Below, in pieces: positions 1 to 64,000 of a DNA stretch of 64,000 bases (position 1 is the first letter of the stretch; the number at the start of each line of letters is the position of its first letter). The position numbers and the translations under genes are program-made. A model generated the notes under the pieces. It searched no databases, was not told the DNA's origin, and saw only the letters and a program-made list of their open reading frames with translations. The stretch is from assembly GCF_000384475.1 (NCBI RefSeq), contig NZ_ARWB01000001.1, forward strand, positions 3,041,039 through 3,105,038, written 5' to 3'. Source of the DNA: Methylopila sp. M107. GTDB taxonomy: Bacteria > Pseudomonadota > Alphaproteobacteria > Rhizobiales > Methylopilaceae.

Positions 1-2
1 CG

Positions 3-1001
3 CGCGCGTCGTCCGGTCTGGAGCTCGCCATGGTGCTCGACAACACGGGCTCCATGGAAGAAAGCAGCAGCATGCCCGCGCTGAAATCGGCGGCGAACAG
101 CCTGGTCGCGACCCTGTTCGGATCGGACACGACGGCGGCCAATCTCTATGTCGGGCTCGTGCCGTTCTCGCAGGCGGTCAATATCGGGACGGGCCGGACC
201 GGATGGGTCACGCCCGCCAGCCTGCAGACCGCCACCAATCCCTACTACCCGTCGCTCTGGACAGGCTGCGTCGAGGCCCGGCTGAGCGGCCTCGACCAGA
301 CCGACGATCCGCCGGCCGCCGCCAGCAGCAACTTCAAGGCCTATTACAGCCCGGACTCGGCCTACAACGACTGGATCAAGTACCGGCTCGGCATCCTGTT
401 CCCCTACACGGACGTCTATTACACGGCGTACAACGCCCAGCAGGGTCCGGGCGCCTATTGCCCGCAGCCGATGACGTTCCTGACCAACAACAAGGCCACG
501 ATCACCTCGGCGATCTCGGACATGAAGGCCGCGGGATCGACGATGATCAATCTGGGGGCGATCTGGGGTTGGCGCATGCTCTCGCCGCGCTGGCGCGGCT
601 ATTGGGCGACCGACTCGGCCGGCGCCAAGCTGCCGCTGGACTACAAGCTGAAGAACGCGAACAAGGCGGTCGTCATCATGACCGACGGCAACAACAGCTT
701 CGCGGCGAACAACTACACGGCCTATGGGACGCTGGCGGAAGCGAGGCTTGGCTCAGCCAAGCAGACGACGGCCGAGGGCGTCCTGGACACGCGGCTGGCG
801 GCGGCCTGCAGCAGCATGAAGACGGCCGGAATTCAGGTCTACACGGTCGCGTTCGACAATCCGGACGCCGCGACCAAGTCGCTGCTCGAAACCTGCGCGA
901 CCAGCGCAAGCTTTTACTTCGACGCGGCGAACACAGCGGCCCTGACCGCGGCGTTCCAGACCATCGGCGGCTCGCTGTCGAGGTTGCGGGTGAGCCGATG
1001 A
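3..1001 (+). CDS. TadG-like pilus-assembly protein with VWA domain (5' partial)
   Basis: The reading frame is open to the left edge, so this is the C-terminal part of a larger protein; the ATG at 30 is internal. The visible portion is a von Willebrand A domain with the metal-site motif DNTGSM near its start and an MTDG segment later on. This arrangement, with a VWA domain at the C-terminus, is typical of TadG/TadE-type proteins of the Flp/Tad pilus system in alphaproteobacteria. The N-terminal TadE-like membrane segment lies outside the window, so the family call is an inference from the VWA part. Another VWA protein of unknown role could look the same. Confidence 0.6.
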   Translation, partial: RASSGLELAMVLDNTGSMEESSSMPALKSAANSLVATLFGSDTTAANLYVGLVPFSQAVNIGTGRTGWVTPASLQTATNPYYPSLWTGCVEARLSGLDQTDDPPAAASSNFKAYYSPDSAYNDWIKYRLGILFPYTDVYYTAYNAQQGPGAYCPQPMTFLTNNKATITSAISDMKAAGSTMINLGAIWGWRMLSPRWRGYWATDSAGAKLPLDYKLKNANKAVVIMTDGNNSFAANNYTAYGTLAEARLGSAKQTTAEGVLDTRLAAACSSMKTAGIQVYTVAFDNPDAATKSLLETCATSASFYFDAANTAALTAAFQTIGGSLSRLRVSR

Positions 1002-1098
1002 GGCCACGGTTCGCCGCCTTGGCCTTGCGGCCAATGCCAACGGCGCGGCGAGCCCTGTAGCGTCTCCGAAATTCCGGGTCTGCAAGGGTCAGTTCGGC

Positions 1099-1914
1099 AT
1101 GCGGACCGCCATCTCGCTCGTCATTCTCGCATCGGTCGCGATTGTCGGATCGCCTCGCGGGGCAAGGTCCGAGGGCGCGGCCGCCACGCCCTCCACCGCG
1201 CTCGTGCTGTCGATCGACACGTCCGGCTCGGTCGACGAGACCCGCTACAATCTTCAGCTCGAGGGCGTCGCCGAGGCGCTCGAGGATCCCGTCACCCTGT
1301 CGGCGATTTCGGCGGCCGGCGGGGCGGGGATCTATCTGGCGATCGTGACATGGGCCGACGGCGCGCAGGTCGGGCTCGACTGGCGGCGGGTGGCCTCCGC
1401 GGCCGATGCGGCGGCGGTCGCGGCCAAAGTGAGGCGGCTGCCGCGCACGCCCGGCGAATTCACCTGCATCGGCGGCATGTTCCGAACGGTCACCGAGCGG
1501 CTGGTCCGCACGCTGCCGACGCCGGTGGAGCGCCTCATCGTCGACGTGTCGGGCGACGGGATCGACAATTGCGGCAGCGTCGGCGAAGTCCATGAGGAGC
1601 GCGACGCGCTGCTCGCCAAGGGCGCGACCATCAACGGCCTGCCGATCCTGGTGCCGGGCGAAAACGACGTCGTGGGGGTCGGCGCGTTCCGCAAGCCCGG
1701 CTTCGGCCTGCGCGAACTGCCCGGCATGTCGGACCAGAGCCCGAGCACGCTCGACAGCTGGTACCGGGACCATGTCATCGGCGGGCCGGGCTCGTTTCTG
1801 CTGCTCGCGCAGGGCTATGGCGACTTCGCCCGGGCGTTGAGGCGCAAGCTCGTGACCGAGATCAGCCGGCTGAGCGTTTCCGTGTCGCCAAGCGGCGAGA
1901 CCCGGGCCGACTGA
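1099..1914 (+). CDS. DUF1194-type VWA domain protein, exported
   Basis: The 271-residue protein starts at an ATG with an AAGGG ribosome site and a probable signal peptide ending near residue 24. A von Willebrand A fold follows, with the metal-site motif DTSGSVDE at residues 40-47 and a DVSGDG motif further on. The length and these motifs fit the DUF1194 family of periplasmic VWA proteins, whose function is not established. The preceding gene is also a VWA protein, but the 97-nt gap does not prove an operon. Two cysteines (FTCIGG and DNCGS) may form a disulfide in the periplasm. Confidence 0.72.
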   Translation: MRTAISLVILASVAIVGSPRGARSEGAAATPSTALVLSIDTSGSVDETRYNLQLEGVAEALEDPVTLSAISAAGGAGIYLAIVTWADGAQVGLDWRRVASAADAAAVAAKVRRLPRTPGEFTCIGGMFRTVTERLVRTLPTPVERLIVDVSGDGIDNCGSVGEVHEERDALLAKGATINGLPILVPGENDVVGVGAFRKPGFGLRELPGMSDQSPSTLDSWYRDHVIGGPGSFLLLAQGYGDFARALRRKLVTEISRLSVSVSPSGETRAD

Positions 1915-1916
1915 CG

Positions 1917-2888
1917 TCAGACGTTCGAAAGCTTGGCGAGAAGCGAGCAGCCGCGGGCCTCGGCGAGCGCGCGGCCGCGATCAGGGCCCATGACGTAGGC
2001 TGCCGTCGACAGCCCGTCCGCCGTCAGGCCGCTCGGCGCGAAGACGGTCGTCCGGGAGACGAGTGACGGCGACAGTCCTGTCCTCGGATCGAACAGGTGG
2101 TTGTCCGCGCCGTCCGCCGAAAACGCCGTGCCGCTCCCGGCCGAGGTCGCGGCGAAGCCCACGAAGTCCTCGTCCACGAAGGCGGGAGCCGCCGCGTCTG
2201 CAGTCTCCGCCACGCCGAGGCGCCACGGCGTTCCGTCGGCCGACACCCCGTAGGCGCCGAACTCGCCGGTGTCCACGAAGGCGTTCGGCGCGCCGCAAGC
2301 CCTCGCCTGGGCGATCACGCGGTCGGCCGCGTAGCCCTGCAGCACGCTGTTCAGCGTCATCGCCATGCCCGGCCGCGCGAAGGCGATCCGCGCCTCGGAG
2401 GCCTCAACGCCGCGCCAGTCGATCAGGTCGACCGCGCGCCTCAACTCGTCCGGCGTCGGTCGTCGCCCGGCGTCTGTCGCGTCGCGCCAGAGCGGCCAGA
2501 GCGGCTGGACGGTCGGGTCGAAGGCGCCCTCGGACGCTTGTGCAAGCTCGAGCGCGAAGCGTGTGAGCGCCAGGAGATGAGGGTCCGGGTTCTCGAGCGC
2601 GCCGTCGCGGTTGAGCCGAGACAGCGCGCTGTCTGGCCTCGTGAGGCTCGCGGCGCGCTCGCAGGCGCGGATCGCCGCGAACCCGCCCACGATCGCGGCG
2701 TCGAGCGCCGCAGCGTCCGGCCCTGCGAATGTCAGCGCGACCGTGGTCCCGAACGCGACGCCGGCGCGGGTCCGGGCCGTCAGCCCGTTCGCGCGCGCCA
2801 GCAGCCGGAACGCGGGCGCGTCGCCGGCGCAGAGCGCGAGCGCGCCGGCGGCTCCGAACAGCGCTGTCCTGCGCGACGGGCCGGTCAT
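1917..2888 (-). CDS. apbE: ApbE-family FAD:protein FMN transferase
   Basis: This 323-residue protein has a Tat/Sec-like N-terminus (SRRTALFG) and the ApbE fold: a VALTF segment, the SRLNRDG region, the EGAFDPTVQPL block, the NSVLQGYAADR segment, the DTGEFGAYG block and the NHLFDPRTG motif near the C-terminus. ApbE enzymes attach FMN from FAD to a threonine of exported redox proteins. The ATG overlaps the stop of the NosR-like gene (ATGA), so the two are translationally coupled, and the likely substrate is that neighbour's FMN-binding domain. It is the last gene of the minus-strand operon. Confidence 0.85.
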   Translation of the reverse strand: MTGPSRRTALFGAAGALALCAGDAPAFRLLARANGLTARTRAGVAFGTTVALTFAGPDAAALDAAIVGGFAAIRACERAASLTRPDSALSRLNRDGALENPDPHLLALTRFALELAQASEGAFDPTVQPLWPLWRDATDAGRRPTPDELRRAVDLIDWRGVEASEARIAFARPGMAMTLNSVLQGYAADRVIAQARACGAPNAFVDTGEFGAYGVSADGTPWRLGVAETADAAAPAFVDEDFVGFAATSAGSGTAFSADGADNHLFDPRTGLSPSLVSRTTVFAPSGLTADGLSTAAYVMGPDRGRALAEARGCSLLAKLSNV

Positions 2889-4990
2889 TCGGCCGCCTCC
2901 GCGGTTGAGAGCCTGACCTTCGGGCGCTTCGCCGCGAGGATCTCCGGCACGCATTGGCGGGGATCGCGGATGATCGTCACGCAGTCCATGCACTGGAAGC
3001 ATTCGGCGTAGTCGACCTTGCCCGCCGGATCGATCGCGCCGTAGCGGCAGCGCACCCGGCAGAGCTGGCAGGGCGAGCCGCATTCGGCCCGGCGGGGGAT
3101 CCAGTCCAGCAGTCTGAGGCGCCCGCCGATCGCGAGCGCCGCGCCGAGCGGGCAGAGATAGCGGCAGAACGCCTTGTAGACGAAGAGGTTGAGGACGATC
3201 AGCCCGACCGCATAGACCACGAAGGGCCACGACCGGACGAAGAACAGCGTGATCGAGGTCTTGAACGGCTCGATCTCGGCGAGCGGATCGACGAGCGGCG
3301 ACGCGGTCGCGGCCGCGGCCACGAGGCCGGCCAGCACGAGATACTTCGCCTTGCGCAGGATGCGGTCGAGCGCCGGCGGGACGTGGCGCTGGCGAATGTG
3401 AAGCGGCCTCGCGGCCCATGCGGCGAGCTCCTGCAGGGCGCCGAACGGACAGAGCCAGCCGCAGAACGTGCCGCGGCCCCAGACCACGAGCGTCGCGATC
3501 GCGAACGCCCACAGCGCCAGCGACGGCGGATCGTAGAGCAGGAAGCTGAAGTCGCGCGTGCTGAAGGCCGCGCGAACCGCGCCCACGATCGTCACGATCG
3601 AGAGCTGCGCCTGCGCGTACCAGCCGATGAAGCCGAGCGTGAAGACGAGGAAGCCGAAGCGAAACCACGAGAAGCGCGACGCGTCCGCGACAAGAGCGCG
3701 ATCGCGCGCGAGCGTCGGGACCAGCAGGACGAGCGCGGCCCCGATCAGGCCGAGCTCCGGCCAGCGGGCGGTCCAACTGTCGACCCAGCTCGGACCGGCG
3801 TCCGGCCGCGTCTTCGTGAACAACGCGTCCGGCAGCGCGTAAGCGGCGTCGAACTCCTTGGCGACGCGCTCGGTCAGGATTTGGCCGCGCTCGCGCTCCA
3901 CTTTCAGCGACAGCGTCCAGGGCGCGGACGGATCAAAACCGGCTTCGCCGACGATCTTAAGGATCGTCCATGGGCCGTCCGGCATGCCCGCGAGCCCGGC
4001 GCCGCGCCGCTCGATCGCAAGGTCGCGCGCATTGACCGCCAGCCCGTCCTGAACGACCGCGATGCGCTCCGGGATCGAGCCGAGCACGAAATCCTCGCCG
4101 AGCGCGTTCCAGCGGCCGGACGTCAGCAGCATCAGGGCGTGGGCGTCGGGGCCGATCTCGTTCGCCAGCCTGTCGAAGCGCTCCTGACCGAGCAGGTTGC
4201 GTCCGATTGAGGGGACGTTGAGATAGGCGACATAGACGTCGATGAACGGCTCGCCCGGCCGCTCGGCCGAGATGGGATCGGAATCCGCGACGCTCGTATC
4301 CGCAAACGCCTTGTCGACGTCGCGGTTCAGGACGGTGACGCGCCTGACATAGCCTTTCTCGAGCAGTTGCGCCCAGCTCAGCGGCTCGAAACCGTCGGGC
4401 TTGGCGTCGACGCGCAAGGCCGAGCTTCGGCCGGCCCCGAAGCCGAGCTTGGCGCGCGCGACCGCGAGCGCCGCGGTCAGCATCGTCTCGTTGATGACCC
4501 GGGTCGAGGCCGTCGCCATCGAGATCCCGTCGACTACGGTCGCGGGCGGCGCGCCGTTGGCCCGGGCGTTGGCGCGCCCCACGCTGATCGCCCGGCGGGC
4601 CGACAGGCCGACATACTGCTCCACGAAGGCGAACAGCGGCGCGGAGCCCATGCCCTCGAGGAACACCGGCTCATGATGGCTGAGCACCTTGGCTTCGAGG
4701 AAACGGCCGTCCGGCTGCAGCGCGATCAGGAGGTCCGGCGGGGTTCCGCCGAAGCCGGGGATCGGCGCGAAATCGATCGACTCGAACGCATAGGCGACGA
4801 CCTCCCAGGACCCCGCCGCCTGCTTGAGGATCGGCCAGATGGGCAGCACGTCGTCCTTCTCGCCCACCGCAAGAGGCGGCGGGAACTGCCGCTCCATCCC
4901 GGCGCGGTCGAGCGTTCCGGCAAGCGCCGGAATAAGCCCCGCGAGCAGCAGCCCGGACGAAAGCGCGAGCGCCCGGAGCAGGCGTTTCAT
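2885..4990 (-). CDS. NosR/NirI-like membrane protein with FMN-binding and 4Fe-4S domains
   Basis: The protein has 701 residues. A signal peptide (1-24) precedes a periplasmic FMN-binding domain whose DGISMATAS stretch (164-172) resembles the SGAT flavinylation motif, making Thr170 the likely FMN site. Several membrane helices follow, with NosR-type cysteine motifs CGWLCPFG and CRYLCPLG, then a cytoplasmic ferredoxin-like tail (CxxxCxxCxxxC and CFQCMDC). The family moves electrons across the membrane between Fe-S centres and periplasmic flavin. No nos genes are present: its neighbours are PQQ-dehydrogenase accessory genes and apbE, so a role in alcohol oxidation or in supplying low-potential electrons is inferred. 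The last cluster could hold one or two Fe-S centres. Confidence 0.82.
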   Translation of the reverse strand: MKRLLRALALSSGLLLAGLIPALAGTLDRAGMERQFPPPLAVGEKDDVLPIWPILKQAAGSWEVVAYAFESIDFAPIPGFGGTPPDLLIALQPDGRFLEAKVLSHHEPVFLEGMGSAPLFAFVEQYVGLSARRAISVGRANARANGAPPATVVDGISMATASTRVINETMLTAALAVARAKLGFGAGRSSALRVDAKPDGFEPLSWAQLLEKGYVRRVTVLNRDVDKAFADTSVADSDPISAERPGEPFIDVYVAYLNVPSIGRNLLGQERFDRLANEIGPDAHALMLLTSGRWNALGEDFVLGSIPERIAVVQDGLAVNARDLAIERRGAGLAGMPDGPWTILKIVGEAGFDPSAPWTLSLKVERERGQILTERVAKEFDAAYALPDALFTKTRPDAGPSWVDSWTARWPELGLIGAALVLLVPTLARDRALVADASRFSWFRFGFLVFTLGFIGWYAQAQLSIVTIVGAVRAAFSTRDFSFLLYDPPSLALWAFAIATLVVWGRGTFCGWLCPFGALQELAAWAARPLHIRQRHVPPALDRILRKAKYLVLAGLVAAAATASPLVDPLAEIEPFKTSITLFFVRSWPFVVYAVGLIVLNLFVYKAFCRYLCPLGAALAIGGRLRLLDWIPRRAECGSPCQLCRVRCRYGAIDPAGKVDYAECFQCMDCVTIIRDPRQCVPEILAAKRPKVRLSTAEAAE

Positions 4991-5006
4991 GTCCGACCGG
5001 AACGCG

Positions 5007-6140
5007 TCATCGGCGGTCCGCGACCGGACGGGCGTCCGGCCGGATCGCGACGCCCCACGGAAAGCGCCCGACCTTGATGGTCTTGACGGCCTTGCGGCTC
5101 GCGACGTCGATCATCGTGACGTCGCCCGAGACGCCGTTGGTCGTCAGCAGCATGGCGTCGCCGGGCGTGAATTCGAGGTGCCAGACGCGCCGGCCCACCA
5201 GGATGTAGGACAGGACCTCGTAGGTCCGTGCGTCGACGACCGCGACGCGGTCCGACGGTCCAAGCGCGACGAAGGCGAGCGCGCCGTCGCGGGTGAGCTT
5301 CACCCCGACCGGCTGCAGCCGGTCCGGCGCGACGCCCGGCACGGCGAACTCGATCGTCTTGAGGATCGCGCGGCTCTTGACGTCGATGACCGCGACCGTG
5401 CCGCCGATCTCGGACGACACCCACACCAGCTTTCCGTCGCGGTCGAACTCGGCGTGCCGCGGCCTCTGGCCGACCGGCGTGACCTCGGTCGAGGTCAGCG
5501 CCGCGACGTCGATCCAGTGCACCAGATTGGCCGTCTCGGACGTCGTGATCGCGGTCATGCCGTCGGGGCTGATCGCCATGCCCTCCGGCTCGAAGCCGAC
5601 CGATATCTGGGCCAGGACCTTTCGCGTCTCGACGTCCACCACCGTGGTCAGGGCGTCGTTCTCGTTGGCGATGAACAGCTTGGCGCCGTCGGGCGACAGA
5701 GCGAACTGCTCAGGGTCCTCGCCGGAGGGAAGGTCGTGCAGGACCTTGCCGCTCGCCGGATCGATCACCTGGACGGAGTTCGAGTCGCTCGCGCAGACGA
5801 ACAGCTTCGAGCCGTCTGGCGAAAACACCACGCCGCGCGGCCTGCGGCCGACCGAGAAGGTGCGGGTGACCTCGCGGGTCTCGGTGTCGATCACCGAAAT
5901 CGTGTTGTCGCGCTCGTTGGTGACGAAGGCCTCGACCGCCCTCGCGGCGCCGGCCGCGCCCGACGCCGCGGCGAAACCGAGCGTGACCGCCGCGAGCGTC
6001 GTGCGAAGGCGTCTCAGCGCCCGACGGCGATCGTCATTCGTCGCCCGCGCGCGCGGCGCGCGGAGGGCCGCCCGACCGGTCGATCGTCGCCGGGTCGATA
6101 CAGCGTCGGCGTCATTGGGCGAGGCGTTGGGCTCGGTCAT
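5007..6140 (-). CDS. PQQ-dehydrogenase-associated YVTN beta-propeller protein
   Basis: The 377-residue protein has an arginine-rich N-terminus, a hydrophobic export segment (about 48-68), then seven or so propeller blades with repeated phrases such as FSPDGSKLFV, VIDPASGKV and ISPDGMTA. It matches the beta-propeller family found beside PQQ-dependent alcohol dehydrogenases. Its biochemical role is unknown; scaffolding or substrate handling in the periplasm has been suggested for such proteins. The start is 1 nt after the stop of the upstream binding-protein gene, so the two are co-transcribed. The N-terminal 45 residues are unusually long for a signal peptide, and a later start is possible. 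Confidence 0.75.
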   Translation of the reverse strand: MTEPNASPNDADAVSTRRRSTGRAALRAPRARATNDDRRRALRRLRTTLAAVTLGFAAASGAAGAARAVEAFVTNERDNTISVIDTETREVTRTFSVGRRPRGVVFSPDGSKLFVCASDSNSVQVIDPASGKVLHDLPSGEDPEQFALSPDGAKLFIANENDALTTVVDVETRKVLAQISVGFEPEGMAISPDGMTAITTSETANLVHWIDVAALTSTEVTPVGQRPRHAEFDRDGKLVWVSSEIGGTVAVIDVKSRAILKTIEFAVPGVAPDRLQPVGVKLTRDGALAFVALGPSDRVAVVDARTYEVLSYILVGRRVWHLEFTPGDAMLLTTNGVSGDVTMIDVASRKAVKTIKVGRFPWGVAIRPDARPVADRR

Positions 6141-6141
6141 G

Positions 6142-7413
6142 TCATCCCTTCATGACGGCGCAAGCGGTCTCGGCCTTGTCGAGGCCGAGCGTGTCGAGCT
6201 CCGTCTTCTGGTGCAGGAAACCTTCGAGCGGCGCGGTCGCGATCACGGCGCCGGGCCACAGCAGGTAGATCGGTTGGCGCAACTGACCGTTCCAGCTGCG
6301 GAAGCTCAGGCTGCGGCCCTTGAAGCCGCCGGCTTCGAAGCGATCCGAGAGCAGCAGGTCGCGGATCGTCGAGGCGTCAGCGCTCTTCAGCTGCAGCGCA
6401 GCCTCGGCCACCGCATGCGCGGCCATCCAGCCAGCGTAGTCGATCGGCCGCATCCGCCGCCCGGCGAGCTTGCGGAAGCGGTCCTGCAGTTGGACCGCCG
6501 CCCAGGACTCGACCGGCGCGCCCCAGCCCGCAGGCGTCAGGCCATGCGTGCCGACGACCGGACGGGGGGAGGCGGTGTTGTAGGGCAGGCTCGCGCCGAA
6601 CTCGCCCGCTTCGTCGGCGACAGCCACGACGTCGTGCTCGGGCCCCCGGGTCGCGAGCGTCAGTTCGTCGGTCGCGCTGTCGCGGATGTCTGCGCCGGCG
6701 GCGTCGAAAGGCCTTTCCTCGACGATCTTCGCCCCGAACTTGCGCGCGCTTTTCCTCAGCGCCTCGGCGTAGAGCCGGTCCTCCGGCTTCGGGCCGACGA
6801 TCAGCAGGATGCGGCTCCAGCGCTTGACGGTGAGGAACTGCAGCAGCGCGTCGGTCAGCATGTCGCGCGAGGGGAGCACGTGGAGCAGCCCCGCGCGGCA
6901 GTCGGCGTCGCGCAGCCGCGTGTCCGGCGCGCCGACGTTGAACAGCACGACGTTCTTCGAGGCCGCGAGATCGGCGAGCGCCAGAAGGTCGTCGGCCGGC
7001 GCGTTCACCACCACGAAGCCGGGCTTCTCGCGCTCGACGATCTCGGCGAACGCGGTCTCCAGATCGCCGTTCGGCTCGACGACCGTCGACCTGAGGTCGA
7101 ACTTCAGCCCGAGGAACCTGCCCGTGGCGTTCGCCTCGTTGATCCCGAGTTCGGCGCCCTTCAGGCCTTCGTCGTCCGGAATCGGGTCCTCATTGTTGAG
7201 GGGGGTCGGACGTTCGGTCCGGCGCTCGAAATAGTGGATCTGCACAGATCGCAGTTCGGGGCGCGGTTTCGGCGCCGGCGCAGGCGGCGTCTCCAGCTGT
7301 GCGGCGGCGTTCGGAAGGCGCGGCGTCGGGGCCGCGTCCGCGGCCGTCGCGGCGGCCGCCGCGAGCGCGAAGGCGCGCAAAAAGGCCCTTCCGCGCCAAT
7401 GCATCGATTCCAC
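6142..7413 (-). CDS. ABC-type periplasmic binding protein of the PQQ alcohol dehydrogenase system
   Basis: The 423-residue protein has an N-terminal signal sequence (AFALAAAAATAADAA) and a leucine/isoleucine/valine-binding-protein-like fold: a LKGAELGINEAN motif, a GFVVVNAP strand-turn and a GTHGLTPAGWG block. It resembles the binding protein that accompanies PQQ-dependent alcohol dehydrogenases. The usual ATPase and permease partners are not seen next to it here; the downstream genes are the beta-propeller, NosR-like and ApbE genes. It is the first gene of the minus-strand operon and diverges from the cytochrome gene. A start nine bases further in (MHWRG) is also possible. Confidence 0.7.
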   Translation of the reverse strand: MESMHWRGRAFLRAFALAAAAATAADAAPTPRLPNAAAQLETPPAPAPKPRPELRSVQIHYFERRTERPTPLNNEDPIPDDEGLKGAELGINEANATGRFLGLKFDLRSTVVEPNGDLETAFAEIVEREKPGFVVVNAPADDLLALADLAASKNVVLFNVGAPDTRLRDADCRAGLLHVLPSRDMLTDALLQFLTVKRWSRILLIVGPKPEDRLYAEALRKSARKFGAKIVEERPFDAAGADIRDSATDELTLATRGPEHDVVAVADEAGEFGASLPYNTASPRPVVGTHGLTPAGWGAPVESWAAVQLQDRFRKLAGRRMRPIDYAGWMAAHAVAEAALQLKSADASTIRDLLLSDRFEAGGFKGRSLSFRSWNGQLRQPIYLLWPGAVIATAPLEGFLHQKTELDTLGLDKAETACAVMKG

Positions 7414-7470
7414 CCCGCTGCGTTTCTTTTTTTGAGCGCAGCAGGATAAGGGCCGGCCGACGGGGCGGGA

Positions 7471-7484
7471 TTGTACTTATGGGC
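7471..7484. promoter_or_regulatory. Candidate operator shared by the two quinoprotein promoters (copy 1)
   Basis: TTGTACTTATGGGC lies in the 166-nt divergent region between the binding-protein gene and the cytochrome gene. A near-identical TGTACTTAATGGC occurs upstream of the PQQ dehydrogenase. Two promoters of the same pathway sharing this sequence suggests a binding site, possibly for the LuxR-type regulator encoded nearby. No experimental consensus was used. Confidence 0.3.
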
Positions 7485-7579
7485 GCCCGCCGAACTCTCA
7501 ATTTAGAGCCGTACCAACGTACAATACGGTGGCTCAGGACCCATTGTTAGCTTCCGCGCCCAACGGGGAGGGAGCCTCA

Positions 7580-8008
7580 ATGAAGGTCTCGAAAATCACC
7601 TGCGCGATCGGCGCTGCGTTCATCTGCGGCGTCGCCGCGACGGCGGCCTTCGCGCATGGAGACGTGGCGCCGCAGCCGGTCGACACCGCGGGACTCGCCC
7701 CGCTCGGCGAGGAGTGGAAGGAAGAAAATCCGTACCGCGGCGACGCGACCGCGATCAAGATCGGCGCCTCGGGCTACAACCAGAACTGCGCCCGCTGCCA
7801 CGGCCTCGAGGCGATCTCCGGCGGCCTCGCGCCTGACCTTCGTCACCTCGAAAAGGGCAAGGAAGGCGACGAGTGGTTCTCGCAGCGCGTGCAGGGCGGC
7901 GCGATCATCAACGGCGTGACCAAGATGCCGTCCTTCGCCGGCGTCATCTCGCAGGAAGGTTTGTGGGCGATCCGCAGCTACCTCGAATCCCAGCACGTCG
8001 ACGAGTGA
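7580..8008 (+). CDS. pedF: PedF-like cytochrome c-550, electron acceptor of PQQ dehydrogenase
   Basis: The 142-residue protein starts at an ATG preceded by GGGGAGGGAG. It has a signal peptide ending in AAFA, one haem-binding CARCH motif, and a KMPSFAG segment that supplies the likely axial methionine. The mature start (HGDVAPQPVDT) and the haem region (NQNCARCHGLEAISGG) match cytochrome c-550 of the Ped alcohol-oxidation system, which takes electrons from the quinoprotein dehydrogenase. It leads a plus-strand operon with the MoxJ-like gene, whose GTG start overlaps its stop. It could alternatively be called a XoxG-type cytochrome, but it is shorter than classical cytochrome cL. Confidence 0.75.
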   Translation: MKVSKITCAIGAAFICGVAATAAFAHGDVAPQPVDTAGLAPLGEEWKEENPYRGDATAIKIGASGYNQNCARCHGLEAISGGLAPDLRHLEKGKEGDEWFSQRVQGGAIINGVTKMPSFAGVISQEGLWAIRSYLESQHVDE

Positions 8009-8883
8009 CGCGGTCCGCGCCCTCCCGACGCCGGGTGCTGGGCGTCCTCTGCGGCGCCGCGATCCTCGCGCCGGTCGCGTCTTTTGCGCGGCCATACGAC
8101 GAGGTGATCGATTCGGGCGTGTTGCGCGTGGCCCTCTACCGCGACAACGCTCCTTTTTCTGACGATCCCGACGGCAAGCCCGTCGGGATCGACGTCGACC
8201 TAGCGACGAGGATCGCCGAAAAGCTCGGCGTGAAACCCGAAATTCGCATCGTCGAGGCGTCCGAGAACGTCGATGGCGATTTCCGCCTGAACCTCTGGCG
8301 CGGCGACCTTGCGGGCTCGAAGCTCGCCGACCTGATGCTGAACGTGCCGGCCGACAAGATGCTGGCGGTGCGCAACGAACAGGTCGCGTTCACAGCGCCT
8401 TACGCCGAGCAGCGGCTCGCGGTCGCCTATCGCCGCGACAGCGTCGAAGGCGGCTTCCAGGACGTGCAGGATGTGCAAGGTCGCTCGGTCGCGGTCGAGG
8501 GCACGAGCCCTGTCGACGCGCTGATCGGTTTCGCCAATGGCGGAATCTATCGCGACTCGCTGAAGCATTTCCGCACCTTCGGAGAGGCCGCAGCGAGCTT
8601 CCTGACGGGCGAAGCCGAGTTTCTCGGCGGGACCCGCGCGGCGATCGAGGCCGCGGTGGCGAAAGCCGCGCCCGCTGCGCGCGCCGGCGAGATCGACGTG
8701 AAGGATTTAGCCGGCACAGGACTTGTCAAGCCGCGCTGGGAAATCTGCGGGGCTGTGCGCATCGACTCGCGCGACCTCGGCTATCGGATCGGCGACGCCG
8801 TCGCCGCGCTCACCGCCGAAGGCGCGCTGAAGTCGATCTACGAGGCGCATGGCGCAACGTTCAGCGCGCCGGCTGGATATTGA
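8005..8883 (+). CDS. Quinoprotein dehydrogenase-associated binding protein (MoxJ/XoxJ-like)
   Basis: The GTG start overlaps the cytochrome stop codon (GTGA), which fixes the start and shows coupling. The 292-residue protein has an arginine-rich signal peptide (RRRVLGVLCGAAILAPVASFA) followed by a type-2 periplasmic binding fold: LRVALYRDNAPFS, PVGIDVDLATRIAEKLG, and a GTSPVDALIGF segment. Proteins of this type (MxaJ/XoxJ) accompany PQQ methanol and ethanol dehydrogenases and are thought to help activate or mature the enzyme rather than import solutes. Order here is cytochrome, J-type protein, dehydrogenase, unlike the common F-G-J order. Confidence 0.78.
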   Translation: MTRSAPSRRRVLGVLCGAAILAPVASFARPYDEVIDSGVLRVALYRDNAPFSDDPDGKPVGIDVDLATRIAEKLGVKPEIRIVEASENVDGDFRLNLWRGDLAGSKLADLMLNVPADKMLAVRNEQVAFTAPYAEQRLAVAYRRDSVEGGFQDVQDVQGRSVAVEGTSPVDALIGFANGGIYRDSLKHFRTFGEAAASFLTGEAEFLGGTRAAIEAAVAKAAPAARAGEIDVKDLAGTGLVKPRWEICGAVRIDSRDLGYRIGDAVAALTAEGALKSIYEAHGATFSAPAGY

Positions 8884-8914
8884 TAATAATCAATAAGTTA
8901 CTTCGATTATTAGG

Positions 8915-8928
8915 GTGTACTTAATGGC
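8915..8928. promoter_or_regulatory. Candidate operator shared by the two quinoprotein promoters (copy 2)
   Basis: GTGTACTTAATGGC sits in the AT-rich 172-nt leader of the PQQ dehydrogenase gene. It matches the element in the divergent promoter region around 7471. Just upstream, GATAATAATC and GATTATTAG form a loose inverted pair. This region is the likely promoter of the dehydrogenase gene; no clean -35/-10 pair is evident. Confidence 0.3.
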
Positions 8929-9055
8929 AATAAGCAAGCCCCGAGCCGCCGGCTAACGTCTCACTCATGGGGAAGGACGTCTCCGAGAAGGACGCCGTCC
9001 CGATAAGCGCTCCGAAGCCGTGAGCGCCGAAGTCTCACAAGGGGAGAAACACCGC

Positions 9056-10807
9056 ATGACGTTCCGCGCAACGCTTCTGGCCGCCGCCGGCGCGGCCGCC
9101 CTCCTGGCCGGAGTCGCCTCGCCGGCGCTCGCGGTCACGGACGAAGACATCGCCAACGACGCCAAGACCACCGAAGACGTCGTCACCTACGGCCTCGGCA
9201 ACCAGGGCCAGCGCTTCAGCCCGCTCAAGACGCTCACCCGCGACAACATCAAGAGCCTCGTGCCCGCCTACTCGTTCTCGTTCGGCGGCGAGAAGCAGCG
9301 CGGCCAGGAGAGCCAGGCGCTCGTCAAGGACGGCGTGATCTACGTCACCGGCTCCTACAGCCGCGCCTGGGCCATCAACTCGCGCACCGGCGAGAAGATC
9401 TGGGAATACAACGCCCGTCTTCCCGAGGGCATCCTGCCGTGCTGCGACGTCGTCAACCGTGGCGGCGCGCTCTACGACAACCTGTTCATCTTCGGCACGC
9501 TGGACGCCAAGCTCGTCGCGCTCGACGCCAAGTCCGGCAAGGTCGTGTGGAAGAAGGACGTCGACGACTTCAAGTCCGGCTTCTCCTTCACCTCCGCGCC
9601 GATGATCGTGAAGGGCAAGATCATCACCGGCGTGTCGGGCGGCGAGTTCGGCATCGTCGGCCGCGTCGAGGCGCGCGACGCCAAGACCGGCGAGATCATC
9701 TGGAAGCGTCCGGTGATCGAAGGCCATGTCGGCGAGCTCAACGGCAAGCCCTCCACCATGACCGGCAAGACCAACGAGACCTGGCCGGGCGACATGTGGA
9801 AGTATGGCGGCGGCGCAACCTGGAACGGCGGCACCTACGACGCAGAGACCAACCTGATCTATTACGGCACCGGCAACCCGGGCCCCTGGAACAGCTGGCT
9901 GCGCCCCGGCGACAACAAGTGGTCGGCGTCGCGCATCGCGCTCGATCCCGACACCGGCGAGATCAAGTGGGGCTTCCAGACGACCCCGCATGACGGCTGG
10001 GACTATGACGGCGTGAACGAGTTCGTGTCGTTCGACCTCGTCAAGGACGGCAAGACCATCAAGGCCGGCGCCACCGCCGACCGCAACGGCTTCTTCTACG
10101 TGCTCGACCGCACCAACGGGAAGTTCATCTCGGCCTCGCCCTTCGTGTCCAAGATCACCTGGGCCAAGGGCATCGACGAGAAGGGTCGCCCGATCGAGGA
10201 TCCGGCGTTCCGTCCGGCCGATCCCGGCAAGGAGAAGCAGGGCAAGTCGGTGTTCGCCGTGCCGAGCTTCCTCGGCGGCAAGAACTGGATGCCGATCGGC
10301 TACAGCCCCGAGACCAAGCTGTTCTACGTCCCCTCGAACGAGTGGGGCATGGACATCCACAACGAGCCCGTCGCCTACAAGAAGGGCGCGGCCTATCTCG
10401 GCGCCGGCTTCACCATCAAGCCGATCTTCGAGGACCACATCGGCTCGCTGAAGGCGATCGATCCGGCGACCGGCAAGATCGCCTGGGAGTACAAGAACAA
10501 GGCTCCGCTCTGGGGCGGCGTTCTGAGCACGGCCGGCAACCTCGTCTTCACGGGCACGCCCGAGGGCTTCCTGAAGGCCTTCGACGCCAAGACCGGCGAG
10601 GAAGTCTGGAAGTTCAACGTCGGCACCGGCGTGGTCGCCACCCCGATCACCTGGGAGCAGGACGGCGAGCAGTGGGTCGGCGTCGCGGCCGGCTGGGGCG
10701 GCGCGGTGCCGCTGTGGGGCGGCGAGGTGGCGAAGTCCACTGCCGGCATCACGCAGGGCGGTTCGTTCTGGGCCTTCAAGCTGCCGAAGGAAGTCGCGGC
10801 CCGCTGA
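9056..10807 (+). CDS. PQQ-dependent alcohol dehydrogenase, lanthanide-type (ExaF/PedH-like)
   Basis: The chosen ATG follows a GGGGAG site and gives 583 residues with a signal peptide ending in PALA. The protein is an eight-bladed PQQ propeller with the adjacent-cysteine disulfide (Cys129-Cys130 in PCCDVV), the RPGDNKW block and the active-site segment [11 protein letters not shown]. Asp316 is the expected catalytic base, and Asp318 two residues later is the extra aspartate that marks lanthanide-dependent enzymes. The [10 protein letters not shown] and [16 protein letters not shown] blocks look more like the ethanol dehydrogenase (ExaF/PedH) branch than MxaF/XoxF methanol dehydrogenase. Periplasmic; electrons probably go to the PedF-like cytochrome encoded upstream. 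Exact substrate is uncertain. Confidence 0.85.
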
Positions 10808-11016
10808 TCCGAGCGGGACGCAACGCGCCAAACGGGCGGCCGGAGCTCCAACCCGGCCTCCCATTTCCGAACCTGTCTCCCGCGCGCCCGATAGCGTGGG
10901 GGACAGGGGCTGGACGGCGGGAGCGCCGAATTCCGCGGCCACGCCGCAAAGCTCCAAGAGACGATCCGCGCCGGGACTGACGGCTGAAGCCGCGTGAGCT
11001 TGCGGAGGGCGACATC

Positions 11017-11682
11017 GTGCATTTGGCCATTGTCGACGATCACCCGATGTTCCGAGAGGCCCTGCTGGGGGCCGTGATCGTCGCGTTCCCGGACGCCGTG
11101 GTGGACGAAGCGGACTCGCTGAGCTCCGCCTGCGATCTGATCGCGCGGTCCGAGACGATCGACCTGATCCTGCTCGATCTCTCCATGAAGGACGTCAACG
11201 GCTTTGACGGGCTGATCCAGATCAGGGCCCGGTTTCCGCGCGTGCCCATCATCGTGGTGTCCGGGCTCGACGACCCGCAAGTCGTCCACGAGGCCATACG
11301 CTGCGGCGCCGCGGGTTTCGTGCCGAAGGCGTCCGGCAAGGCGCTGCTGACCGAGGCCATCACGGAAATTCTCGGCGGCGGCGTGTTTCTGCCCCGCGAG
11401 TATCGCCGGACGATGCCGGGGCGGGCCGGCAGGAACCTGAACGACATGCTCGAGCGGCTGCGCTCGCTGACGCCGGCGCAGATGCGCGTCCTGTCGCTCG
11501 TCAAGCGCGGCAAACTGAACAAGCAGATCGCCTACGAGCTGAATGTCGGCGAATCGACCATCAAGGCGCACATCTCCGAGATCATGCGCAAGCTCGGCGT
11601 CGCGAGCCGGACGCAGGCCGTCATCGAGACCTCCGCGCTCGATTTCGAAGTGCTCATGACCGGCGCCCGTTCGGGCGAGTAG
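11017..11682 (+). CDS. LuxR/NarL-type response regulator (AgmR/ExaE-like)
   Basis: The GTG start follows GGAGGGC and gives 221 residues. The receiver domain occupies about 1-120 with the acidic pair DDH at the N-terminus, phosphoacceptor Asp54 in LILLDLSM, and Lys in VPKASG. The C-terminal LuxR helix-turn-helix is at about 150-210 (LTPAQMRVLSLVKRGKLNKQ, GESTIKAHISEIMRKL). Regulators of this type (AgmR, ExaE, PedR) switch on PQQ alcohol dehydrogenase genes. Its place 209 nt after the dehydrogenase makes the same job likely here. No partner histidine kinase lies next to it. Confidence 0.8.
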   Translation: MHLAIVDDHPMFREALLGAVIVAFPDAVVDEADSLSSACDLIARSETIDLILLDLSMKDVNGFDGLIQIRARFPRVPIIVVSGLDDPQVVHEAIRCGAAGFVPKASGKALLTEAITEILGGGVFLPREYRRTMPGRAGRNLNDMLERLRSLTPAQMRVLSLVKRGKLNKQIAYELNVGESTIKAHISEIMRKLGVASRTQAVIETSALDFEVLMTGARSGE

Positions 11683-11868
11683 ATCGCCTCGCCCGCAGGC
11701 TTCGGCGGCCTTGCGGCGCGTCTCGCGGGCTCGACGTCCGGACTTGCGGCTGCAGCTGCGCCGCCCCCGCTATTCCTTGACGGCCAGACTCGATAGGGCG
11801 TGGCGCCGGTCGTCCGGCCTGTCTGCGGCGCTCGCCGCGACATCCCGAAGCCTGTTCCGGAAACGACG

Positions 11869-11895
11869 AAAGCCGCGGGGCGACCCGCGGCTTTT
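11869..11895. terminator. Bidirectional terminator next to tRNA-Gly
   Basis: A 10-bp stem AAGCCGCGGG / CCCGCGGCTT with a 4-nt loop is followed by TTTT on the plus strand and by TTT on the minus strand. It lies just downstream of the minus-strand tRNA gene. Confidence 0.65.
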
Positions 11896-11910
11896 CGGCA
11901 GTCTTGAAAC

Positions 11911-11985
11911 TGGAGCGGGCGATGGGATTCGAACCCACGACCCCAACCTTGGCAAGGTTGTGCTCTACCCCTGAGCTACGCCCGC
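11911..11985 (-). tRNA. tRNA-Gly(GCC), CCA encoded
   Basis: On the minus strand the acceptor arm GCGGGCG pairs with CGCCCGC. The D-arm GCTC/GAGC, anticodon stem CAACC/GGTTG with loop TTGCCAA, and T-arm GTGGG TTCGAAT CCCAT are all complete. The anticodon is GCC (glycine). The 3' CCA is encoded in the DNA. Confidence 0.97.
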
Positions 11986-12156
11986 GTCACCAGTCTCGCG
12001 CGAGGCCTCGGGCCACCGCGAATGGGCGCTTCATGCCGCAACGGCTCCGCGAATGCAAGCCGTCTCGACGCCGATCCGACACGATCCTCGCAGACGGCTG
12101 GCAAAGTTCGCGGCTTCGTGGCGAGATGGCGGGGGAGCAACTGGAGGGGCGGTTCC

Positions 12157-12498
12157 ATGGCGCAGTACCAAATGCCGTTTTCGGGCGACGTGTCGCAGGC
12201 GTCCAAGATCTTCACCTCCGCCTTTTCGGCGGTGGGCAGCCAGTTCGGCTTCATCAACATCCACACCTCGCGGTCGAGCGCGCCCGAGGTGGAGGAGCAG
12301 GTGCTGCAGGAGGTGGGGAGCTACGGAAAGCAGATCGGCCAGATCAGCGACGTGCTGGCCCTGCTGCTGGCGAAGCTGCCGCCCGACACGGTCTTCTCGC
12401 CCGACGAGAAGAAGGCGATCGCGCGGTTCGAGGTGACGCTCGACGCGGTCAACGCGATCAAGCTGCAGAACAAGCGCGAGCCGCTCCGGATCGGGTAG
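12157..12498 (+). CDS. Conserved hypothetical small protein
   Basis: The 113-residue protein begins MAQYQMPFSGD after a GGAGGGGCGG ribosome site. It is predicted soluble and mostly helical, with no signal peptide, cysteines or recognised catalytic motif. The middle (EVEEQVLQEVGSYGKQIGQI) and end (AIARFEVTLDAVNAIKLQNK) look like amphipathic helices. Only 8 nt separate it from the ProX-like gene, so the two are probably co-transcribed. I do not recognise the family. Confidence 0.65.
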   Translation: MAQYQMPFSGDVSQASKIFTSAFSAVGSQFGFINIHTSRSSAPEVEEQVLQEVGSYGKQIGQISDVLALLLAKLPPDTVFSPDEKKAIARFEVTLDAVNAIKLQNKREPLRIG

Positions 12499-12506
12499 GC
12501 CCGATC

Positions 12507-12998
12507 ATGGCGCCTGGCCGCGCGGACCTGTTCGCATTTCTGGACCGCATCGGCGTCAAGACCGAGACGATCGAGCATGAGGCGGTCTTCACGGTCGCCG
12601 AATCCGCGCATCTTCGGGCGCGGATCGCGGGCGGCAAATCGAAGAACCTGTTCCTCAAGGACAAGAAGGGCCGGCTGTTCCTGCTGGTCGCCGAGGATGA
12701 GGCGGTCGTCGACCTCAAGCGCATCCACGAAAAGCTCGGCGGACAGGGCCGTGTGTCGTTCGGTTCGGCAGACCTGCTGCTGGAGGTTCTGGGCGTGACG
12801 CCGGGCTCCGTGACGCCGTTCGCGGCCATCAACGACACGGCGGGACGGGTGACGGTCGCGCTCGACGCCGGATTGATGGCGAAGGGGCGGGTGAACTTCC
12901 ATCCGCTCGAGAACACGGCGACCACCGCGATCGAGGCCGAGGATCTGGTGCGGTTTCTCAAGGAGACGGGGCACGAGCCGATCGTGCTGGAGCTGTAG
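12507..12998 (+). CDS. ProX/YbaK-type prolyl-tRNA editing (deacylase) protein
   Basis: The 163-residue protein is a stand-alone aminoacyl-tRNA editing domain: FAFLDRIGVKTETIEHEAVFTV, then KSKNLFLKDKKGRLFLLV and the DTAGRVTVALD / VNFHPLENTATTAI region. This matches the PrdX/ProXp branch of the YbaK fold, which removes alanine wrongly attached to tRNA-Pro. The key lysine of the family is likely in KSKNLFLKDKKG. It follows a small unknown gene by 8 nt. Confidence 0.8.
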   Translation: MAPGRADLFAFLDRIGVKTETIEHEAVFTVAESAHLRARIAGGKSKNLFLKDKKGRLFLLVAEDEAVVDLKRIHEKLGGQGRVSFGSADLLLEVLGVTPGSVTPFAAINDTAGRVTVALDAGLMAKGRVNFHPLENTATTAIEAEDLVRFLKETGHEPIVLEL

Positions 12999-13074
12999 CA
13001 GATAGGTCTAGCTTGTGTGGTGCTCGTCGGCCGGCAAACTGACGAGCGTTGGACGACGAATCGAGACGGAAACG

Positions 13075-13858
13075 ATGCCAACCAAACTCCCGGTGTTCGC
13101 GACGATCAGGACGGCGATCGTTGATGCATTTCGGGTCGTTCAATCGATGCCCGCCGCGATCGGTCTTCTGTTCTGCGCTTTCCTCGCCATGAACTTCTCG
13201 GCGCAGGCGATGACTCCCGATCCACTGAACGTCAGGCTCGATTTCGCGCTGTTCTATTCCTCCGTTGCGACGTCGATCCTGTTCTCGCTCGTTGCGGCCC
13301 CGGTCGCGGTTTTGATCCATCGTTGGATCATCCTCGGGGAGGATACCGGACTTGGTTCGGCGCCTGGTTTGGTCGGAGAGATCGTTCGCTTTTATCTCGT
13401 GCTGATCGTTGCACGAATTTTGACGAAGCTCATCATCTTGCCAGCCGCCATCGACGAGGATTCGGGAGCGATGGTCTTCGTGGGCCTTATCGTCTGGATC
13501 AGCGCGATACCTGTCCGTCAGGCTGACGACGGTCTTCCCGGCGATCGCGGTCGACGCGGAGCCCAGTCCGATCCGGTCCGGCTGGCGGGCGTCGAGCGGC
13601 GTCTTCTGGCGCATCGTCGCGATCTGGATGCTGGCCGGCCTGCCCCTGCTTCTCGGTTTCAGGGCGCTGGGCCAGCTGGCGAAGACGGCGACGCCGCAGG
13701 GCCCACTGGTCGACCTGTTGCTGCAAACCGTGGGATCGACGGTCTGGCTGGTGGCTTTGACCGCGATTGCATCGCGCATCTATCTCTTCAGGATGGGCGC
13801 GAGAACGTCGCTGCGCGCACACGCAGTAGACAGACCCCTCAGTGCGCGCGCGCCGTGA
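13075..13858 (+). pseudogene. Membrane protein gene broken by a frameshift
   Basis: The frame from ATG 13075 encodes membrane helices (AAIGLLFCAFLAMNFSAQ, SSVATSILFSLVAAPVAVLI, VFVGLIVWISA). It then runs into non-membrane, arginine-rich sequence near 13510. From about 13512 the next frame carries the natural continuation: VRLTTVFPAIAVDAE, then FWRIVAIWMLAGLPLLLGF and further helices to a stop at 13858. A one-base indel near 13505-13515 would join the two into a protein of about 260 residues. It may be a real pseudogene or an assembly error. The 3' end overlaps the convergent polyprenyl synthase gene. Confidence 0.65.
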
Positions 13859-14861
13859 CGAACTCCACCACGTCGATCAGCGCCTGCGCTTCGGGGCGGT
13901 CCTGGAACAGCCCCAGCGCGTCGCGGGCGATCGCGCCGTAGTGGCGGGCTCGGGCGATCGTGTCGTCGATCGCGCCGTGCTTGATGAGCAGCCGCAGCGC
14001 TTCAGCAAGGTCCGCGTCCTCGGCCTCTCCGTTCTCGAGCGTGCGCTTCCAGAAGGCGCGCTCCTCCCCCGATCCGCGCCGATAGGCGAGCACCACGGGG
14101 AGGGTGATCTTGCCCTCGCGAAAGTCGTCTCCGACCTTCTTGCCGAGGGCGCCTTCGCGCCCGCCATAGTCGAGCGCGTCGTCGACCAGCTGGAACGCGA
14201 CGCCGAGGTTCATGCCGTAGGAGCGGGCCGCGGCCTGCTCCTCGCGCGGGCGGTTGGCGATCACCGGCCCGACTTCGCAGGCGGCGGCGAACAAAGCGGC
14301 GGTCTTGCCGCGGATGACGGCGAGATACTCGTCCTCCGTCGTCGCGGTGTTCTTCGCCGCGGCGAGCTGCATCACCTCGCCCTCGGCGATCACGGCCGCC
14401 GCGTCGGCGAGGATCCTCAGCGCCTCGAGCGAGCCGACCTCGACCATCATCTTGAAGGCCTGGCCGAGCAGGAAGTCGCCGACCAGCACGCTCGCCTCGT
14501 TGCCCCACAGCATGCGGGCCGCGAGCTTGCCGCGGCGCATCTCGGAGCCGTCCACCACGTCGTCGTGCAGCAGGGTCGCCGTGTGCATGAACTCGACCGA
14601 GGCCGCGAGCTTCACGTCGCCGTCGCCCGAATAGCCGCAGAGCGCGGCGGTCGCGAGCGTCAGCATGGGCCTGAGCCGCTTGCCGCCGGAGGAGATCAGG
14701 TGGTTCGCGACCTCGGGGATCATCTCGACGTCGGAGCCGGTGCGCGACAGGATGAAGGCGTTGACGCGCTCCATGCCGGGCGTGACGAGCGCGAGCAGCG
14801 GCCCGAGCCCGGCCGGCTCCGAAGATGACTGACGTCCCTGAAACGGCGTGACGACGCCCAA
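13839..14861 (-). CDS. ispB: Polyprenyl (octaprenyl/decaprenyl) diphosphate synthase
   Basis: The protein has both aspartate-rich motifs of trans-prenyltransferases: LLHDDVVD near residue 97 and LVDDALDYGG near 225. It also has the GGKRLRP substrate-binding block. It makes the long isoprenoid tail of ubiquinone from IPP and FPP. The TTG at 14861 is chosen because the protein then starts LGVVTPFQGR and is 340 residues, the usual family size. An ATG at 14933 would add 24 atypical basic residues. The 3' end overlaps the broken membrane gene on the other strand by 20 nt. Confidence 0.88.
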   Translation of the reverse strand: MGVVTPFQGRQSSSEPAGLGPLLALVTPGMERVNAFILSRTGSDVEMIPEVANHLISSGGKRLRPMLTLATAALCGYSGDGDVKLAASVEFMHTATLLHDDVVDGSEMRRGKLAARMLWGNEASVLVGDFLLGQAFKMMVEVGSLEALRILADAAAVIAEGEVMQLAAAKNTATTEDEYLAVIRGKTAALFAAACEVGPVIANRPREEQAAARSYGMNLGVAFQLVDDALDYGGREGALGKKVGDDFREGKITLPVVLAYRRGSGEERAFWKRTLENGEAEDADLAEALRLLIKHGAIDDTIARARHYGAIARDALGLFQDRPEAQALIDVVEFVTARAH

Positions 14862-14955
14862 GATGGTACGCTCCCGTTGGCCTTTGACAGGCCGCGGAAC
14901 GTAGCCAGCGCGCATCAGGCCGGCAAGGCGCAAATCCGTCGAGGCGAGTCTCGCC

Positions 14956-15054
14956 TCAGCCTCCGGCGAGCAATGCGCGGGCGGCGAGAAGCTTTTCGGA
15001 GGCGAGCAGAAGGATCGAGACTGCGATCAGAAGGGCGACCAGTTCCGTGCGCAT
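14956..15054 (-). CDS. Small single-helix membrane protein (32 aa)
   Basis: A 32-residue frame begins MRTELVALLIAVSILLLAS after a strong GGGGGAC ribosome site 7 nt upstream. The first half is one hydrophobic helix and the rest is alanine/leucine-rich and amphipathic. It lies upstream of the polyprenyl synthase on the same strand. Small size makes the call tentative. Confidence 0.35.
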   Translation of the reverse strand: MRTELVALLIAVSILLLASEKLLAARALLAGG

Positions 15055-15235
15055 CTCTGAAGTCCCCCGCAATCAACCGCTACCGGGGAAAGGGAATACT
15101 TTTGTCGATAGGCCGAAGTGGGGCGAGAGCTGGGCGTTTTTCGTCCAAATCGTAAAGCGCGGCTAACCATAAGCGGCGTTTGGCGAATTGCCCGCGCGAG
15201 GGCGGACCTGCAATGTGGCGCGCGGAGGTGGTCCG

Positions 15236-15466
15236 ATGCACGAGATTCTCAGATCGAACGATCCGGTGCTGTTGTCCTTCGCGCGTTCGACGCTCGAAGG
15301 GGAGGGCGTCGAATGCTTCGTGCTCGACGGCAATATGAGCGTGCTGGAGGGTTCCCTCGGAATCCTCGCAAGCCGGATGCTGGTGACGGAGGACGACGCC
15401 CCGCGCGCGCGGCGCCTGCTGATCGAGAGCGGCCTGTCGCACGAATTGAGACCCGAGCCGGAATGA
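15236..15466 (+). CDS. DUF2007 domain protein
   Basis: The 76-residue protein has the DUF2007 pattern: EILRSNDPVLLSFARSTLEGEGVECFVLD, an acidic middle and LVTEDDAPRARRLL. The family is a small ferredoxin-like fold proposed to sense or regulate signals; its function is not established. The stop overlaps the methyltransferase start (ATGA), so the two are translationally coupled, as seen in many alphaproteobacteria. Confidence 0.82.
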   Translation: MHEILRSNDPVLLSFARSTLEGEGVECFVLDGNMSVLEGSLGILASRMLVTEDDAPRARRLLIESGLSHELRPEPE

Positions 15467-16239
15467 CCACGGAGGCTGCGGCCGACGCGGCCGAGTGGCT
15501 GACCGACGACCTGTTCTATGGCGGGGCCCTGCGGTTGCTGCAGCCAAAGCGCGGCCATCGCTTCGGCGGCGACGCCGCGCTGCTGGTCGCCGCGGCCCGC
15601 TCGCGTCTTGCGCCCGGCGACAGGATCGTGGATCTCGGCGCCGGCGTCGGGGCCGTCGGCCTCGCGCTCGTGATGCTTGGCGCGGGGCGGGCGCTCCTTG
15701 TCGAGATCGATCCGGCGCTGTCGGCGCTGTCCGTTCGAAACGCCGCGCGGAACGGGCTCGGCGAACGCGTCCAGGCGCTGGCGGGGGACGTGTCCGAGGC
15801 GGGCCGCGATCCGGAGTCCGGCGCCGGCGCCGCGCAACTCGTCGTGATGAACCCGCCCTTCGACGACGCGTCGCGTTTCCGGGCCTCTCCGGACGCCGCC
15901 AAGGCGCGCGCCCATGTCGACGGCGGGAGCGTCGCTCCGGACTGGATCGCGGCCGCAGGGCGTCTGCTAGAGCCCGGCGGCGCGCTGGTGCTGATCCACC
16001 GTCCCGAGGCGTCGCCCGAGCTGCTCGCGGCGCTCGAAGTCGGCTTCGGCGACGTCCGCCTTCTGGCCGTGCATCCGCGCGTCGGATCGCCGGCGGCGCG
16101 CGTGCTGATCGCGGCGCGCAAGGGCGGCTTCGGTCCGCCGGGCGAAAAGCCGCCGCTGGCGATGCACGGGCCGGACGGCCGCTTCACGCCGGAGGCGGAT
16201 GCGGCGCAGCGCGGTCGGGCGGCCCTCGACCTGAGCTGA
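15463..16239 (+). CDS. tRNA1(Val) adenine-N6 methyltransferase-like (TrmN6 family)
   Basis: The 258-residue SAM-dependent methyltransferase has the SAM-binding motif VDLGAGVGAVGLAL (motif I) and the catalytic NPPF motif (VMNPPFDD) typical of adenine-N6 methyltransferases. The GGDAALLVAAA block before motif I is characteristic of TrmN6/YfiC. It is expected to methylate A37 of tRNA1(Val). It overlaps the DUF2007 gene by 4 nt and is followed by a hairpin terminator. Confidence 0.82.
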   Translation: MTTEAAADAAEWLTDDLFYGGALRLLQPKRGHRFGGDAALLVAAARSRLAPGDRIVDLGAGVGAVGLALVMLGAGRALLVEIDPALSALSVRNAARNGLGERVQALAGDVSEAGRDPESGAGAAQLVVMNPPFDDASRFRASPDAAKARAHVDGGSVAPDWIAAAGRLLEPGGALVLIHRPEASPELLAALEVGFGDVRLLAVHPRVGSPAARVLIAARKGGFGPPGEKPPLAMHGPDGRFTPEADAAQRGRAALDLS

Positions 16240-16251
16240 CACGAAAAGAAA

Positions 16252-16285
16252 GAGGGCCGGAAGCGGCGATGCGCTTCCGGCCCTC
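16252..16285. terminator. Convergent terminator
   Basis: A perfect 14-bp stem GAGGGCCGGAAGCG / CGCTTCCGGCCCTC with a 6-nt loop lies between the convergent methyltransferase and small secreted-protein genes. On the minus strand it is followed by TTTCTTTT, so it terminates the minus-strand gene best. Confidence 0.75.
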
Positions 16286-16329
16286 CCGGAGACGAGGCGC
16301 CGGCCCGAAGGCCGGCGCGGACGTCTCGA

Positions 16330-16638
16330 TCAACGGCAGACGCGATAGCCGTACGGATCGATCCAGCACCGACGGTAGCTGCGGTAGTAGCGCGGACGCG
16401 GCGCGACATAGATGCCGAAGCGCGGGCCGCCCCATCCGCGACGATAGCCACGGCCATAATAGCCGCGGCCGTAGCCGTAGCGGCGGCCGCGCCAGCCGAC
16501 GTTCTGGATGTCGCCGCTGGCGACGTTGAGCTTGGCGAACCCCGTGGCGCCGGCCTCGGCGGCAGCGGCCGGAGCCGCGGCGCCGATGGCGAGTCCGCCG
16601 GCGGCGACCGCAGCGGCGAGAACGTAATTGCGAATCAT
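16330..16638 (-). CDS. Small secreted Gly/Tyr/Arg-rich protein
   Basis: The 102-residue protein has a GAGGAGG ribosome site and a signal peptide (1-27, ending AAAAE). The mature part is rich in Gly, Arg and Tyr, with repeats such as RRYGYGRGYYGRGYRRGWGG, then a two-cysteine end (RRCWIDPYGYRVCR). This composition is common in small rhizobial exported proteins of unknown function. It is followed by a terminator on its own strand. Confidence 0.72.
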   Translation of the reverse strand: MIRNYVLAAAVAAGGLAIGAAAPAAAAEAGATGFAKLNVASGDIQNVGWRGRRYGYGRGYYGRGYRRGWGGPRFGIYVAPRPRYYRSYRRCWIDPYGYRVCR

Positions 16639-16847
16639 ACTGTCCTCCTCGCGGGCCCGGAAGGATGGCGACGGCTCCCGCCGTCTCCGCGTCCCCCTCT
16701 CCGCACCTTGCGGAGCCGAACCGGGTCCCATTTGATCGTGAAGATATCGAACGTCTGCTGAACCGAGACTGAGATCGCCATTCATTCGGCGTTCATTCGC
16801 CGGGCGTCCCGTTGTGCCGGCCGGCGGCGACGCTATCTCCTTCTCCC

Positions 16848-17738
16848 ATGAACGCAACCATCAGCCGCTCCCTGCGCCGCGTATTCAATCCGATTTTGCC
16901 GGCAGGGTTAAAGCAGGACCGCGCCGTCGTGCCCGTGGTGCGCCTGACCGGCGCGATCGGGATCGGCTCGCCGCTGCGCCCGGCGCTGACGCTGGCCTCC
17001 GTGGCGGGGCCGCTCGAGAAGGCGTTCTCGACCAAGGGCGCGAAGGAGATCGCGCTGGTGATCAATTCGCCCGGCGGCTCGGCCGCGCAGGCGCATCTGA
17101 TCTACGGCCGCATCCGCCAGCTCGCCGTGCAGCACGACATCGGCGTCGCCGCCTTCGTCGAGGACGCGGCGGCCTCGGGCGGATACATGATCGCCTGCGC
17201 GGCCGACGAGATCGTCGCCGACCCCGCCTCGATCGTCGGCTCGATCGGCGTGGTGTCGTCTGGCTTCGGCTTCGACCGGGCGATCGAGCGCCTGTCGATC
17301 GAGCGGCGGCTCTACACCTCCGGCGAGAACAAGGCGATCCTCGATCCGTTCAGCCCCGAAAAGGCGGAGGACGTCGAGCGGCTGAAGGAGATCCAGCACG
17401 AGATCCACGAGCTGTTCATCGCGCTCGTGAAGGAGCGGCGCGGCAAGGCCTTGGGCTCGGATCCGGAGCTCTTCAGCGGCGCGTTCTGGACCGGGCAGAC
17501 GGGCCTCGGCCTTGGCCTCGTCGACCGGCTCGGCGACATCCGCTCGACCATGCGCGAGCGCTGGGGCGACAAGGTGGAGCTGCGCGCGATGACGCCGAAG
17601 ACGTCGCTCCTGAAGCGCCTGACGGGCCGAGGCGCCTCGGGCGACGTGGGAACAGGCCTTGCGCTCGGCACGGGGCTCGCCGAGGAGGCGATCGAGGCGC
17701 TGGAACGGCGCGCCGTCTGGGCGCGTTTCGGCCTGTAG
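16848..17738 (+). CDS. S49-family serine protease (SohB/SppA-like)
   Basis: The 296-residue protein has the S49 signature: INSPGGSAAQAHLIYGRI, then the catalytic serine in EDAAASGGYMIACAAD and the GSIGV block. The general-base lysine is expected in SGENKAILDPFS. The family cleaves signal-peptide remnants or membrane proteins. It is short (the single-domain SohB-like form). The N-terminus lacks a clear membrane segment, so localisation is uncertain. A small membrane-associated protein gene follows 43 nt later. Confidence 0.85.
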   Translation: MNATISRSLRRVFNPILPAGLKQDRAVVPVVRLTGAIGIGSPLRPALTLASVAGPLEKAFSTKGAKEIALVINSPGGSAAQAHLIYGRIRQLAVQHDIGVAAFVEDAAASGGYMIACAADEIVADPASIVGSIGVVSSGFGFDRAIERLSIERRLYTSGENKAILDPFSPEKAEDVERLKEIQHEIHELFIALVKERRGKALGSDPELFSGAFWTGQTGLGLGLVDRLGDIRSTMRERWGDKVELRAMTPKTSLLKRLTGRGASGDVGTGLALGTGLAEEAIEALERRAVWARFGL

Positions 17739-17781
17739 TTTCCGGCTTGACGCCGACGCGAAGGAACCGGACTGTCGCCCC

Positions 17782-18015
17782 ATGGCCGCAAAAGACATCC
17801 TCAAGACGATCTCGGACGCCAAGATGCCAGCCCCCTTGCTCGTCGTCGCAGCAGCCGCCGCCGGCGCCGCCATCGGCTACAAGGCGCTGAAGCGCGAATG
17901 GGCGCGGGTCAACTCGCGCCTCGACGAGGCCGAGAAGGTCGAGGCCGAGACCAACAAGGCGAACCGCCCGACCCTGAAGAAGGACAAGGCGAGCGGGGAG
18001 TGGCGGCCGGGATGA
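17782..18015 (+). CDS. Small membrane-anchored hypothetical protein
   Basis: The 77-residue protein has one hydrophobic helix (LLVVAAAAAGAAIGYKAL, about 19-36) followed by a charged helical tail (RVNSRLDEAEKVEAETNKAN) that could form a short coiled coil. It lies 43 nt after the S49 protease on the same strand and may be co-transcribed. The family was not recognised. Confidence 0.55.
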   Translation: MAAKDILKTISDAKMPAPLLVVAAAAAGAAIGYKALKREWARVNSRLDEAEKVEAETNKANRPTLKKDKASGEWRPG

Positions 18016-18219
18016 CCGCGCCGCCCTTGTTCCGGACCTGATCCGGGACCTAGAGCCACCACGTCTCAGAAACTGGCTGGCGGGTCGAGCCGTCTTCGGA
18101 ACGCTCAATGCGTCTGGGTTCCTGCTCTTCGGCCGGGACAAGGCGAGCGCCGCCTTGACCCCCCGACGCCCCAGAACTAGCGTCCGCGCGCCTTTCCCGA
18201 CCGCGGCGAAATCCTGCTT

Positions 18220-19161
18220 ATGTCCGACGATCCCCTAAGCCCGAAGCGCTCCTTCCAGGGCCTCATCCTCGCGCTCCAGCGGTTCTGGGCGGCGCAGGGC
18301 TGCGTCATCCTGCAGCCTTACGACATGGAGGTCGGCGCCGGGACGTTCCATCCGGCGACGACGCTGCGCGCGCTCGGGCCGAAACCGTGGAAGGCGGCCT
18401 ATGTCCAGCCCTCGCGGCGGCCGAAGGATGGGCGCTATGGCGAGAATCCGAACCGGTTCCAGCACTATTACCAGTTCCAGGTCATCCTGAAGCCGTCCCC
18501 CGAAAACCTGCAGGAGCTTTATCTCGAGAGCCTGAAGGCCATCGGGCTGGACGCCTCGGTGCATGACGTGCGCTTCGTCGAGGACGACTGGGAGAGCCCG
18601 ACGCTCGGCGCCTGGGGGCTCGGCTGGGAGTGCTGGTGCGACGGCATGGAGGTGTCGCAGTTCACCTATTTCCAGCAGGTCGCGGGCGTCGACTGCGCGC
18701 CGGTCTCGGGCGAACTCACCTATGGGCTCGAGCGGCTCGCAATGTACATTCAGGGCGTCGACCGCGGTTTTGATCTCAATTTCAACGGCCGCGAGGGGGA
18801 CGAGAAGGTCACCTATGGCGACGTCTTCCGCCAGGCCGAGCAGGAATATTCGCGCTTCAACTTCGAAAACGCCGACGTCGAGATCCTGAAGCGCCACTTC
18901 CAGGATGCGGAAGCCGAGTGCAAGGCGCTGATCGAGGCCGGCGACGCCGATGGGCGCCAGATGGCCATGCCGGCCTATGACCAGGCCATCAAGGCGAGCC
19001 ACGCCTTCAACCTGCTCGACGCCCGCGGCGTTATCTCGGTGACGGAGCGCCAGAGCTACATCCTGCGCGTCCGCGACCTCGCCAAGGCCTGCGGCGCCGC
19101 CTGGCTGAAGACGGAAGCCGGCGGGGCCTCTATCCCCCTCCCCCTTGAGGGGAGGGGTTAG
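18220..19161 (+). CDS. glyQ: Glycyl-tRNA synthetase alpha subunit
   Basis: The protein (313 aa) matches bacterial GlyQ throughout: [56 protein letters not shown] and the [19 protein letters not shown] class II core. It is the catalytic subunit that activates glycine in the alpha2beta2 enzyme. The last dozen residues ([11 protein letters not shown]) are encoded by a GC-rich palindromic repeat, so the native C-terminus was replaced or extended by repeat insertion. The beta subunit gene follows after a DUF559 gene. Confidence 0.97.
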
Positions 19162-19270
19162 GGGTGGGGGTGCGGGCGGCGCCCTTGCTTCTAATGGCGC
19201 AAGTGCGCCAGCCGCTCTTGGAGATCGCGCCGCCGTCACCCCTCACCCAACCCTCCCTCAAGGGGAGAGG
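19132..19270. repeat. Palindromic repeat copy between glyQ and DUF559 gene
   Basis: The left arm (CCCTTGAGGGGAGGGG followed by TTAGGGGTGGGGG) and the right arm (CGTCACCCCTCACCC and CCTCAAGGGGAGAGG) are imperfect inverted copies. The same arms recur inside glyS and after the VOC gene. The repeat supplies the end of glyQ and part of the spacer. Confidence 0.75.
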
Positions 19271-19298
19271 GCTTGCGGCGGCGCTAGCGACCGGCGCG

Positions 19299-19721
19299 AT
19301 GCCAGGAACTCGCAAGCCGCTGACTCACCTATCGCGTCGCCTGCGGCGCGACTCGACCGACGCCGAAAAGCGGCTCTGGCGCGCGCTCCGCGACGAGCCC
19401 TTCAAGTCCGCGCATTTTCGCCGCCAGGTTCCGCTCGGAGCCGTCATCGTCGATTTCGCCCGCCATACCGCGAAGCTCGTCGTCGAGCTCGACGGCGGTC
19501 AGCACGCCGAGGAAAGTCACGCGGCGCGTGATGTCACCCGCGACGCCGCTCTTTTCGCGCGCGGTTATCGCGTCCTCAGGTTCTGGAACGCCGAGCTTTC
19601 GGAGAAGTTCGAAGGCGTTCTGGACACCGTCTCGCGAGCTTTGTACGACCGCGACCAGTCTTGTGCCGGCGCCGCTGGCGCCCCCACCCCCGACCCCTCC
19701 CCTCAAGGGGGAGGGGGGTAG
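19299..19721 (+). CDS. DUF559 endonuclease-like protein
   Basis: From the ATG at 19299 ([20 protein letters not shown]) the protein has the DUF559 core: [42 protein letters not shown] and [17 protein letters not shown]. The IVDF...[10 protein letters not shown] segment is the PD-(D/E)xK-like nuclease motif of this Vsr-related fold. The role is unknown. The C-terminal [14 protein letters not shown] is encoded by the same palindromic repeat seen in glyQ and glyS. It sits between the two synthetase genes, as often happens in related genomes. Confidence 0.75.
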
Positions 19722-19729
19722 AGCGCTCC

Positions 19730-22162
19730 ATGCCCGATTTCCTGCTCGAACTCTTTTCCGAAGAGATCCCTGCGCGCATGCAGGCGCGCGCCGCGGAGGA
19801 CCTGAAGCGGATCGTCACCGACGCGCTGGTCGAGCGCGGCCTGACTTACGAGGGCGCCAAGGCCTTCGTGACGCCGCGCCGGCTCGCGCTCGTGGTCGGC
19901 GGCCTGCCGGCCCGCCAGCCGGACCGCTCCGAAGAGAGGAAGGGCCCGCGCGTCGGCGCGCCCGAGAAGGCCCTCGAAGGCTTCCTCAAGGCCGCCGGCC
20001 TCGGCTCGATCGACGAGGCGGTCGTGCAGTCCGACCCGAAGGGCGATTTTTATGTCGCGCGGATCGCGAAAGCCGGGAAACCCGCGACCGAGGTGATCGC
20101 CGAGATCGTGCCGGGGGTTATCCGCGGTTTCCCCTGGCCGAAGTCGATGCGCTGGGGGTCTGGAAGCTTGCGCTGGGTGCGGCCGCTGCACGCGATCGTG
20201 GCGACCTTCGGCAGCCCGCAGGAGGACCCCGAGGTCATCCGCTTCGAGATCGAGGGCGTCCAGTCCGGAGACGTCACCTTCGGCCACCGCGTCCATGCGC
20301 CCGAGCCGATCCGCGTGCGGCGCTTCGAGGACTACGAGGCCTCGCTCGCCAAGGCCCATGTCGTGCTCGACCCCGAGCGGCGGCGCGACGTCATCCGCGC
20401 GGACGCGAAGACGCTGGCGGAAGCCCAGAACCTCGAACTCGTCGAGGACGATGCGCTGCTCGACGAGGTCTCGGGCCTTGTCGAATGGCCCGTGGTGCTG
20501 ATGGGCGCGTTCGACGAGGAGTTTCTGGAGGTTCCGGACGAGGTCATCCGCGCGACCATCCGGGCGAACCAGAAATGCTTCGTGCTGCGCCGGCCGGACG
20601 ACGCCGGCAAGCCGGCGCCGAGCGGCGGCGGCCGCGTCGGCATGGGATTTGGATCGCTGACGAAGGGGATCATCGCGAAGAGCGCGGTGCGCGATCCCTC
20701 TCCCCGGGCCAAGTCGGGTGTTCCCGACTTGGCCCAACAGGCAAGATCGAAGTCGGAAACATCCGACTTCGATGAGGGAGAGGGTAGGGTGAGGGGTGAC
20801 GGCGGCGCCTCTTCAGGAAAGGGCGCCGCCCGCACCCCCACCCCTAACCCCTCCCCTCAAGGGGGAGGGGGACGCAGGCTCGCCAACCGCTTCATCCTCG
20901 TTGCGAACCTCGAAGCAGCCGACGGCGGCGCCGCGATCGTCGCCGGCAACGAGCGCGTGGTTCGCGCGCGCCTCGCCGACGCGCGGTTCTTCTGGGAGAC
21001 CGACAGGAAGGTCCGGCTGGAAGACCGGCTGGAAAAACTGAAGAGCATCACGTTCCACGAGAAGCTCGGCACCGTGTTTGAGCGCGTCGAGCGCATCGCG
21101 CGCCTCGCCCGCGAATTCGCGCCGCTGGTCGGGGCCGATCCGGACAAGGCGGAAACGGCCGCGCGGCTCGCCAAGGCCGACCTCGTCACCGAAATGGTCG
21201 GCGAGTTCCCCGAGCTGCAGGGGCTGATGGGGCGGTATTATGCGGAAGGCGAGGGGATCGACCCCGAGATCGCCGCCGCAGTCGAGGAGCACTACAAGCC
21301 GCAAGGCCCCTCTGACCGTGTGCCGACCGCCCCAGTCTCGATCGCCGTCGCGCTGGCGGAGAAGATCGACACGCTGGTGGGTTTTTGGGCGATCGACGAG
21401 AAGCCGACCGGCAGCAAGGACCCGTATGCGCTGCGAAGGGCGGCGCTGGGGGTGGTGCGGATCGTGCTGGAGAACGGGCTGCGGGTGCGTTTCGCAGAAG
21501 AGATCCGGATTGACGCCGACCTCTTCGCCTTCCTCGGCGATCGTTTGAAGGTCCAGCTTCGCGAGCAGGGCGCGCGGCATGATCTGGTCGACGCCGTGTT
21601 CGGGTCGGGCGCCCCCTCTCCCCTTGAGGGAGAGGGTAGGGTGAGGGGTGACGGCGGCGCCCTTTCCGAAACGAGCGCATCTTCAGGGGACGGCGCCGCC
21701 GTCACCCCCTCCCCTGAGGGGGGAGGGGGGAAGAACGACGATCTCGTCCTCATCGTCCGGCGCGTCGAGGCGCTCGGAAAGCTGCTCGAGACCGAGGACG
21801 GAAAAAACCTGCTGGCGGGCTATCGCCGCGCCGCCAACATCCTCAAAGCCGAGGAGAAAAAGGACGGGGCAGGGACCTTCGAGGGCGCGCCGGACGCAGG
21901 CGTGCTCGCCGATCCCGCCGAGATCGCGCTGTCGGCGGCGCTCGACGGCGCCGAGCCCGCCGCGGCCTCCGCGCTCGAGCGCGAAGACTTCGTCGGCGCC
22001 ACCGCTGCGCTCGGCAAACTGCGTAGTCCCGTCGACGCCTTCTTCGACCAGGTGATGGTCAACGCGCCGGAGCCGGACATCCGCGCAAACCGCCTGAAAC
22101 TGCTGGCGCGCCTCAGGCGCGCGACGCGCGCGGTCGCGGATTTCGACCGGATTTCGGGGTGA
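19730..22162 (+). CDS. glyS: Glycyl-tRNA synthetase beta subunit with two in-frame repeat insertions
   Basis: The protein (810 aa) starts [16 protein letters not shown] and has the GlyS tRNA-binding and HD-like regions ([54 protein letters not shown]). It binds tRNA-Gly for the GlyQ partner. It is roughly 100 residues longer than usual. Two in-frame palindromic repeats account for this: about 85 residues between [13 protein letters not shown] and NRFILVAN, and about 40 between DAVFGSG and [12 protein letters not shown]. Both inserts are low-complexity (Gly/Pro/Ser/Arg) and fall between conserved blocks, so the protein probably still works. Confidence 0.95.
20693..20872. repeat. Palindromic repeat inserted in glyS (copy 1)
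   Basis: An inverted structure lies wholly inside glyS and keeps the frame. GAGAGGGTAGGGTGAGGGG on one side pairs with CCCCCACCCCTAACCCCTCC on the other. A smaller nested hairpin (AAGTCGGGTG TTC CCGACTT) and a second one (GAAGTCGGA/TCCGACTTC) lie within. Confidence 0.8.
21612..21731. repeat. Palindromic repeat inserted in glyS (copy 2)
   Basis: CCCCTCTCCCCTTGAGGG and GAGGGTAGGGTGAGGGG, then GGCGCCGCCGTCACCCC and CCTCCCCTGAGGGGGGAG, form the same element as copy 1 without the extra central hairpins. It encodes about 40 extra residues in frame. Confidence 0.8.
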
Positions 22163-22172
22163 AAGCCGCCAT

Positions 22173-22337
22173 CGATCCTCCTCCATGCGTCAGCATGGGG
22201 GAGGGGGACCGCCGAAGGCGGTGGAGGGGGCGGGCGTAAAGCGCTTGCGCCGCCGTTTTGAAGCTCCGCTGGCGTCGCCCCCTCCGCCATGCGTTCCGCA
22301 TGGTCCTCCTCCCCCGCTTCGCGGAGGGAGATCAAGG
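22173..22337. repeat. Palindromic repeat downstream of glyS (second family)
   Basis: Arms ATCCTCCTCCATGCGTC / GGTGGAGGGGGCG on the left and CGCCCCCTCCGCCATGCG / GGAGGGAGATC on the right are imperfect inverted copies. A related copy follows the VOC gene at 25634. Nothing else is seen in this 264-nt gap except the terminator. Confidence 0.7.
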
Positions 22338-22363
22338 GGCCGAGGAGCATCGGAGGCGCGCAT

Positions 22364-22397
22364 AAAAAAACGGCGCTCGTGAGCGCCGCTGTTTTTT
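22364..22397. terminator. Convergent terminator after glyS
   Basis: The stem CGGCGCTC / GAGCGCCG is flanked by A7 on the left and T6 on the right, so it can stop transcription from both directions between glyS and the small minus-strand gene. Confidence 0.8.
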
Positions 22398-22426
22398 GGA
22401 AAGATCGGAATCCCGAAACGTCCGTC

Positions 22427-22678
22427 TCAGGCCCTTGGCTTGAAGCCGCGCTTGTCGGCCGCGAGCGCCGCTGCGGCGACGGCCGGGTCCGGCAAGGCGC
22501 TGGCCTGAGAGGCGAGCCGCGCCGTGGCGAAGCCGCGATAGACGGCCTTCTCCGCAGCCGTCGCAATGCCGAGCCGCGAAGGGTCCGTCAACGGATCCCA
22601 GGAACGATCTGGATGTTCACGACTGAACAACGTCGCCGCAAGCGTATCGATGGTTTCCCGGTCCGCGAACGATCCCAT
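22427..22678 (-). CDS. Small hypothetical protein
   Basis: The 83-residue protein starts MGSFADRETIDTLAATLF, chosen because GGGAGG lies 6 nt upstream of this ATG; a longer form would begin further out with KKTVTQRRN. It is soluble, alanine-rich and helical, with a basic end (AADKRGFKPRA). The family was not recognised. It ends at the terminator shared with glyS. Confidence 0.5.
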   Translation of the reverse strand: MGSFADRETIDTLAATLFSREHPDRSWDPLTDPSRLGIATAAEKAVYRGFATARLASQASALPDPAVAAAALAADKRGFKPRA

Positions 22679-22839
22679 GGGCATCCTCCCTGCTGACGCT
22701 TTCAACGCCGAAAGTCCTATATGGTTTCGTCGTTGCGTTACAGTTTTTTTCATCGGGTCCGGAATCGGATCGTGATCAGTTATTCCGAAGGTCCAGCGCG
22801 GCGGGCTCCGCCGGAAGGCGCCGCCGGACCGCGCCGCGC

Positions 22840-24690
22840 CTATTCGGCCGCCTGCCGGTCGTCGCCGTCGGCCAGAAAACCCCCGGATTGCCGGGCCCAT
22901 AGCGAGGCGTAGAGCCCGCCCGCGGCGATCAGTTCGTCATGGGCGCCTTCCTCGACGATGCGCCCGGCGTCCAACACGATCAGCCGGTCCATGCGGGCGA
23001 TCGTGGACAGTCTGTGCGCCACCGCAATGACGGTCTTGCCGGCCATCAGCTCGCCGAGGCTCGCCTGGATCGCGGCCTCGACCTCCGAATCAAGCGCCGA
23101 GGTCGCCTCGTCGAGCACGAGGATCGGGGCGTCCTTCAGGATGACGCGGGCGATCGCGACGCGCTGGCGCTGCCCGCCCGACAGTTTGACGCCGCGTTCG
23201 CCGACATGGGCGTCGTATCCGGCGCGGCCGTGGAGGTCCGTCAGCCCGCCGATGAAGCCGTGCGCCTCCGCGCGCCTGGCCGCCGCCTCGATCTCGGCCG
23301 CGTCCGATCCGGGTCGGCCATAGGCGATGTTCTCCGCGATCGAGCGGTGCAGCAGGGAGGTGTCCTGCGTCACGACCGAGATCGCGGCGCGAAGGCTCTC
23401 CTGCGTCGCGCCGGAGATGTCCTGCCCGTCGATGAGGATGCGGCCCGAGGCCGGGTCGAAGAAGCGCAGCAGCAGGTTGACGAGCGTCGACTTGCCCGCG
23501 CCCGAGCGGCCGACCAGCCCGATCTTCTCGGCCGGGCGGATGTCGAGCGAGAAATCGTCGATCACCTTGCGCGGCCCGCCATAGCCGAAGGTCACGCGCT
23601 CGAACGAGATCGCGCCGCGCGGCGCCGACAGGGGCTTGGCCTCCGAGCGGTCGACGAGCTGCAACGGCAGCGCGATGGTGCCGATGCCCTCCTGCACCAC
23701 GCCGATGTTCTCGAAGATCGCCGAGACCTGGAACGCGACCCAGCCGGACATCGACACGATCTGCCAGGTGAGCGGTATCGCCATCGCGACCGCGCCGACG
23801 CCGATCGCGCCCCTGGAGGCGAGCACGATGGCCGACGACACCACGGTGACCACGAGCGTCGCGTTGATCAGCTGCAGCGACGTCATGAACAGGGTGACGA
23901 GCCGCATCTGCCGTTGGAACAGCCCGTTCAGCCTGTCCATGGACTCGCGGGCGTAGGTGTCTTCGTCGCGCGCGCGGGCGAACAGTTTGACCGTCAGGAT
24001 GTTGGTGTAGCTGTCGACGATGCGGCCGGTGAGCTGGCTGCGCGCCTCGGAGGCCGCGCGCGAGCGGTCGCGCATGCGCGGCACGAACCACCAGAGCAGC
24101 GTCACATAGGCGACGCCCCAGATTGCGAGCGGGATCGCAAGCAGCGGGTCGGCGCCGCCGAGCAGCGCCATCGCGGTCGCGCCGTAGACGGTGATGTGCC
24201 AGATCGCCTCGATGGTCTGGACGAGGCTTTCGCGCAGCGCCGGGCCCGTCTGCATCACCTTGGTGGCGATGCGCCCCGCGAAGTCGTTCTGGAAGAAGCC
24301 CCAGGACTGCCGGATGATGTGGTAGTGCGATTGCCAGCGAATGAGATTGGCGAAGCCGGGGCCGAGCGCCTGGTTCGCGATCATGCCGCGCATGAACAGC
24401 GTCGCGGGGCGGATCGCGAGCAGCACGACCGCGAAGGCCGCCGCCAGCGGCCAGCCCTCGGCGATCAACCGTTCGGGCGGCGTCGCTGTGACGAGCCCGA
24501 CCACCCGGCCGATGAAATAGGGGATCGAGGCGTCGCAGAGCGCGAGCACCAGGCCGACGCCGAGCAGTCCCGCGAACAGCCCCTTCGCCTGCCTCAGGAA
24601 GTGCCAGTAGAAGCCGAGCAGCCGCGCCGGCGGCTCGGGCCGCTCTGGCGTCGCGGTCGGGTCGATGAGGGATTCGAACAGTTTGAACAT
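22840..24690 (-). CDS. ABC transporter, fused permease and ATP-binding protein (exporter)
   Basis: The 616-residue half-transporter has a six-helix membrane domain (about 25-330) followed by a nucleotide-binding domain. The latter has Walker A GRSGAGKST, a Q-loop, the signature LSGGQRQR, Walker B ILVLDEAT and the H-loop AHRLST. It is of the MsbA/lipid or drug exporter type (DPL family) and would work as a homodimer. The substrate cannot be told. It stands alone between a small gene and a degraded gene. Confidence 0.88.
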   Translation of the reverse strand: MFKLFESLIDPTATPERPEPPARLLGFYWHFLRQAKGLFAGLLGVGLVLALCDASIPYFIGRVVGLVTATPPERLIAEGWPLAAAFAVVLLAIRPATLFMRGMIANQALGPGFANLIRWQSHYHIIRQSWGFFQNDFAGRIATKVMQTGPALRESLVQTIEAIWHITVYGATAMALLGGADPLLAIPLAIWGVAYVTLLWWFVPRMRDRSRAASEARSQLTGRIVDSYTNILTVKLFARARDEDTYARESMDRLNGLFQRQMRLVTLFMTSLQLINATLVVTVVSSAIVLASRGAIGVGAVAMAIPLTWQIVSMSGWVAFQVSAIFENIGVVQEGIGTIALPLQLVDRSEAKPLSAPRGAISFERVTFGYGGPRKVIDDFSLDIRPAEKIGLVGRSGAGKSTLVNLLLRFFDPASGRILIDGQDISGATQESLRAAISVVTQDTSLLHRSIAENIAYGRPGSDAAEIEAAARRAEAHGFIGGLTDLHGRAGYDAHVGERGVKLSGGQRQRVAIARVILKDAPILVLDEATSALDSEVEAAIQASLGELMAGKTVIAVAHRLSTIARMDRLIVLDAGRIVEEGAHDELIAAGGLYASLWARQSGGFLADGDDRQAAE

Positions 24691-24738
24691 GCGCGCCGGT
24701 ATGTGGGGCGCGGATCACTTAAGCGTAAGGCGCGGGCG

Positions 24739-24969
24739 TCAGCCGGTCGCGGGTTCGGGCGTGTTTCGCCGGACATGGATGCAGAGCAGCGCGACCGAGA
24801 TGCCGATCAGCGAGGTTTCGACCAGCAGGAACGCGATGCCGGACGAGAAGCCGAAGCCGAGCATCGGCGCGACCCGGCGGTCCGCCACGAGCGCGCCGAA
24901 GAATGATCCGGCCTCTGCTTCTGGGCGGGCGCTGCGATCACCATCGCGTGATCGTACATGCCTCGCCAC
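24739..24969 (-). pseudogene. Remnant of an AmpG-like MFS permease gene
   Basis: The 76-residue frame reads as a first-helix segment (APMLGFGFSSGIAFLLV, the AmpG GFSSGLPFLL pattern). It is followed directly by what looks like the end of the last helix (ETSLIGISVALLCIHVRRN). The ten or so helices in between are missing. This fits an internal deletion of a muropeptide-permease-like gene. It could instead be a two-segment small membrane protein, which I think is less likely. Confidence 0.4.
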
Positions 24970-25126
24970 TCAAGGGAAGCGGTGCCGCACTCGACAACCG
25001 CCAGTTATGTTGATATCAACATTATCTGGCGACGCGACGGCGTATTTTTTCGGCGCCGGATGTCGGAGGCGGCCGGCTCCAGACGTCCTCGTCGCAGGTC
25101 CCATCAATCCAAGAGGAGACTGACCG

Positions 25127-25564
25127 ATGCACGTCGAACCCTATCTGTTCTTTGGCGGCAATGCGGAAGAGGCGCTCGATTTCTACGAGACCGCGCTCGG
25201 CGCGGAGCGTGTGATGGTGATGCGCTTCAAGGAAAGCCCCGAACAGCCGCCGGAGGGCGCGATCCCCGACAACTGGGGCGAGAAGATCATGCATGCCTGC
25301 ATCAAGGTCGGCGACACCAATGTGATGCTCTCCGACGGTTGCGGCAGCGCGGACGCGCAGGGGTTTGCGGGCGTCTCCCTCACCCTGCAGGTCAAGGACG
25401 CGGCCGAGGCGGCGCGCCTCTACGGCGCCCTGACGGATGGCGGCAGCATCGTCATGCCGCTCGGACCGACATTCTTCTCGCCGGCCTTCGGCATGCTGAA
25501 GGACAGGTTCGGCGTCGCCTGGGGGATCGTCGCGGAAGCGGAAGCGGCCGCTCGGGCTGCGTGA
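25127..25564 (+). CDS. VOC (PhnB-like glyoxalase-fold) protein
   Basis: The 145-residue protein begins MHVEPYLFFGGNAEEALDFYETALGAE after an AAGAGGAG site. It has the PhnB/3-demethylubiquinone-like pattern of the VOC fold: paired beta-alpha-beta halves, VSLTLQVKDAAEAARLY and FFSPAFGMLKDRFGVAWGI. These proteins are small dimeric metal-binding or antibiotic-resistance-like proteins; the substrate is unknown. An AT-rich upstream stretch near 25000 is the likely promoter. Confidence 0.82.
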   Translation: MHVEPYLFFGGNAEEALDFYETALGAERVMVMRFKESPEQPPEGAIPDNWGEKIMHACIKVGDTNVMLSDGCGSADAQGFAGVSLTLQVKDAAEAARLYGALTDGGSIVMPLGPTFFSPAFGMLKDRFGVAWGIVAEAEAAARAA

Positions 25565-25633
25565 CGCGGACGCGTTGAAGTCGCGGCGGTCGCGCGGCGG
25601 AATTGCGCGCCGGAGACCGCAGCGCTCTACGTC

Positions 25634-25771
25634 CGCCCCCTCCACCGCGCGTCCCGCGCCGTCCCCCTCCCCCGCTTCGCAGAGGAGGATCAAGAAGCGC
25701 CGCGCCCGGTTCCTCCCCTGCGCCCTTCGGCGCGGGGGAGGGGGACCGCCGTAGGCGGTGGAGGGGGCGGG
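25634..25771. repeat. Palindromic repeat after VOC gene, copy A
   Basis: CGCCCCCTCCACCGC on the left and GCGGTGGAGGGGGCGG on the right are exact inverted arms around GTCCCCCTCCCCCGCTTCGC and GCGGGGGAGGGGGAC. It belongs to the same family as the copy at 22173. Confidence 0.75.
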
Positions 25772-25800
25772 CTCGCGGCGCGTTCTCCGCACTGTCTTGT

Positions 25801-25941
25801 TCCCCTCCCCCTTGCGGGGAGGGGCTAGGGGTGGGGGTGGTTCAGAACGGAGCTCCTGGGGCGAAGCTGCTCTACGCCGACGCGGGGCGCTTTATCCGGA
25901 GGGACCCCCACCCCTAACCCCTCCCCGCAAGGGGGAGGGGG
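25801..25941. repeat. Palindromic repeat after VOC gene, copy B
   Basis: The left block CCCCTCCCCCTTGCGGGG with AGGGGCTAGGGGTGGGGG is mirrored by CCCCCACCCCTAACCCC with CCGCAAGGGGGAGGGG. It belongs to the same family as the glyS inserts. Confidence 0.75.
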
Positions 25942-25958
25942 ACAGCTGCGTCTCAGAT

Positions 25959-26070
25959 CCCCCTCGCCCGCGGAGCGGGAGAGGGTAAGGGTGAGGGGAC
26001 TTTGGGAAGGGGCTCAGCGTGTTGACGCCCCCTCATCCTTACCTTCTCTCAGCTAAGCGGGAGAAGGGGA
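25959..26070. repeat. Palindromic repeat after VOC gene, copy C (degraded)
   Basis: CCCCTCGCCCGCGGAGCGGG with GAGAGGGTAAGGGTGAGGGG is partly mirrored by CCCCTCATCCTTACC with CTAAGCGGGAGAAGGGG. The arms are more diverged than in the other copies. Confidence 0.6.
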
Positions 26071-26695
26071 CAGCAGCGTCGCGGCAAGTTCGGATAATGC
26101 GGTGATAGGTTTTTTGTCCTTGACATTATTCCTTCTCTCCCGCACGCTCCCTTCACCTCCTCCCGCCGGGAGGCGCGTCCGGACCGGCCGTTCGCGCGGG
26201 ATGTGAGGGCGGCGCCTGCGCGGGTTCAGCACCGGTCTGAAGCCTCCCGGGACGTCGATCGAAGGCTTTTCGCGGCGGAAGCCGGAAGCTTTTGGCCGAT
26301 GAGGTCAAGGGCGCCCGGACAACGCCAAGGAACGACGGCCGCCCGCCCTGCACTATGACGGGGCCGCCCTTCAGTGGGCCGTAACGCGGCGGGACTGGTC
26401 CGGACCCCTTTGGGAAACCGAAGGGCCAACGGGTCGCCCGACGTCGGAGCGCGGTTCCTTCGAGCGACGCAAAATCGCCGTGCGTGGGGCGCCGGGCGAC
26501 CGGTTCTCTAAGTTTTAAGATGCGGCCGCCTGGCGTCCCCGCCTCCCAATGCCCAAAACCTCGCGCGAAAAGCTCGCGGCGGGACGATGAAGGTCGTCCT
26601 CGATTTGCCCGTGAGAATTTTTCTTTCGAACCTCAAAGCTTCTGCGGTCGACCAACGTCCCAGATGGTAGAGGGCCGGAGAGGACCGATGGCCGA
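26071..26695. other. Non-coding stretch upstream of the ECF sigma gene
   Basis: I see no convincing gene in this stretch. It contains CTTGACATTATTCC (a -35-like TTGACA) near 26120 and probably the promoter of the sigma-factor operon close to 26650. Short open frames here lack ribosome sites and family features. Confidence 0.4.
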
Positions 26696-27241
26696 ATGAG
26701 CGGCGAGACCGACGAGGCGCTGGTCGCGCGGGCGAAAGCCGGCGACCGGCGGGCGTTCGCGTCGCTCGTCGAGCGGCATTACGGCGCGATCCACCGCTTC
26801 GCCTGGCGCGTGACTGGCGACGCCGCGGAGGCCGAGGACGTCGCGCAGGAGACGCTGATCCGCATCGCCCGCGCGATCTCCGGCTTCGAGGGCCGCGCGG
26901 CGTTCAAGAGCTGGGCGCTCGGGATCGCGCTGAACGCCGGCCGGGACGCAGTCCGCGCGCGCGAGCGCCGGTCTCGGGTGCTCCGCGAGGTCGCGGTCGC
27001 GGCGCTGGTCGATCAGGCGGGGCCGTCGCATGACGACGACTGGGACGGCGAGGCGGCGCTTTGGGACGCGGTGCGCGGCCTTCCCGAGGCGCAGCGCGAC
27101 GCCGTCATGCTGGTCCATGTCGAGGGTCTGTCTCACGCAGAGGCGGGTCAGGCGTTGAACTGCGCCGAGGCGACCGTGTCGTGGCGGCTGTTCACGGCGC
27201 GGCGACGGTTGAAGTCACACCTCTCGAGGGCAGGCGCATGA
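26696..27241 (+). CDS. ECF RNA polymerase sigma factor
   Basis: The 181-residue protein has sigma region 2 (FASLVERHYGAIHRFAWRVT, DAEDVAQETLIRIARAI) and region 4 (LPEAQRDAVMLVHVEGLSHA, EATVSWRLFTARRRLK). It starts after GGAGAGGACC and its stop overlaps the next start (ATGA). It would direct RNA polymerase to a small regulon; the coupled VWA protein is its probable partner or anti-sigma-like gene, since its N-terminal residues precede a single membrane helix. Confidence 0.9.
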   Translation: MSGETDEALVARAKAGDRRAFASLVERHYGAIHRFAWRVTGDAAEAEDVAQETLIRIARAISGFEGRAAFKSWALGIALNAGRDAVRARERRSRVLREVAVAALVDQAGPSHDDDWDGEAALWDAVRGLPEAQRDAVMLVHVEGLSHAEAGQALNCAEATVSWRLFTARRRLKSHLSRAGA

Positions 27242-29349
27242 GCGACCCCGATCTCGAACGGCTGAAACAGACGAAAGCCCCGGCGCCCTCGGCGCTCGCG
27301 AGGGAGCGCGCGCTTTCCGCCGCCATGGACGCCTTCGACGAGGCGCAGGAAGAGCTGGCGCAGCCCGAAAAATCCGCCGCCCGGCTCAAAGGATCGGCCG
27401 CAAGACCCCGTCTCAGCTCCACAGGCCCCGACGGGGGGCTCCAGTTGTGGAGACTGATCATGCAGAACCGGATCGCGATCGGCGGGGCCGCCGCGTGCCT
27501 TCTCGCCGTGCCGCTCACCGCGGCGCTGTTCACCCAGCACGGTTTTCAGGGCGTCGGGATCGATGCGCGGATGGGCGGCGAGCCGCCCGCGCCGCCGGCG
27601 ACGGTCGAAGCGCGCCGCGACGCGGCGGAACTCGACAAGCGGCCCGAGCCGCTCCGGAAGACGGAGCAGGCGCCGCAGGTCCAGGAGGCGGCGAAGTCGA
27701 AGGACGGGCTGGGGGCGGTCGCGGGCTATGACGCGTTGGCCAGGCCCGACGCCGCGATCGCGCAGTCGGCGGAGATGGCCCGTGCGCCTTCCGAAGTGCT
27801 GGGGGCCGCGCCCGTCTCTCCCAATCCCGCCGTTTCGGGCGCGCGCGAACGGCGCGCTTTCATCGACGGCGCGCAGCGGCCCGCGCCGCCCTCCGATTTT
27901 CGGCAGGCGACGCAGGAGGATCGCGACCGCTTCACGGCCAAGGACCAGAACGCGGTGAAGATCGCCGCCAGCGATCCGGTCTCGACCTTCTCGATCGACG
28001 CCGACACCGCCTCCTATTCCTGGGTGCGGCGCTCGCTGATGGGAGGGCGGCTGCCGAACGCCGACGCCGTGCGGATCGAGGAGCTGATCAACTATTTTCC
28101 GTATGACTACAAAAAGCCCGAGGACGCCTCGACGCCGTTCCGCCCGACCGTCTCGGTCATGCCGACGCCGTGGAACAGGGACACCAAGATCCTCCAGATC
28201 GGGATCAAGGGACTTGAGGCCGCCGCGCGTCCGAAGGCGAACCTCGTCTTCCTGGTCGACGTCTCCGGCTCGATGAACAGTTCTGACAAGCTGCCGCTGG
28301 TGAAGACCAGCCTGAAGCTGCTGCTCGACAAGCTCGGGGCCGAGGACAGCGTCTCGCTCGTCACCTATGCGGGCGCGGCGGGCGTCGCGCTCCAGCCGAC
28401 CAAGGCGTCGGACCGGCAGGCCATCGCGGACGCCATCGACCGGCTCGGCGCCGGCGGCTCGACGGCGGGCGCCGCCGGCATCGAGGAGGCCTACCGGCTC
28501 GCGCGGAAGAACTTCGACGCCGACGGCGTCAACCGCGTGATGATCGCGACCGACGGCGACTTCAACGTCGGAATTTCCGACGACGACGGGCTGCAGAAGC
28601 TGATCGAACGGGAGCGCCAGTCCGGCGTGTTCCTCTCCGTGCTCGGTTTCGGGCAGGGCAACTACAACGACGCCCTGATGCAGCGCCTCGCCCAGAACGG
28701 CAACGGAACCGCCGCCTATATCGACCAGCTCGAGGAGGCCCAGAAGGTCTTGGTCGAGGAGGCGACCCAAAACCTGTTCTCGATCGCCAAGGATGTGAAG
28801 ATCCAGGTCGAGTTCAATCCGAGAGAAGTCTCTGAATACCGCCTGATCGGCTACGAGACGAGGATGCTCGCCCGCGAGGACTTCAAGAACGACAAGGTCG
28901 ACGCCGGCGAGGTCGGCTCGGGCGCGACCGTGACGGCGCTCTATGAGATCGTTCCGATGGGAAGCCCCGCTCGGCTGACCGAGGAGCTGCGCTACGGCGC
29001 GGCGCAGAAGCCCGCCGCAACGGCCGCGGCGCCCGCCGGGGCGTCGGACGAATACGCCTTCCTGAAGATGCGCTACAAACTGCCGAACGAGGATACGAGC
29101 CGCGAGATCTCGCAGCCGATCGGCCGGGCGCAGGAGACCGCGACGCTCGCCGGCGCGTCCGACGACGCGCGCTTCGCCGCCGCCGTCGCGGCCTTCGGGC
29201 AGAAGCTCAAGGGCGGCAGTTATGTCTCCTCGATGGGGTGGGACGAGATTGCGGCGCTGGCTTCGGGCGCGAAGGGCGAGGATCGCTGGGGCTATCGCGC
29301 GGGGTTCGTGCGGCTGGTGGGATTGGCGAAGGCGCTGTCGCCGAAGTGA
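27238..29349 (+). CDS. VWA domain protein with DUF3520 C-terminus (YfbK-like), membrane-anchored
   Basis: The 703-residue protein has a cytoplasmic N-terminus (1-75) and one membrane helix (AIGGAAACLLAVPLTAALF, about 80-98). A low-complexity linker is followed by a VWA-N region (FSIDADTASYSWVRRSL), then a VWA domain with intact metal site DVSGSMNSS and TDGDFN. The last 150 residues fit DUF3520 (GSGATVTALYEIVP and the PNEDTSREISQPI region). The architecture matches E. coli YfbK-like proteins. It overlaps the sigma gene by 4 nt, and its N-terminus is a candidate sigma-binding segment. The function is otherwise unknown. Confidence 0.82.
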   Translation: MSDPDLERLKQTKAPAPSALARERALSAAMDAFDEAQEELAQPEKSAARLKGSAARPRLSSTGPDGGLQLWRLIMQNRIAIGGAAACLLAVPLTAALFTQHGFQGVGIDARMGGEPPAPPATVEARRDAAELDKRPEPLRKTEQAPQVQEAAKSKDGLGAVAGYDALARPDAAIAQSAEMARAPSEVLGAAPVSPNPAVSGARERRAFIDGAQRPAPPSDFRQATQEDRDRFTAKDQNAVKIAASDPVSTFSIDADTASYSWVRRSLMGGRLPNADAVRIEELINYFPYDYKKPEDASTPFRPTVSVMPTPWNRDTKILQIGIKGLEAAARPKANLVFLVDVSGSMNSSDKLPLVKTSLKLLLDKLGAEDSVSLVTYAGAAGVALQPTKASDRQAIADAIDRLGAGGSTAGAAGIEEAYRLARKNFDADGVNRVMIATDGDFNVGISDDDGLQKLIERERQSGVFLSVLGFGQGNYNDALMQRLAQNGNGTAAYIDQLEEAQKVLVEEATQNLFSIAKDVKIQVEFNPREVSEYRLIGYETRMLAREDFKNDKVDAGEVGSGATVTALYEIVPMGSPARLTEELRYGAAQKPAATAAAPAGASDEYAFLKMRYKLPNEDTSREISQPIGRAQETATLAGASDDARFAAAVAAFGQKLKGGSYVSSMGWDEIAALASGAKGEDRWGYRAGFVRLVGLAKALSPK

Positions 29350-29368
29350 GGCGAACCTTCCGCCGTCA

Positions 29369-29389
29369 TCGCCGGGCTTGACCCGGCGA
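29369..29389. repeat. Short dispersed palindrome
   Basis: TCGCCGGG CTTGA CCCGGCGA, part of a CCGGGCTTGACCCGG-type intergenic palindrome common in alphaproteobacteria. A similar CCGGACCTGATCCGG lies at about 18032-18046. It may also help terminate transcription after the VWA gene. Confidence 0.55.
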
Positions 29390-29453
29390 TCCATCTCGTG
29401 AGCGAAGAGATGGACGCCCGACACGGGTCGGGGATTGGCTGTCGAGCGCCCGG

Positions 29454-30776
29454 TTGGCGAATGTCCGCGATGCAGAACGGGTTTTGACGACGCCGGGGGC
29501 CGGACAAGCCGCCGGCGTTTCGCGGGGCTCCATGGCGATCGCCGCGTTCTCGACCGTCGTCGAGTGGTACGACTTCACGCTCTACCTCTACCTCGCGACT
29601 GTGCTGTCCCGCGTGTTCCACGGCGGCGGCGAGGGCTCGCTCGCCGCGACCCTCGCCGGTTTCGCCGTCGCCTATCTGCTGCGCCCGCTCGGCGCGATCG
29701 TGTTCGGCCATATCGGCGACCGGTTCGGACGCAGGCGCTCGATGCTGCTCTCGGTCGCGCTCATGACGGCCGCCATGCTCGCGACCGCGCTGCTGCCGAC
29801 CCACCACGACATTGGCCCCGCCGCCGCCTGGCTGCTGCTCGCGCTTCGCTGCGTGATGAGCTTCTCGGTCGGGGGCGAGTATGTCGGCGTCGTCGCCTAT
29901 CTGCTGGAAGGCGCGCCGCCGAACCGTCGCGGGCTGATCGCGTCGACGGCGTCGGCGGCGAGCGAGATCGGCGCGCTGCTCGCGGTCGGCGTCTCGGCGC
30001 TGACGGTCCACCTGCTGCCGGCGCCTGCGCTCGACGCCTGGGGGTGGCGCATTCCGTTCGTCATCGGGGCGGCGCTCGCCGGAACCGTCTGGATCGCCCG
30101 GTCCGCGATGCAGGAATCGCCCGATTTCGAGCGCCAGCGCGCCGCCGGAACGGCGCCGGACCGTCCGCTGGCCTATGCCCTGACGCATCAGCGCGCCGGG
30201 ATCCTGCGCGGCTTCGCGATCTCGGCGCTGGGGTCGATCACCTATTACGTCGGCATCACCCACGTGCCGAGCTTCCTCGCCTCGACCGGGGGACTGGGCG
30301 AGGGCGTTTCGCTCTGGCTGGCGACGATCGCGGCCGTCGCCGTCATCCTGGTGACGCCGCTCGCGGGCGCGCTGAGCGACAGGCTCGGCCGCAAGCCTGT
30401 GCTCGTGGCGCTCTGCGTCGCCGGGGCGATCCTGCCGGTCGCGATGTTCTCGATGATGGCGGGCGGCTCGCAAACCCACGCGCTGATCGGCGCCGTCGCG
30501 CTCGCATGCGTCGCGGGCGGGGTGAGCGCCGTCGGCGCGGTCGCGACCGCCGAACAGTTTTCGGGAGAGGGACGGCTGACAGGCCTCGCGCTCGGCGCGA
30601 CCACCGCGACGGCGCTGTTCGGCGGCCTCGCGCCGTGGCTCGCGCAGATCCTGACCGACAGGAGCGGCTGGGCGGCCGCGCCCGGCGCGATGATCGCGGG
30701 GGTCGCGGTCTTTGTGCTGCCGGTGCTGTTCACGATGCCCGAGACGGCGCATGGCAGCCGCGGACCTTCGAGATAG
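29454..30776 (+). CDS. MFS transporter, metabolite:H+ symporter (MHS) type
   Basis: The 440-residue protein has 12 predicted helices with the MHS/ProP features VVEWYDFTLYLYLA (helix 1), the GHIGDRFGRRRSM loop 2-3 motif, RCVMSFSVGGEYVG (helix 4) and GALSDRLGRKPVL (loop 8-9). It probably imports an organic acid or osmolyte with protons. The start is a TTG at 29454; an ATG at 29532 just before helix 1 is an alternative. It stands alone downstream of a short palindrome. Confidence 0.85.
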   Translation: MANVRDAERVLTTPGAGQAAGVSRGSMAIAAFSTVVEWYDFTLYLYLATVLSRVFHGGGEGSLAATLAGFAVAYLLRPLGAIVFGHIGDRFGRRRSMLLSVALMTAAMLATALLPTHHDIGPAAAWLLLALRCVMSFSVGGEYVGVVAYLLEGAPPNRRGLIASTASAASEIGALLAVGVSALTVHLLPAPALDAWGWRIPFVIGAALAGTVWIARSAMQESPDFERQRAAGTAPDRPLAYALTHQRAGILRGFAISALGSITYYVGITHVPSFLASTGGLGEGVSLWLATIAAVAVILVTPLAGALSDRLGRKPVLVALCVAGAILPVAMFSMMAGGSQTHALIGAVALACVAGGVSAVGAVATAEQFSGEGRLTGLALGATTATALFGGLAPWLAQILTDRSGWAAAPGAMIAGVAVFVLPVLFTMPETAHGSRGPSR

Positions 30777-30799
30777 GCCGGTCCGCCGTCAGCGACGGA

Positions 30800-31765
30800 T
30801 CAGGACAGCCACAATTCCAGCGTTCCGGGCTTCGGCGGCGCGCGATAGCCGCGGAAGTCCTGCGACTGCAGCGCCGAACCGTTCGGCGGCGAGGCAAGGC
30901 GCACGGCGTCCTGCAGGCCCGGGACCGCCTCGCGGTCGGCGTCGTAGAAGAAGCGGACGAGGTCGCGCCGCACAGGCCTCGGGACGCCGCGAATCTGCGC
31001 GACCGCGACGCCTCGCCGGCGGAGTTCCGCCGCGACCATTTCGGCGCGTTCGCGCGCCGCGGGATCGCTCGACCGGACATGAATGAACACACGGACCGGC
31101 CCGGCGTTATGAGCCGCCGCGACCGGCGCGGGCTCAACCTCGGGCTCTGCGGACCGTGCGATCTGCGCGGTCGACGGCCTGGCGTCGTCCTCGCCCTGTC
31201 GCGATGAGGCCGAGACCACGGTTCCGGTCGAAGCCTCTTCGTCGGGCGGCGAGGGATCGCTCTCGGCGAGCGCGGCGCGCGAACTCTCGGTGGACGAACC
31301 CTGCTCGGTCTCGTCGCCCGCGGGCGAGACGGGCGCAGTCAGCTCGGCAATCTGCCGCTGCAGATCGGCGCGGCGGTTTTCCAGCCCCGCGATGCGCTTC
31401 TCGCTTTCCTTGATCTCGTCCTGCGAGGCCGTCCTGCGCCGCTCAAGCTCAGCCAGCGCGTCTTCGCGCCCCTTGAGCGCCGCCTCGCGCGCTTCGAGCG
31501 CGTGCTCGCGCTCCGCGGTCGCCGTCTGGGCGTCGCCTCGTCCGGGCGCCAGCATGGCCGCTCCGGTCAGCGCGACGAGCGCCACGGCGGCGGCGCCGGC
31601 CGCCACGCCGAGACGCTTGCGCGAGGCGAACTTCGGCGCAGGCGCGCGCCTCAGCGCGAGCCTCAACCGTTCGGAGGGATCCCAGCCGAATTCATGCGTT
31701 TTCAAGCGCGGCCGGGCGGAACCCATGCCATAAGTCGCGTCGCCGTCGTGCTGGTCCCCGCGCAT
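30800..31765 (-). CDS. Membrane-anchored coiled-coil protein with LytR-C-like end
   Basis: The 321-residue protein has a basic cytoplasmic start, one membrane helix (GVAAGAAAVALVALTGAAML, about 53-72), and a long coiled coil (EREHALEAREAALKGREDAL to DLQRQIAEL, about 84-142). A disordered acidic linker leads to a C-terminal alpha/beta domain (PVRVFIHVRSSDPAARERAE, FFYDADREAV). The last part resembles domains that bind cell-wall or secretion components. The family was not recognised with confidence. Confidence 0.55.
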   Translation of the reverse strand: MRGDQHDGDATYGMGSARPRLKTHEFGWDPSERLRLALRRAPAPKFASRKRLGVAAGAAAVALVALTGAAMLAPGRGDAQTATAEREHALEAREAALKGREDALAELERRRTASQDEIKESEKRIAGLENRRADLQRQIAELTAPVSPAGDETEQGSSTESSRAALAESDPSPPDEEASTGTVVSASSRQGEDDARPSTAQIARSAEPEVEPAPVAAAHNAGPVRVFIHVRSSDPAARERAEMVAAELRRRGVAVAQIRGVPRPVRRDLVRFFYDADREAVPGLQDAVRLASPPNGSALQSQDFRGYRAPPKPGTLELWLS

Positions 31766-31891
31766 CGTCGCCGTCCTTCCGCCATGCCCCGTCCGCTGGC
31801 GCGACGGTCAACCCTCTAGGGTCGCGGCGGCGGATAAGTCGGTTCAACGCACGACGCCCGCTCCGGGTTTCAGGCCGTTCGCAAAACTGTT

Positions 31892-33331
31892 TCAGGCGGC
31901 CGCGAGAAACGTGGCGGCGAGCCGCAGGTCGTCCACGAAACGCTCGTACGCTTCGGCCTTCCGCGTCTCGTCCGGCACGCGCAGGAGGAACGACGGATGA
32001 ACCGTCACCAGCACGTCCGGGCCGTCGTCGCGCGCGATGACGCGTCCGCGCGTCTCGCCGATCTTGACCGCCTTGCCCATCACGGCGCGCGCCGCGGTCG
32101 CGCCCATCGCGACGACGAGCCTCGGACCGACGACCGACAGTTCGCGGTCGAGCCATGGACGGCAGGCGGAAATCTCGGTCGGGCCCGGCGTCTTGTGCAG
32201 TCGGAACTTGCCGCGCGGCTCGAACTTGAAATGCTTCACCGCATTGGTGACGTAGACCCGGTCGCGCGCGAGCCCCGCGCTTGCTGCGGCCCGATCGAAC
32301 AGCGCGCCGGCCGGGCCGACGAAGGGCCGACCGGCGACGTCCTCCCTGTCGCCCGGCTGTTCGCCGACCACGACGACCCGCGCGTCGCTCGGCCCCTCGC
32401 CGAACACCGCCTGCGTGGCGTTCTCCCAGAGCGGGCAGTTGCGGCAGCCGTCGACCTCGTCGCGCAGGTCGTCGATCGAGGTTTTTTCCGGCGTTGGAAG
32501 TTGCGGCGCGGGCATCAGTTTCTGGGCTTTCTTCGGCGCCGCCGGCTCCGCCAGCACCATGTCGGCGGCGCGCCTGGCGGCGCTTGCGATCAAGGGGGAA
32601 ATGAGCGGGGCCTCGGGAAGGTTGCGCCAATATTTCTTGGGCATCTCGGCCCGCATGGCGGAAACCTTGAGCCGCGCCGGGTTGAAGATGCTGGCGTAGT
32701 AGGTCCGCCAGAGCGTCTCGAGCGCATCGCCGTCGGGCGCGTCCGCGCGCCGCGCGCCGGGGCCGAACGACAGCGCCCCGCCGTCCCAATGCGCGGAGCG
32801 CTCCGGCGTCAGGATCGACCAGCGCATCGCCGCGAAGCGCCGCATGAAGAAGGGCGCGGTCGCCTCCACGATGTGATGCTCGGGCTCGAACCAGGCCACG
32901 AAGCAGGCGCCATCCTCGACGATCACCTCGCGGAACCGCACGAAGGCGGTCATCTTGTGCTTGTCGCGCCGGACCGCTTTCGCGAGCGCCCGGGCGCGCA
33001 CGAGATCGGGATCCGCGGCGTCGCCCATGACGGCGCGGTCGGCGGCGACGCGGACCAGCAGGCGGTAGAACAGGTCGAACCGGCCCGGATCGCCGTGCAG
33101 CAGGCCGGTCTCGGCGAGATCGACGAAGTCGCGCGGCACGCTGATCGGGGACGTCGTCGACGCAGCGGCGGGCGCCTCGGCCTCGGTAGCCCCAGCGAAC
33201 AGATCGCCGGCCTCGCCAGTCGACCAGACCACCGCGTCCGGAGCCACGCCCTCGCCGGCGAGCCCGCGCGCGGCGCGGCGCCAGCCGACGACGTCGGCCG
33301 GCCCGTCGAGCACGATTTGGCGCGTCGTCAC
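31892..33331 (-). CDS. UdgX-family uracil-DNA glycosylase fused to DUF4130
   Basis: The 479-residue protein has an N-terminal DUF4130-type domain (about 1-250, DLFYRLLVRVAADRAVMG, KHKMTAFVRFREV) and a C-terminal uracil-DNA glycosylase domain. The latter has the family 4/UdgX motifs GEQPGDREDVAGRPFVGPAG and VTVHPSFLLR. The RGKFRLHKTPG loop with a histidine corresponds to the UdgX loop whose His forms a covalent link to uracil sites. Its start overlaps the stop of the radical-SAM gene (ATGA), so both are made together. Role: repair of uracil-containing DNA under DNA damage, as the LexA box upstream suggests. Confidence 0.85.
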   Translation of the reverse strand: MTTRQIVLDGPADVVGWRRAARGLAGEGVAPDAVVWSTGEAGDLFAGATEAEAPAAASTTSPISVPRDFVDLAETGLLHGDPGRFDLFYRLLVRVAADRAVMGDAADPDLVRARALAKAVRRDKHKMTAFVRFREVIVEDGACFVAWFEPEHHIVEATAPFFMRRFAAMRWSILTPERSAHWDGGALSFGPGARRADAPDGDALETLWRTYYASIFNPARLKVSAMRAEMPKKYWRNLPEAPLISPLIASAARRAADMVLAEPAAPKKAQKLMPAPQLPTPEKTSIDDLRDEVDGCRNCPLWENATQAVFGEGPSDARVVVVGEQPGDREDVAGRPFVGPAGALFDRAAASAGLARDRVYVTNAVKHFKFEPRGKFRLHKTPGPTEISACRPWLDRELSVVGPRLVVAMGATAARAVMGKAVKIGETRGRVIARDDGPDVLVTVHPSFLLRVPDETRKAEAYERFVDDLRLAATFLAAA

Positions 33332-34557
33332 AGCGCGAGCGCCAGCTGGCGCGGAGGCGGAACGAGACGCTCGGCGAGGCGCGCGGAATCGAGCAGCCCG
33401 ATCGACGGGCGATGGTCGGCGAGCTGCAGGAACGGGGCGGTCTTCGCCAGCGACACCCTGAGCCGCGCGAGGTCGGCGCTTCGGATGGCGCGGAACCGCC
33501 GGGCCGACAGGATGCGGTCGACAGTCGTCTTGCCGAGGCCCGGAACGCGCATCAGCTCCTCGCGGGACGCGCGCTGGACGTCGAGCGGGAAGAACCCCCG
33601 GTGCCGAAGCGCCCAGGCGAGCTTCGGGTCCATCGTCAGGTCCAGCATGCCGCCGCCCTCGGTAATCTCGTCGACCGAGAAGCCGTAGAACCGCATCAGC
33701 CAGTCGGCCTGGTAGAGCCGGTGCTCGCGCACCAGCGGAGCAGGTTTGAGCGGCAGCCGGGCGCTTGCGTCCGGAATCGGGCTGAACGCCGAATAGTAGA
33801 CGCGCTTCAGCTTATAGCCGCTGTAGAGGCTGGCGGAGGTCGACAGGATGGCGCGGTCGTCGGAGGCGTCGGCGCCGACGATCATCTGCGTGCTCTGGCC
33901 GGCCGGCGCGAACCGCGGCGCCTTGCGCTCCGCCTTCGCCTCCTCGATCCGCAGGCGAAGCCCCGCCATTGTGCGGCGAACCGCGCGGGCGTCCTTCTCG
34001 GGCGCGAGGTTTTTGAGGCCGGCGTCGGTCGGCAGCTCGACATTGATCGACAGCCGGTCGGCGTAGAGCCCGGCTTCCGCGATCAGTTCCGGCGAAGCGT
34101 CGGGGATCGTCTTCAGGTGGATGTAGCCCTTGAAGCCATGGTCGAGCCGAAGCGACCGCGCGACGCGGACGACCTGCTCCATCGTGTAGTCCGGACTGCG
34201 GATGACGCCGGACGACAGGAACAGCCCCTCGATATAGTTGCGCCGGTAGAAATCGAGCGTGAGCGTCACAATCTCGGCGACCGAAAACCGCGCGCGCGGC
34301 ACGTTGCTGGTGGCCCGGTTCACGCAATAGAGGCAGTCGAACGCGCAGGCGTTGGTCAGCAGAATTTTGAGCAGCGAAATGCACCGCCCGTCCGGCGCGT
34401 AGGAGTGGCAGATGCCCGCGCCCTCGGTGGAGCCGAGCCCGCGCGGCTTGCCGCCCTTCGCCGGCGCGGAAATCCGCTTCTCCGTGCCGCTCGACGCGCA
34501 GGACGCGTCGTACTTCGCGGCGTCGGCCAAGATCGCGAGCTTTGCGGAAAGGTCCAC
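33328..34557 (-). CDS. Radical-SAM DNA repair/modification protein linked to UdgX
   Basis: The 409-residue protein has the radical-SAM cysteine motif CAFDCLYC (CxxxCxxC), a GVIRSPDYTMEQ region, and a C-terminal helix-hairpin-helix (LMRVPGLGKTTVDRIL) typical of DNA-binding enzymes. It belongs to the putative DNA modification/repair radical-SAM family that pairs with UdgX-type glycosylases. The reaction is not known. It is the first gene of the pair, with a LexA box 35 nt upstream of the ATG. Confidence 0.85.
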   Translation of the reverse strand: MDLSAKLAILADAAKYDASCASSGTEKRISAPAKGGKPRGLGSTEGAGICHSYAPDGRCISLLKILLTNACAFDCLYCVNRATSNVPRARFSVAEIVTLTLDFYRRNYIEGLFLSSGVIRSPDYTMEQVVRVARSLRLDHGFKGYIHLKTIPDASPELIAEAGLYADRLSINVELPTDAGLKNLAPEKDARAVRRTMAGLRLRIEEAKAERKAPRFAPAGQSTQMIVGADASDDRAILSTSASLYSGYKLKRVYYSAFSPIPDASARLPLKPAPLVREHRLYQADWLMRFYGFSVDEITEGGGMLDLTMDPKLAWALRHRGFFPLDVQRASREELMRVPGLGKTTVDRILSARRFRAIRSADLARLRVSLAKTAPFLQLADHRPSIGLLDSARLAERLVPPPRQLALAL

Positions 34558-34591
34558 GGATCGTCCTCGGGTGGCTCGATACCACGTTTAT

Positions 34592-34606
34592 GTTCGTGAT
34601 ACGTTC
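34592..34606 (-). promoter_or_regulatory. LexA (SOS) box
   Basis: GTTC-GTGATAC-GTTC is a perfect match to the alphaproteobacterial LexA site GTTC-N7-GTTC. It lies 35 nt upstream of the radical-SAM start codon, so the repair pair is predicted to be DNA-damage inducible. Confidence 0.8.
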
Positions 34607-34707
34607 CGGTCAACGGATTTGGATCACATGAGGTGTGTTCCAGTAATGTTCTTGACGGGGGTCGCGGCGCTGCTATCGTCAAAGTTGTCAAAAGCGGGGC
34701 AGGGATC

Positions 34708-35349
34708 ATGGTCGCCTGGGTGTCGACGGTTGCGTTCGAAGGCATCGAGGCGCGCGCGGTCGACGTGCAGGTCCAGGTCGCGCCGGGCATGCCGGCCTTC
34801 AACATCGTCGGCCTGCCCGACAAGGCGGTGTCCGAGGCGAAGGAGCGGGTGCGGGCCGCGCTCGTCGCGTCCGGACTTGCGCTGCCGCCGCGCCGCATCA
34901 CGATCAATCTCGCGCCGGCGGACCTGCCGAAGGAGGGCAGCCATTTCGACCTGCCGATCGCGCTCGGCCTGATGGCGGCGATCGGCGCCGTGCCGCAGGA
35001 GGCGCTGGCGGGCGTCACCGTGTTCGGCGAACTCGCGCTCGACGGCACGCTTGCGGGCGTCGCCGGCGCGCTGCCGGCGGCGGTCGCGGCGCATGCGCGC
35101 GGGCATGGCCTGATATGCCCGGAGGCGTGCGGCCCGGAGGCCGCTTGGGCGAGCGCGGACCTCGACATCGTCGCGCCGCGGTCGCTGATCCAGATCGCCA
35201 ATCATCTCAAGGGGATACAGATCCTGGCGCGGCCGCGGCCCGGCCTGCCGGACGCGGCCCCCGCGACGGCCGATATGGCCGACGTGCGTGGCCAGGAGAC
35301 CGCCAAGCGCGCGCTCGAGATCGCCGCGGCGGGCGGCCACAACCTGCTG
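34708..35349 (+). pseudogene. comM: comM (YifB, Mg-chelatase-like ATPase), 5' part, split by an integrated element
   Basis: From ATG 34708 the frame encodes 214 residues of ComM: the LonC-like N-terminal domain (PAFNIVGLPDKAVSEAKERVR, INLAPADLPKEG, YDLPIAL-like HFDLPIALGL) and the start of the ATPase domain (DVRGQETAKRALEIAAAGGHNLL). It then runs into the element and ends at 35505 with 51 unrelated residues. The other part resumes at 54765; joined, the protein is 509 codons, the normal ComM size. ComM is a branch-migration helicase for natural transformation. Confidence 0.9.
35345..35349. mobile_element. attL core of the comM-inserted element
   Basis: TGCTG is shared with the right border. 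On the chromosome side GGCGGCC (35332-35338) is one arm of an attB dyad; on the element side ACATTAA (35360-35366) is one arm of an attP dyad. Confidence 0.75.
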
Positions 35350-35393
35350 AACATATGCTACATTAAAGGCATCGGCGTGCAGAGGGTCTATCG

Positions 35394-37130
35394 GTGCCTA
35401 AAGCTTTCTCGTACATTCGTTTTTCAAGTCCTGATCAGGCTCGGGGGGATTCGCTCCGGCGCCAGCTCAATGCTGCCCGAGCGTGGTGCGAGGGCCGCGG
35501 CCTAGAGCTAGACGACAGCCTCCGTGATCTCGGCGTTTCGGCTTACAAGGGGGCGAACAGAGACGTCGGCGCGCTACGGTCCTTCCTCACCCTAGTCGAG
35601 GCGGCACAGGTTCCGCGTGGATCCTACCTCATAGTCGAGTCCTTAGATCGCTTGTCGCGAGAGGCAGTTCTCGACGCTGCTGCGCGACTGTTTGATTTGA
35701 TCCGTGCGGGTGTCGTTGTCGTCACCCTCTCCGATGGACAGGTCTATTCCGAGGAGCGGCTCCGCACCGACTGGACGCCCCTCATAGTCTCCATCGCTGT
35801 GATGGCTCGCGCGCATGAAGAGTCCCGGCTCAAGAGCGAGCGCGTCGGTGCGGCGTGGGCGAGGAAGAAATTGGAGGCGCGGGCGGAAGGGCGTCCCCTC
35901 ACGTCCCAAGTTCCCGCGTGGATTACGATCGAGGACGGGAAATTTACGATCCGCGAGGACCGGGCAGAGATCGTGCGAAGCATTTTTCGGATGGCGATCG
36001 AGGGCTACGGCCAACGTCAGATCGTCGCTTGGTTGAACGCGGCCGAAACCCCGACATGGCGCGGCGGGACGGGCTGGCAGACGTCCACCGTCTCCAAAAT
36101 TCTCGGAGGGCGCCTTGCCCTCGGCGAATACCAGCCGCACTCCGGCACGCATCGATCCGGGTCGCGCCAAGCCGAGGGCGATCCGATCCCGGGGTACTAT
36201 CCGGCAGTGATTGACGAGGACACTTATTGGCGTGCCCGGCAGGCTTCACAGGGGCGTCGCACTGCAGCCGGTCGACGGGGGAACGGCGTGGCGCACCTTC
36301 TACTCGGCCTTGGCCGTTGCACGCGGTGTAACGGCGCAATGCATCTCTTTAACAAGGGGGCCCGTTCGAAGAACGGCCGACCGTTTTTCGCGTGCTCGAC
36401 AGCCAGTCGGCATGCCGGATGCGAGAACATCGGGCGGTGGCGGGTTGATCAAATTGAGGCCCGCCTCCTGCGGGGCCTAGCATATCTCGACGCCGACGCT
36501 GTTTTGCGCGGCGCGCAGCCGACCGTTGAGGCCGACCGCGCTTTGATCCTCTCAGCTCGACTTGACGAGATCAAAGTGCGCCGCTCTCGGCTCCTGTCGC
36601 TGGTCGAGGACGGCGACGAGAACGCAGGCGCTCGCTATCAAGCGCTTGGCGATGAGGCAAAGGCGGTAAGGACAGCGCTTCGCGAGGCGGAGAAGGCTGT
36701 CGCGACAACCATCGCCGATCCCGGTCTGAAAGTTCGCCTTGCTGAGGCCGTGGACCTCGGTCGCGCGATGGGTGAGGCCGAGGGGGACGAACGCCGCGCA
36801 ATCCGGACGCGGCTAGCGGAACAGCTTCGCCAGCTCGTCGCCGAGGTTCGATATGATCCAGACCTCGGCGTGCTAGCTATCCTGACGCCTAGGCCCGGCA
36901 TTCCTGCAGATCAGGTTCCGCAGATTGTCGGAGTGAGCCAGATGCAGGCATGGCGACTGTGGCTCAACGACGACACAGATCCGAGCGGCCTTGCCGGGCT
37001 TCCCCATACGCCAGACCCGGCCGAGGACGCCGACTCCACACGGAGCCTCGCCCTGTCCTTCGCGCCCGGAGAGCGTCGGCGTAGCCGGCGCGATCCGGGC
37101 GTATCGCCGTCGCCGCCGCGACGGGCGTGA
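35394..37130 (+). CDS. Large serine recombinase (site-specific integrase)
   Basis: The GTG start gives 578 residues. The N-terminal catalytic domain (1-150) begins FSYIRFSSPDQARGDSLRRQL with the nucleophilic serine in RFSS and the arginines of ESLDRLSREA. The recombinase domain (160-290) contains GWQTSTVSKIL, and a zinc ribbon has paired cysteines (CTRCNGAM, CSTASRHAGC). A coiled coil (about 385-450) and a tail complete the large-serine-integrase layout. It is 45 nt from the attL core, the usual place for the enzyme that inserted the element. A separate excision factor is not recognised. Confidence 0.93.
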   Translation: MPKAFSYIRFSSPDQARGDSLRRQLNAARAWCEGRGLELDDSLRDLGVSAYKGANRDVGALRSFLTLVEAAQVPRGSYLIVESLDRLSREAVLDAAARLFDLIRAGVVVVTLSDGQVYSEERLRTDWTPLIVSIAVMARAHEESRLKSERVGAAWARKKLEARAEGRPLTSQVPAWITIEDGKFTIREDRAEIVRSIFRMAIEGYGQRQIVAWLNAAETPTWRGGTGWQTSTVSKILGGRLALGEYQPHSGTHRSGSRQAEGDPIPGYYPAVIDEDTYWRARQASQGRRTAAGRRGNGVAHLLLGLGRCTRCNGAMHLFNKGARSKNGRPFFACSTASRHAGCENIGRWRVDQIEARLLRGLAYLDADAVLRGAQPTVEADRALILSARLDEIKVRRSRLLSLVEDGDENAGARYQALGDEAKAVRTALREAEKAVATTIADPGLKVRLAEAVDLGRAMGEAEGDERRAIRTRLAEQLRQLVAEVRYDPDLGVLAILTPRPGIPADQVPQIVGVSQMQAWRLWLNDDTDPSGLAGLPHTPDPAEDADSTRSLALSFAPGERRRSRRDPGVSPSPPRRA

Positions 37131-37181
37131 GCCCTCCCCTCGGGGAGGGCGCAGCCGCTGCCCCGCAGCGGGTGGGGGCTT

Positions 37182-38399
37182 TCAGACGGGAAGGTTCAAC
37201 AGCCGGACGTCGCCCAGGAACGACTCCAGCGACACCAGATGAGGTCGGACGTCCTCGGGGTACTTCGTATGAAGTTCAGACGGCACAACGAGCGTGACTC
37301 CGGCTCCATTCATCTCATTCCACTGACCGACCGAGACGCCTTCCTGAAGCGTGAGGAGGTGCTTACGCGGGATTCGACTCGCCTCGTTCAGGATCTGCCG
37401 CCAACGGTCCTTGCAGGTCGTCTTGGCCGCGAGCATCCGGAGCCGCTCCGAAGGGAAGGCCGGGTCGTCGTAGAGGGCTTTCGTCGGGAACAGAAAGTCG
37501 GGTCGAAGCCCTTCCTCGATTACGGGCTTGTAGGCGAAGTCCTTATCCTGACCGAGCCCCTCCTCCTTCATGATCTCGCGGGTGTGAATCTCCAGTGAAT
37601 TGCCGGAGCGTGACTTGCGGCTCTGGAGGATTGTCTGGGCGAGACCTAGAAAGCCTGTGATCGACGTGAAGCCCGCCGTGATCCTAGGAGTGTAGGTCGC
37701 TTCCTCGACCGACTGGAACATCTCGTACTCGCACTGGCGCCGCCGCATGAGGCGACGGTCGACGTCGGTTCCTGCCGCCGGCCGGAACTCGATCGTCTTC
37801 CGGATTATCTCTTCGCCGGTCGGGAACTTCGTGAGCCAAGCCGCGGGTATATCCCCCGGCGCGAGGCGGCAGTTGGCGGCGGTCGGTCCGGGGATCGCGA
37901 GCAGGGAAGGCGCGATGGAACCCGGTTCCCAGACGACGAATAGCTTGGGCTCGACGGGGCCAAGCCGTTCCTCGAAGAGGTCCTCTTCCTGACCGCGGTC
38001 GCATAGCCAAGCGTGGCATTCGGTGGCCGCGCCGTCTTCGCTTAGGACGAAGGCGAAGACGACGAGCGCGCCGGTGCTGTCTGGATCGAGAAACGCCGAG
38101 CGGGTCGGTTTTCCAAGGTTGGTGAACCGCCCCTCGGTCTTGCTGTCGTACCAGACCGCCCGAGCTCTCCGGTGGTCGGTATGGGAGTCGATGTAGAGGT
38201 CGAAGAAGTCCTCCCTCACGGACGGTTCGGCCGCGGCGAGTCTGGGGAACATCCGGTAGAGCACCTCCCGGATGATCAGGGGGCCGTTCTGATGCCCGCC
38301 CGTGAGGCCCGTATCGTTGGCGCTGAGCCGCTTCGCGCACCAGAGGTGGCCAGGGCGGGCGTAGGTGTCGATCCAGTCGAAGATGTCAGCCGTCGCCAT
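37182..38399 (-). CDS. EcoRII-like type II restriction endonuclease
   Basis: The 405-residue protein matches EcoRII in length and layout. The N-terminal effector-like domain begins [20 protein letters not shown] with KRLSANDTG...GGHQ. The C-terminal nuclease domain has EEGLRPDFLFP and LAAKTTCKDRWRQILNEASR, the catalytic-acid and lysine region of the EcoRII fold. Enzymes of this family cut CCWGG sites, but specificity here is inferred. It overlaps the Vsr gene by 14 nt and is the last gene of a four-gene minus-strand operon with Vsr and two methyltransferases. Confidence 0.85.
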   Translation of the reverse strand: MATADIFDWIDTYARPGHLWCAKRLSANDTGLTGGHQNGPLIIREVLYRMFPRLAAAEPSVREDFFDLYIDSHTDHRRARAVWYDSKTEGRFTNLGKPTRSAFLDPDSTGALVVFAFVLSEDGAATECHAWLCDRGQEEDLFEERLGPVEPKLFVVWEPGSIAPSLLAIPGPTAANCRLAPGDIPAAWLTKFPTGEEIIRKTIEFRPAAGTDVDRRLMRRRQCEYEMFQSVEEATYTPRITAGFTSITGFLGLAQTILQSRKSRSGNSLEIHTREIMKEEGLGQDKDFAYKPVIEEGLRPDFLFPTKALYDDPAFPSERLRMLAAKTTCKDRWRQILNEASRIPRKHLLTLQEGVSVGQWNEMNGAGVTLVVPSELHTKYPEDVRPHLVSLESFLGDVRLLNLPV

Positions 38400-38850
38400 T
38401 CCGACCCTCGATGTTCCCGATCGGCTCGTCTCCGTCGAGCCATGCCGCGACCGTAGCGACGGTCGCCTCCAACCCGATCGCGGTGCGCCCGCGGATGGCG
38501 CACTCCCAGACCGACATGACCCGCCAGGCCTGCTCACGAAGACGTTGCGCGGCTTCACCATCGCGTTCGGCGTTCCGCGCGATCTTCTGCGCCCAGAACT
38601 CCCGTCTCGTCCCGGGCAGACGGAACAGGTGACAGTGGTGGCCGTGCCAGAAGCAGCCGTTGACGAAGACCACCGCCCGTCGCCGCGCGAAAACCAGATC
38701 GGGCCGGCCGGGAAGGTTCCGGGCATGGAGCCGGTAGCGGAAGCCAAGGGCATGCAGCCCCCGGCGGATCAAGAATTCAGGGCGCGTGTCCTTGCCGCGG
38801 ATGCTCGCCATGATCCGGCTGCGGGTGGCCGCATCGACGACGTCACCCAA
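38386..38850 (-). CDS. vsr: Very short patch repair (Vsr) endonuclease
   Basis: The TTG at 38850 is preferred because the product then begins [14 protein letters not shown], aligning with the normal Vsr start; an ATG at 38889 would add 13 residues. The 154-residue protein has [28 protein letters not shown], whose metal-binding Asp and zinc-ligand Cys/His residues are typical, and [12 protein letters not shown]. Vsr nicks T:G mismatches left by deamination of methylated cytosine, which fits a C5-methyltransferase system. It overlaps both neighbours, showing coupled translation. Confidence 0.9.
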
Positions 38851-40087
38851 CCATCCGCTCCAGAACCGGAACTTCCGGCTGCACGCCAAGAAGGTGAGGC
38901 TCCATCAGCTTCGCCACGGCCTCGATGACCGGCACGGCGACCGCGTTTCCGAACTGCCTGTATGCCTGTGTATCCGAGACGGGGATGACCATCTCCCGGC
39001 CGCCGGGTCGATCGAAGCCCATCAGTCTTGCGCACTCGCGCGGCGTAAGTCGCCTCGGCGGACGTCCGCTCTGGCGCACGAGGATCTCGGACCCGTCCTT
39101 GAAGTAGCGGGCTGAGAGCGTCCGGGCGACATCGTCCGGTCCCACCAGTCCGTACCCGAAGCCGTTGCCCTTCTCTCGATGCTTGTCCGCGTAGGCCTGG
39201 AGGTAGCCCCACAGGTGTTCCGACAGTGTGTACCTCGCCGAGACCGTCGCCAGACGCCCCTCGGTGAATGGCTTCTCCGCTTCCTCGGAACCATCGCCGG
39301 GATGGAGGATGTCGCGAAGCCGTGGTCCACCGTCCGGGACCGACAGCCCGGCGAAATCGAAATCCACCGTATCGCGGAAACCGACGATGATGATGCGTTC
39401 GCGGTGCTGTGGCACCCAAGGTTTTGCGTCGATCACCTTTGCCCGGACATGGTAGCCGAGGTCCTTGACCAGGATGTCCATGATCACCTTGAAGGTGTGG
39501 CCACGGTCGTGGTTCACCAGATTCTTGACGTTCTCGAGCATGAACGCCTTCGGCCGCCGATCGCGGATCAGGCGGGCGACATCGTGGAACAGCGTCCCCT
39601 GCGCCTCGCAGGCGAACCCGTGTGGTCGGTTGAGCGCGTTGCGCTTGGATACGCCCGAGATGCTGAACGGCTGGCATGGAAAGCCCGCTAGCAGCAGGTC
39701 ATGGTCCGGCACGTCGTCGCCGTTGACCGAGCGGATGTCGCCCGTGATCTCATGATCGTCGTCGGGAAAGTTCGCGAGGTACGTCTTCTGGGAGTACTTG
39801 TCCCACTCGCACGTGAAGACGCACTTGCCGCCGATCGCGTCGAAGCCGCGGCGCAGCCCGCCGATTCCGGCGAACAGATCGATGAACCGGAAACCCTCCG
39901 GAACACTCCCGGCCTTCGCCGCGGCTGTTTCGGGACGGTATGAACGGAGAGCGCGGATCACCGCGGGCCTCGGAGCGCTTTCCCCGTTCTCCCAGCGATA
40001 GATCTGGCGATCCTTGTAACCCAAGTGCTCGGCCGCCTCGCCGATCGAAAGGCCAGCCCTCTGGCGCAACTGGGAAAACTCGGACAC
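38843..40087 (-). CDS. C5-cytosine DNA methyltransferase with N-terminal HTH (Dcm/M.EcoRII-like)
   Basis: The 414-residue protein starts with an XRE-type helix-turn-helix ([29 protein letters not shown]) that may regulate its own operon, as in M.EcoRII. C5-methyltransferase motifs follow: [14 protein letters not shown] (I), [11 protein letters not shown] with the catalytic Cys (IV), ENVKNL (VI), [11 protein letters not shown] (VIII) and [14 protein letters not shown] (X). It would protect the host from the EcoRII-like enzyme. Stop and Vsr start overlap. Confidence 0.9.
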
Positions 40088-40148
40088 TGAGAATCACTCC
40101 ATGGGACGATTTCTGCCACTATGTCACCATGAGAACGATTAGAGAACA

Positions 40149-41465
40149 TTAAATCGGCGCGGTTTCCACAGGGGCTTCCGCAGGCGGCACGGGGCGCGGC
40201 CCGAAAGCCCGCCGTGTCGGCTGGGGCGCAGGGAGGTGCACTTCGAGGGGAGGTGGCACTCTGCTGGCGCGCCAAGTGGCGTGCGACCGCAGCGCAGCGC
40301 GGATGTCCGACTTGGCCCCCGTGGCGAGCGCCGCGAACGATGGCGCCCGTTCGAGAAGGGCGAGCTCGGCGTCGATGTCGGCGAGCGCCCGACCGCCAAG
40401 CAGCCGCCGCGCCCGGTTAAGAGCACTCCGGCGGTTCCGCAGCGCCGGTCCTTGCAGCCCTTCCTGCTTGATCAGCCAGCGGCCGTAATCCTCCTCGATG
40501 GCGGGGATGCTCTCACCCTTCTCGCGGGCCATGATGACCCTGCCGATCGCCTCGGCCAGCGGGGGTGGCACGGCGTTGGCGATCATGAGCATCCGCTCGC
40601 GGGACTTCCTAGTGTCGAGCCAGTCCCAGTCCGGCGGGAAGCCGTGCAGTCGTGAGAGGGCCGACCACGGGAGCTTTGGAATCCTCTCGGCCGGCCCGAG
40701 GTCGGCCTTGTGGGGCCGGTAGCTGGGCGCGACGGCCTCATGTGCCGATCGGAGCAGCGTGGGTGCAGGATCGTCGATGGACCTGACGCCCCGCTTCTCT
40801 GAGTAGGGTCGCAGGAAGAACGCCCGGACGTGAGGCGGATGATCCCCGCCGGGATGGACCCCCACGTCGCCGCCGAGGGCGTCCCGGATCGTCATCGGCC
40901 GCTTGGCTTCGGCATCATTGAGGGCGGAGAAAAGGAACCCATCCTGTTCTCCCAGCCGTCCGATCGAGAAGAACCTCTTTCGCTTCTGCGGGACGCCGAA
41001 CAGGCTCGCGTCGAGCAGCACCTCGGTAAAGCCATAGCCCGACCGCGCCAGTATCGCCCGCGCCCGCGCGTAGCTTTTCGATGGGTAGGCTTGGCGGACA
41101 TTCTCGATCAGGAACCATGCGGGCCGGGCCGTGGCGACGATGACCGCGAAGGCGACCGTCAGGCCGGCGCGCTGACCCTCGATCCGCTTCCCCACGGCCG
41201 AAAAATCCTGGCACGGCGGACCGCCGACAATGATGTCAGGTTGAAGCTCCGCGATGCGTGGCGCGAGCGCCAGCAGATCGCCGAGGTCTGCCGGTCGGTT
41301 GTCGGGGAAGAGCTTACCGAAAGGTGCCGCCTTCAGGTTGGCGTTGTGCACTTTCAGCGCTCTCGGGTTCGAGTCGTATGAGGCGACGAGCCTGAATCCG
41401 GCTCTGCGGAGGCCACATCCCATGCCTCCGACCCCGCAGAACAGATCGACAGCTCTCACACGCAC
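40149..41465 (-). CDS. Second C5-cytosine DNA methyltransferase
   Basis: The protein (438 aa from the GTG at 41465, or 436 from GTG 41459, which has better ribosome-site spacing) has motif I VDLFCGVGGMGCGLR, motif IV GGPPCQDFSAVGKR, motif VI IENVRQAY, motif VIII QKRKRFFSIG and motif X ANAVPPPLAEAIG. About 100 extra C-terminal residues are rich in Arg, Ala and Pro. It is the first gene of the restriction-modification operon. Having two methyltransferases suggests that the recognition site is asymmetric or that this one has a different target. Confidence 0.87.
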   Translation of the reverse strand: MRVRAVDLFCGVGGMGCGLRRAGFRLVASYDSNPRALKVHNANLKAAPFGKLFPDNRPADLGDLLALAPRIAELQPDIIVGGPPCQDFSAVGKRIEGQRAGLTVAFAVIVATARPAWFLIENVRQAYPSKSYARARAILARSGYGFTEVLLDASLFGVPQKRKRFFSIGRLGEQDGFLFSALNDAEAKRPMTIRDALGGDVGVHPGGDHPPHVRAFFLRPYSEKRGVRSIDDPAPTLLRSAHEAVAPSYRPHKADLGPAERIPKLPWSALSRLHGFPPDWDWLDTRKSRERMLMIANAVPPPLAEAIGRVIMAREKGESIPAIEEDYGRWLIKQEGLQGPALRNRRSALNRARRLLGGRALADIDAELALLERAPSFAALATGAKSDIRAALRSHATWRASRVPPPLEVHLPAPQPTRRAFGPRPVPPAEAPVETAPI

Positions 41466-41469
41466 CCTC

Positions 41470-41497
41470 GGTCGTCACGAACTTCTTCGTGACGACC
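41470..41497. promoter_or_regulatory. Perfect 12-bp inverted repeat upstream of the methyltransferase operon
   Basis: GGTCGTCACGAA CTTC TTCGTGACGACC lies 5 nt upstream of the GTG start. It has no T-run and sits where an operator or an RNA hairpin covering the ribosome site would act. It may be the binding site of the HTH-containing methyltransferase; this is inference. Confidence 0.5.
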
Positions 41498-41679
41498 TTG
41501 CCCGGCATCGGTGGACAAATCGTCAAGGCCAATTCGCTGGCAGCGATTGAGCCCGCGGCTCGAAGGGCGGCGGCTGGGGCCATGCCCGCCGACTGAACGG
41601 ACCTTGTGCCGCTCGCGCCGACGCCGGAGCATGAAAACGCCGAGGGTCAACGGTCTGGCGGACCTCACCTCGGCGTGCT

Positions 41680-43557
41680 TTGGAGCGGCCTCAGAATGAG
41701 TCTCGGCGACGCACAGGTCAATTCCGCCCGCGCCTTGCGCGGGTGATCCCCCGGCCCGGTAGCTCCGCTACCGAGCCGACGCCCCGGACTACCCCCCAAG
41801 CCAAATTTGTTGACGACCAGACGTCCCGCCTCGGCGGGATCGGCGCCCGGGTCCTTGCATTGCGGGCCGCGATTGATGCGCGAGGCCCGGCGACCACCCC
41901 GGCCCGGTCAGGCGCCTTCGTCGACCTCTACGCCGCTTCGACCACGGCGCCCGCGCAGCCCGTCGCCGCGGCGCCTGCGCCCGGCGTCGACGATCTGCCG
42001 TGGAGACCCGCGAGCCGTCCCGCCAGGGGCGGCCTTGGGAGCGGAGGAGCTACGTTTCCGCACCCGACCGCAGGGAGGGTCGGAGGCGGAGCGCCGGAGC
42101 CCTTCCTTCCTGTCTCCTCTCTCTCCGAGACCGACAGGCCAGAGGCCGCCGACCCCGACCAGGTCGACCTCCGCGCTACGTCCGCCGTCCCGAGGCGCTG
42201 GCGCCTCCTGCACCGCGTCCAGCAGCTCTGCCGCCCCACCGACCCGGCCGAGCGAGGCCCCGCAGTCTGCGGCTGCGGACGGCCGGGCTACGACGCGACT
42301 GCGGTCAACATCCACCTCAGGGCGGGACGCGACGGTCGCGCCCGCGCAGGGGTCTCTGGGGTCTATCGCTGCGGCAGCCCCTGGCTCTGCCCGACCTGCG
42401 CCCCTGCCGCCGCGGCCGACCGTGCGGAGCGCGTCCAGGCCGTCGCGGACGCGACGCTTGCGCGCGGCGGCGCCGTCACGCTGGTCGTCCTCACGGCGAG
42501 CCACGGCCCGGACGACTCCCTGGCCGATCTGAAAGCGCTGGTCGGGGGCGCGAGCCGCCGCGCCCGCGCCGGACGAGCATGGGGCCGCCTGCAGGAGGCG
42601 CACGGCCTCCTCGGCGTCGTAGTCGGCCAAGAGGTCACCGTGTCGCGGAGGGCGGGCTGGCACTACCACCAGCATCTGGCGGTCCCGGTCGACGGCCCGA
42701 CCCCTACCGAGACCGCCGCCGCAGTAAACGATCCCAACCGCCTCGCCGCCTTCGTCCGCGACCGCGCTCTCGCCGCGGGCGAGGCAGTTGCCGAACGCTA
42801 CAAGGCCGCGCTGCGCGCGGCCGGTGGGACGGTCTCCGACCAACACGGCTGCTACGTCCGCGTCGCGGACGACGCGGACGACGCGAGCGGCTACACCGCC
42901 AAGGGCTCGGCCGCTTGGGAGATCTCCGGGGGCCACAAGACCGCGACACGTGTGGCCGCGTCTCTCACGCCTTTCGACCTCGCCGATGCGGCCTATGACG
43001 GCGACGCTTGGGCGCTGGCCCGCTGGGTCGAGTACGTCGAGACCATGCCAGGCACCCGGTCGTGCGTCGTGACGCGCAGCCTCGCCGACGTTCTCGGTCT
43101 AGCGACCGAGGCGGAGGACGAGCAGCCCGGCGAGCAGCAGTACCACGAGGCCGAGGACGTCGTCGGGCGACTCTCTGTCGAGACATGGCGCGAGCTCATG
43201 CGCGCCGCGGCCGTGCCCGCGTTGCTTGTGCGCGTAGAGCTCGGCGGTGCCGAGGCGTGGCTGGAGACCGCCGCATGGGCCGAGACCGTCGCCGCCGCCG
43301 GGATCGCTCGCCGCGAGGCCCGCCGCATGCGCGAGGTCGAGGCCGTCGCGGATCGGCGGGCCCGCGAGGCCGCGGCGACCCGTGCATACGCGCTCCGCCG
43401 CGCCGCTGACCGCGTCCGCTCATCCGGGGCCGGTCCTCTCGGCGCCCGCGACGCCGTCCGCCGCGCCGTCGCCGAGGCCGCGGCCGTTCACGGCGCCGTC
43501 CTCGATCCCGTCGAGATCATCCAGACCCTCGCGGAGGCCGCGTGCCGTGCGGCGTGA
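41680..43557 (+). CDS. Rolling-circle replication initiator (Rep_1-type HUH endonuclease)
   Basis: The protein (up to 625 aa from a TTG; a GTG at 41743 is another possible start) has a disordered N-terminal third. A Rep core follows, with zinc-like cysteines (C231, C237, C240 in CGSPWLCPTC), the metal-binding HUH motif WHYHQHLAV (His330, His332) and a YTAK block with the likely catalytic Tyr405. This order matches plasmid Rep proteins of the pC194/pUB110 kind, which nick a double-strand origin. In an integrated element it would give replication after excision. The strong Pro/Arg bias of the first 180 residues is unusual. Confidence 0.75.
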   Translation: MERPQNESRRRTGQFRPRLARVIPRPGSSATEPTPRTTPQAKFVDDQTSRLGGIGARVLALRAAIDARGPATTPARSGAFVDLYAASTTAPAQPVAAAPAPGVDDLPWRPASRPARGGLGSGGATFPHPTAGRVGGGAPEPFLPVSSLSETDRPEAADPDQVDLRATSAVPRRWRLLHRVQQLCRPTDPAERGPAVCGCGRPGYDATAVNIHLRAGRDGRARAGVSGVYRCGSPWLCPTCAPAAAADRAERVQAVADATLARGGAVTLVVLTASHGPDDSLADLKALVGGASRRARAGRAWGRLQEAHGLLGVVVGQEVTVSRRAGWHYHQHLAVPVDGPTPTETAAAVNDPNRLAAFVRDRALAAGEAVAERYKAALRAAGGTVSDQHGCYVRVADDADDASGYTAKGSAAWEISGGHKTATRVAASLTPFDLADAAYDGDAWALARWVEYVETMPGTRSCVVTRSLADVLGLATEAEDEQPGEQQYHEAEDVVGRLSVETWRELMRAAAVPALLVRVELGGAEAWLETAAWAETVAAAGIARREARRMREVEAVADRRAREAAATRAYALRRAADRVRSSGAGPLGARDAVRRAVAEAAAVHGAVLDPVEIIQTLAEAACRAA

Positions 43558-43597
43558 TGCCGCAGTGCGTTGGAGGGAGGAGAATCGGGCCCTCTGC

Positions 43598-43663
43598 GAA
43601 TCCTTACAACCCAGCGTCGAGTCCTTGCCGCAAGGATTCAGGTAAGGACTCAGTCAAGGATTC
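43598..43663. repeat. Iteron-like cluster of AAGGAYTC repeats
   Basis: Five copies occur in 66 nt: GAATCCTT (43598), GAGTCCTT (43619), then AAGGATTC (43632), AAGGACTC (43644) and AAGGATTC (43656). The last three are direct repeats every 12 bp; the second and third form a hairpin GAGTCCTTG CCG CAAGGATTC. Location 40 nt after rep suggests an origin or control site. Confidence 0.65.
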
Positions 43664-43783
43664 GATCGGTAGACCGTCAATCGATCCTTTTTTTGTCAAC
43701 ATTTGCAGCCTGTTGACGGTTGGATCTCGGTCGTTCTTGGTCGTATGCCGCTGGCACCCGCCAGCACCGCCACGGAGGGGCGC

Positions 43784-44224
43784 ATGACTACCGGACACAC
43801 GCATATCGGGCATCCGATGACCGACACCGACACCACCCCAGTCGCCGCGCTAGACGGTCCCGCCGCCTGGCGTGTCTGGCTCTCGCCCCAGCGGTCCATC
43901 CTGACCACGCCCGAACTCTCGGCCGCGATGAGCCACGCCGCCGCCGAGCGGCTGTGCGACGGCGATCCTCGCGATCCCGTCGCGACCACGGGTGACCGTG
44001 ACCACGATCGGCGTCGCCTCCGGGCTCGCACCCTCTATCGCGAGCTCGTCCAGCGCCGCCCCGTCGACCGCGACGAGGCGCTGACGATCGCACGCGCGGT
44101 CGCGGCCGTGCCGCCCGACTGGCGGTCTGCCCTACCGTCGCGTTCGCTCGACGTGCGCGATGCGCTCTACGCCGTCGATCCCGATGCCGCCGCGCAGGCG
44201 CCGCGCCGGGGGCTACCGCTGTGA
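43784..44224 (+). CDS. Hypothetical protein, first of a coupled small-gene operon
   Basis: The ATG at 43784 follows GGAGGGG and gives 146 residues. The start is threonine/histidine-rich, followed by a helical region (WRVWLSPQRSILTTPELSAA, RARTLYRELVQRRPVDRDEA). It has no recognised domain, membrane helix or cysteines. The stop overlaps the next GTG start, and three more genes follow in the same fashion, so these products probably work together. Function unknown; carried only by the element. Confidence 0.6.
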   Translation: MTTGHTHIGHPMTDTDTTPVAALDGPAAWRVWLSPQRSILTTPELSAAMSHAAAERLCDGDPRDPVATTGDRDHDRRRLRARTLYRELVQRRPVDRDEALTIARAVAAVPPDWRSALPSRSLDVRDALYAVDPDAAAQAPRRGLPL

Positions 44225-44508
44225 GCGGCCCCCGCGATCGCCGCCCGGAGGAGGCTATCTTCCGCCTCCTCGATGTAGCGATGGACGATACGAGCGGCGC
44301 TCGCGTCGTCCGCTCTTTCATCCTGGCCGCATGGAACGCAAGGGCCTTCGGGGGATTCGACCCGACGGACATGCGCCTCCTGGACCGCGCCAACCGCAGC
44401 GACGTCTTCTCCGTGATGACGGAGATCGCCGATGGCGGAGACCTGACCGAGCATCGCGACGCCATCGTCGCGATCATCCACGAATGGCGGCCGGAGGTGC
44501 TGTCATGA
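44221..44508 (+). CDS. Hypothetical protein, second of the small-gene operon
   Basis: The GTG start overlaps the previous stop (GTGA). The 95-residue protein is helical and soluble: EEAIFRLLDVAMDDTSGARVV, then FILAAWNARAFGGFDPTDMRLLD and an EIADGGDLTEHRDAIV end. The FDPTDMRLLD pattern is seen in some plasmid-borne proteins of unknown function, but I cannot name a family with confidence. It ends in an ATGA overlap with the third gene. Confidence 0.6.
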   Translation: MSGPRDRRPEEAIFRLLDVAMDDTSGARVVRSFILAAWNARAFGGFDPTDMRLLDRANRSDVFSVMTEIADGGDLTEHRDAIVAIIHEWRPEVLS

Positions 44509-44903
44509 ACGGTCCGTCAAGCGTGTCCGAAAGGGTCAACGCCCTGAGGCGTCGACTGGACGGCATCGTGGCCGGAACGTTCCATTACGACACGGTGATG
44601 ACGTCGTCGGAAAGTGCAGCCCGCGAACTGCTCGCGGGTGTCACGTTCGATGAGGGCGAACTTGCGATAGAGGCGCTGAGGTGTCTCGTTCATACCGCCG
44701 AGGCTGTCGAAGAACGGTCTGCCATGGACCTCGTGTCGGTCATCGCGCACCACTCCGGAATGCCCATCATCCCGGGGGACTATGAGCAGCGCATCGCCCG
44801 CGAGGCGGTGCGCGCATCGCGAATGGTGAGCGCGCTCAGCCACGCGATCGTCGGGGCGCAGGACGCCCGTGGATGGAAGTTCCCTGCGGCTGCTGACACG
44901 TGA
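44505..44903 (+). CDS. Hypothetical protein, third of the small-gene operon
   Basis: The 132-residue protein is encoded after an ATGA overlap. It is helical throughout (SVSERVNALRRRLDGIVAGT, SSESAARELLAGVTFDEGEL, EAVRASRMVSALSHAIVG) with one cysteine and no signal peptide. The family was not recognised. The stop overlaps the GTG of the next gene. Confidence 0.6.
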   Translation: MNGPSSVSERVNALRRRLDGIVAGTFHYDTVMTSSESAARELLAGVTFDEGELAIEALRCLVHTAEAVEERSAMDLVSVIAHHSGMPIIPGDYEQRIAREAVRASRMVSALSHAIVGAQDARGWKFPAAADT

Positions 44904-45169
44904 TAGTCCACCTCACCACCCGTTCCCGTCCCCGCCTCCGCTGGGACGGGGGGTCGTGCGGGTGGACCGCCGAGACCTCGCCGCCGTCCATCTTCGACTG
45001 GCGCGGTCTCGCGATCGATCTCCCCGATCGCGACCAAGGATTCCACTGGCGCGTCGAGGCCGCCGACATGACCGACCCCGATCCGGACGCGCTGGTGACC
45101 CTCGTCTCCGGGACGCGCCCAACCCTCACCGCCGCGAAGATCGCCGCCGAGGCCGCGGCAGGGGTCTGA
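44900..45169 (+). CDS. Hypothetical protein, fourth of the small-gene operon
   Basis: The GTG overlaps the previous stop. The 89-residue product begins VIVHLTTRSRPRLRWDGGSCGW and is beta-rich in the first half, with tryptophans that suggest a small barrel, and helical at the end (LTAAKIAAEAAAGV). No known motif. It closes the tightly coupled set; the next gene is 57 nt away. Confidence 0.55.
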   Translation: MIVHLTTRSRPRLRWDGGSCGWTAETSPPSIFDWRGLAIDLPDRDQGFHWRVEAADMTDPDPDALVTLVSGTRPTLTAAKIAAEAAAGV

Positions 45170-45226
45170 CCCGCCCTGGCCCCCCCGGCCGCCGGTCCTC
45201 ACGATCAGCGGCAGGAGGACCGACCC

Positions 45227-45478
45227 ATGATCGCCGCCCGCGCCGCCGCAGCATTCCTCGGCAGCGCCGTTTTCGTCGCTGCGCTTATGACCGGTCCAGC
45301 GCTCGTCGGGCTCGCGTGGGCCCGCGTCGGGACTTGGCCCGAGGCCGCGCTCATACCGATCCTCGGCCTGGCGCTCGCCGCCGCCGTGGTCGTCGCCCAT
45401 CGGCCATCCGATCGGCTCGCCCGGGCGGCTGCCGTGGTCGCGCTTGGTACGCTGGTGGCCCTTGGCATCGCCCTCTGA
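45227..45478 (+). CDS. Small membrane protein with three predicted helices
   Basis: The ATG follows GGCAGGAGGACC. The 83-residue protein has hydrophobic segments AAAAFLGSAVFVAALMTGPA, EAALIPILGLALAAAVVVA and AAAVVALGTLVALGIAL. It is very likely an inner-membrane protein of the element. The function is unknown; it may belong to the preceding operon. Confidence 0.6.
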   Translation: MIAARAAAAFLGSAVFVAALMTGPALVGLAWARVGTWPEAALIPILGLALAAAVVVAHRPSDRLARAAAVVALGTLVALGIAL

Positions 45479-46144
45479 GGCAGGCCGAAACGCAGAAAGC
45501 GGCCCCGAGGGACCGCCTTCCTTGGGGAAACCCCACATTATCGGGTTACCCGTGCCCGTAGGCACAATTTCCACCTGTTCGGCGTCGTCGTCGTTTCAAT
45601 CCACTCCCGAAGGAGATCGTGGAAACAAGATAATTCCGACCCGCCTGTGCGGCGGAGAACTCTCGATCCCCGTGCCCCGGAGGCACGACTCCCCGCTGAC
45701 GCAGGGCAAGACCCCCTCACGGGGAAGGCTACCGGTCGGAACGCCGAAGCGCTCTTTCCTGACCCCTTTCGGGGAAACCCCGCTTCCGCGGGGCGGTCAC
45801 ATCAGCAGGTGTCCCTGCCGACCCCCGAAGCATCTCACAGTGCAGCGGCAGCGTCAACAGTCTTGATTGTTACAAATCGGCAATAAACAAAGTAATCAAA
45901 TTTGCTTACCAAGCTTTGCATGTGAATTAACGGCGCCGCTTGGCATCCTTGTAAGGGTGCTAACCAGTGCTGTTCCCCTTGATCAGCCTTTGCCGTTCTC
46001 GCCCCTGTCCTACGCCGACGCCCCGCGGGGCGCTGATGCCCAAGCGCCGGAGGCGTCGTCCTCCGGGCGAGGCAGCTACCCCGCGCCGCGGCAGCGTCCC
46101 GGACGGCACGAACGGCCGCCCTTGCGGCCGACAGGAGACCTCTG
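45479..46144. other. Non-coding 666-nt stretch with a hairpin array and an AT-rich patch
   Basis: No convincing gene. Seven short perfect hairpins lie at 45524-45793 (stems GGGG/CCCC, GTGCC/GGCAC, CTCC/GGAG, CCGCC/GGCGG, CGTGCC/GGCACG, CCCC/GGGG twice, CCCCGC/GCGGGG; loops 3-5 nt). A markedly AT-rich patch follows at about 45860-45935 (ACAAATCGGCAATAAACAAA). Candidates: a single-strand replication origin, a structured RNA, or an origin of transfer. Confidence 0.5.
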
Positions 46145-46276
46145 ATGCGCCAGACCGTATCCATCCGCATCCGCCTCGGCCGTGCTCTCCTCGCGATGCT
46201 CTGGGCCGCGAGGCCGTTCATCGTCCTGATCCTGCTCCCGCTCGTCGCCGCGCTGCTCCTGAAGGCGACGGGCTAG
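46145..46276 (+). CDS. Small single-helix membrane peptide (43 aa)
   Basis: The ATG follows ACAGGAGACC. The 43-residue product is MRQTVSIRIRLGRALLAM then a hydrophobic stretch (FIVLILLPLVAALLL) and KATG. The strong ribosome site supports it, though its size keeps confidence low. Its end overlaps the convergent DotA/TraY-like gene by 4 nt. Confidence 0.4.
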   Translation: MRQTVSIRIRLGRALLAMLWAARPFIVLILLPLVAALLLKATG

Positions 46277-48345
46277 CCCCCCGTCGCCCGGAGCGGGACG
46301 CCGCCCGACGCCCCAACCCCGTCCGAGTCCTTGCTCGAATCCTTCGGCGCCTTCGGGACCGGCGCCCGGACATGGCGCCCGGCGCCGGTGGCCGCGGCGA
46401 CGACCGTGGTCCCCGCCTCGCCCTCGCCCCAGCTCGACACCGAGAAGCCCAGCCACTGCCCGACGCGTTCCGGCGCGGTCAGGATCATCTTGTAGCTCCA
46501 GAGCACGAGCTGCCACTGGACATAAACGAGCACGCCGAACGAGACGACGAGCCCCGTCACGCCGAGGGAGAACCCGACCTGTGCGCTCTGGAACGCGAGG
46601 TTGTAGCTCGACAGGAAGACGTTGAGCAGGACGGTGTTCGTCATGTGCGCGGCGATGAACGCGGCCACGGTGACGGCCGGGCGCAGGAACACCGAGATCA
46701 GCAGGGCGGCGTATCCGTGCTTCTGCGCGTGTCCGACGAAATCCGGCTCGTCCATGCGGACATGGGCGAACGCCCAGACCAGCACGGCGATCGAGGCCGT
46801 CAGCACCTCCATCACCCACGCCGCGAAGGCAAAAAATAGAAACAGGAACGGCAGCAGCGGCAACACGTAGGTGAGGATGGCGCCGCCGAGCCAGAACGCC
46901 CCGATGGCGGGCCAGACGGCGACCGAGAGGAAGTCCAGAAGCCCGCCGCCGGCGCCGAGCGCCAGGCTGCTCGCCGTGTACGCCGCCACCGCGACGGCGA
47001 ACGCCGCCTGGGCGCCGACCATCGCGCGGTTGCCCAGGTTCATCAGGTCACCGACCGGGTCCGTCCTCCGGCCCGAGTACCCCGTCAGGAAGGCGTGCAC
47101 GGGCTCGGTCAGGCTCGACAGCGCCCGTCCGAGCATGCCGCGCTCGTCGGCCGAGGCGTCGGCCACCACGCCCGAGGCGAGAACGGTGGCGGCCGCCTCG
47201 CGCTGGTACTGCGACTGGACGAGGCGCAGCGCGGCGCTGACAGGCCCGGCGACCGAGTCCCAAGCCGCCGGGTCCGGGGACACCCGCTCCGCGCGTTCCC
47301 CCGCGGCTTCGGAGGTTGCGAGTCCCGCGTGGCCAAGAATCCGGTAGTACGAGCCCAGCGCAACGAACCCCCGCTCGCCGATGTCGCGCACGACCTCTTC
47401 GCGCAGCGTCGCCGTCCCGGCGGAGCTTTTGGCCGCCGTCGCGGCGGCCTGCGAGATCGCCCTGTCGTAGGCGTCGCCGACCCGCTGGACGGTGCCCGAG
47501 AGGTCGCGGAGCAGCGCGCCCGACTGCTGGAGGATCGCCTGGAGCTCGGGACCGCCCGAGGGCAGGCCGCCGGCCGAGACGTGCTGGACGGCGGTCGCAA
47601 GCTGCTCCTGAAACCCGAGCCCCCGGACCTCCCCGACGAGTGTCGCGACCGACTGCCGCCGGGCCTCGCCGAATCCCGTGAGCCCGTCCGCAGCGCCGAG
47701 CGTCACCGACCCGCACGCCCGGCCCCAGTCCCACGCGTAGCCCGTCGTCCGGGCTGGCGTGCTGGGGCCGCCCGGCCACCAGCTCGACCGCGCCGGCACC
47801 GTGACGGGCTGCCCGGACGGCGACGGCGGCGATGTCGTCGCCGTCTGCGCCATGTTCGTCATCGCGGCCTTCAGCGCCGCGAGGCACGCCTCGGATTCCA
47901 CCACCTGCCAGGCGAGCGCCCGGCCTCCCGTCGAGACCGGCGAGAGCGGATGGCCATCCTTCAGGACGTGCTCGGCCGCTGCGACGGCCGCGGCGTTCGC
48001 CATGTTGATCCCCGGCCGCACGACGCCGTCGCGCAGCAGGTAATGAACCGAGGACAGGCCGCCTGCGACCGGGACCAGCAGCCCGAATCCGATGACGACG
48101 CGCATGATCCCCATCGCGCCCGAGGTCTGCTCCGCCAGCACCGTCCCGGTCCGCGCTGCCCGGACGATCGCGCTCAGGATCGCATAGCCGAGGTAGCACG
48201 CCGCGAGCAGCGTCAGCGTCGCGGAGATGACGCGGGCCACGACCGCGAATCCTGTGGTGTCGCCCGCCATCGGAAGGATCGTCGTCACCACGCGCCACGC
48301 GACGTCGGTGTCGGCCGGGAGCGCCAGAAGATCGCCGGGAGTCAT
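46273..48345 (-). CDS. DotA/TraY-like type IVB secretion-system membrane protein
   Basis: The 690-residue protein has N-terminal helices (TTGFAVVARVISATLTLLAA, MRVVIGFGLLVPVAGGLSSV), a large extracytoplasmic middle domain and a cluster of C-terminal helices (ILTYVLPLLPFLFLFFAFAA, FSLGVTGLVVSFGVLVYVQW). The SGAMGIMRVVIGFGLLVP block and the final helices match DotA of Legionella and TraY of IncI plasmids. Only this one component is present, so it may assist entry exclusion or a helper system instead of forming a channel. Its start overlaps the stop of the small accessory gene. Confidence 0.75.
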   Translation of the reverse strand: MTPGDLLALPADTDVAWRVVTTILPMAGDTTGFAVVARVISATLTLLAACYLGYAILSAIVRAARTGTVLAEQTSGAMGIMRVVIGFGLLVPVAGGLSSVHYLLRDGVVRPGINMANAAAVAAAEHVLKDGHPLSPVSTGGRALAWQVVESEACLAALKAAMTNMAQTATTSPPSPSGQPVTVPARSSWWPGGPSTPARTTGYAWDWGRACGSVTLGAADGLTGFGEARRQSVATLVGEVRGLGFQEQLATAVQHVSAGGLPSGGPELQAILQQSGALLRDLSGTVQRVGDAYDRAISQAAATAAKSSAGTATLREEVVRDIGERGFVALGSYYRILGHAGLATSEAAGERAERVSPDPAAWDSVAGPVSAALRLVQSQYQREAAATVLASGVVADASADERGMLGRALSSLTEPVHAFLTGYSGRRTDPVGDLMNLGNRAMVGAQAAFAVAVAAYTASSLALGAGGGLLDFLSVAVWPAIGAFWLGGAILTYVLPLLPFLFLFFAFAAWVMEVLTASIAVLVWAFAHVRMDEPDFVGHAQKHGYAALLISVFLRPAVTVAAFIAAHMTNTVLLNVFLSSYNLAFQSAQVGFSLGVTGLVVSFGVLVYVQWQLVLWSYKMILTAPERVGQWLGFSVSSWGEGEAGTTVVAAATGAGRHVRAPVPKAPKDSSKDSDGVGASGGVPLRATGG

Positions 48346-48614
48346 GACGCGCCTCCCTCGGCCGAGGGCGCAGGCGCCGCGTCAGGGCGGACGAACAGGC
48401 GCCGGTCCCGCTCGGCCATTCTCGGCAGCAGCGTCCGCATGATGTCGGCCGGGACCGCGCCGTCCCGGACCGCCGCCATCAAGGCGCCGCCCAAGACGAT
48501 CTTGCGGCGAGCGTCATCCCGGCGAGCAGTCTCCTTGAGCGCCGCGGTCGTGCTCGCGAGCCGGGCCTCCAAGGCGGCCCGCTTCTGCTCCAGCGTCGTC
48601 AGGTCCAGCGCCAT
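48342..48614 (-). CDS. Small mobilization accessory-like protein
   Basis: The 90-residue protein begins MALDLTTLEQKRAALEARLAS, a coiled-coil segment, followed by RRDDARRKIVLGGALMAAV and a helix (DIMRTLLPRMAERDRRLF). The coiled coil plus KIVLGGAL...R pattern resembles small relaxosome proteins (MobC/TraC-like) encoded divergently from MobA/MobL relaxases. The start faces the relaxase gene across 170 nt, which would be the natural place for an oriT. Function inferred from context. Confidence 0.5.
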   Translation of the reverse strand: MALDLTTLEQKRAALEARLASTTAALKETARRDDARRKIVLGGALMAAVRDGAVPADIMRTLLPRMAERDRRLFVRPDAAPAPSAEGGAS

Positions 48615-48783
48615 CGTCGTCTCCCCCAAGCCGTGCGTCACGAAATGATTGGTTCCGAGACCGTTGCGTCCAAACCGCCGGCGACAATTCTCAGGGGGAG
48701 ACCGAGAGCAGGGGAAGGGCGCGGTTAAGCGGACTTCGTTCGCTGCGGTCCTGCGGACGGCGAGAGGCGCTTCAAAGCGCAGC
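48615..48783. other. Divergent region between accessory gene and relaxase (candidate oriT)
   Basis: The 169-nt gap separates the divergent mobilization genes. It has CGTCACGAAATGATTGG and scattered purine-rich blocks but no strong inverted repeat. An oriT commonly lies here in MobA/L systems; I could not identify a nick site by eye. Confidence 0.25.
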
Positions 48784-50616
48784 ATGAGGAGACCACGCGA
48801 CGTGACGAGTCTGTCTGACCACGAGGCGATCTGCCACGTCACGGCGAGCGTCGTGCAGCGGTCGAAGGGCCGAAGCGCCGTTGCGGCGAGCGCATACCGC
48901 GCAGCAGCGCGTCTCACCGACGCGCGAACAGGCGAGACGTGGGACTACAGCCGCAAGCGCCACGTCACGAACTCCTACGTGACGGCGCCCGCCGACGCCC
49001 CGGCCTGGGTCTACGATCGCGAAGCCCTCTGGTGCCGCGTGGAGCTGGCCGAGAGCCGCCGCAACGCCGTTACCGCCCGTGAGGTCACGATCTCGATCCC
49101 GCGCGACCTCCCGCCTGAAGCCTGGCGCAACTTCCTAGAAGACGTGACCGCTCCCTACGTGCACGCCGGCGCCATCGTGGATGTCGCCGTCCATTGCCCG
49201 CGCGCTGGCGACGGCGAGGAGCAGCCGCACGCGCATCTCCTTCTGACGACCCGGGCCCTCGACCTTTCCGGTCCGCAAGGATTCGCCGCCACCCGCAACC
49301 CCGACCTCGCGGCGCTGTTCGAGAGCGGCGGCAGACACGGTGGAGGCCGCCGCGGCGACGCGCTCAAGCTCGAGCGCGCCCGGATCGCGGCCGTGATCAA
49401 CGATCATCTCCGGGCAGCCGGTTCGAAACGCCGAGCCGACGCGCGGAGCTACCGGGCCCGCGGCGACCCGAGGGCGCCCGAGCCCAAAATCGGCGAGCAG
49501 CGCATGGCCTCGGTGCGCCGGGCCCGGCGACACGACCGCCGAACCGCTCTCGTCGCCGCGCTGCGCGAGGCACGCAGAACCGAAACCCAACTCACAAGAC
49601 TGGAGGCTCAGATGGCTCTGACTGCCCGCGGATTCCCGAAGAGGACGGCCCCCGGCCGCCAACAGGACTACAAGCTGGCGCTGCTCAAAGAGCGGCATCC
49701 TGACGCTGACCTGACAGACGTCGCGGCCGACCTCCACATGGTGGACGCGAAGGACTCGCGACGCCTCCGAATCCTCACCCGCGATTGCGGGTGGGTAGAG
49801 GTCGACGACCAGGCCGGGACCATGCGGACCTGGGGTCGCCCCGGACGCGCCGCGAACCTCGCGCAGCGCCTGTCCGAGGCCACGGGCTACCCCATCGAAT
49901 CCTTGTCGCGGACCGCGACCGCGGGCCGTCCCGGCGGTCGTCGGCGCCCCGGCCCGGCCTCCGAGGCCGAGGCCATCTCGATCGCGGATCGCTGGCGTCT
50001 CCGCGGCTACGCCGACGTGACGGAATCCCCTTCCGGGGTGGTCGTCAAAGTCGGCGCCTCGCGCCTGGTCGACAGCGGCGACCACGTGGCGATGTACGGC
50101 CAAGTGAGCGACGATGCGATCCGCGCCCTCGTCGCCAAGTCGGCGGAGGACTGGGGCGGCTCGCTCGTCCTCGACGGCCCTTGGCCCGAGGAGGCCAGGG
50201 CGAGGGTCTGGATCGAGGCACAGAGGCAGGGCGTCGCGCTCAGCGACTACGAACCGTCGCCGGACCTCCTCGCCGCCTGGGAGGCAGAGCAGGGCGGCGC
50301 AGCGGGAGCGGCGACTGCGCTCAAAGTCGTCCGCAACGAGGCGAAGGAGGCGGACCACCTCCTCGCCGCGGCCAGCGGCGATGTCGCTGCGTTGAAGAAG
50401 TTGGACCCAGACCTGAAAGCCTTCGTAGCAAGCTTCCTGGATGACGAGCAGCGCGCCGAGTTCTCAAAGCAGGACCGCGCAGAGCTCATCCCTGAGCTCC
50501 ACCGCTTCCGTGCCCTCGGCGCCGCCGAGCGGGCCGACCGCCCGGACCTCGACGTCGCGACGCCCGCGCCGCGTCCGGCTCCTGCCGACGAGCGGCCGGA
50601 GGCCCGCCCCTCATGA
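48784..50616 (+). CDS. MobA/MobL-family relaxase
   Basis: The 610-residue protein has the relaxase N-terminus with motif I tyrosine Tyr38 in SAVAASAYRAAARL and the HUH motif III PHAHLLLTTR (His149, His151) near residue 150. A long basic, helical C-terminal part follows. MobA/MobL proteins nick oriT and lead single-stranded DNA into a recipient. The ATG at 48784 is used; GTG at 48802 has a better ribosome site (AGGAG) and may be the true start. The stop overlaps the next start (ATGA). Confidence 0.82.
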   Translation: MRRPRDVTSLSDHEAICHVTASVVQRSKGRSAVAASAYRAAARLTDARTGETWDYSRKRHVTNSYVTAPADAPAWVYDREALWCRVELAESRRNAVTAREVTISIPRDLPPEAWRNFLEDVTAPYVHAGAIVDVAVHCPRAGDGEEQPHAHLLLTTRALDLSGPQGFAATRNPDLAALFESGGRHGGGRRGDALKLERARIAAVINDHLRAAGSKRRADARSYRARGDPRAPEPKIGEQRMASVRRARRHDRRTALVAALREARRTETQLTRLEAQMALTARGFPKRTAPGRQQDYKLALLKERHPDADLTDVAADLHMVDAKDSRRLRILTRDCGWVEVDDQAGTMRTWGRPGRAANLAQRLSEATGYPIESLSRTATAGRPGGRRRPGPASEAEAISIADRWRLRGYADVTESPSGVVVKVGASRLVDSGDHVAMYGQVSDDAIRALVAKSAEDWGGSLVLDGPWPEEARARVWIEAQRQGVALSDYEPSPDLLAAWEAEQGGAAGAATALKVVRNEAKEADHLLAAASGDVAALKKLDPDLKAFVASFLDDEQRAEFSKQDRAELIPELHRFRALGAAERADRPDLDVATPAPRPAPADERPEARPS

Positions 50617-51068
50617 GCGCCGACGCGGAATCGTTGGCGCTGCGCCGCTACGTCCGCGAGCGCGCCGCGGGCCGGGCCGCCGCCGAGTGGTCCCGCTACG
50701 ATCCGACGATCGGAGCTTGGCTCGCCGCCGACGAGGTTGGCGCCGCTGACGCGAAAGGACTCGGCCTGCCATGGCGCCGTGTCCGGCAAGCCGGGGCACC
50801 GTGGTGCCAAGTGCTCGGCGCCGACGTTTCGGTGGCCCGAGACGACGAGCTCCAGGCGCACCTTGCAACGTTCGACGTGGACGACCTCCCGGCTTGGCGC
50901 CGGGCATGGAAAGGCTGCGCCCGCCACCCTCGCCAGTCCCTCGCCGAATGGCGGGCGTCTGGTGCCCGCCTGCTCGCCGCCGCGACAGGCGGGCCGGTCA
51001 CAGCCGGTCCGCTCGCGGCGCTGTTCCAACGCCGAGGGACGGGCCGCCGCTCGCTTCTCGGCCTCTGA
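50613..51068 (+). CDS. Hypothetical protein coupled to the relaxase
   Basis: The 151-residue protein is translated from an ATGA overlap with the relaxase. It is tryptophan- and arginine-rich (GRAAAEWSRYDPTIGAWLAA, LPAWRRAWKGC). The last 47 residues (SLAEWRASGARLLAAATGG to RRGTGRRSLLGL) are repeated with changes in the frame at 53288-53479. Function unknown; its position suggests a mobilization accessory role. A weak hairpin follows it. Confidence 0.6.
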   Translation: MSADAESLALRRYVRERAAGRAAAEWSRYDPTIGAWLAADEVGAADAKGLGLPWRRVRQAGAPWCQVLGADVSVARDDELQAHLATFDVDDLPAWRRAWKGCARHPRQSLAEWRASGARLLAAATGGPVTAGPLAALFQRRGTGRRSLLGL

Positions 51069-51095
51069 GACGATCCCGCTGACACCCTGATTTCT

Positions 51096-51112
51096 TGGGG
51101 TATCCTACCCCA
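51096..51112 (+). terminator. Weak terminator-like hairpin after the relaxase operon
   Basis: TGGGGTA TCC TACCCCA is a perfect 7-bp stem with a 3-nt loop, 28 nt after the coupled gene. No T-run follows, so termination may depend on Rho. Confidence 0.35.
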
Positions 51113-51646
51113 TCTCGTTCCCGCGATCTGCGTCAGCAAGCCTCCTAGCCGTCCTCATTTTTGGATTCGGTCCCCGGAAGCCCCCGGACGGGCCTCCGGT
51201 CCGGGATGGTCTTTATCATGCCGACTTCCCGGCGCCCGTCGCACCGCCCCCGCGCGACCTGGCGCCGCGACCACTGCGGGTCGGCCTGCGGCCTCAAGCG
51301 GGCCGCGGCTCGGTCGGGCCGGTAGCCCACCCTGCGCCCGCACCGCCCCGCTTGCCCCGCCGAAGCCGCAGCGCCTTCACGGCCGCGGGCGATGCGACGG
51401 GCGACGGGTGAGGTCGAGGAGTTGGGCACCGTGGTCTGGCTGCGCCCTCTAAGGATTCGAGAAGGGGCCTCGCTCAGGCTCTGGGCGAGGATCAGTCCTC
51501 AATGATCGAGGAGAACTTCAGCTTGGAGTTCGAGCCGCCAGTGCTCGCCGACGACGTCGCAGAAGGTCTTCGAGCGGATTGGTGACACTCCGACTATTTC
51601 TCATACGGGGTTGTTCAACCCGGTTAGAGTTCCTGCTTCATTGACC
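51113..51646. other. Non-coding stretch between the relaxase operon and the 506-aa gene
   Basis: No convincing gene. It holds one AAGGATTC motif (51451) and a hairpin GGGTTG TT CAACCC (51609-51622) just beyond the stop of the minus-strand gene that may end its transcript. A short minus-strand frame at 51145-51429 is Arg-rich and lacks support. Confidence 0.35.
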
Positions 51647-53167
51647 TTACCTGCCAGAAGCCGAGGCCTGCAGTCCCACGCCGCCGAGCATCGCTGCCAC
51701 GCGGGACTCGATGAGCACGACGGTCCCCGACCTCAACAGGTCCGCGTCGTCGACCCTGCTGATGCTCAGCAGGATCTCGTCGCCGTGGCCATCGAAACCG
51801 CGCAGGTCGTTCACCGCCAGCTCCGCTGATCCTTGGCTCCCGTCGTCATCCACAAGAAGCGCAGCGACCTGGGCGAAGCCGCTCCACCCGCGGGGACGCG
51901 GGGCGCAGCCGAGGTCGCAGCTCGCCTCGCCCCATGACTCCTTGCAGACCTCGACCTCGCCGAGCGTCCAAACAGGCGCCCACTCGACGCTGAGGCCCTC
52001 GTCCCATGCATCGAGCACCTCGCCGACGAACGCCCTCGAGTCGCTGACGTGCATGAGGCAGCGGTCGTAAGGCCGCCCCGAGACCATCCCGGCCTGGAGA
52101 CGGCGGCCGAACACCACCCGCTCGAGGCCGAGCCACCGCTCGGCGCTCGTCCCGCCCTCGTCCCACGACGGACCGGATACGTAGAAGCGGTGCGGTCCCG
52201 TCTCGAAGCCGTCGAGCTCCCTGAGGCCTTTTGTCCTCGCCTCGTCCATAATCTCGCGAAGGACCTTGGCCTCGTAGCCCTTGTCGAGCGTCATCCCGGC
52301 GGCCGCGGCGATCACGGCACGGGTCTGGGGACGGCCGGCGCATGAGGCCAACATCGCGTCGACCTTGGCCGTCCTCGCAGAGCGGCGGATGGCGGCGGCC
52401 TTCGCGTCGCTGTCGATCCCGTGGCGCTCCGGGACCCCGAGGCGGGCGCGCTCCACGGCCTCGACCAGCAGCGCGCGTCGCCTGAGCGCCGAGAACGTGC
52501 CGCCGGGGTCCTCGAGGAAGGAGGAGCGCTTCCGGCGCACCGAGGCGGTGGCCTCGCACGTCGAGAACCATTCGGCGTCGCGCCCTTCCGCGCCGGGCGA
52601 GGCGTCGAAGGCGAGGCCGAGGTCGACCAGCCTCCCGACGGCACCCGAGGTGGCGGACGTGCTCTGGGCCCCGAGCACCGCCGCGAGGGACTCGATCGTG
52701 CGGGGTCCTGACTGCAGGATCTCTAGCGCCTCGACGTCGGACGGGCCGAGCGCCTCGCGCACCGCCCAGTCGACGGGCACGGGGTCGGCACCCCACGCGC
52801 GGGTCTCCATGAGGCCGGGCGGTCGGCTCCTGTGCGGGAAGGCCGACGGCCCGAGCCGGGTCGCCTCGGCGACCGCGGCGCGCAGACACGAGCGAAGGGC
52901 TGCCCAGTTGACGTCGACCCCCCGGCCGACCTCCTCGGCGAGCGAGCGCCCCTCCGGCGTGAGGCGGAACGTCCCTCCGCTCTCGACCACCGCCCTGCGG
53001 TTGACCACGCGGGCAAGCGCCGGGTCGGTAGCGCTCTTGCCCTTGAGGCCTGCGAGCGCGGCGATCGCAACCTGGAAATCGGCGTAGGAGAAGTCGACGA
53101 GCGCCCACGCCGCCGCGATGGGGCCGCGGGGCAGCCCGGAAAGTCCCCCGCCGCCGTCCCGTGCCAT
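51647..53167 (-). CDS. Unknown 506-aa protein with winged-helix-like N-terminus
   Basis: The N-terminal 250 residues contain a LDALEIL-type helix-turn-helix segment (DVEALEILQSGPRTIESLAA, TSGAVGRLVDLGLAF) that looks like a winged helix. A helical middle follows (LVEAVERARLGVPERHG, LREIMDEARTKGLRELDGF). The C-terminal half is beta-rich, with PYDRCLMHVSDSRAFVGEVL. No membrane helix, signal peptide or known enzymatic motif. It is encoded alone on the minus strand between two related C-terminal modules. I cannot assign a function; a regulator or defence cargo is possible. Confidence 0.6.
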   Translation of the reverse strand: MARDGGGGLSGLPRGPIAAAWALVDFSYADFQVAIAALAGLKGKSATDPALARVVNRRAVVESGGTFRLTPEGRSLAEEVGRGVDVNWAALRSCLRAAVAEATRLGPSAFPHRSRPPGLMETRAWGADPVPVDWAVREALGPSDVEALEILQSGPRTIESLAAVLGAQSTSATSGAVGRLVDLGLAFDASPGAEGRDAEWFSTCEATASVRRKRSSFLEDPGGTFSALRRRALLVEAVERARLGVPERHGIDSDAKAAAIRRSARTAKVDAMLASCAGRPQTRAVIAAAAGMTLDKGYEAKVLREIMDEARTKGLRELDGFETGPHRFYVSGPSWDEGGTSAERWLGLERVVFGRRLQAGMVSGRPYDRCLMHVSDSRAFVGEVLDAWDEGLSVEWAPVWTLGEVEVCKESWGEASCDLGCAPRPRGWSGFAQVAALLVDDDGSQGSAELAVNDLRGFDGHGDEILLSISRVDDADLLRSGTVVLIESRVAAMLGGVGLQASASGR

Positions 53168-53287
53168 GCGCCACCGTTGTCGACAATTGAGCCACGGTCG
53201 ATACCCTGCGCCTCGGGCACGGGCAACTGCGTCCCGTGGAGACGCGATCGACCGGCTACTCGCGTTCCAGTTCCTCCAACCGCCTCA

Positions 53288-53479
53288 GTGCGCCGCCTGC
53301 TCGACAGTTTCCTCGATGGCTCCGAAGAGGCAATCAGGAAAAGACAGACCCTCCCCGAGTGGCAAGCCTCCGGCCGCCGCCTACTCGCCGCGGCGACTGG
53401 CGCTCCTGCCCGGGATGGTCCGCTCACGGACCTGTTCGTGACACGCGGCGCGGGCCGTCGCAGTCTCCTCGACCTTTGA
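53288..53479 (+). pseudogene. Fragment repeating the C-terminus of the relaxase-coupled protein
   Basis: From a GTG, 63 residues (VRRLLDSFLDGSEEAIRKRQ, then TLPEWQASGRRLLAAATGAP to RGAGRRSLLDL) align with the last 47 residues of the product encoded at 50613-51068. There is no ribosome site of note, so it is read as a remnant of a duplicated gene, although a short functional paralog cannot be excluded. Confidence 0.45.
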
Positions 53480-53642
53480 GCGGAGTCCGCTGGCGGTCGT
53501 CAATTTTGGGGCGCGTTACCGTCTCACCTACGCGATCGGCCGATATCCCACCTGCGCCTGCACTCCCGTTTATCGGCCGAGGCCGCGCGACAAGTGGCGT
53601 GGTCGGGCTGCGTCCGCCCACGCCAGATAAGGCAATTAACGG

Positions 53643-54527
53643 CTAGAGGAGCGCGCTTGACCGTCCAACTACCCTCAGCATGTCATCTGAAAAGGCCGTT
53701 ATCGGACGGTATAGAGGTGTACCGTTCACATTGACTGAGAAGTCTTCATGGCCTTCCGTTACGATGTGATCCATAAGTTCATCGTATGTCTCACTTGGCA
53801 TGTAAATCGCCGAAAAGCCCATTCTCTTATATAGCACCATTCTTCTTGGAGTCCAAAATTCGTCTGCCTCTTGGAAGAATCCAAAGCCAATCGCCTCAAT
53901 AGAATTTGCTGAATACAGCAGTCGCTCTCTGGCAGCTTGGCTTTTTACTGAAATTATGAGGTTGGTTGGAGCGCATGGGATCAAGATGTCCCCAAACGCT
54001 TTCAGGCTGCTCATTCTGCCTTCATTCAACAGCACATGGCCAGGCATCTGCCACTCGGGCCACTGCCTCTGCGGAGCAGCCATAGCTGGGATCCCTGCGT
54101 TGGTCAGCACCTCACTGCACAGCAATTCCATGATGAGCCCGCCATTGCGGGGAGTGCCGTATGGTCCGGGGTTGAACGCGTAGGCCTGAGGGTGCTGGAC
54201 GTCGAAGGCCTGCACGACGTTCTCACACGTGATCCGGACTCCCAAGGTGAGCTCGCAGAAGTGGACAGTGGCCCTCGCAGTCGGATTGATATCGATCTGA
54301 TTGAAGAGGCAAGGACACAGTCTCAGAAGGCGTTTCAGTGGCGCTCCCGCGGCCGGTGGCGCTTCAGCCACCGCGGGGTTGGTCGGAGCCCGATCAAAGC
54401 GCGCCTCGAGTTCGGCCAGGATGGCCGCCTGCTGAGCGGCCGTAAAGCGAAGGTCATCATGCGTGACAACATCGCGCCAAGTAAGCGGAGCCGCCTGAAG
54501 CGGGCAGTGAGGATGTAGGCATTCCAT
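53643..54527 (-). CDS. Putative PD-(D/E)xK nuclease-like protein
   Basis: From ATG 54527 the protein has 294 residues; a GTG at 54641 would extend it. It contains GDILIPCAPTNLIISVKSQ, which resembles the Asp...(S/E)xK core of restriction-enzyme folds, and SANSIEAIGFGFFQEADEFW. An N-terminal cysteine/histidine cluster (MECLHPHCPL) may bind zinc. The gene is clearly AT-richer than its surroundings, a sign of separate acquisition, and it lies beside attR. No methyltransferase partner is adjacent. The nuclease call rests on one motif. Confidence 0.45.
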   Translation of the reverse strand: MECLHPHCPLQAAPLTWRDVVTHDDLRFTAAQQAAILAELEARFDRAPTNPAVAEAPPAAGAPLKRLLRLCPCLFNQIDINPTARATVHFCELTLGVRITCENVVQAFDVQHPQAYAFNPGPYGTPRNGGLIMELLCSEVLTNAGIPAMAAPQRQWPEWQMPGHVLLNEGRMSSLKAFGDILIPCAPTNLIISVKSQAARERLLYSANSIEAIGFGFFQEADEFWTPRRMVLYKRMGFSAIYMPSETYDELMDHIVTEGHEDFSVNVNGTPLYRPITAFSDDMLRVVGRSSALL

Positions 54528-54759
54528 TAGGTGCACTCGCGTTGAACCGCCGGTACGGTCGCCGATTCGGCCTACGCGTTCGTTGCTTGGTTGCAGATTC
54601 CGTGGGTGGCAACACTCGAGGCGTGCTGACCAGCCAATCACCGCAATCTTAGAAGCCAGCAGCCTTGCCCGTTCATTCCGCTCAGGTGAACGAGATGGAT
54701 GGGCCCGCCGCAGGTGCTCACGCGGCCCATCACCTTTTCGAAATTAATGTCTCACACAA

Positions 54760-54764
54760 TGCTG
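54760..54764. mobile_element. attR core of the comM-inserted element
   Basis: TGCTG matches attL. TTAATGT (54744-54750) is the element-side attP arm; GGCCGCC (54772-54778) is the chromosomal attB arm. Confidence 0.75.
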
Positions 54765-55652
54765 TTCTGCGGGCCGCCGGGCGCGGGAAAGTCGATGCTG
54801 GCGAGCCGGCTGCCGTCGCTCCTGCCGCCGCTTGAGCCGACCGAGCTGCTCGAAGTCGCGATGATCCGCTCGGTCGCGGGCGAGCTTGCGGGCGGCCGCA
54901 TGACCAACCGGCGACCCTTCCGCAGCCCGCATCATTCGGCCTCCATGGCGGCGCTGGTCGGCGGCGGCGCGCGGCCGCGTCCGGGCGAGATCGCGCTCGC
55001 GCATAACGGCGTGCTGTTTCTGGACGAGCTGCCGGAATTTTCCGCGCAGGCGCTCGACGCGCTCCGCCAGCCGCTCGAAAGCGGCGAGGCGGTGATCGCG
55101 CGGGCGAACCACCGCATCGCCTATCCGGCGCGCTTCCAGCTGGTCGCTGCCATGAACCCGTGCCGGTGCGGCGGCGGGGAGGGCGGCCACGCCTGCCGGC
55201 GCGGGCCCCGCTGCGCGAGCGACTATCAGGCGCGCATCTCGGGCCCGCTGCTCGACCGGATGGACATCCGCCTCGACGTGCCGTCGGTCAGCGCCTCCGA
55301 CCTGATGCTGCCGCCTTCCGCCGAGGACAGCGCGACGGTGGCGGCGCGCGTCCTCGCCGCCCGCAGGCTGCAGGCGGCGCGCGCGGAGGCGCTCGGGCTG
55401 AAGCGCGCGACCCTCAACGCCCATCTTCCGGTCGCGGCGCTGGAGGAGGCGGCGCGGCCGGACGCGAGCGGGCGCCGCCTGCTCGGCGACGCCGCGCAGG
55501 CGCTCAGCCTCTCTGCGCGCGGCTACCACCGCGTCCTGAAGGTGGCGCGGACCATCGCCGATCTCGACGGCGCGGCGGGACTCGGCCGCATCCATCTCGC
55601 CGAGGCGCTCGCCTACCGGTCCGCCCCGGCGTCGCAGGCGCGGGCGGCTTGA
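54765..55652 (+). pseudogene. comM: comM 3' part (ATPase domain)
   Basis: The frame continues ComM from FCGPPGAGKSMLASRLPSLL (Walker A). It then has RPFRSPHHSASMAALVGGG, GEIALAHNGVLFLDELPEF (Walker B), the zinc-like CRCGGGEGGHACRRGPRCA, and the C-terminal helicase region ending RSAPASQARAA. An ATG at 54747 (SHTMLFCGPPG) could start a free ATPase-domain protein of 301 residues, but the N-terminal part would be missing. Joined with 34708-35349 it makes a complete ComM. Confidence 0.9.
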
Positions 55653-55655
55653 GCT

Positions 55656-57323
55656 TCAGGCGTCGCTTCGCGTGATCGGGGCGTCGAGTCCGCCCAGGCG
55701 GAACCACCGATAGCCGTAGCCCTCGATCGGAAAGGTGTGGCGGCCGTCCGGTCCAGGCTTGCTGTGCCGGTCGCCGAGGACGTCGACCAGCAGGTCGTCG
55801 CCGTCTCCGTCGCCGCCGGTGCGGAACGCGACCTCGCGCGGCTCGGGATGGACGTTGTGGACCGCAACGAAGGCGTTACCCCGCCAGTCGTAGCGCAGCG
55901 CGAGCACCGCCTTGTCGCGGACCGGCAGGACGGACATCTCGCCCCAGCCGATCTCGGGAATTTCCTGCCGCATCCGGATGATGCGCTCCATCCAGTTGAG
56001 CAGGGAGTTCGGATCGCGGCGCTGCTGTGCGACGTTGACGGTCTCGAAGCCAAAGCCGCCGCCCGAGATCGCCGGAAGATAGGTCTTCTTCGCGCTCGAA
56101 AAGCCGCCATTCGCCTCGGCGGACCACTGCATCGGCGTGCGCGCGCAGTAGCGTTCGGGAAGCGAGAGGTCGTCGCCCATGGCGATCTCGTCGCCATAGC
56201 GCATCACGGGCGTTCCCGGCAGGGTGAACATCAGGCTGTAGGCGAGCTCCAGCAGCCGGCGGTCGCTCTTCAGCATCGGGGCAAGCCGCCGACGGATGCC
56301 GCGGTCGTAGAGCTGCATCGACTTGTCCGGCCCGAACGCGGCGAACACCGCCGCACGCTGGTCGTCCGTCAGCCGCCCGAGATCGAGCTCGTCGTGGTTG
56401 CGCAGGAAGACGCCCCATTGCGCCGTCGGATAGCCGGGTCTGGTCTCCTTCAGCGCCTTTGCGAGCTCGCTGGCGTCGCCGGTCGCAAGCGCCAGGAACA
56501 GGCGCTGATTGGCCCAGAAGTTGAACATCATCTGGATGCGGTCGCCGTCGTCGCCGAAATATTTCGCCGCTTCCTTCGGCACGACATTGGCTTCGCCAAG
56601 GATGACGCTGTCGCCCTTGCGCCACTGCAGGAACTCGCGGAACGACCGCAGCATGCCGAACTGCGATTTCGGCTCGAGCCCGACATCCGGGCCCTTTTCG
56701 GCGATCACGAACGGCACGGCGTCCATCCGGAAGCCCGAGACGCCGAGCTGGGTCCAGAACCCCATGATCCTGAGCAGCTCCGCCTGAACCTCCGGGTTCG
56801 AGGTGTTGAGGTCGGGCTGGAAGTCGTAGAAGCGGTGGAAATAGTAGGCTTTGGCCTTGTCGTCATAGGTCCAGGTCGTGGTCTGCACGCCCGGAAACAC
56901 CATGCCCTTGTCGGCGTTGGCCGGCTTCTTCTTCGACCAGACATACCAGTCGCGGTAGGGCGAGTTCGGGTCCGCGCGGGCGGACTTGAACCAGGGATGC
57001 TGGTCGGAGGTGTGATTGACCACAAGGTCGATCAGCACCCGCATGCCGCGCTGCTTGCAGCCGTGGGTGAACTCAACGAAGTCGCCGAGCGTGCCGTAGC
57101 GGCTGTCGACGTCATAATAGTTCGAGACGTCGTAGCCGTCGTCGCGGCCGGGCGAGGCCTGGAACGGCATCAGCCAGACGGCGGTGACGCCGAGCCCGTG
57201 GAGATAGTCGAGCCGCCGCGTCAGTCCGCGGAAATCCCCGACGCCGTCGCCGTCGGAATCCATGAAGCTCTCGACCGCCAGGCAATAGACGATCGCGTTC
57301 TTGTACCAGAGGTCGGTGATCAC
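55656..57323 (-). CDS. GH13 alpha-glucosidase/trehalose-synthase-like enzyme
   Basis: The 555-residue cytoplasmic protein has the GH13 beta/alpha barrel. Conserved motifs are LIDLVVNHTSDQHPWF (I), GFRMDAVPF with the nucleophile Asp (II), VILGEAN with the acid Glu (III) and FLRNHDELDL with the third Asp (IV). The C-terminal beta domain ends at FPIEGYGYRWFRLG. The AVESFMDSDGDGVGDFRGL start is typical of trehalose synthase and related enzymes. It would interconvert maltose and trehalose or hydrolyse alpha-glucosides. The stop lies 4 nt beyond the comM stop on the other strand. Confidence 0.82.
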   Translation of the reverse strand: MITDLWYKNAIVYCLAVESFMDSDGDGVGDFRGLTRRLDYLHGLGVTAVWLMPFQASPGRDDGYDVSNYYDVDSRYGTLGDFVEFTHGCKQRGMRVLIDLVVNHTSDQHPWFKSARADPNSPYRDWYVWSKKKPANADKGMVFPGVQTTTWTYDDKAKAYYFHRFYDFQPDLNTSNPEVQAELLRIMGFWTQLGVSGFRMDAVPFVIAEKGPDVGLEPKSQFGMLRSFREFLQWRKGDSVILGEANVVPKEAAKYFGDDGDRIQMMFNFWANQRLFLALATGDASELAKALKETRPGYPTAQWGVFLRNHDELDLGRLTDDQRAAVFAAFGPDKSMQLYDRGIRRRLAPMLKSDRRLLELAYSLMFTLPGTPVMRYGDEIAMGDDLSLPERYCARTPMQWSAEANGGFSSAKKTYLPAISGGGFGFETVNVAQQRRDPNSLLNWMERIIRMRQEIPEIGWGEMSVLPVRDKAVLALRYDWRGNAFVAVHNVHPEPREVAFRTGGDGDGDDLLVDVLGDRHSKPGPDGRHTFPIEGYGYRWFRLGGLDAPITRSDA

Positions 57324-57404
57324 GCCGCGTCAATCCCGTTCGGGCCCTTCGGGGTCTCGAACGCGACGCGGCCCTTCGCCGTTCCCTCCCGGAGCGGCGC
57401 CGCG

Positions 57405-58565
57405 CTACTTCATCAGACCGGCGCTTTTGAGCGCCTTCGAGATCGCGCCGACGATGTCGCGCTTCGAAAACGAGCCCCATGTCCGTGCGCCGTCGTCGCG
57501 CTCGGCGTTCCTGTCCGTCGCATCCTGCGCCGCGGACGGGGAGTTGATTGGAGCGGTCTCAGCCGGCGCGGCGGCCGCCGCAGGCTTGACGTCGAGCGCC
57601 CCCTTCACGCCGAAGAAATCGGCGATCCGGCGCGTCGAGGACAGGCCGACGTCCAGCATGAACGGCGCCTTGCGCTCGCCCAGCGCGCCGTCGAGCGGCG
57701 CGCCGTGGCCCATTCCCTCGATCTGGATGGACTCGACCACCGGCCGTCCGCCCGCGGTCCACACCCGCCGGCGGTGCCGGCCGATCGCGCTTTCCTGGAA
57801 ATCGTCGGGCGCGGCGCCGTGGACGTTGAGCCACTGCTCGACCAGCGCGTCGCCGTTCTTGGGCGAGACCGTCGCGTCCCGCGAGCCGTGCATGACGAGC
57901 ACCCGAGGCCAGGGACCGTCGCCAGGCGAAGCCGTGCGCACCTGATCGCCGAGCTCGGCCGGCGATTTCTCCGCCGGCTCCGACATCGCGCGGAACGCCT
58001 CCTGCACGCTGGTCGCCGAGCCGCAGGGCAGGCCGGCGATCACCGCGCCGGCCGCGAACGTCTCCGGATAGTCGGCGAGCAGCGTCGCGGCCATGGCGCC
58101 GCCGGCCGAGAGCCCCGTGACGTAGATCCGGCCCCGATCGATGCGGTGGCTCTTCACCATGTGCTCGACCATCTCGCGGATCGAGCGGGTCTCGCCGAGG
58201 CCGCGCGCGGCGTCCGCGGTCAGGAACCAGTTGAAGCAGCCGCCGGCGTTGTTGGCGGACCGCTGCTCCGGGAACACGACGGCGAAGCCGAGTTCGCCGG
58301 CGAGCCGCGACCAGCCGGACGCCGCGTCATAGCCGGCCGCGTTCTGCGAGCAACCGTGGAGCACGACGACCAGCGGCGCGCCGTCCGGCAGGTCGTCGGG
58401 CGCATAGGCGAGCATCGACAGGGCGCCGGGATTGGGGCCGAAATCCTCGATGCTCTTGAGCGCGCTCGCGCCGCTTCCGCCGGGACGGGGACCGCGCCGC
58501 GCGGGCGTTCGCCAGCGGGCTCGGTCTCGGCTGTGGTCGACGACCACGGTATGGGCGTTCGCCAT
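57405..58565 (-). CDS. PHB-depolymerase-family esterase (extracellular-type)
   Basis: From the ATG at 58565 (GGAGAT site) the protein is 386 residues. It has an oxyanion-hole region PLVVVLHGCSQNAAGYD, the lipase box YVTGLSAGGAMA with the nucleophilic Ser, the Asp in LVMHGSRDATVSP and a His in EGMGHGAPLDG. This is the PHB depolymerase/LpqC-like esterase family acting on short polyesters or xylan acetyl groups. No clear signal peptide is visible. A linker with GxAAPAETAP leads to a helical tail (DIVGAISKALKSAG). Confidence 0.82.
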   Translation of the reverse strand: MANAHTVVVDHSRDRARWRTPARRGPRPGGSGASALKSIEDFGPNPGALSMLAYAPDDLPDGAPLVVVLHGCSQNAAGYDAASGWSRLAGELGFAVVFPEQRSANNAGGCFNWFLTADAARGLGETRSIREMVEHMVKSHRIDRGRIYVTGLSAGGAMAATLLADYPETFAAGAVIAGLPCGSATSVQEAFRAMSEPAEKSPAELGDQVRTASPGDGPWPRVLVMHGSRDATVSPKNGDALVEQWLNVHGAAPDDFQESAIGRHRRRVWTAGGRPVVESIQIEGMGHGAPLDGALGERKAPFMLDVGLSSTRRIADFFGVKGALDVKPAAAAAPAETAPINSPSAAQDATDRNAERDDGARTWGSFSKRDIVGAISKALKSAGLMK

Positions 58566-58760
58566 ATGCTTTATCTCCAATCGCAACCACGAGACGGTCC
58601 CGGGGCGACCTGATGTTGCAACGCATATAGGTATATTGCGGCGCAACAATGAGGGGCGCCGCGGTCCTATCCTGCATTTTAGTTTTGCACGTGCGGATTG
58701 AGCGGCGCGTCGTCGTCGCTTATGAACCCCGGCGATTTACCTCAAACCCCGAGGACCAGC

Positions 58761-59012
58761 ATGGCCGAAACGCCTCCCGACCACCTGTCGTCGAACCCCG
58801 ACAGCCCGTTCTACGACGAGGCGGCGCTGAACCGCGGCGTCGGCATCCGGTTCAAGGGCGCGGAAAAGACCAATGTCGAGGAATATTCAGTGTCGGAGGG
58901 CTGGATCCGGGTCGCGGCGGGCGCTGCGCGCGACAGGTTCGGTCAGCCTCTGACCATCAAGCTGAACGGGCCCGTCGAACCCTATTTCCGGGACGTCGAA
59001 ACGCAGGGCTGA
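58761..59012 (+). CDS. DUF3297 family protein
   Basis: The 83-residue protein starts MAETPPDHLSSNPDSPFYDE after GAGGACC. It has GVGIRFKGAEKTNVEEYSVSEGWIRVA, the whole-length DUF3297 pattern (glutathione-peroxidase-neighbour small protein), and GQPLTIKLNGPVEPYF. The function is unknown. It converges on the Gre-factor gene. Confidence 0.85.
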   Translation: MAETPPDHLSSNPDSPFYDEAALNRGVGIRFKGAEKTNVEEYSVSEGWIRVAAGAARDRFGQPLTIKLNGPVEPYFRDVETQG

Positions 59013-59037
59013 GGCTTGGGCGCAGGCCCGCGATCCA

Positions 59038-59514
59038 TCAGGCGATCGCCAGGATTTCGGCTTCCCCGCCCGCGAAGCTCGCAAGCTCGCCGACCGTCTT
59101 GCCCATGACCGCGCGGGCGAGCGGCGAAATGTAGGAGACCGAGCCCTTGGCGGGCTCCGCCTCGTCCTCTCCGACGATCCGGTAGGTCTGGCGGCGGCCG
59201 TCCTCCCGTTCCAGCGTCACGGTCGAGCCGAACGCGGCGCGCCCGTCGCTCGAAGGCGCGACAAGTTCGGCGCTCGCCCGCCGCGCCGAATAGTAGCGCA
59301 GGTCGCGCGCGGCGCGGGCGAGGGCGGAGCGGTCGAGATCCTGCCCGCCGGCCGCCTGGGCGGCGCCGTAGGCCGCCTTGGCGTCCGCGAGCGCGCGGTC
59401 GAGCGCCTCGAGACCCTCGCGGGTCACCAGGTTCGGATGAGACGAGATCGGCCGGTCGGGCAGATCGGCGGCGTTCGCCTCGTAATCCTGTTCCTTCGTG
59501 AACGCGACGCTCAT
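59038..59514 (-). CDS. GreA/GreB-type transcription elongation factor
   Basis: The 158-residue protein has a helical coiled-coil-like N-terminus (EGLEALDRALADAKAAYGAA) and a C-terminal FKBP-like Gre domain (AFGSTVTLEREDGRRQTYRI, GEDEAEPAKGSVSYISPLA, GKTVGELASF). Such factors help RNA polymerase restart after backtracking. It is a divergent paralog: the coiled-coil tip lacks the usual paired acidic residues at a glance, so activity may be regulatory. Confidence 0.82.
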   Translation of the reverse strand: MSVAFTKEQDYEANAADLPDRPISSHPNLVTREGLEALDRALADAKAAYGAAQAAGGQDLDRSALARAARDLRYYSARRASAELVAPSSDGRAAFGSTVTLEREDGRRQTYRIVGEDEAEPAKGSVSYISPLARAVMGKTVGELASFAGGEAEILAIA

Positions 59515-59673
59515 GGTGACGCGCAGACCTTTCGCAAAATTCTAGGCAATCACGTCCGCGGGCCGGACGAAACGAGGCGAAAGTCGAAATCCGCCAGTGT
59601 CTTGTCAAGGCTCTGGCAAGGTTGGCGTGCGCAGGATGGCGTCTCCGAAGACAGCGCGCGACGGAGCGTACGA

Positions 59674-61275
59674 GTGGCGTTCGACATTCTGGCGGTTTTC
59701 TGCGCCGTCGCGGTCGTCGGCGGCGTTGGCTTCGCGTTCGGCCGACGGGCCGCGCGGCGCGGCGACCGGCGCGTGGCGCCGAGCGGCGCGGCGGACAGCG
59801 GCGAACTCGTCGACGCGGCCCATGAGATGCGGACGCCGCTCAGCGGCGTGATGGGCGCCGTCGATCTGCTGCTCGACACGGGGCTCGCGCCCGACCAGCG
59901 CACCTACGCGCGCGCCATCCAGAATTCCGCCGACGCGATGCTGCGGCTCGTCGACGATCTGCTGGGCGTCGCCGCAGATGGCGGCCCGCGCAACGCCATG
60001 CGGGCCGACACCATCGATGTCGCGGGCCTGATCGAGGAGATCGCCGAGCTGCTGGCGCCGCGCGCGCAGGCCAAGGGGCTGGATTTCGCGGCATTGGTCG
60101 CGGAGGGCGCGCCGGCCGAGATCGTGGGCGACGCGGGCCGCCTGCGCCAGATCCTGCTGAACCTCGCCGGCAACGCGATCAAGTTCACGGCGAAAGGCGG
60201 CGTCGGCCTTCGCGTCGAACGGAGCGACGCCGGCCTGGCCTTCAAGGTCGTGGACACCGGGCCGGGCTTTCCGGCCAAGCAGGCCGAACGGCTGTTCCGG
60301 GAATTCGAGCGCGCGACGGACGCGGCCGCCGACGGCGCGGGCCTCGGCCTGCCGATCAGCCGAAAGATCGCCGAGGCGATGGGAGGCGCCCTCACCGGAC
60401 ATGCAGAACCCGGACTTGGCGCGACCTTCACACTGACGCTGCCATGCTGGGCGGCCGACGCCGCGTCGGGCGCGGAGCCCCTTATGCGCCGCCGCGTCGC
60501 CGTCGTGTCCGACGCCGTGTTCAGCGGGCCGTGGCTCGTCGAGTGGCTGGGCGCGCGCGGGGCCTCGGCCCGGCTCGTCTCGTCCGCGGCCGTGCGGGCC
60601 GATCCCGCGGGGGCGCTCGCCTCGATCCGGCCGCACGTGGTTGTGATCGACCGCTCGGCGGGCGACATGGCGGAACTTGCCGATCTCGCGCGGCGATGCG
60701 GCGCGGACGAGGTCGTGATGATGCTTTCGCCGGCCGAGCGCAAGGCGCTCGCGAGCCTCGCCGACGACGGATTCGACGCCTATCTGGTCAAGCCGCTGAG
60801 GGCGGTGTCGGTGCTCTCCGTGCTCGGAGGGGCCCAGACGGCGGCGCGCCTCGCCGCGGCGCCCGAAACCGTGGCGTTTCCGAAAGCGGGCGGCCTGAAG
60901 GTCCTGGTGGCCGAGGACGATCCGGTGAGCGCCCTGATCGCGCTCGCGCATCTGTCGCGGCTCGGCCATGCGTCGATCCATGTCGCGGACGGCGTCGCGG
61001 CGGTCGCGGCCTACGAGGCCGAAAGCTTCGACATCGTGCTCGTGGACATGCGCATGCCGCGGCTCGACGGCGCGGGGGCCGCGGCCCGCATGCGCGTCGC
61101 CGAAGCCGCCTCCGGCCGGGCGCCGGCGCTGATCGTCGGGCTGACCGCGGAAGGGCCGGGCGCGGGCGGCGAGCGCCATGGCGAGATCGACCACATGCTG
61201 ACCAAGCCGCTCGACCGGCGCGCGCTCGAGGCGCTGCTGGCGCCGCTCCGGCGCGAGGTCGCCGAGACCGCCTGA
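59674..61275 (+). CDS. Hybrid histidine kinase (HisKA-HATPase-receiver)
   Basis: The GTG at 59674 gives 533 residues. One membrane helix (ILAVFCAVAVVGGVGFAF, 4-22) is followed almost at once by the H-box AAHEMRTPLSG with His50. The ATPase domain shows NAIKFTAKGG (N box), DTGPGFP and GLGLPISR. A degenerate receiver-like segment (about 275-400) precedes a full receiver domain with Asp458 in VLVDMRMP. With only a membrane helix as input region, it may sense through another protein. The target regulator is not adjacent. Confidence 0.85.
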   Translation: MAFDILAVFCAVAVVGGVGFAFGRRAARRGDRRVAPSGAADSGELVDAAHEMRTPLSGVMGAVDLLLDTGLAPDQRTYARAIQNSADAMLRLVDDLLGVAADGGPRNAMRADTIDVAGLIEEIAELLAPRAQAKGLDFAALVAEGAPAEIVGDAGRLRQILLNLAGNAIKFTAKGGVGLRVERSDAGLAFKVVDTGPGFPAKQAERLFREFERATDAAADGAGLGLPISRKIAEAMGGALTGHAEPGLGATFTLTLPCWAADAASGAEPLMRRRVAVVSDAVFSGPWLVEWLGARGASARLVSSAAVRADPAGALASIRPHVVVIDRSAGDMAELADLARRCGADEVVMMLSPAERKALASLADDGFDAYLVKPLRAVSVLSVLGGAQTAARLAAAPETVAFPKAGGLKVLVAEDDPVSALIALAHLSRLGHASIHVADGVAAVAAYEAESFDIVLVDMRMPRLDGAGAAARMRVAEAASGRAPALIVGLTAEGPGAGGERHGEIDHMLTKPLDRRALEALLAPLRREVAETA

Positions 61276-61419
61276 CGGCCTCCTCCGCCCGCGTGACGAA
61301 TGCGTGACGTCACATCACCGTCGACAGATCGTGATGTCGTCTTTGGCGAACCCGAGCGATTCCCGTCGCTCCGCGACGGCGGACGCGATAGGACGGGCAA
61401 ACCGCGCCGGAGGCGCCCC

Positions 61420-62463
61420 ATGACGTCCCATCGTCCGCCCCAGACCGGTCCCGGCGCCATCGTCGGCCGCATCCGTTCCCACCGCCACGCGGCGGCGCTC
61501 GGTCAGGTCAAGGGGTTTTCGATCACGCCCAAATGGGGGTTCGGCAAGCCGAGCCGCGACCGGCTGGAAGCCTCCGCCGGGCTGCTGCAGAAACCGCTCG
61601 GCCGCATCGGCGGGCTGGAGCTTCGCCTCGCCGAACGCCCGCGCGACGTCAAACACGCCCAGCGCCTGCGCTACCGCGTGTTCTTCGAGGAGATGTCGGC
61701 GGTCGCCGACCCGATCGCAAAGCTCTGGCGGCGCGACATGGACCTGTTCGACGCCGTCTGCGACCATCTCGTGGTCACCGACCACGCCGCGCAGGGCGTC
61801 TCGCTCGCCGCCACCCTGCTCAACGGCATGAAGGGGTTTGCGGTCGAGGGGCAGGGCCCGGTCGCGGCGCTGAAGCAGAAGCCCGCGGTGGTCGGCACCT
61901 ACCGGCTGCTCCGCCAGTCGGTCGCGGACCGCGCCTTCGGCTTCTACTCGGCGGGCGAGTTCGGCGTCGAGCCGCTGATCGCCCGACATCCCGGCCTCAA
62001 CTTCCTCGAACTCGGCCGCTCCTGCGTGCTGAAGCCCTATCGCGACAAGCGCACCGTCGAACTGCTGTGGCACGGCATCTGGGCCTATGTGCTCGCCCAC
62101 AAGGTCGACGTTATGATCGGCTGCGCGAGCCTCGAGGGCGTCGATCCCGAAAAGCTCCGCCTGCCGCTGTCCTACCTGCACCATTTCCACCCGGCGCCCG
62201 CCGATTGGGCGGCCGGCGCGCTGCCCGAGCGCCGCGCGACGTTCGACCTGATGGCGAAGGAAGACATCGACCTCCGCGCCGCGCTGCGCGCGCTTCCGCC
62301 GCTGATCAAGGCTTACTTGCGCCTCGGCGCCTATGTCGGCGACGGCGCGGTGGTGGACCGCGAATTCGGCACCACGGACGTGCTGATCATCCTGCCGAAG
62401 ACCGCGATCAACCCGAAATACGTGGATTATTACGGCGGCGAGGCCGAGCGCCACGCGGCGTGA
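61420..62463 (+). CDS. OlsB-like GNAT-fold acyltransferase
   Basis: The 347-residue protein starts after GGAGGCG and has the ornithine acyl-ACP N-acyltransferase/hemolysin-like fold: LRYRVFFEEMSAV, DHLVVTD, VVGTYRLLRQSVAD, SAGEFGVEPLI, LGRSCVLKPYRDKRTVELLW and FHPAPADWAAG. OlsB makes lyso-ornithine lipid from ornithine and acyl-ACP. The acceptor is not proved here, and no olsA neighbour is seen. Confidence 0.78.
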   Translation: MTSHRPPQTGPGAIVGRIRSHRHAAALGQVKGFSITPKWGFGKPSRDRLEASAGLLQKPLGRIGGLELRLAERPRDVKHAQRLRYRVFFEEMSAVADPIAKLWRRDMDLFDAVCDHLVVTDHAAQGVSLAATLLNGMKGFAVEGQGPVAALKQKPAVVGTYRLLRQSVADRAFGFYSAGEFGVEPLIARHPGLNFLELGRSCVLKPYRDKRTVELLWHGIWAYVLAHKVDVMIGCASLEGVDPEKLRLPLSYLHHFHPAPADWAAGALPERRATFDLMAKEDIDLRAALRALPPLIKAYLRLGAYVGDGAVVDREFGTTDVLIILPKTAINPKYVDYYGGEAERHAA

Positions 62464-62643
62464 ACTCTTCCAGCGCTCGCGCCGGAAGAGCGCTTTCCGC
62501 CACCGCAACATAAGCGCCGCCTTTTGCGCCCGAGGCCTGCGTCGTCCTGCTGCGACGCCGCGTCGCCTGATCCTGGAACGGCGCGTGCTACAAGGTTTCC
62601 GCATTGAAGCGCCGGCGTGATGACGCCCCGCGCGGGACCGCCG

Positions 62644-63249
62644 ATGGCCGATCGCCCGAAACAGACTGACCGGCCGCTCAAGATCGCGCTTGTGGAAGAA
62701 AGCCCGATCCGCGCCGCGATTCTGGAGGACGGGCTGCGCGAGGCCGGCCACGCCGACATTCTGCGCATCGCGGACCGCGCCAACCTGCTCGAACGCATCT
62801 ACGCCATCGACCCCGACGTCATCCTGATCGGCCTCGCGAACCCGAGCCGCGACGTACTGGAGCAGATGTTCCAGATGTCGCGCGCCGTGCGCCGCCCGGT
62901 CGGCATGTTCGTCGACCAGACCGACACCTCGTCCATCGAGGCGGCGATCGACGCCGGCGTCTCGGCCTATGTGGTGGACGGGCTGAAGAAGGAGCGGGTG
63001 AAGCCGATCCTCGACACCATGGTCAGCCGCTTCAACGCCTTTTCCCGGCTCAGGAACGAGTTGGACCAGGCTAAGAGCCAACTCGAGGAGCGCAAGGTCG
63101 TCGACCGGGCGAAGGGCATTCTGGTGCGCCAGAAGTCGATCGGCGAGGAGCAGGCCTACGCTTTGCTTCGCACCGTCGCGATGAACGAGAAAAAGAAGAT
63201 TTCCGAGATCGCGCAGGCCGTCGTCACCGCCGCGGAGCTTCTGAAATGA
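62644..63249 (+). CDS. nasT: NasT-type ANTAR response regulator
   Basis: The 201-residue protein has a receiver-like domain (1-130) and a C-terminal ANTAR RNA-binding domain (VVDRAKGILVRQKSIGEEQA, AYALLRTVAM). NasT antiterminates nitrate-assimilation transcripts when released by NasS. The receiver's phosphoacceptor position is Gly63 (LIGLANPSRD) where NasT relatives have Asp, so phosphorylation is unlikely and control should be by NasS binding. It overlaps the next gene by 4 nt. Confidence 0.85.
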   Translation: MADRPKQTDRPLKIALVEESPIRAAILEDGLREAGHADILRIADRANLLERIYAIDPDVILIGLANPSRDVLEQMFQMSRAVRRPVGMFVDQTDTSSIEAAIDAGVSAYVVDGLKKERVKPILDTMVSRFNAFSRLRNELDQAKSQLEERKVVDRAKGILVRQKSIGEEQAYALLRTVAMNEKKKISEIAQAVVTAAELLK

Positions 63250-64000
63250 GCCTCGACCGCATCAGGATCGGCTTCATCCCGCTGGTCGACGCCGCGATCC
63301 CGATCATCGCGGCGGATTGCGGGTTCGCGGCCGCCGAAGGGCTCGAAATCGAGCTGACCCGCGAAATCTCCTGGTCGAACATCCGCGACCGGCTGACGCT
63401 CGGCCATTTCGACGCCGCGCATCTGCTGAGCCCCCTGGCGATCGCGACCACCCTCGGGCTGAACTCGGTCAAGACCGGGCTGGTCGCGCCGATGACGCTC
63501 GGGCTCAACGGCAATGCGGTCACGCTCGCGCCGCATCTCTACGACGAACTGGTCGGGCTGCTGCCGCCGGAGGCGGACGCGTCGGATCCGCGGGCGACGG
63601 GCGCGGCCTTCGCGTCTCTGGTGCGCGCGCGCCGGCGCGCCGGCGTCGAGGCGCCGGTGCTCGGCATGACCTTTCCGTTCTCGATCCACAACTACCAGCT
63701 TCGCATGTGGCTCGCCTCGGCCGGGCTCGTCCCCGACGAGGATGTCAGGCTCGCAGTGGTGCCGCCGCCCTACATGGTCGACGCCATGGAGAACGCGCAT
63801 GTCGAGGGGTTTTGCGTCGGCGCGCCGTGGAACTCGGTCGCGGTCGATCTCGGCCTCGGCAAGATCCTGCATCTCGGCGTCGACCTCGTGCGCCGTTGCC
63901 CCGAAAAGGTGCTGGCGGTCCGGGCGAAGTGGCTCGACGAAAAACCGGACATCGCAGCGCGGCTGATCCGGGCGCTCGTCGCGGCCGCCGAATGGATCGA
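63246..64000 (+). CDS. nasS: NasS-like nitrate sensor, cut by window end
   Basis: The partial 251-residue product lacks a signal peptide and begins MSLDRIRIGFIPLVDAAIPI. It resembles NrtA/CmpA nitrate-binding proteins: EISWSNIRDRLTLGHFDAAH, TFPFSIHNYQLRMWLASAG and AHVEGFCVGAPWNSVAV. A cytoplasmic version of this fold next to nasT is the NasS sensor, which binds NasT until nitrate appears. The ATG overlaps the nasT stop. The C-terminus lies beyond the window. Confidence 0.82.
   Translation, partial: MSLDRIRIGFIPLVDAAIPIIAADCGFAAAEGLEIELTREISWSNIRDRLTLGHFDAAHLLSPLAIATTLGLNSVKTGLVAPMTLGLNGNAVTLAPHLYDELVGLLPPEADASDPRATGAAFASLVRARRRAGVEAPVLGMTFPFSIHNYQLRMWLASAGLVPDEDVRLAVVPPPYMVDAMENAHVEGFCVGAPWNSVAVDLGLGKILHLGVDLVRRCPEKVLAVRAKWLDEKPDIAARLIRALVAAAEWI

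Follow-up and report, generated by a model that had tools for sequence, protein, structure and literature searches.

That mobilizable elements remodel the mating pore is established for a single F-type example, SGI1; for P-type elements it has been proposed. SGI1 is a mobilizable island with its own replication, whose own VirB6-type TraG replaces that of the helper and overcomes the entry exclusion of IncC plasmids (PMC5389848, PMC5704250). An integrative and mobilizable element (IME) of Brucella suis, the IncP island, encodes a MOBP relaxase and relaxosome proteins of its own, a VirB5 (TrbJ) and the VirB6 homolog TrbL, has a tyrosine integrase in guaA and was proposed to subvert its helper; the island GISul2 carries TrbJ, TrbK and TrbL, including a VirB6 homolog and likewise P-type, without a relaxase (PMC5704250). 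In type IVB (I-type) systems, TraY of IncI1 and IncM plasmids and DotA of Legionella Dot/Icm belong to one family (TIGR04346), which a review of T4SSs equated with VirB6, F TraG and RP4 TrbL (PMC12624023).

In these plasmids and in Legionella the gene belongs to a complete type IVB system, whereas in a 64,000-nucleotide stretch of the chromosome of the alphaproteobacterium Methylopila sp. M107 (the window, to which all coordinates refer) it was found alone with mobilization genes. It lies on a mobilizable element of ~19.4 kb (about 35350-54753) that interrupts comM/yifB, with the following features.

34706-35349, plus strand: 5′ part of comM/yifB (Mg-chelatase-like ATPase; PF13541 ChlI), 85% DNA identity to the intact comM of a congener, ending at 35349
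35394-37130, plus strand: large serine recombinase, likely the integrase (PF00239 Resolvase, PF07508 Recombinase, PF13408)
37182-38399 (start approximate), minus strand: EcoRII-type restriction endonuclease, cargo (PF09019, 1.2e-61; PF09217, 3.1e-37)
38386-38889, minus strand: Vsr mismatch endonuclease, cargo (PF03852, 1.7e-30)
38843-40087, minus strand: HTH and C5-cytosine methyltransferase, cargo (PF00145, 1.7e-74)
40149-41465, minus strand: second C5-cytosine methyltransferase (PF00145, 1.8e-42)
41680-43557 (start approximate), plus strand: rolling-circle initiator, pIJ101/pC194-like HUH Rep (tblastn to small rolling-circle plasmids; motif alignment; phrog_11698, 3e-38)
43703-45169, plus strand: four small, closely packed genes from the ORF list, one of them DUF7673 (44221-44508; PF24720, 4.5e-19)
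45227-45478, plus strand: 83-aa small membrane protein (hydropathy scan)
46145-46276, plus strand: single-TM microprotein of 43 aa, convergent with dotA, whose 3′ end it overlaps (counterparts in all seven loci)
46273-48345, minus strand: dotA/traY, VirB6-equivalent inner-membrane channel subunit of 690 aa (TIGR04346; profile match to 9ngy)
48342-48614, minus strand: small mobilization accessory gene, four-base overlap with the dotA start (tblastn; conserved in all relatives)
48705-48770 (approximate): candidate oriT with a nic core of MOBQ type (minus strand, TTAACCGCGCCCTT) adjoining an inverted repeat (conserved in 7/7 elements)
48802-50616, plus strand: MOBQ (MobA/MobL) relaxase with an LPD7 domain (PF03389, 1.9e-44; PF18821; NF041496, 1.3e-50)
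50613-51068, plus strand: 151-aa protein overlapping the mobQ end, a conserved companion (its relatives adjoin mobQ in all members)
51647-53167, minus strand: 506-aa protein (no Pfam match above the family cut-off, none in PADLOC or NCBIfam)
53252-53479, plus strand: short reading frame in which the C-terminal ~42 residues of the 151-aa protein recur
53643-54641, minus strand: 332-aa protein at the right end of the element (no family match in Pfam, PADLOC or NCBIfam)
54754-55652, plus strand: 3′ part of comM/yifB, 85% DNA identity to the same intact comM, starting at 54754

Relative to congeners, comM was split at 35349/54754, in its P-loop codons. With a site-specific recombinase, a defined insertion site, its own MOBQ relaxase, a conserved candidate oriT and no complete T4SS, the element is, as judged from its sequence, an IME probably inserted into comM by the serine recombinase, a relative of which (40% identical) was found at the comM site in another locus (L015). 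A preliminary description had recognised an integrated element, as the recombinase and the split comM now attest, and had confined it to 41680-50616; this extent was too small, and the left-end recombinase, the small mobilization gene and the candidate oriT had been overlooked.

The MobA/L relaxase named in that description was recovered with PF03389 above its cut-off; the best NCBIfam model was MobQ (NF041496) with 171.9 bits, below the equivalog cut-off of 200, and homologs favoured the start at 48802. Assignment to MOBQ was based on the relaxase domain and on the oriT core, as TTAACCGCGCCCTT was similar to the published MOBQ consensus TAAGTGCGCCCTY with which it was compared (PMC3832669). 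In searches against plasmids, mobQ gave one short blastn match only, and the small mobilization gene gave tblastn matches in 144 plasmid records (128 mobilizable), several of them annotated as mobilization protein.

The 690-aa protein passed the curated NCBIfam model TIGR04346 DotA_TraY with 179.6 bits (cut-off, 100), as did its relatives, and a profile of the protein and its relatives matched the solved Legionella DotA (9ngy) with 7.4e-30. AlphaFold2 applied to five IME DotAs returned a poor model (pLDDT 52) with no significant Foldseek match, and therefore the family call, which agrees with that made earlier, rests on the profiles. The gene is single-copy in the 4.45 Mb single-contig genome, and its dN/dS among close relatives was 0.10-0.16, so that DotA is under purifying selection. 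No DotA relatives were found in a scan of IMG/VR.

No type IVB gene other than dotA/traY was recognised in the element. Since DotH (PF12293) and DotI (PF11393) were absent from the whole genome, the element is not a type IVB (MPF_I) secretion system; the genome outside the element contained no member of the families tested, and holds no MPF_I helper. Among the ORFs of the element no family match to VirB5/IcmX, TraH or TraN was obtained, in a search that could miss a divergent IcmX-like protein.

Like the mating-pore-remodelling IMEs, the element has a VirB6-type subunit but no full T4SS. In SGI1, GISul2 and the IncP island VirB6 has one or more partners (TraH/TraN or VirB5), which are perhaps not essential; here none was recognised. 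Furthermore, SGI1 has F-type TraN, TraH and TraG with a non-canonical mobilization module, and the present element, in Alphaproteobacteria, has MOBQ genes with an I-type DotA/TraY alone; from the IncP island it differs in its MOBQ relaxase, its type IVB subunit, its serine recombinase in comM and the lack of a recognised VirB5. No published description of such an element was found in the literature searched.

Six more loci, in Aureimonas, Pleomorphomonas and other Hyphomicrobiales, have conserved the block consisting of dotA, the small mobilization gene, oriT, mobQ and the small gene after it; this answers the earlier proposal to look for the same gene set in other genomes. All seven loci keep the four-base overlap or close spacing of dotA with the accessory gene and the divergence from mobQ across oriT, while the types of integrase and replicase vary. 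A lone DotA was also found next to MOBP relaxases with NikA/MobC (L021 and L022), a MOBV-like relaxase (L018) and a distant MOBQ relaxase (L062); in the DotA tree the MOBQ and MOBP groups were separated by a 99/98 branch, among the DotAs of complete systems. A lone DotA/TraY on a mobilizable element, previously regarded as odd, is therefore a recurrent arrangement. Among 397 Hyphomicrobiales genomes, in which MPF_I systems were rare, DotA exceeded the cut-off in 10, of which 7 had no DotH. As a control, DotH exceeded its cut-off in 5 of the 397, and in 2 of these 5 DotA neither exceeded its own cut-off nor occurred in the stretches examined, so that detection without the other gene is not entirely peculiar to DotA. 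In the order, systems with both DotA and DotH were located on the plasmids pRlX5 and pANAM02 and on the AM1 megaplasmid. The IME DotAs were only about 26-28% identical to the DotAs of the plasmid systems found, and hence no specific helper was matched.

We consider it fairly probable (about 0.6) that the MPF_I channel of a helper plasmid receives a VirB6-type subunit from the element, which is thereby transferred efficiently and evades entry exclusion. Upon entry of an MPF_I conjugative plasmid into the cell, the element would excise and replicate, its relaxosome would dock on the helper machinery, and its DotA/TraY would join or replace the DotA/TraY pentamer of the helper in the channel. With this subunit the element would be transferred more readily and could also enter cells in which the helper is already resident, since what the exclusion protein of the recipient recognises on the donor side is TraY; the element would correspond, on the type IVB side, to SGI1 with TraG and to the Brucella IncP island with TrbL. 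In Dot/Icm, DotA forms a gating pentamer with IcmX (PMC12857230), a traY deletion in pCTX-M3 was complemented in trans (PMC6112013), and DNA delivery by the MOBQ relaxase MobA of RSF1010 through Dot/Icm was dotA-dependent (PMC5572225). The preliminary description had left a choice between use of a helper channel and exclusion. The former is better supported because DotA/TraY is VirB6-equivalent, is co-oriented with the mobilization gene and recurs beside several kinds of relaxase, and because SGI1 and the IncP island carry F- and P-type equivalents; exclusion by DotA itself is less likely because the recipient excluder is a separate membrane protein (ExcA, IncI and IncM) and TraY acts on the donor side.

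It is improbable that this DotA/TraY is instead a dominant-negative subunit that poisons MPF_I machines, whether resident or incoming, and so protects the element or its host by fertility inhibition. A pentameric subunit would be a natural target for poisoning, and the SGI1 subunits also raise transfer of SGI1 over that of its helper (PMC5389848), but dotA is organised with the mobilization operon and conserved with oriT and the relaxase, not as defence cargo, and an inhibitor would block the element's own route too.

Small membrane proteins near the dotA 3′ end in 7/7 loci invite the reading that they, or DotA/TraY, confer entry exclusion against other MPF_I elements. Elsewhere, VirB6 genes come with an exclusion gene (trbL with trbK, traY with excA), and the 43-aa microprotein, for which every locus has an equivalent (37-48 aa) close to the 3′ end of dotA, is a candidate exclusion or partner protein; the other members also have small membrane proteins at a position like that of the 83-aa protein, with weak sequence similarity. 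However, in the systems studied the VirB6-type protein acts on the donor side and a separate recipient protein excludes (PMC5389848, PMC12624023). The 43-aa microprotein as excluder would, moreover, leave DotA itself unexplained, and we regard this reading as having little likelihood.

The genome and the relatives tested contained no MPF_I genes, and MPF_I systems are rare in the order, which would agree with DotA/TraY acting independently of any MPF_I helper, for example by forming a channel by itself or by serving as adapter in a T4SS of another class. This is quite unlikely, as VirB6-type proteins are not known to work outside their own machine, and rare helpers would be expected for an element awaiting a transient plasmid. 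That dotA is a remnant of a decayed conjugative element (ICE), as one sole gene of many type IVB transfer genes might suggest, was rejected as very improbable, since the full-length gene recurs in at least three relaxase contexts under purifying selection and DotA without DotH is commoner in the order than DotA with DotH.

That the equivalent subunit occurs by itself on type IVB-linked elements, beside several relaxase classes, suggests that VirB6-type gate swapping is a general trick of hitchhiking elements. A wider and more doubtful extension of the supply of a gate to a helper channel is that repeatedly evolved mobilizable elements generally parasitise type IVB conjugation by means of one portable DotA/TraY gate, combined with any relaxase (MOBQ, MOBP or MOBV) and with their own tiny exclusion protein (the 43-aa gene), gate and excluder forming a transferable specificity cassette. 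The lone DotA/TraY, a naturally separable DotA, allows the way in which DotA/TraY determines specificity and exclusion to be tested directly, and provides a genome marker for such elements.

The Rep call of the preliminary description was upheld, as the HUH and catalytic tyrosine motifs (GWHYHQH and YTAK) were intact and conserved in homologs; no Pfam Rep_1 match was obtained, and IMG/VR contained no relatives of the Rep in the scan. Alignment revealed a zinc-finger region, HUH motif 2 (GWHYHQHLAV) and motif 3 (GYTAKG) common to the Reps of pRm1132f, pIJ101 and pAP1. The Rep resembles those of pIJ101/pRm1132f-type rolling-circle plasmids in these motifs with 30-35% identity, and differs in being located in an integrated element alongside a relaxase. 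The two as one functional pair were considered and rejected, for the dotA-mobQ block of relatives is accompanied by a Phage_GPA-type or unrelated replicase; because replicases are swapped among relatives while dotA and mobQ are kept together, the co-occurrence of two HUH enzymes is ordinary modularity. As for the cargo, the restriction endonuclease, Vsr and methyltransferase genes constitute an EcoRII-type R-M set, and copies of the second C5-cytosine methyltransferase (42-49% identical) were found in or near five related elements (L015, L017, L018, L026 and L027).

The 690-aa membrane protein encoded by the element scores above the curated DotA_TraY cut-off, and a profile of this protein and its relatives matches the solved Legionella DotA (7.4e-30). 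Its assignment to the DotA/TraY family in the preliminary description is therefore upheld against membership in an unrelated family. It is the single DotA of its genome (a 4.45-Mb chromosome of a Hyphomicrobiales bacterium, in one contig), in which neither DotH nor DotI was found. The 625-aa Rep gave no Pfam match, and tblastn connected it with Reps from small plasmids of the rolling-circle type, among them pRm1132f and pIJ101. Alignment of the window Rep with those of pIJ101, pAP1, pRm1132f and the Aureimonas AU12 element revealed common Cys pairs, GWHYHQH (HUH) and GYTAK (catalytic Tyr), and the rolling-circle Rep proposed earlier thus retains its catalytic residues among homologs.

The relaxase of the element is of the MobA_MobL/MOBQ type. 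A 90-aa accessory gene, relatives of which are encoded on mobilizable plasmids as mobilization proteins (128/144 records), lies upstream of mobQ in divergent orientation. Between these two genes, 7/7 elements had an inverted repeat and, after it, a core near (T)TAANCGCGCC(C)TT; this candidate oriT core is near the published MOBQ consensus, NWACCNNTAAGTGCGCCCTYNN (PMC3832669). The start of dotA overlaps the end of this accessory gene by four bases, suggesting translational coupling. The last ~42 residues of the MobQ companion (151 aa, 50613-51068), ..EWRASGARLLAAATG..RRGTGRRSLL, are kept in relatives and reappear in a separate short frame (53252-53479), 2.2 kb downstream and past a 506-aa gene.

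A search of other genomes for the same gene set, as the preliminary description had advised, recovered a conserved block (dotA, accessory gene, oriT, mobQ and the 151-aa gene) at the loci marked as dotA-mobQ block in the list below, with 37-57% (DotA) and 45-62% (MobQ) identity to the window.

Features of the window element and of compared loci
Window, 35394-37130: large serine recombinase, first gene of the element
L015 and L017: two copies of the dotA-mobQ block in one genome (G336); ~690-aa conserved protein at L015:13656-15692 and L017:2705-4768
L016/L027: dotA-mobQ block, Pleomorphomonas oryzae DSM 16300 (same order as the host); ~690-aa conserved protein at L016:3566-5653 (72-79% identity between the L015, L016 and L017 copies)
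L024: dotA-mobQ block, Aureimonas pseudogalii
L025: dotA-mobQ block, Aureimonas sp. AU12
L026: dotA-mobQ block, Hyphomicrobiales MAG
L021, L022: lone DotA divergent from a NikA/MobC-like gene and MOBP relaxase, outside the MOBQ-block family
L018: lone DotA downstream of a MOBV-like relaxase, outside the family
L062: lone DotA with a distant MOBQ relaxase and tyrosine integrase, outside the family
L019: weaker relaxase match 6 kb away

DotH was not found in any of these genomes. Integrases vary (serine in the window and L015; tyrosine in L016 and L025), as do replicases, being a rolling-circle Rep in the window and L025 and of the Phage_GPA type in L026. L015-L017 have a third, unassigned protein of ~690 aa in the likely replicase position; its L016 copy gave no match in Pfam or NCBIfam, and it is possibly an unrecognised replication initiator. 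The two related elements of G336, one of them in comM, raise the question of mutual compatibility. Separately, a lone 889-aa DotA on a 58-kb contig (L065, G447) has a Wadjet JetA gene at a distance of ~5 kb and an Mrr-type endonuclease in its vicinity, with no relaxase recognised nearby, and a 161-kb Microvirga ossetica plasmid (L012), on which DotH gave no match, carries DotA/TraY and a pilV shufflon adhesin gene.

By comparison with intact comM/yifB of congeners, homology ends at 35349 and restarts at 54754, the break falling in the P-loop codons (HNLL/FCGPP) with ~19.4 kb between the halves. A relative occupies the same comM site in L015 (recombinase 40% identical), and the 5' part of comM adjoins another in L026. 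The site looks like an insertion hotspot, because a serine-recombinase element with other cargo and without DotA (recombinase 30% identical) splits comM of a congener (L075, G008 C3) at that position.

With DotH as the main marker of a complete type IVB system, DotA passed its cut-off in 10/397 genomes of the order sample (DotH in three, G044, G228 and G328, and absent in seven) and was found in 17/385 of the class sample (DotH in 14; exceptions, the window genome, G436 and G447); the window genome is complete by tool estimate, and many others are drafts, so that a helper plasmid could be overlooked in a fragmented assembly. In the DotA tree, the DotAs of the seven MOBQ elements group together (100/99). 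Those of the MOBP elements are placed apart from them, across a 99/98 branch and near the DotA of a DotH-bearing genome, and DotA was thus probably captured at least twice; finer details of the placement are uncertain because of some long branches. The dN/dS of DotA was 0.10-0.16 in a close trio.

VirB6, F TraG, RP4 TrbL, R64 TraY and DotA are treated as equivalents (PMC12624023), and the Dot/Icm gate is described as a DotA-IcmX pentamer (PMC12857230). SGI1 defeats IncC entry exclusion by putting its own TraG in place of the helper's (PMC5389848), and TrbL is carried by the IncP island and GISul2 (PMC5704250). TraY can act when provided in trans (PMC6112013), excA and traY form the pair that varies in the IncI1 tra set (PMC8004404), and dotA-dependent DNA delivery through Dot/Icm by a MOBQ relaxase is possible (PMC5572225). 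DotA and DotH are found together on pRlX5, the AM1 megaplasmid and Bosea pANAM02, all plasmids from the order of the host. For the element, the sequences establish the identity of its genes, their linkage, conservation and recurrence, and the absence of the partners looked for. From these precedents, the MPF_I plasmids of the order and the gene content of the element taken together, the simplest account is that its DotA would be substituted for, or added to, the helper's DotA in the MPF_I pore; the element would excise, use the helper and, by pore substitution, may escape exclusion. IMEs with a VirB6-type subunit are an already known kind. Searches of an open-access library gave no account of elements in which DotA/TraY stands alone (papers outside it could exist); the type IVB form, and its repeated occurrence beside relaxases of several classes, appear to be new.

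Near the 3' end of dotA, a short single-TM frame in opposite orientation was present in every member (43 aa, 46145-46276, in the window), and a second membrane protein (71-98 aa) in most. These genes, which may encode an exclusion or partner protein, are clearly alike only within sub-groups, and some may be chance frames in GC-rich DNA.

The cargo of the window element includes a set made up of an EcoRII-type endonuclease, Vsr and Dcm, together with a second methyltransferase. A C5-cytosine methyltransferase resembling that at 40149-41465 (42-49% identity) accompanies the L015, L017, L018, L026 and L027 elements, and possibly guards the element against restriction once it enters a new host. 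The L018 element (G327), which differs from that of the window and has a lone DotA with a MOBV-like relaxase, shares the EcoRII-Vsr-Dcm set with the window.
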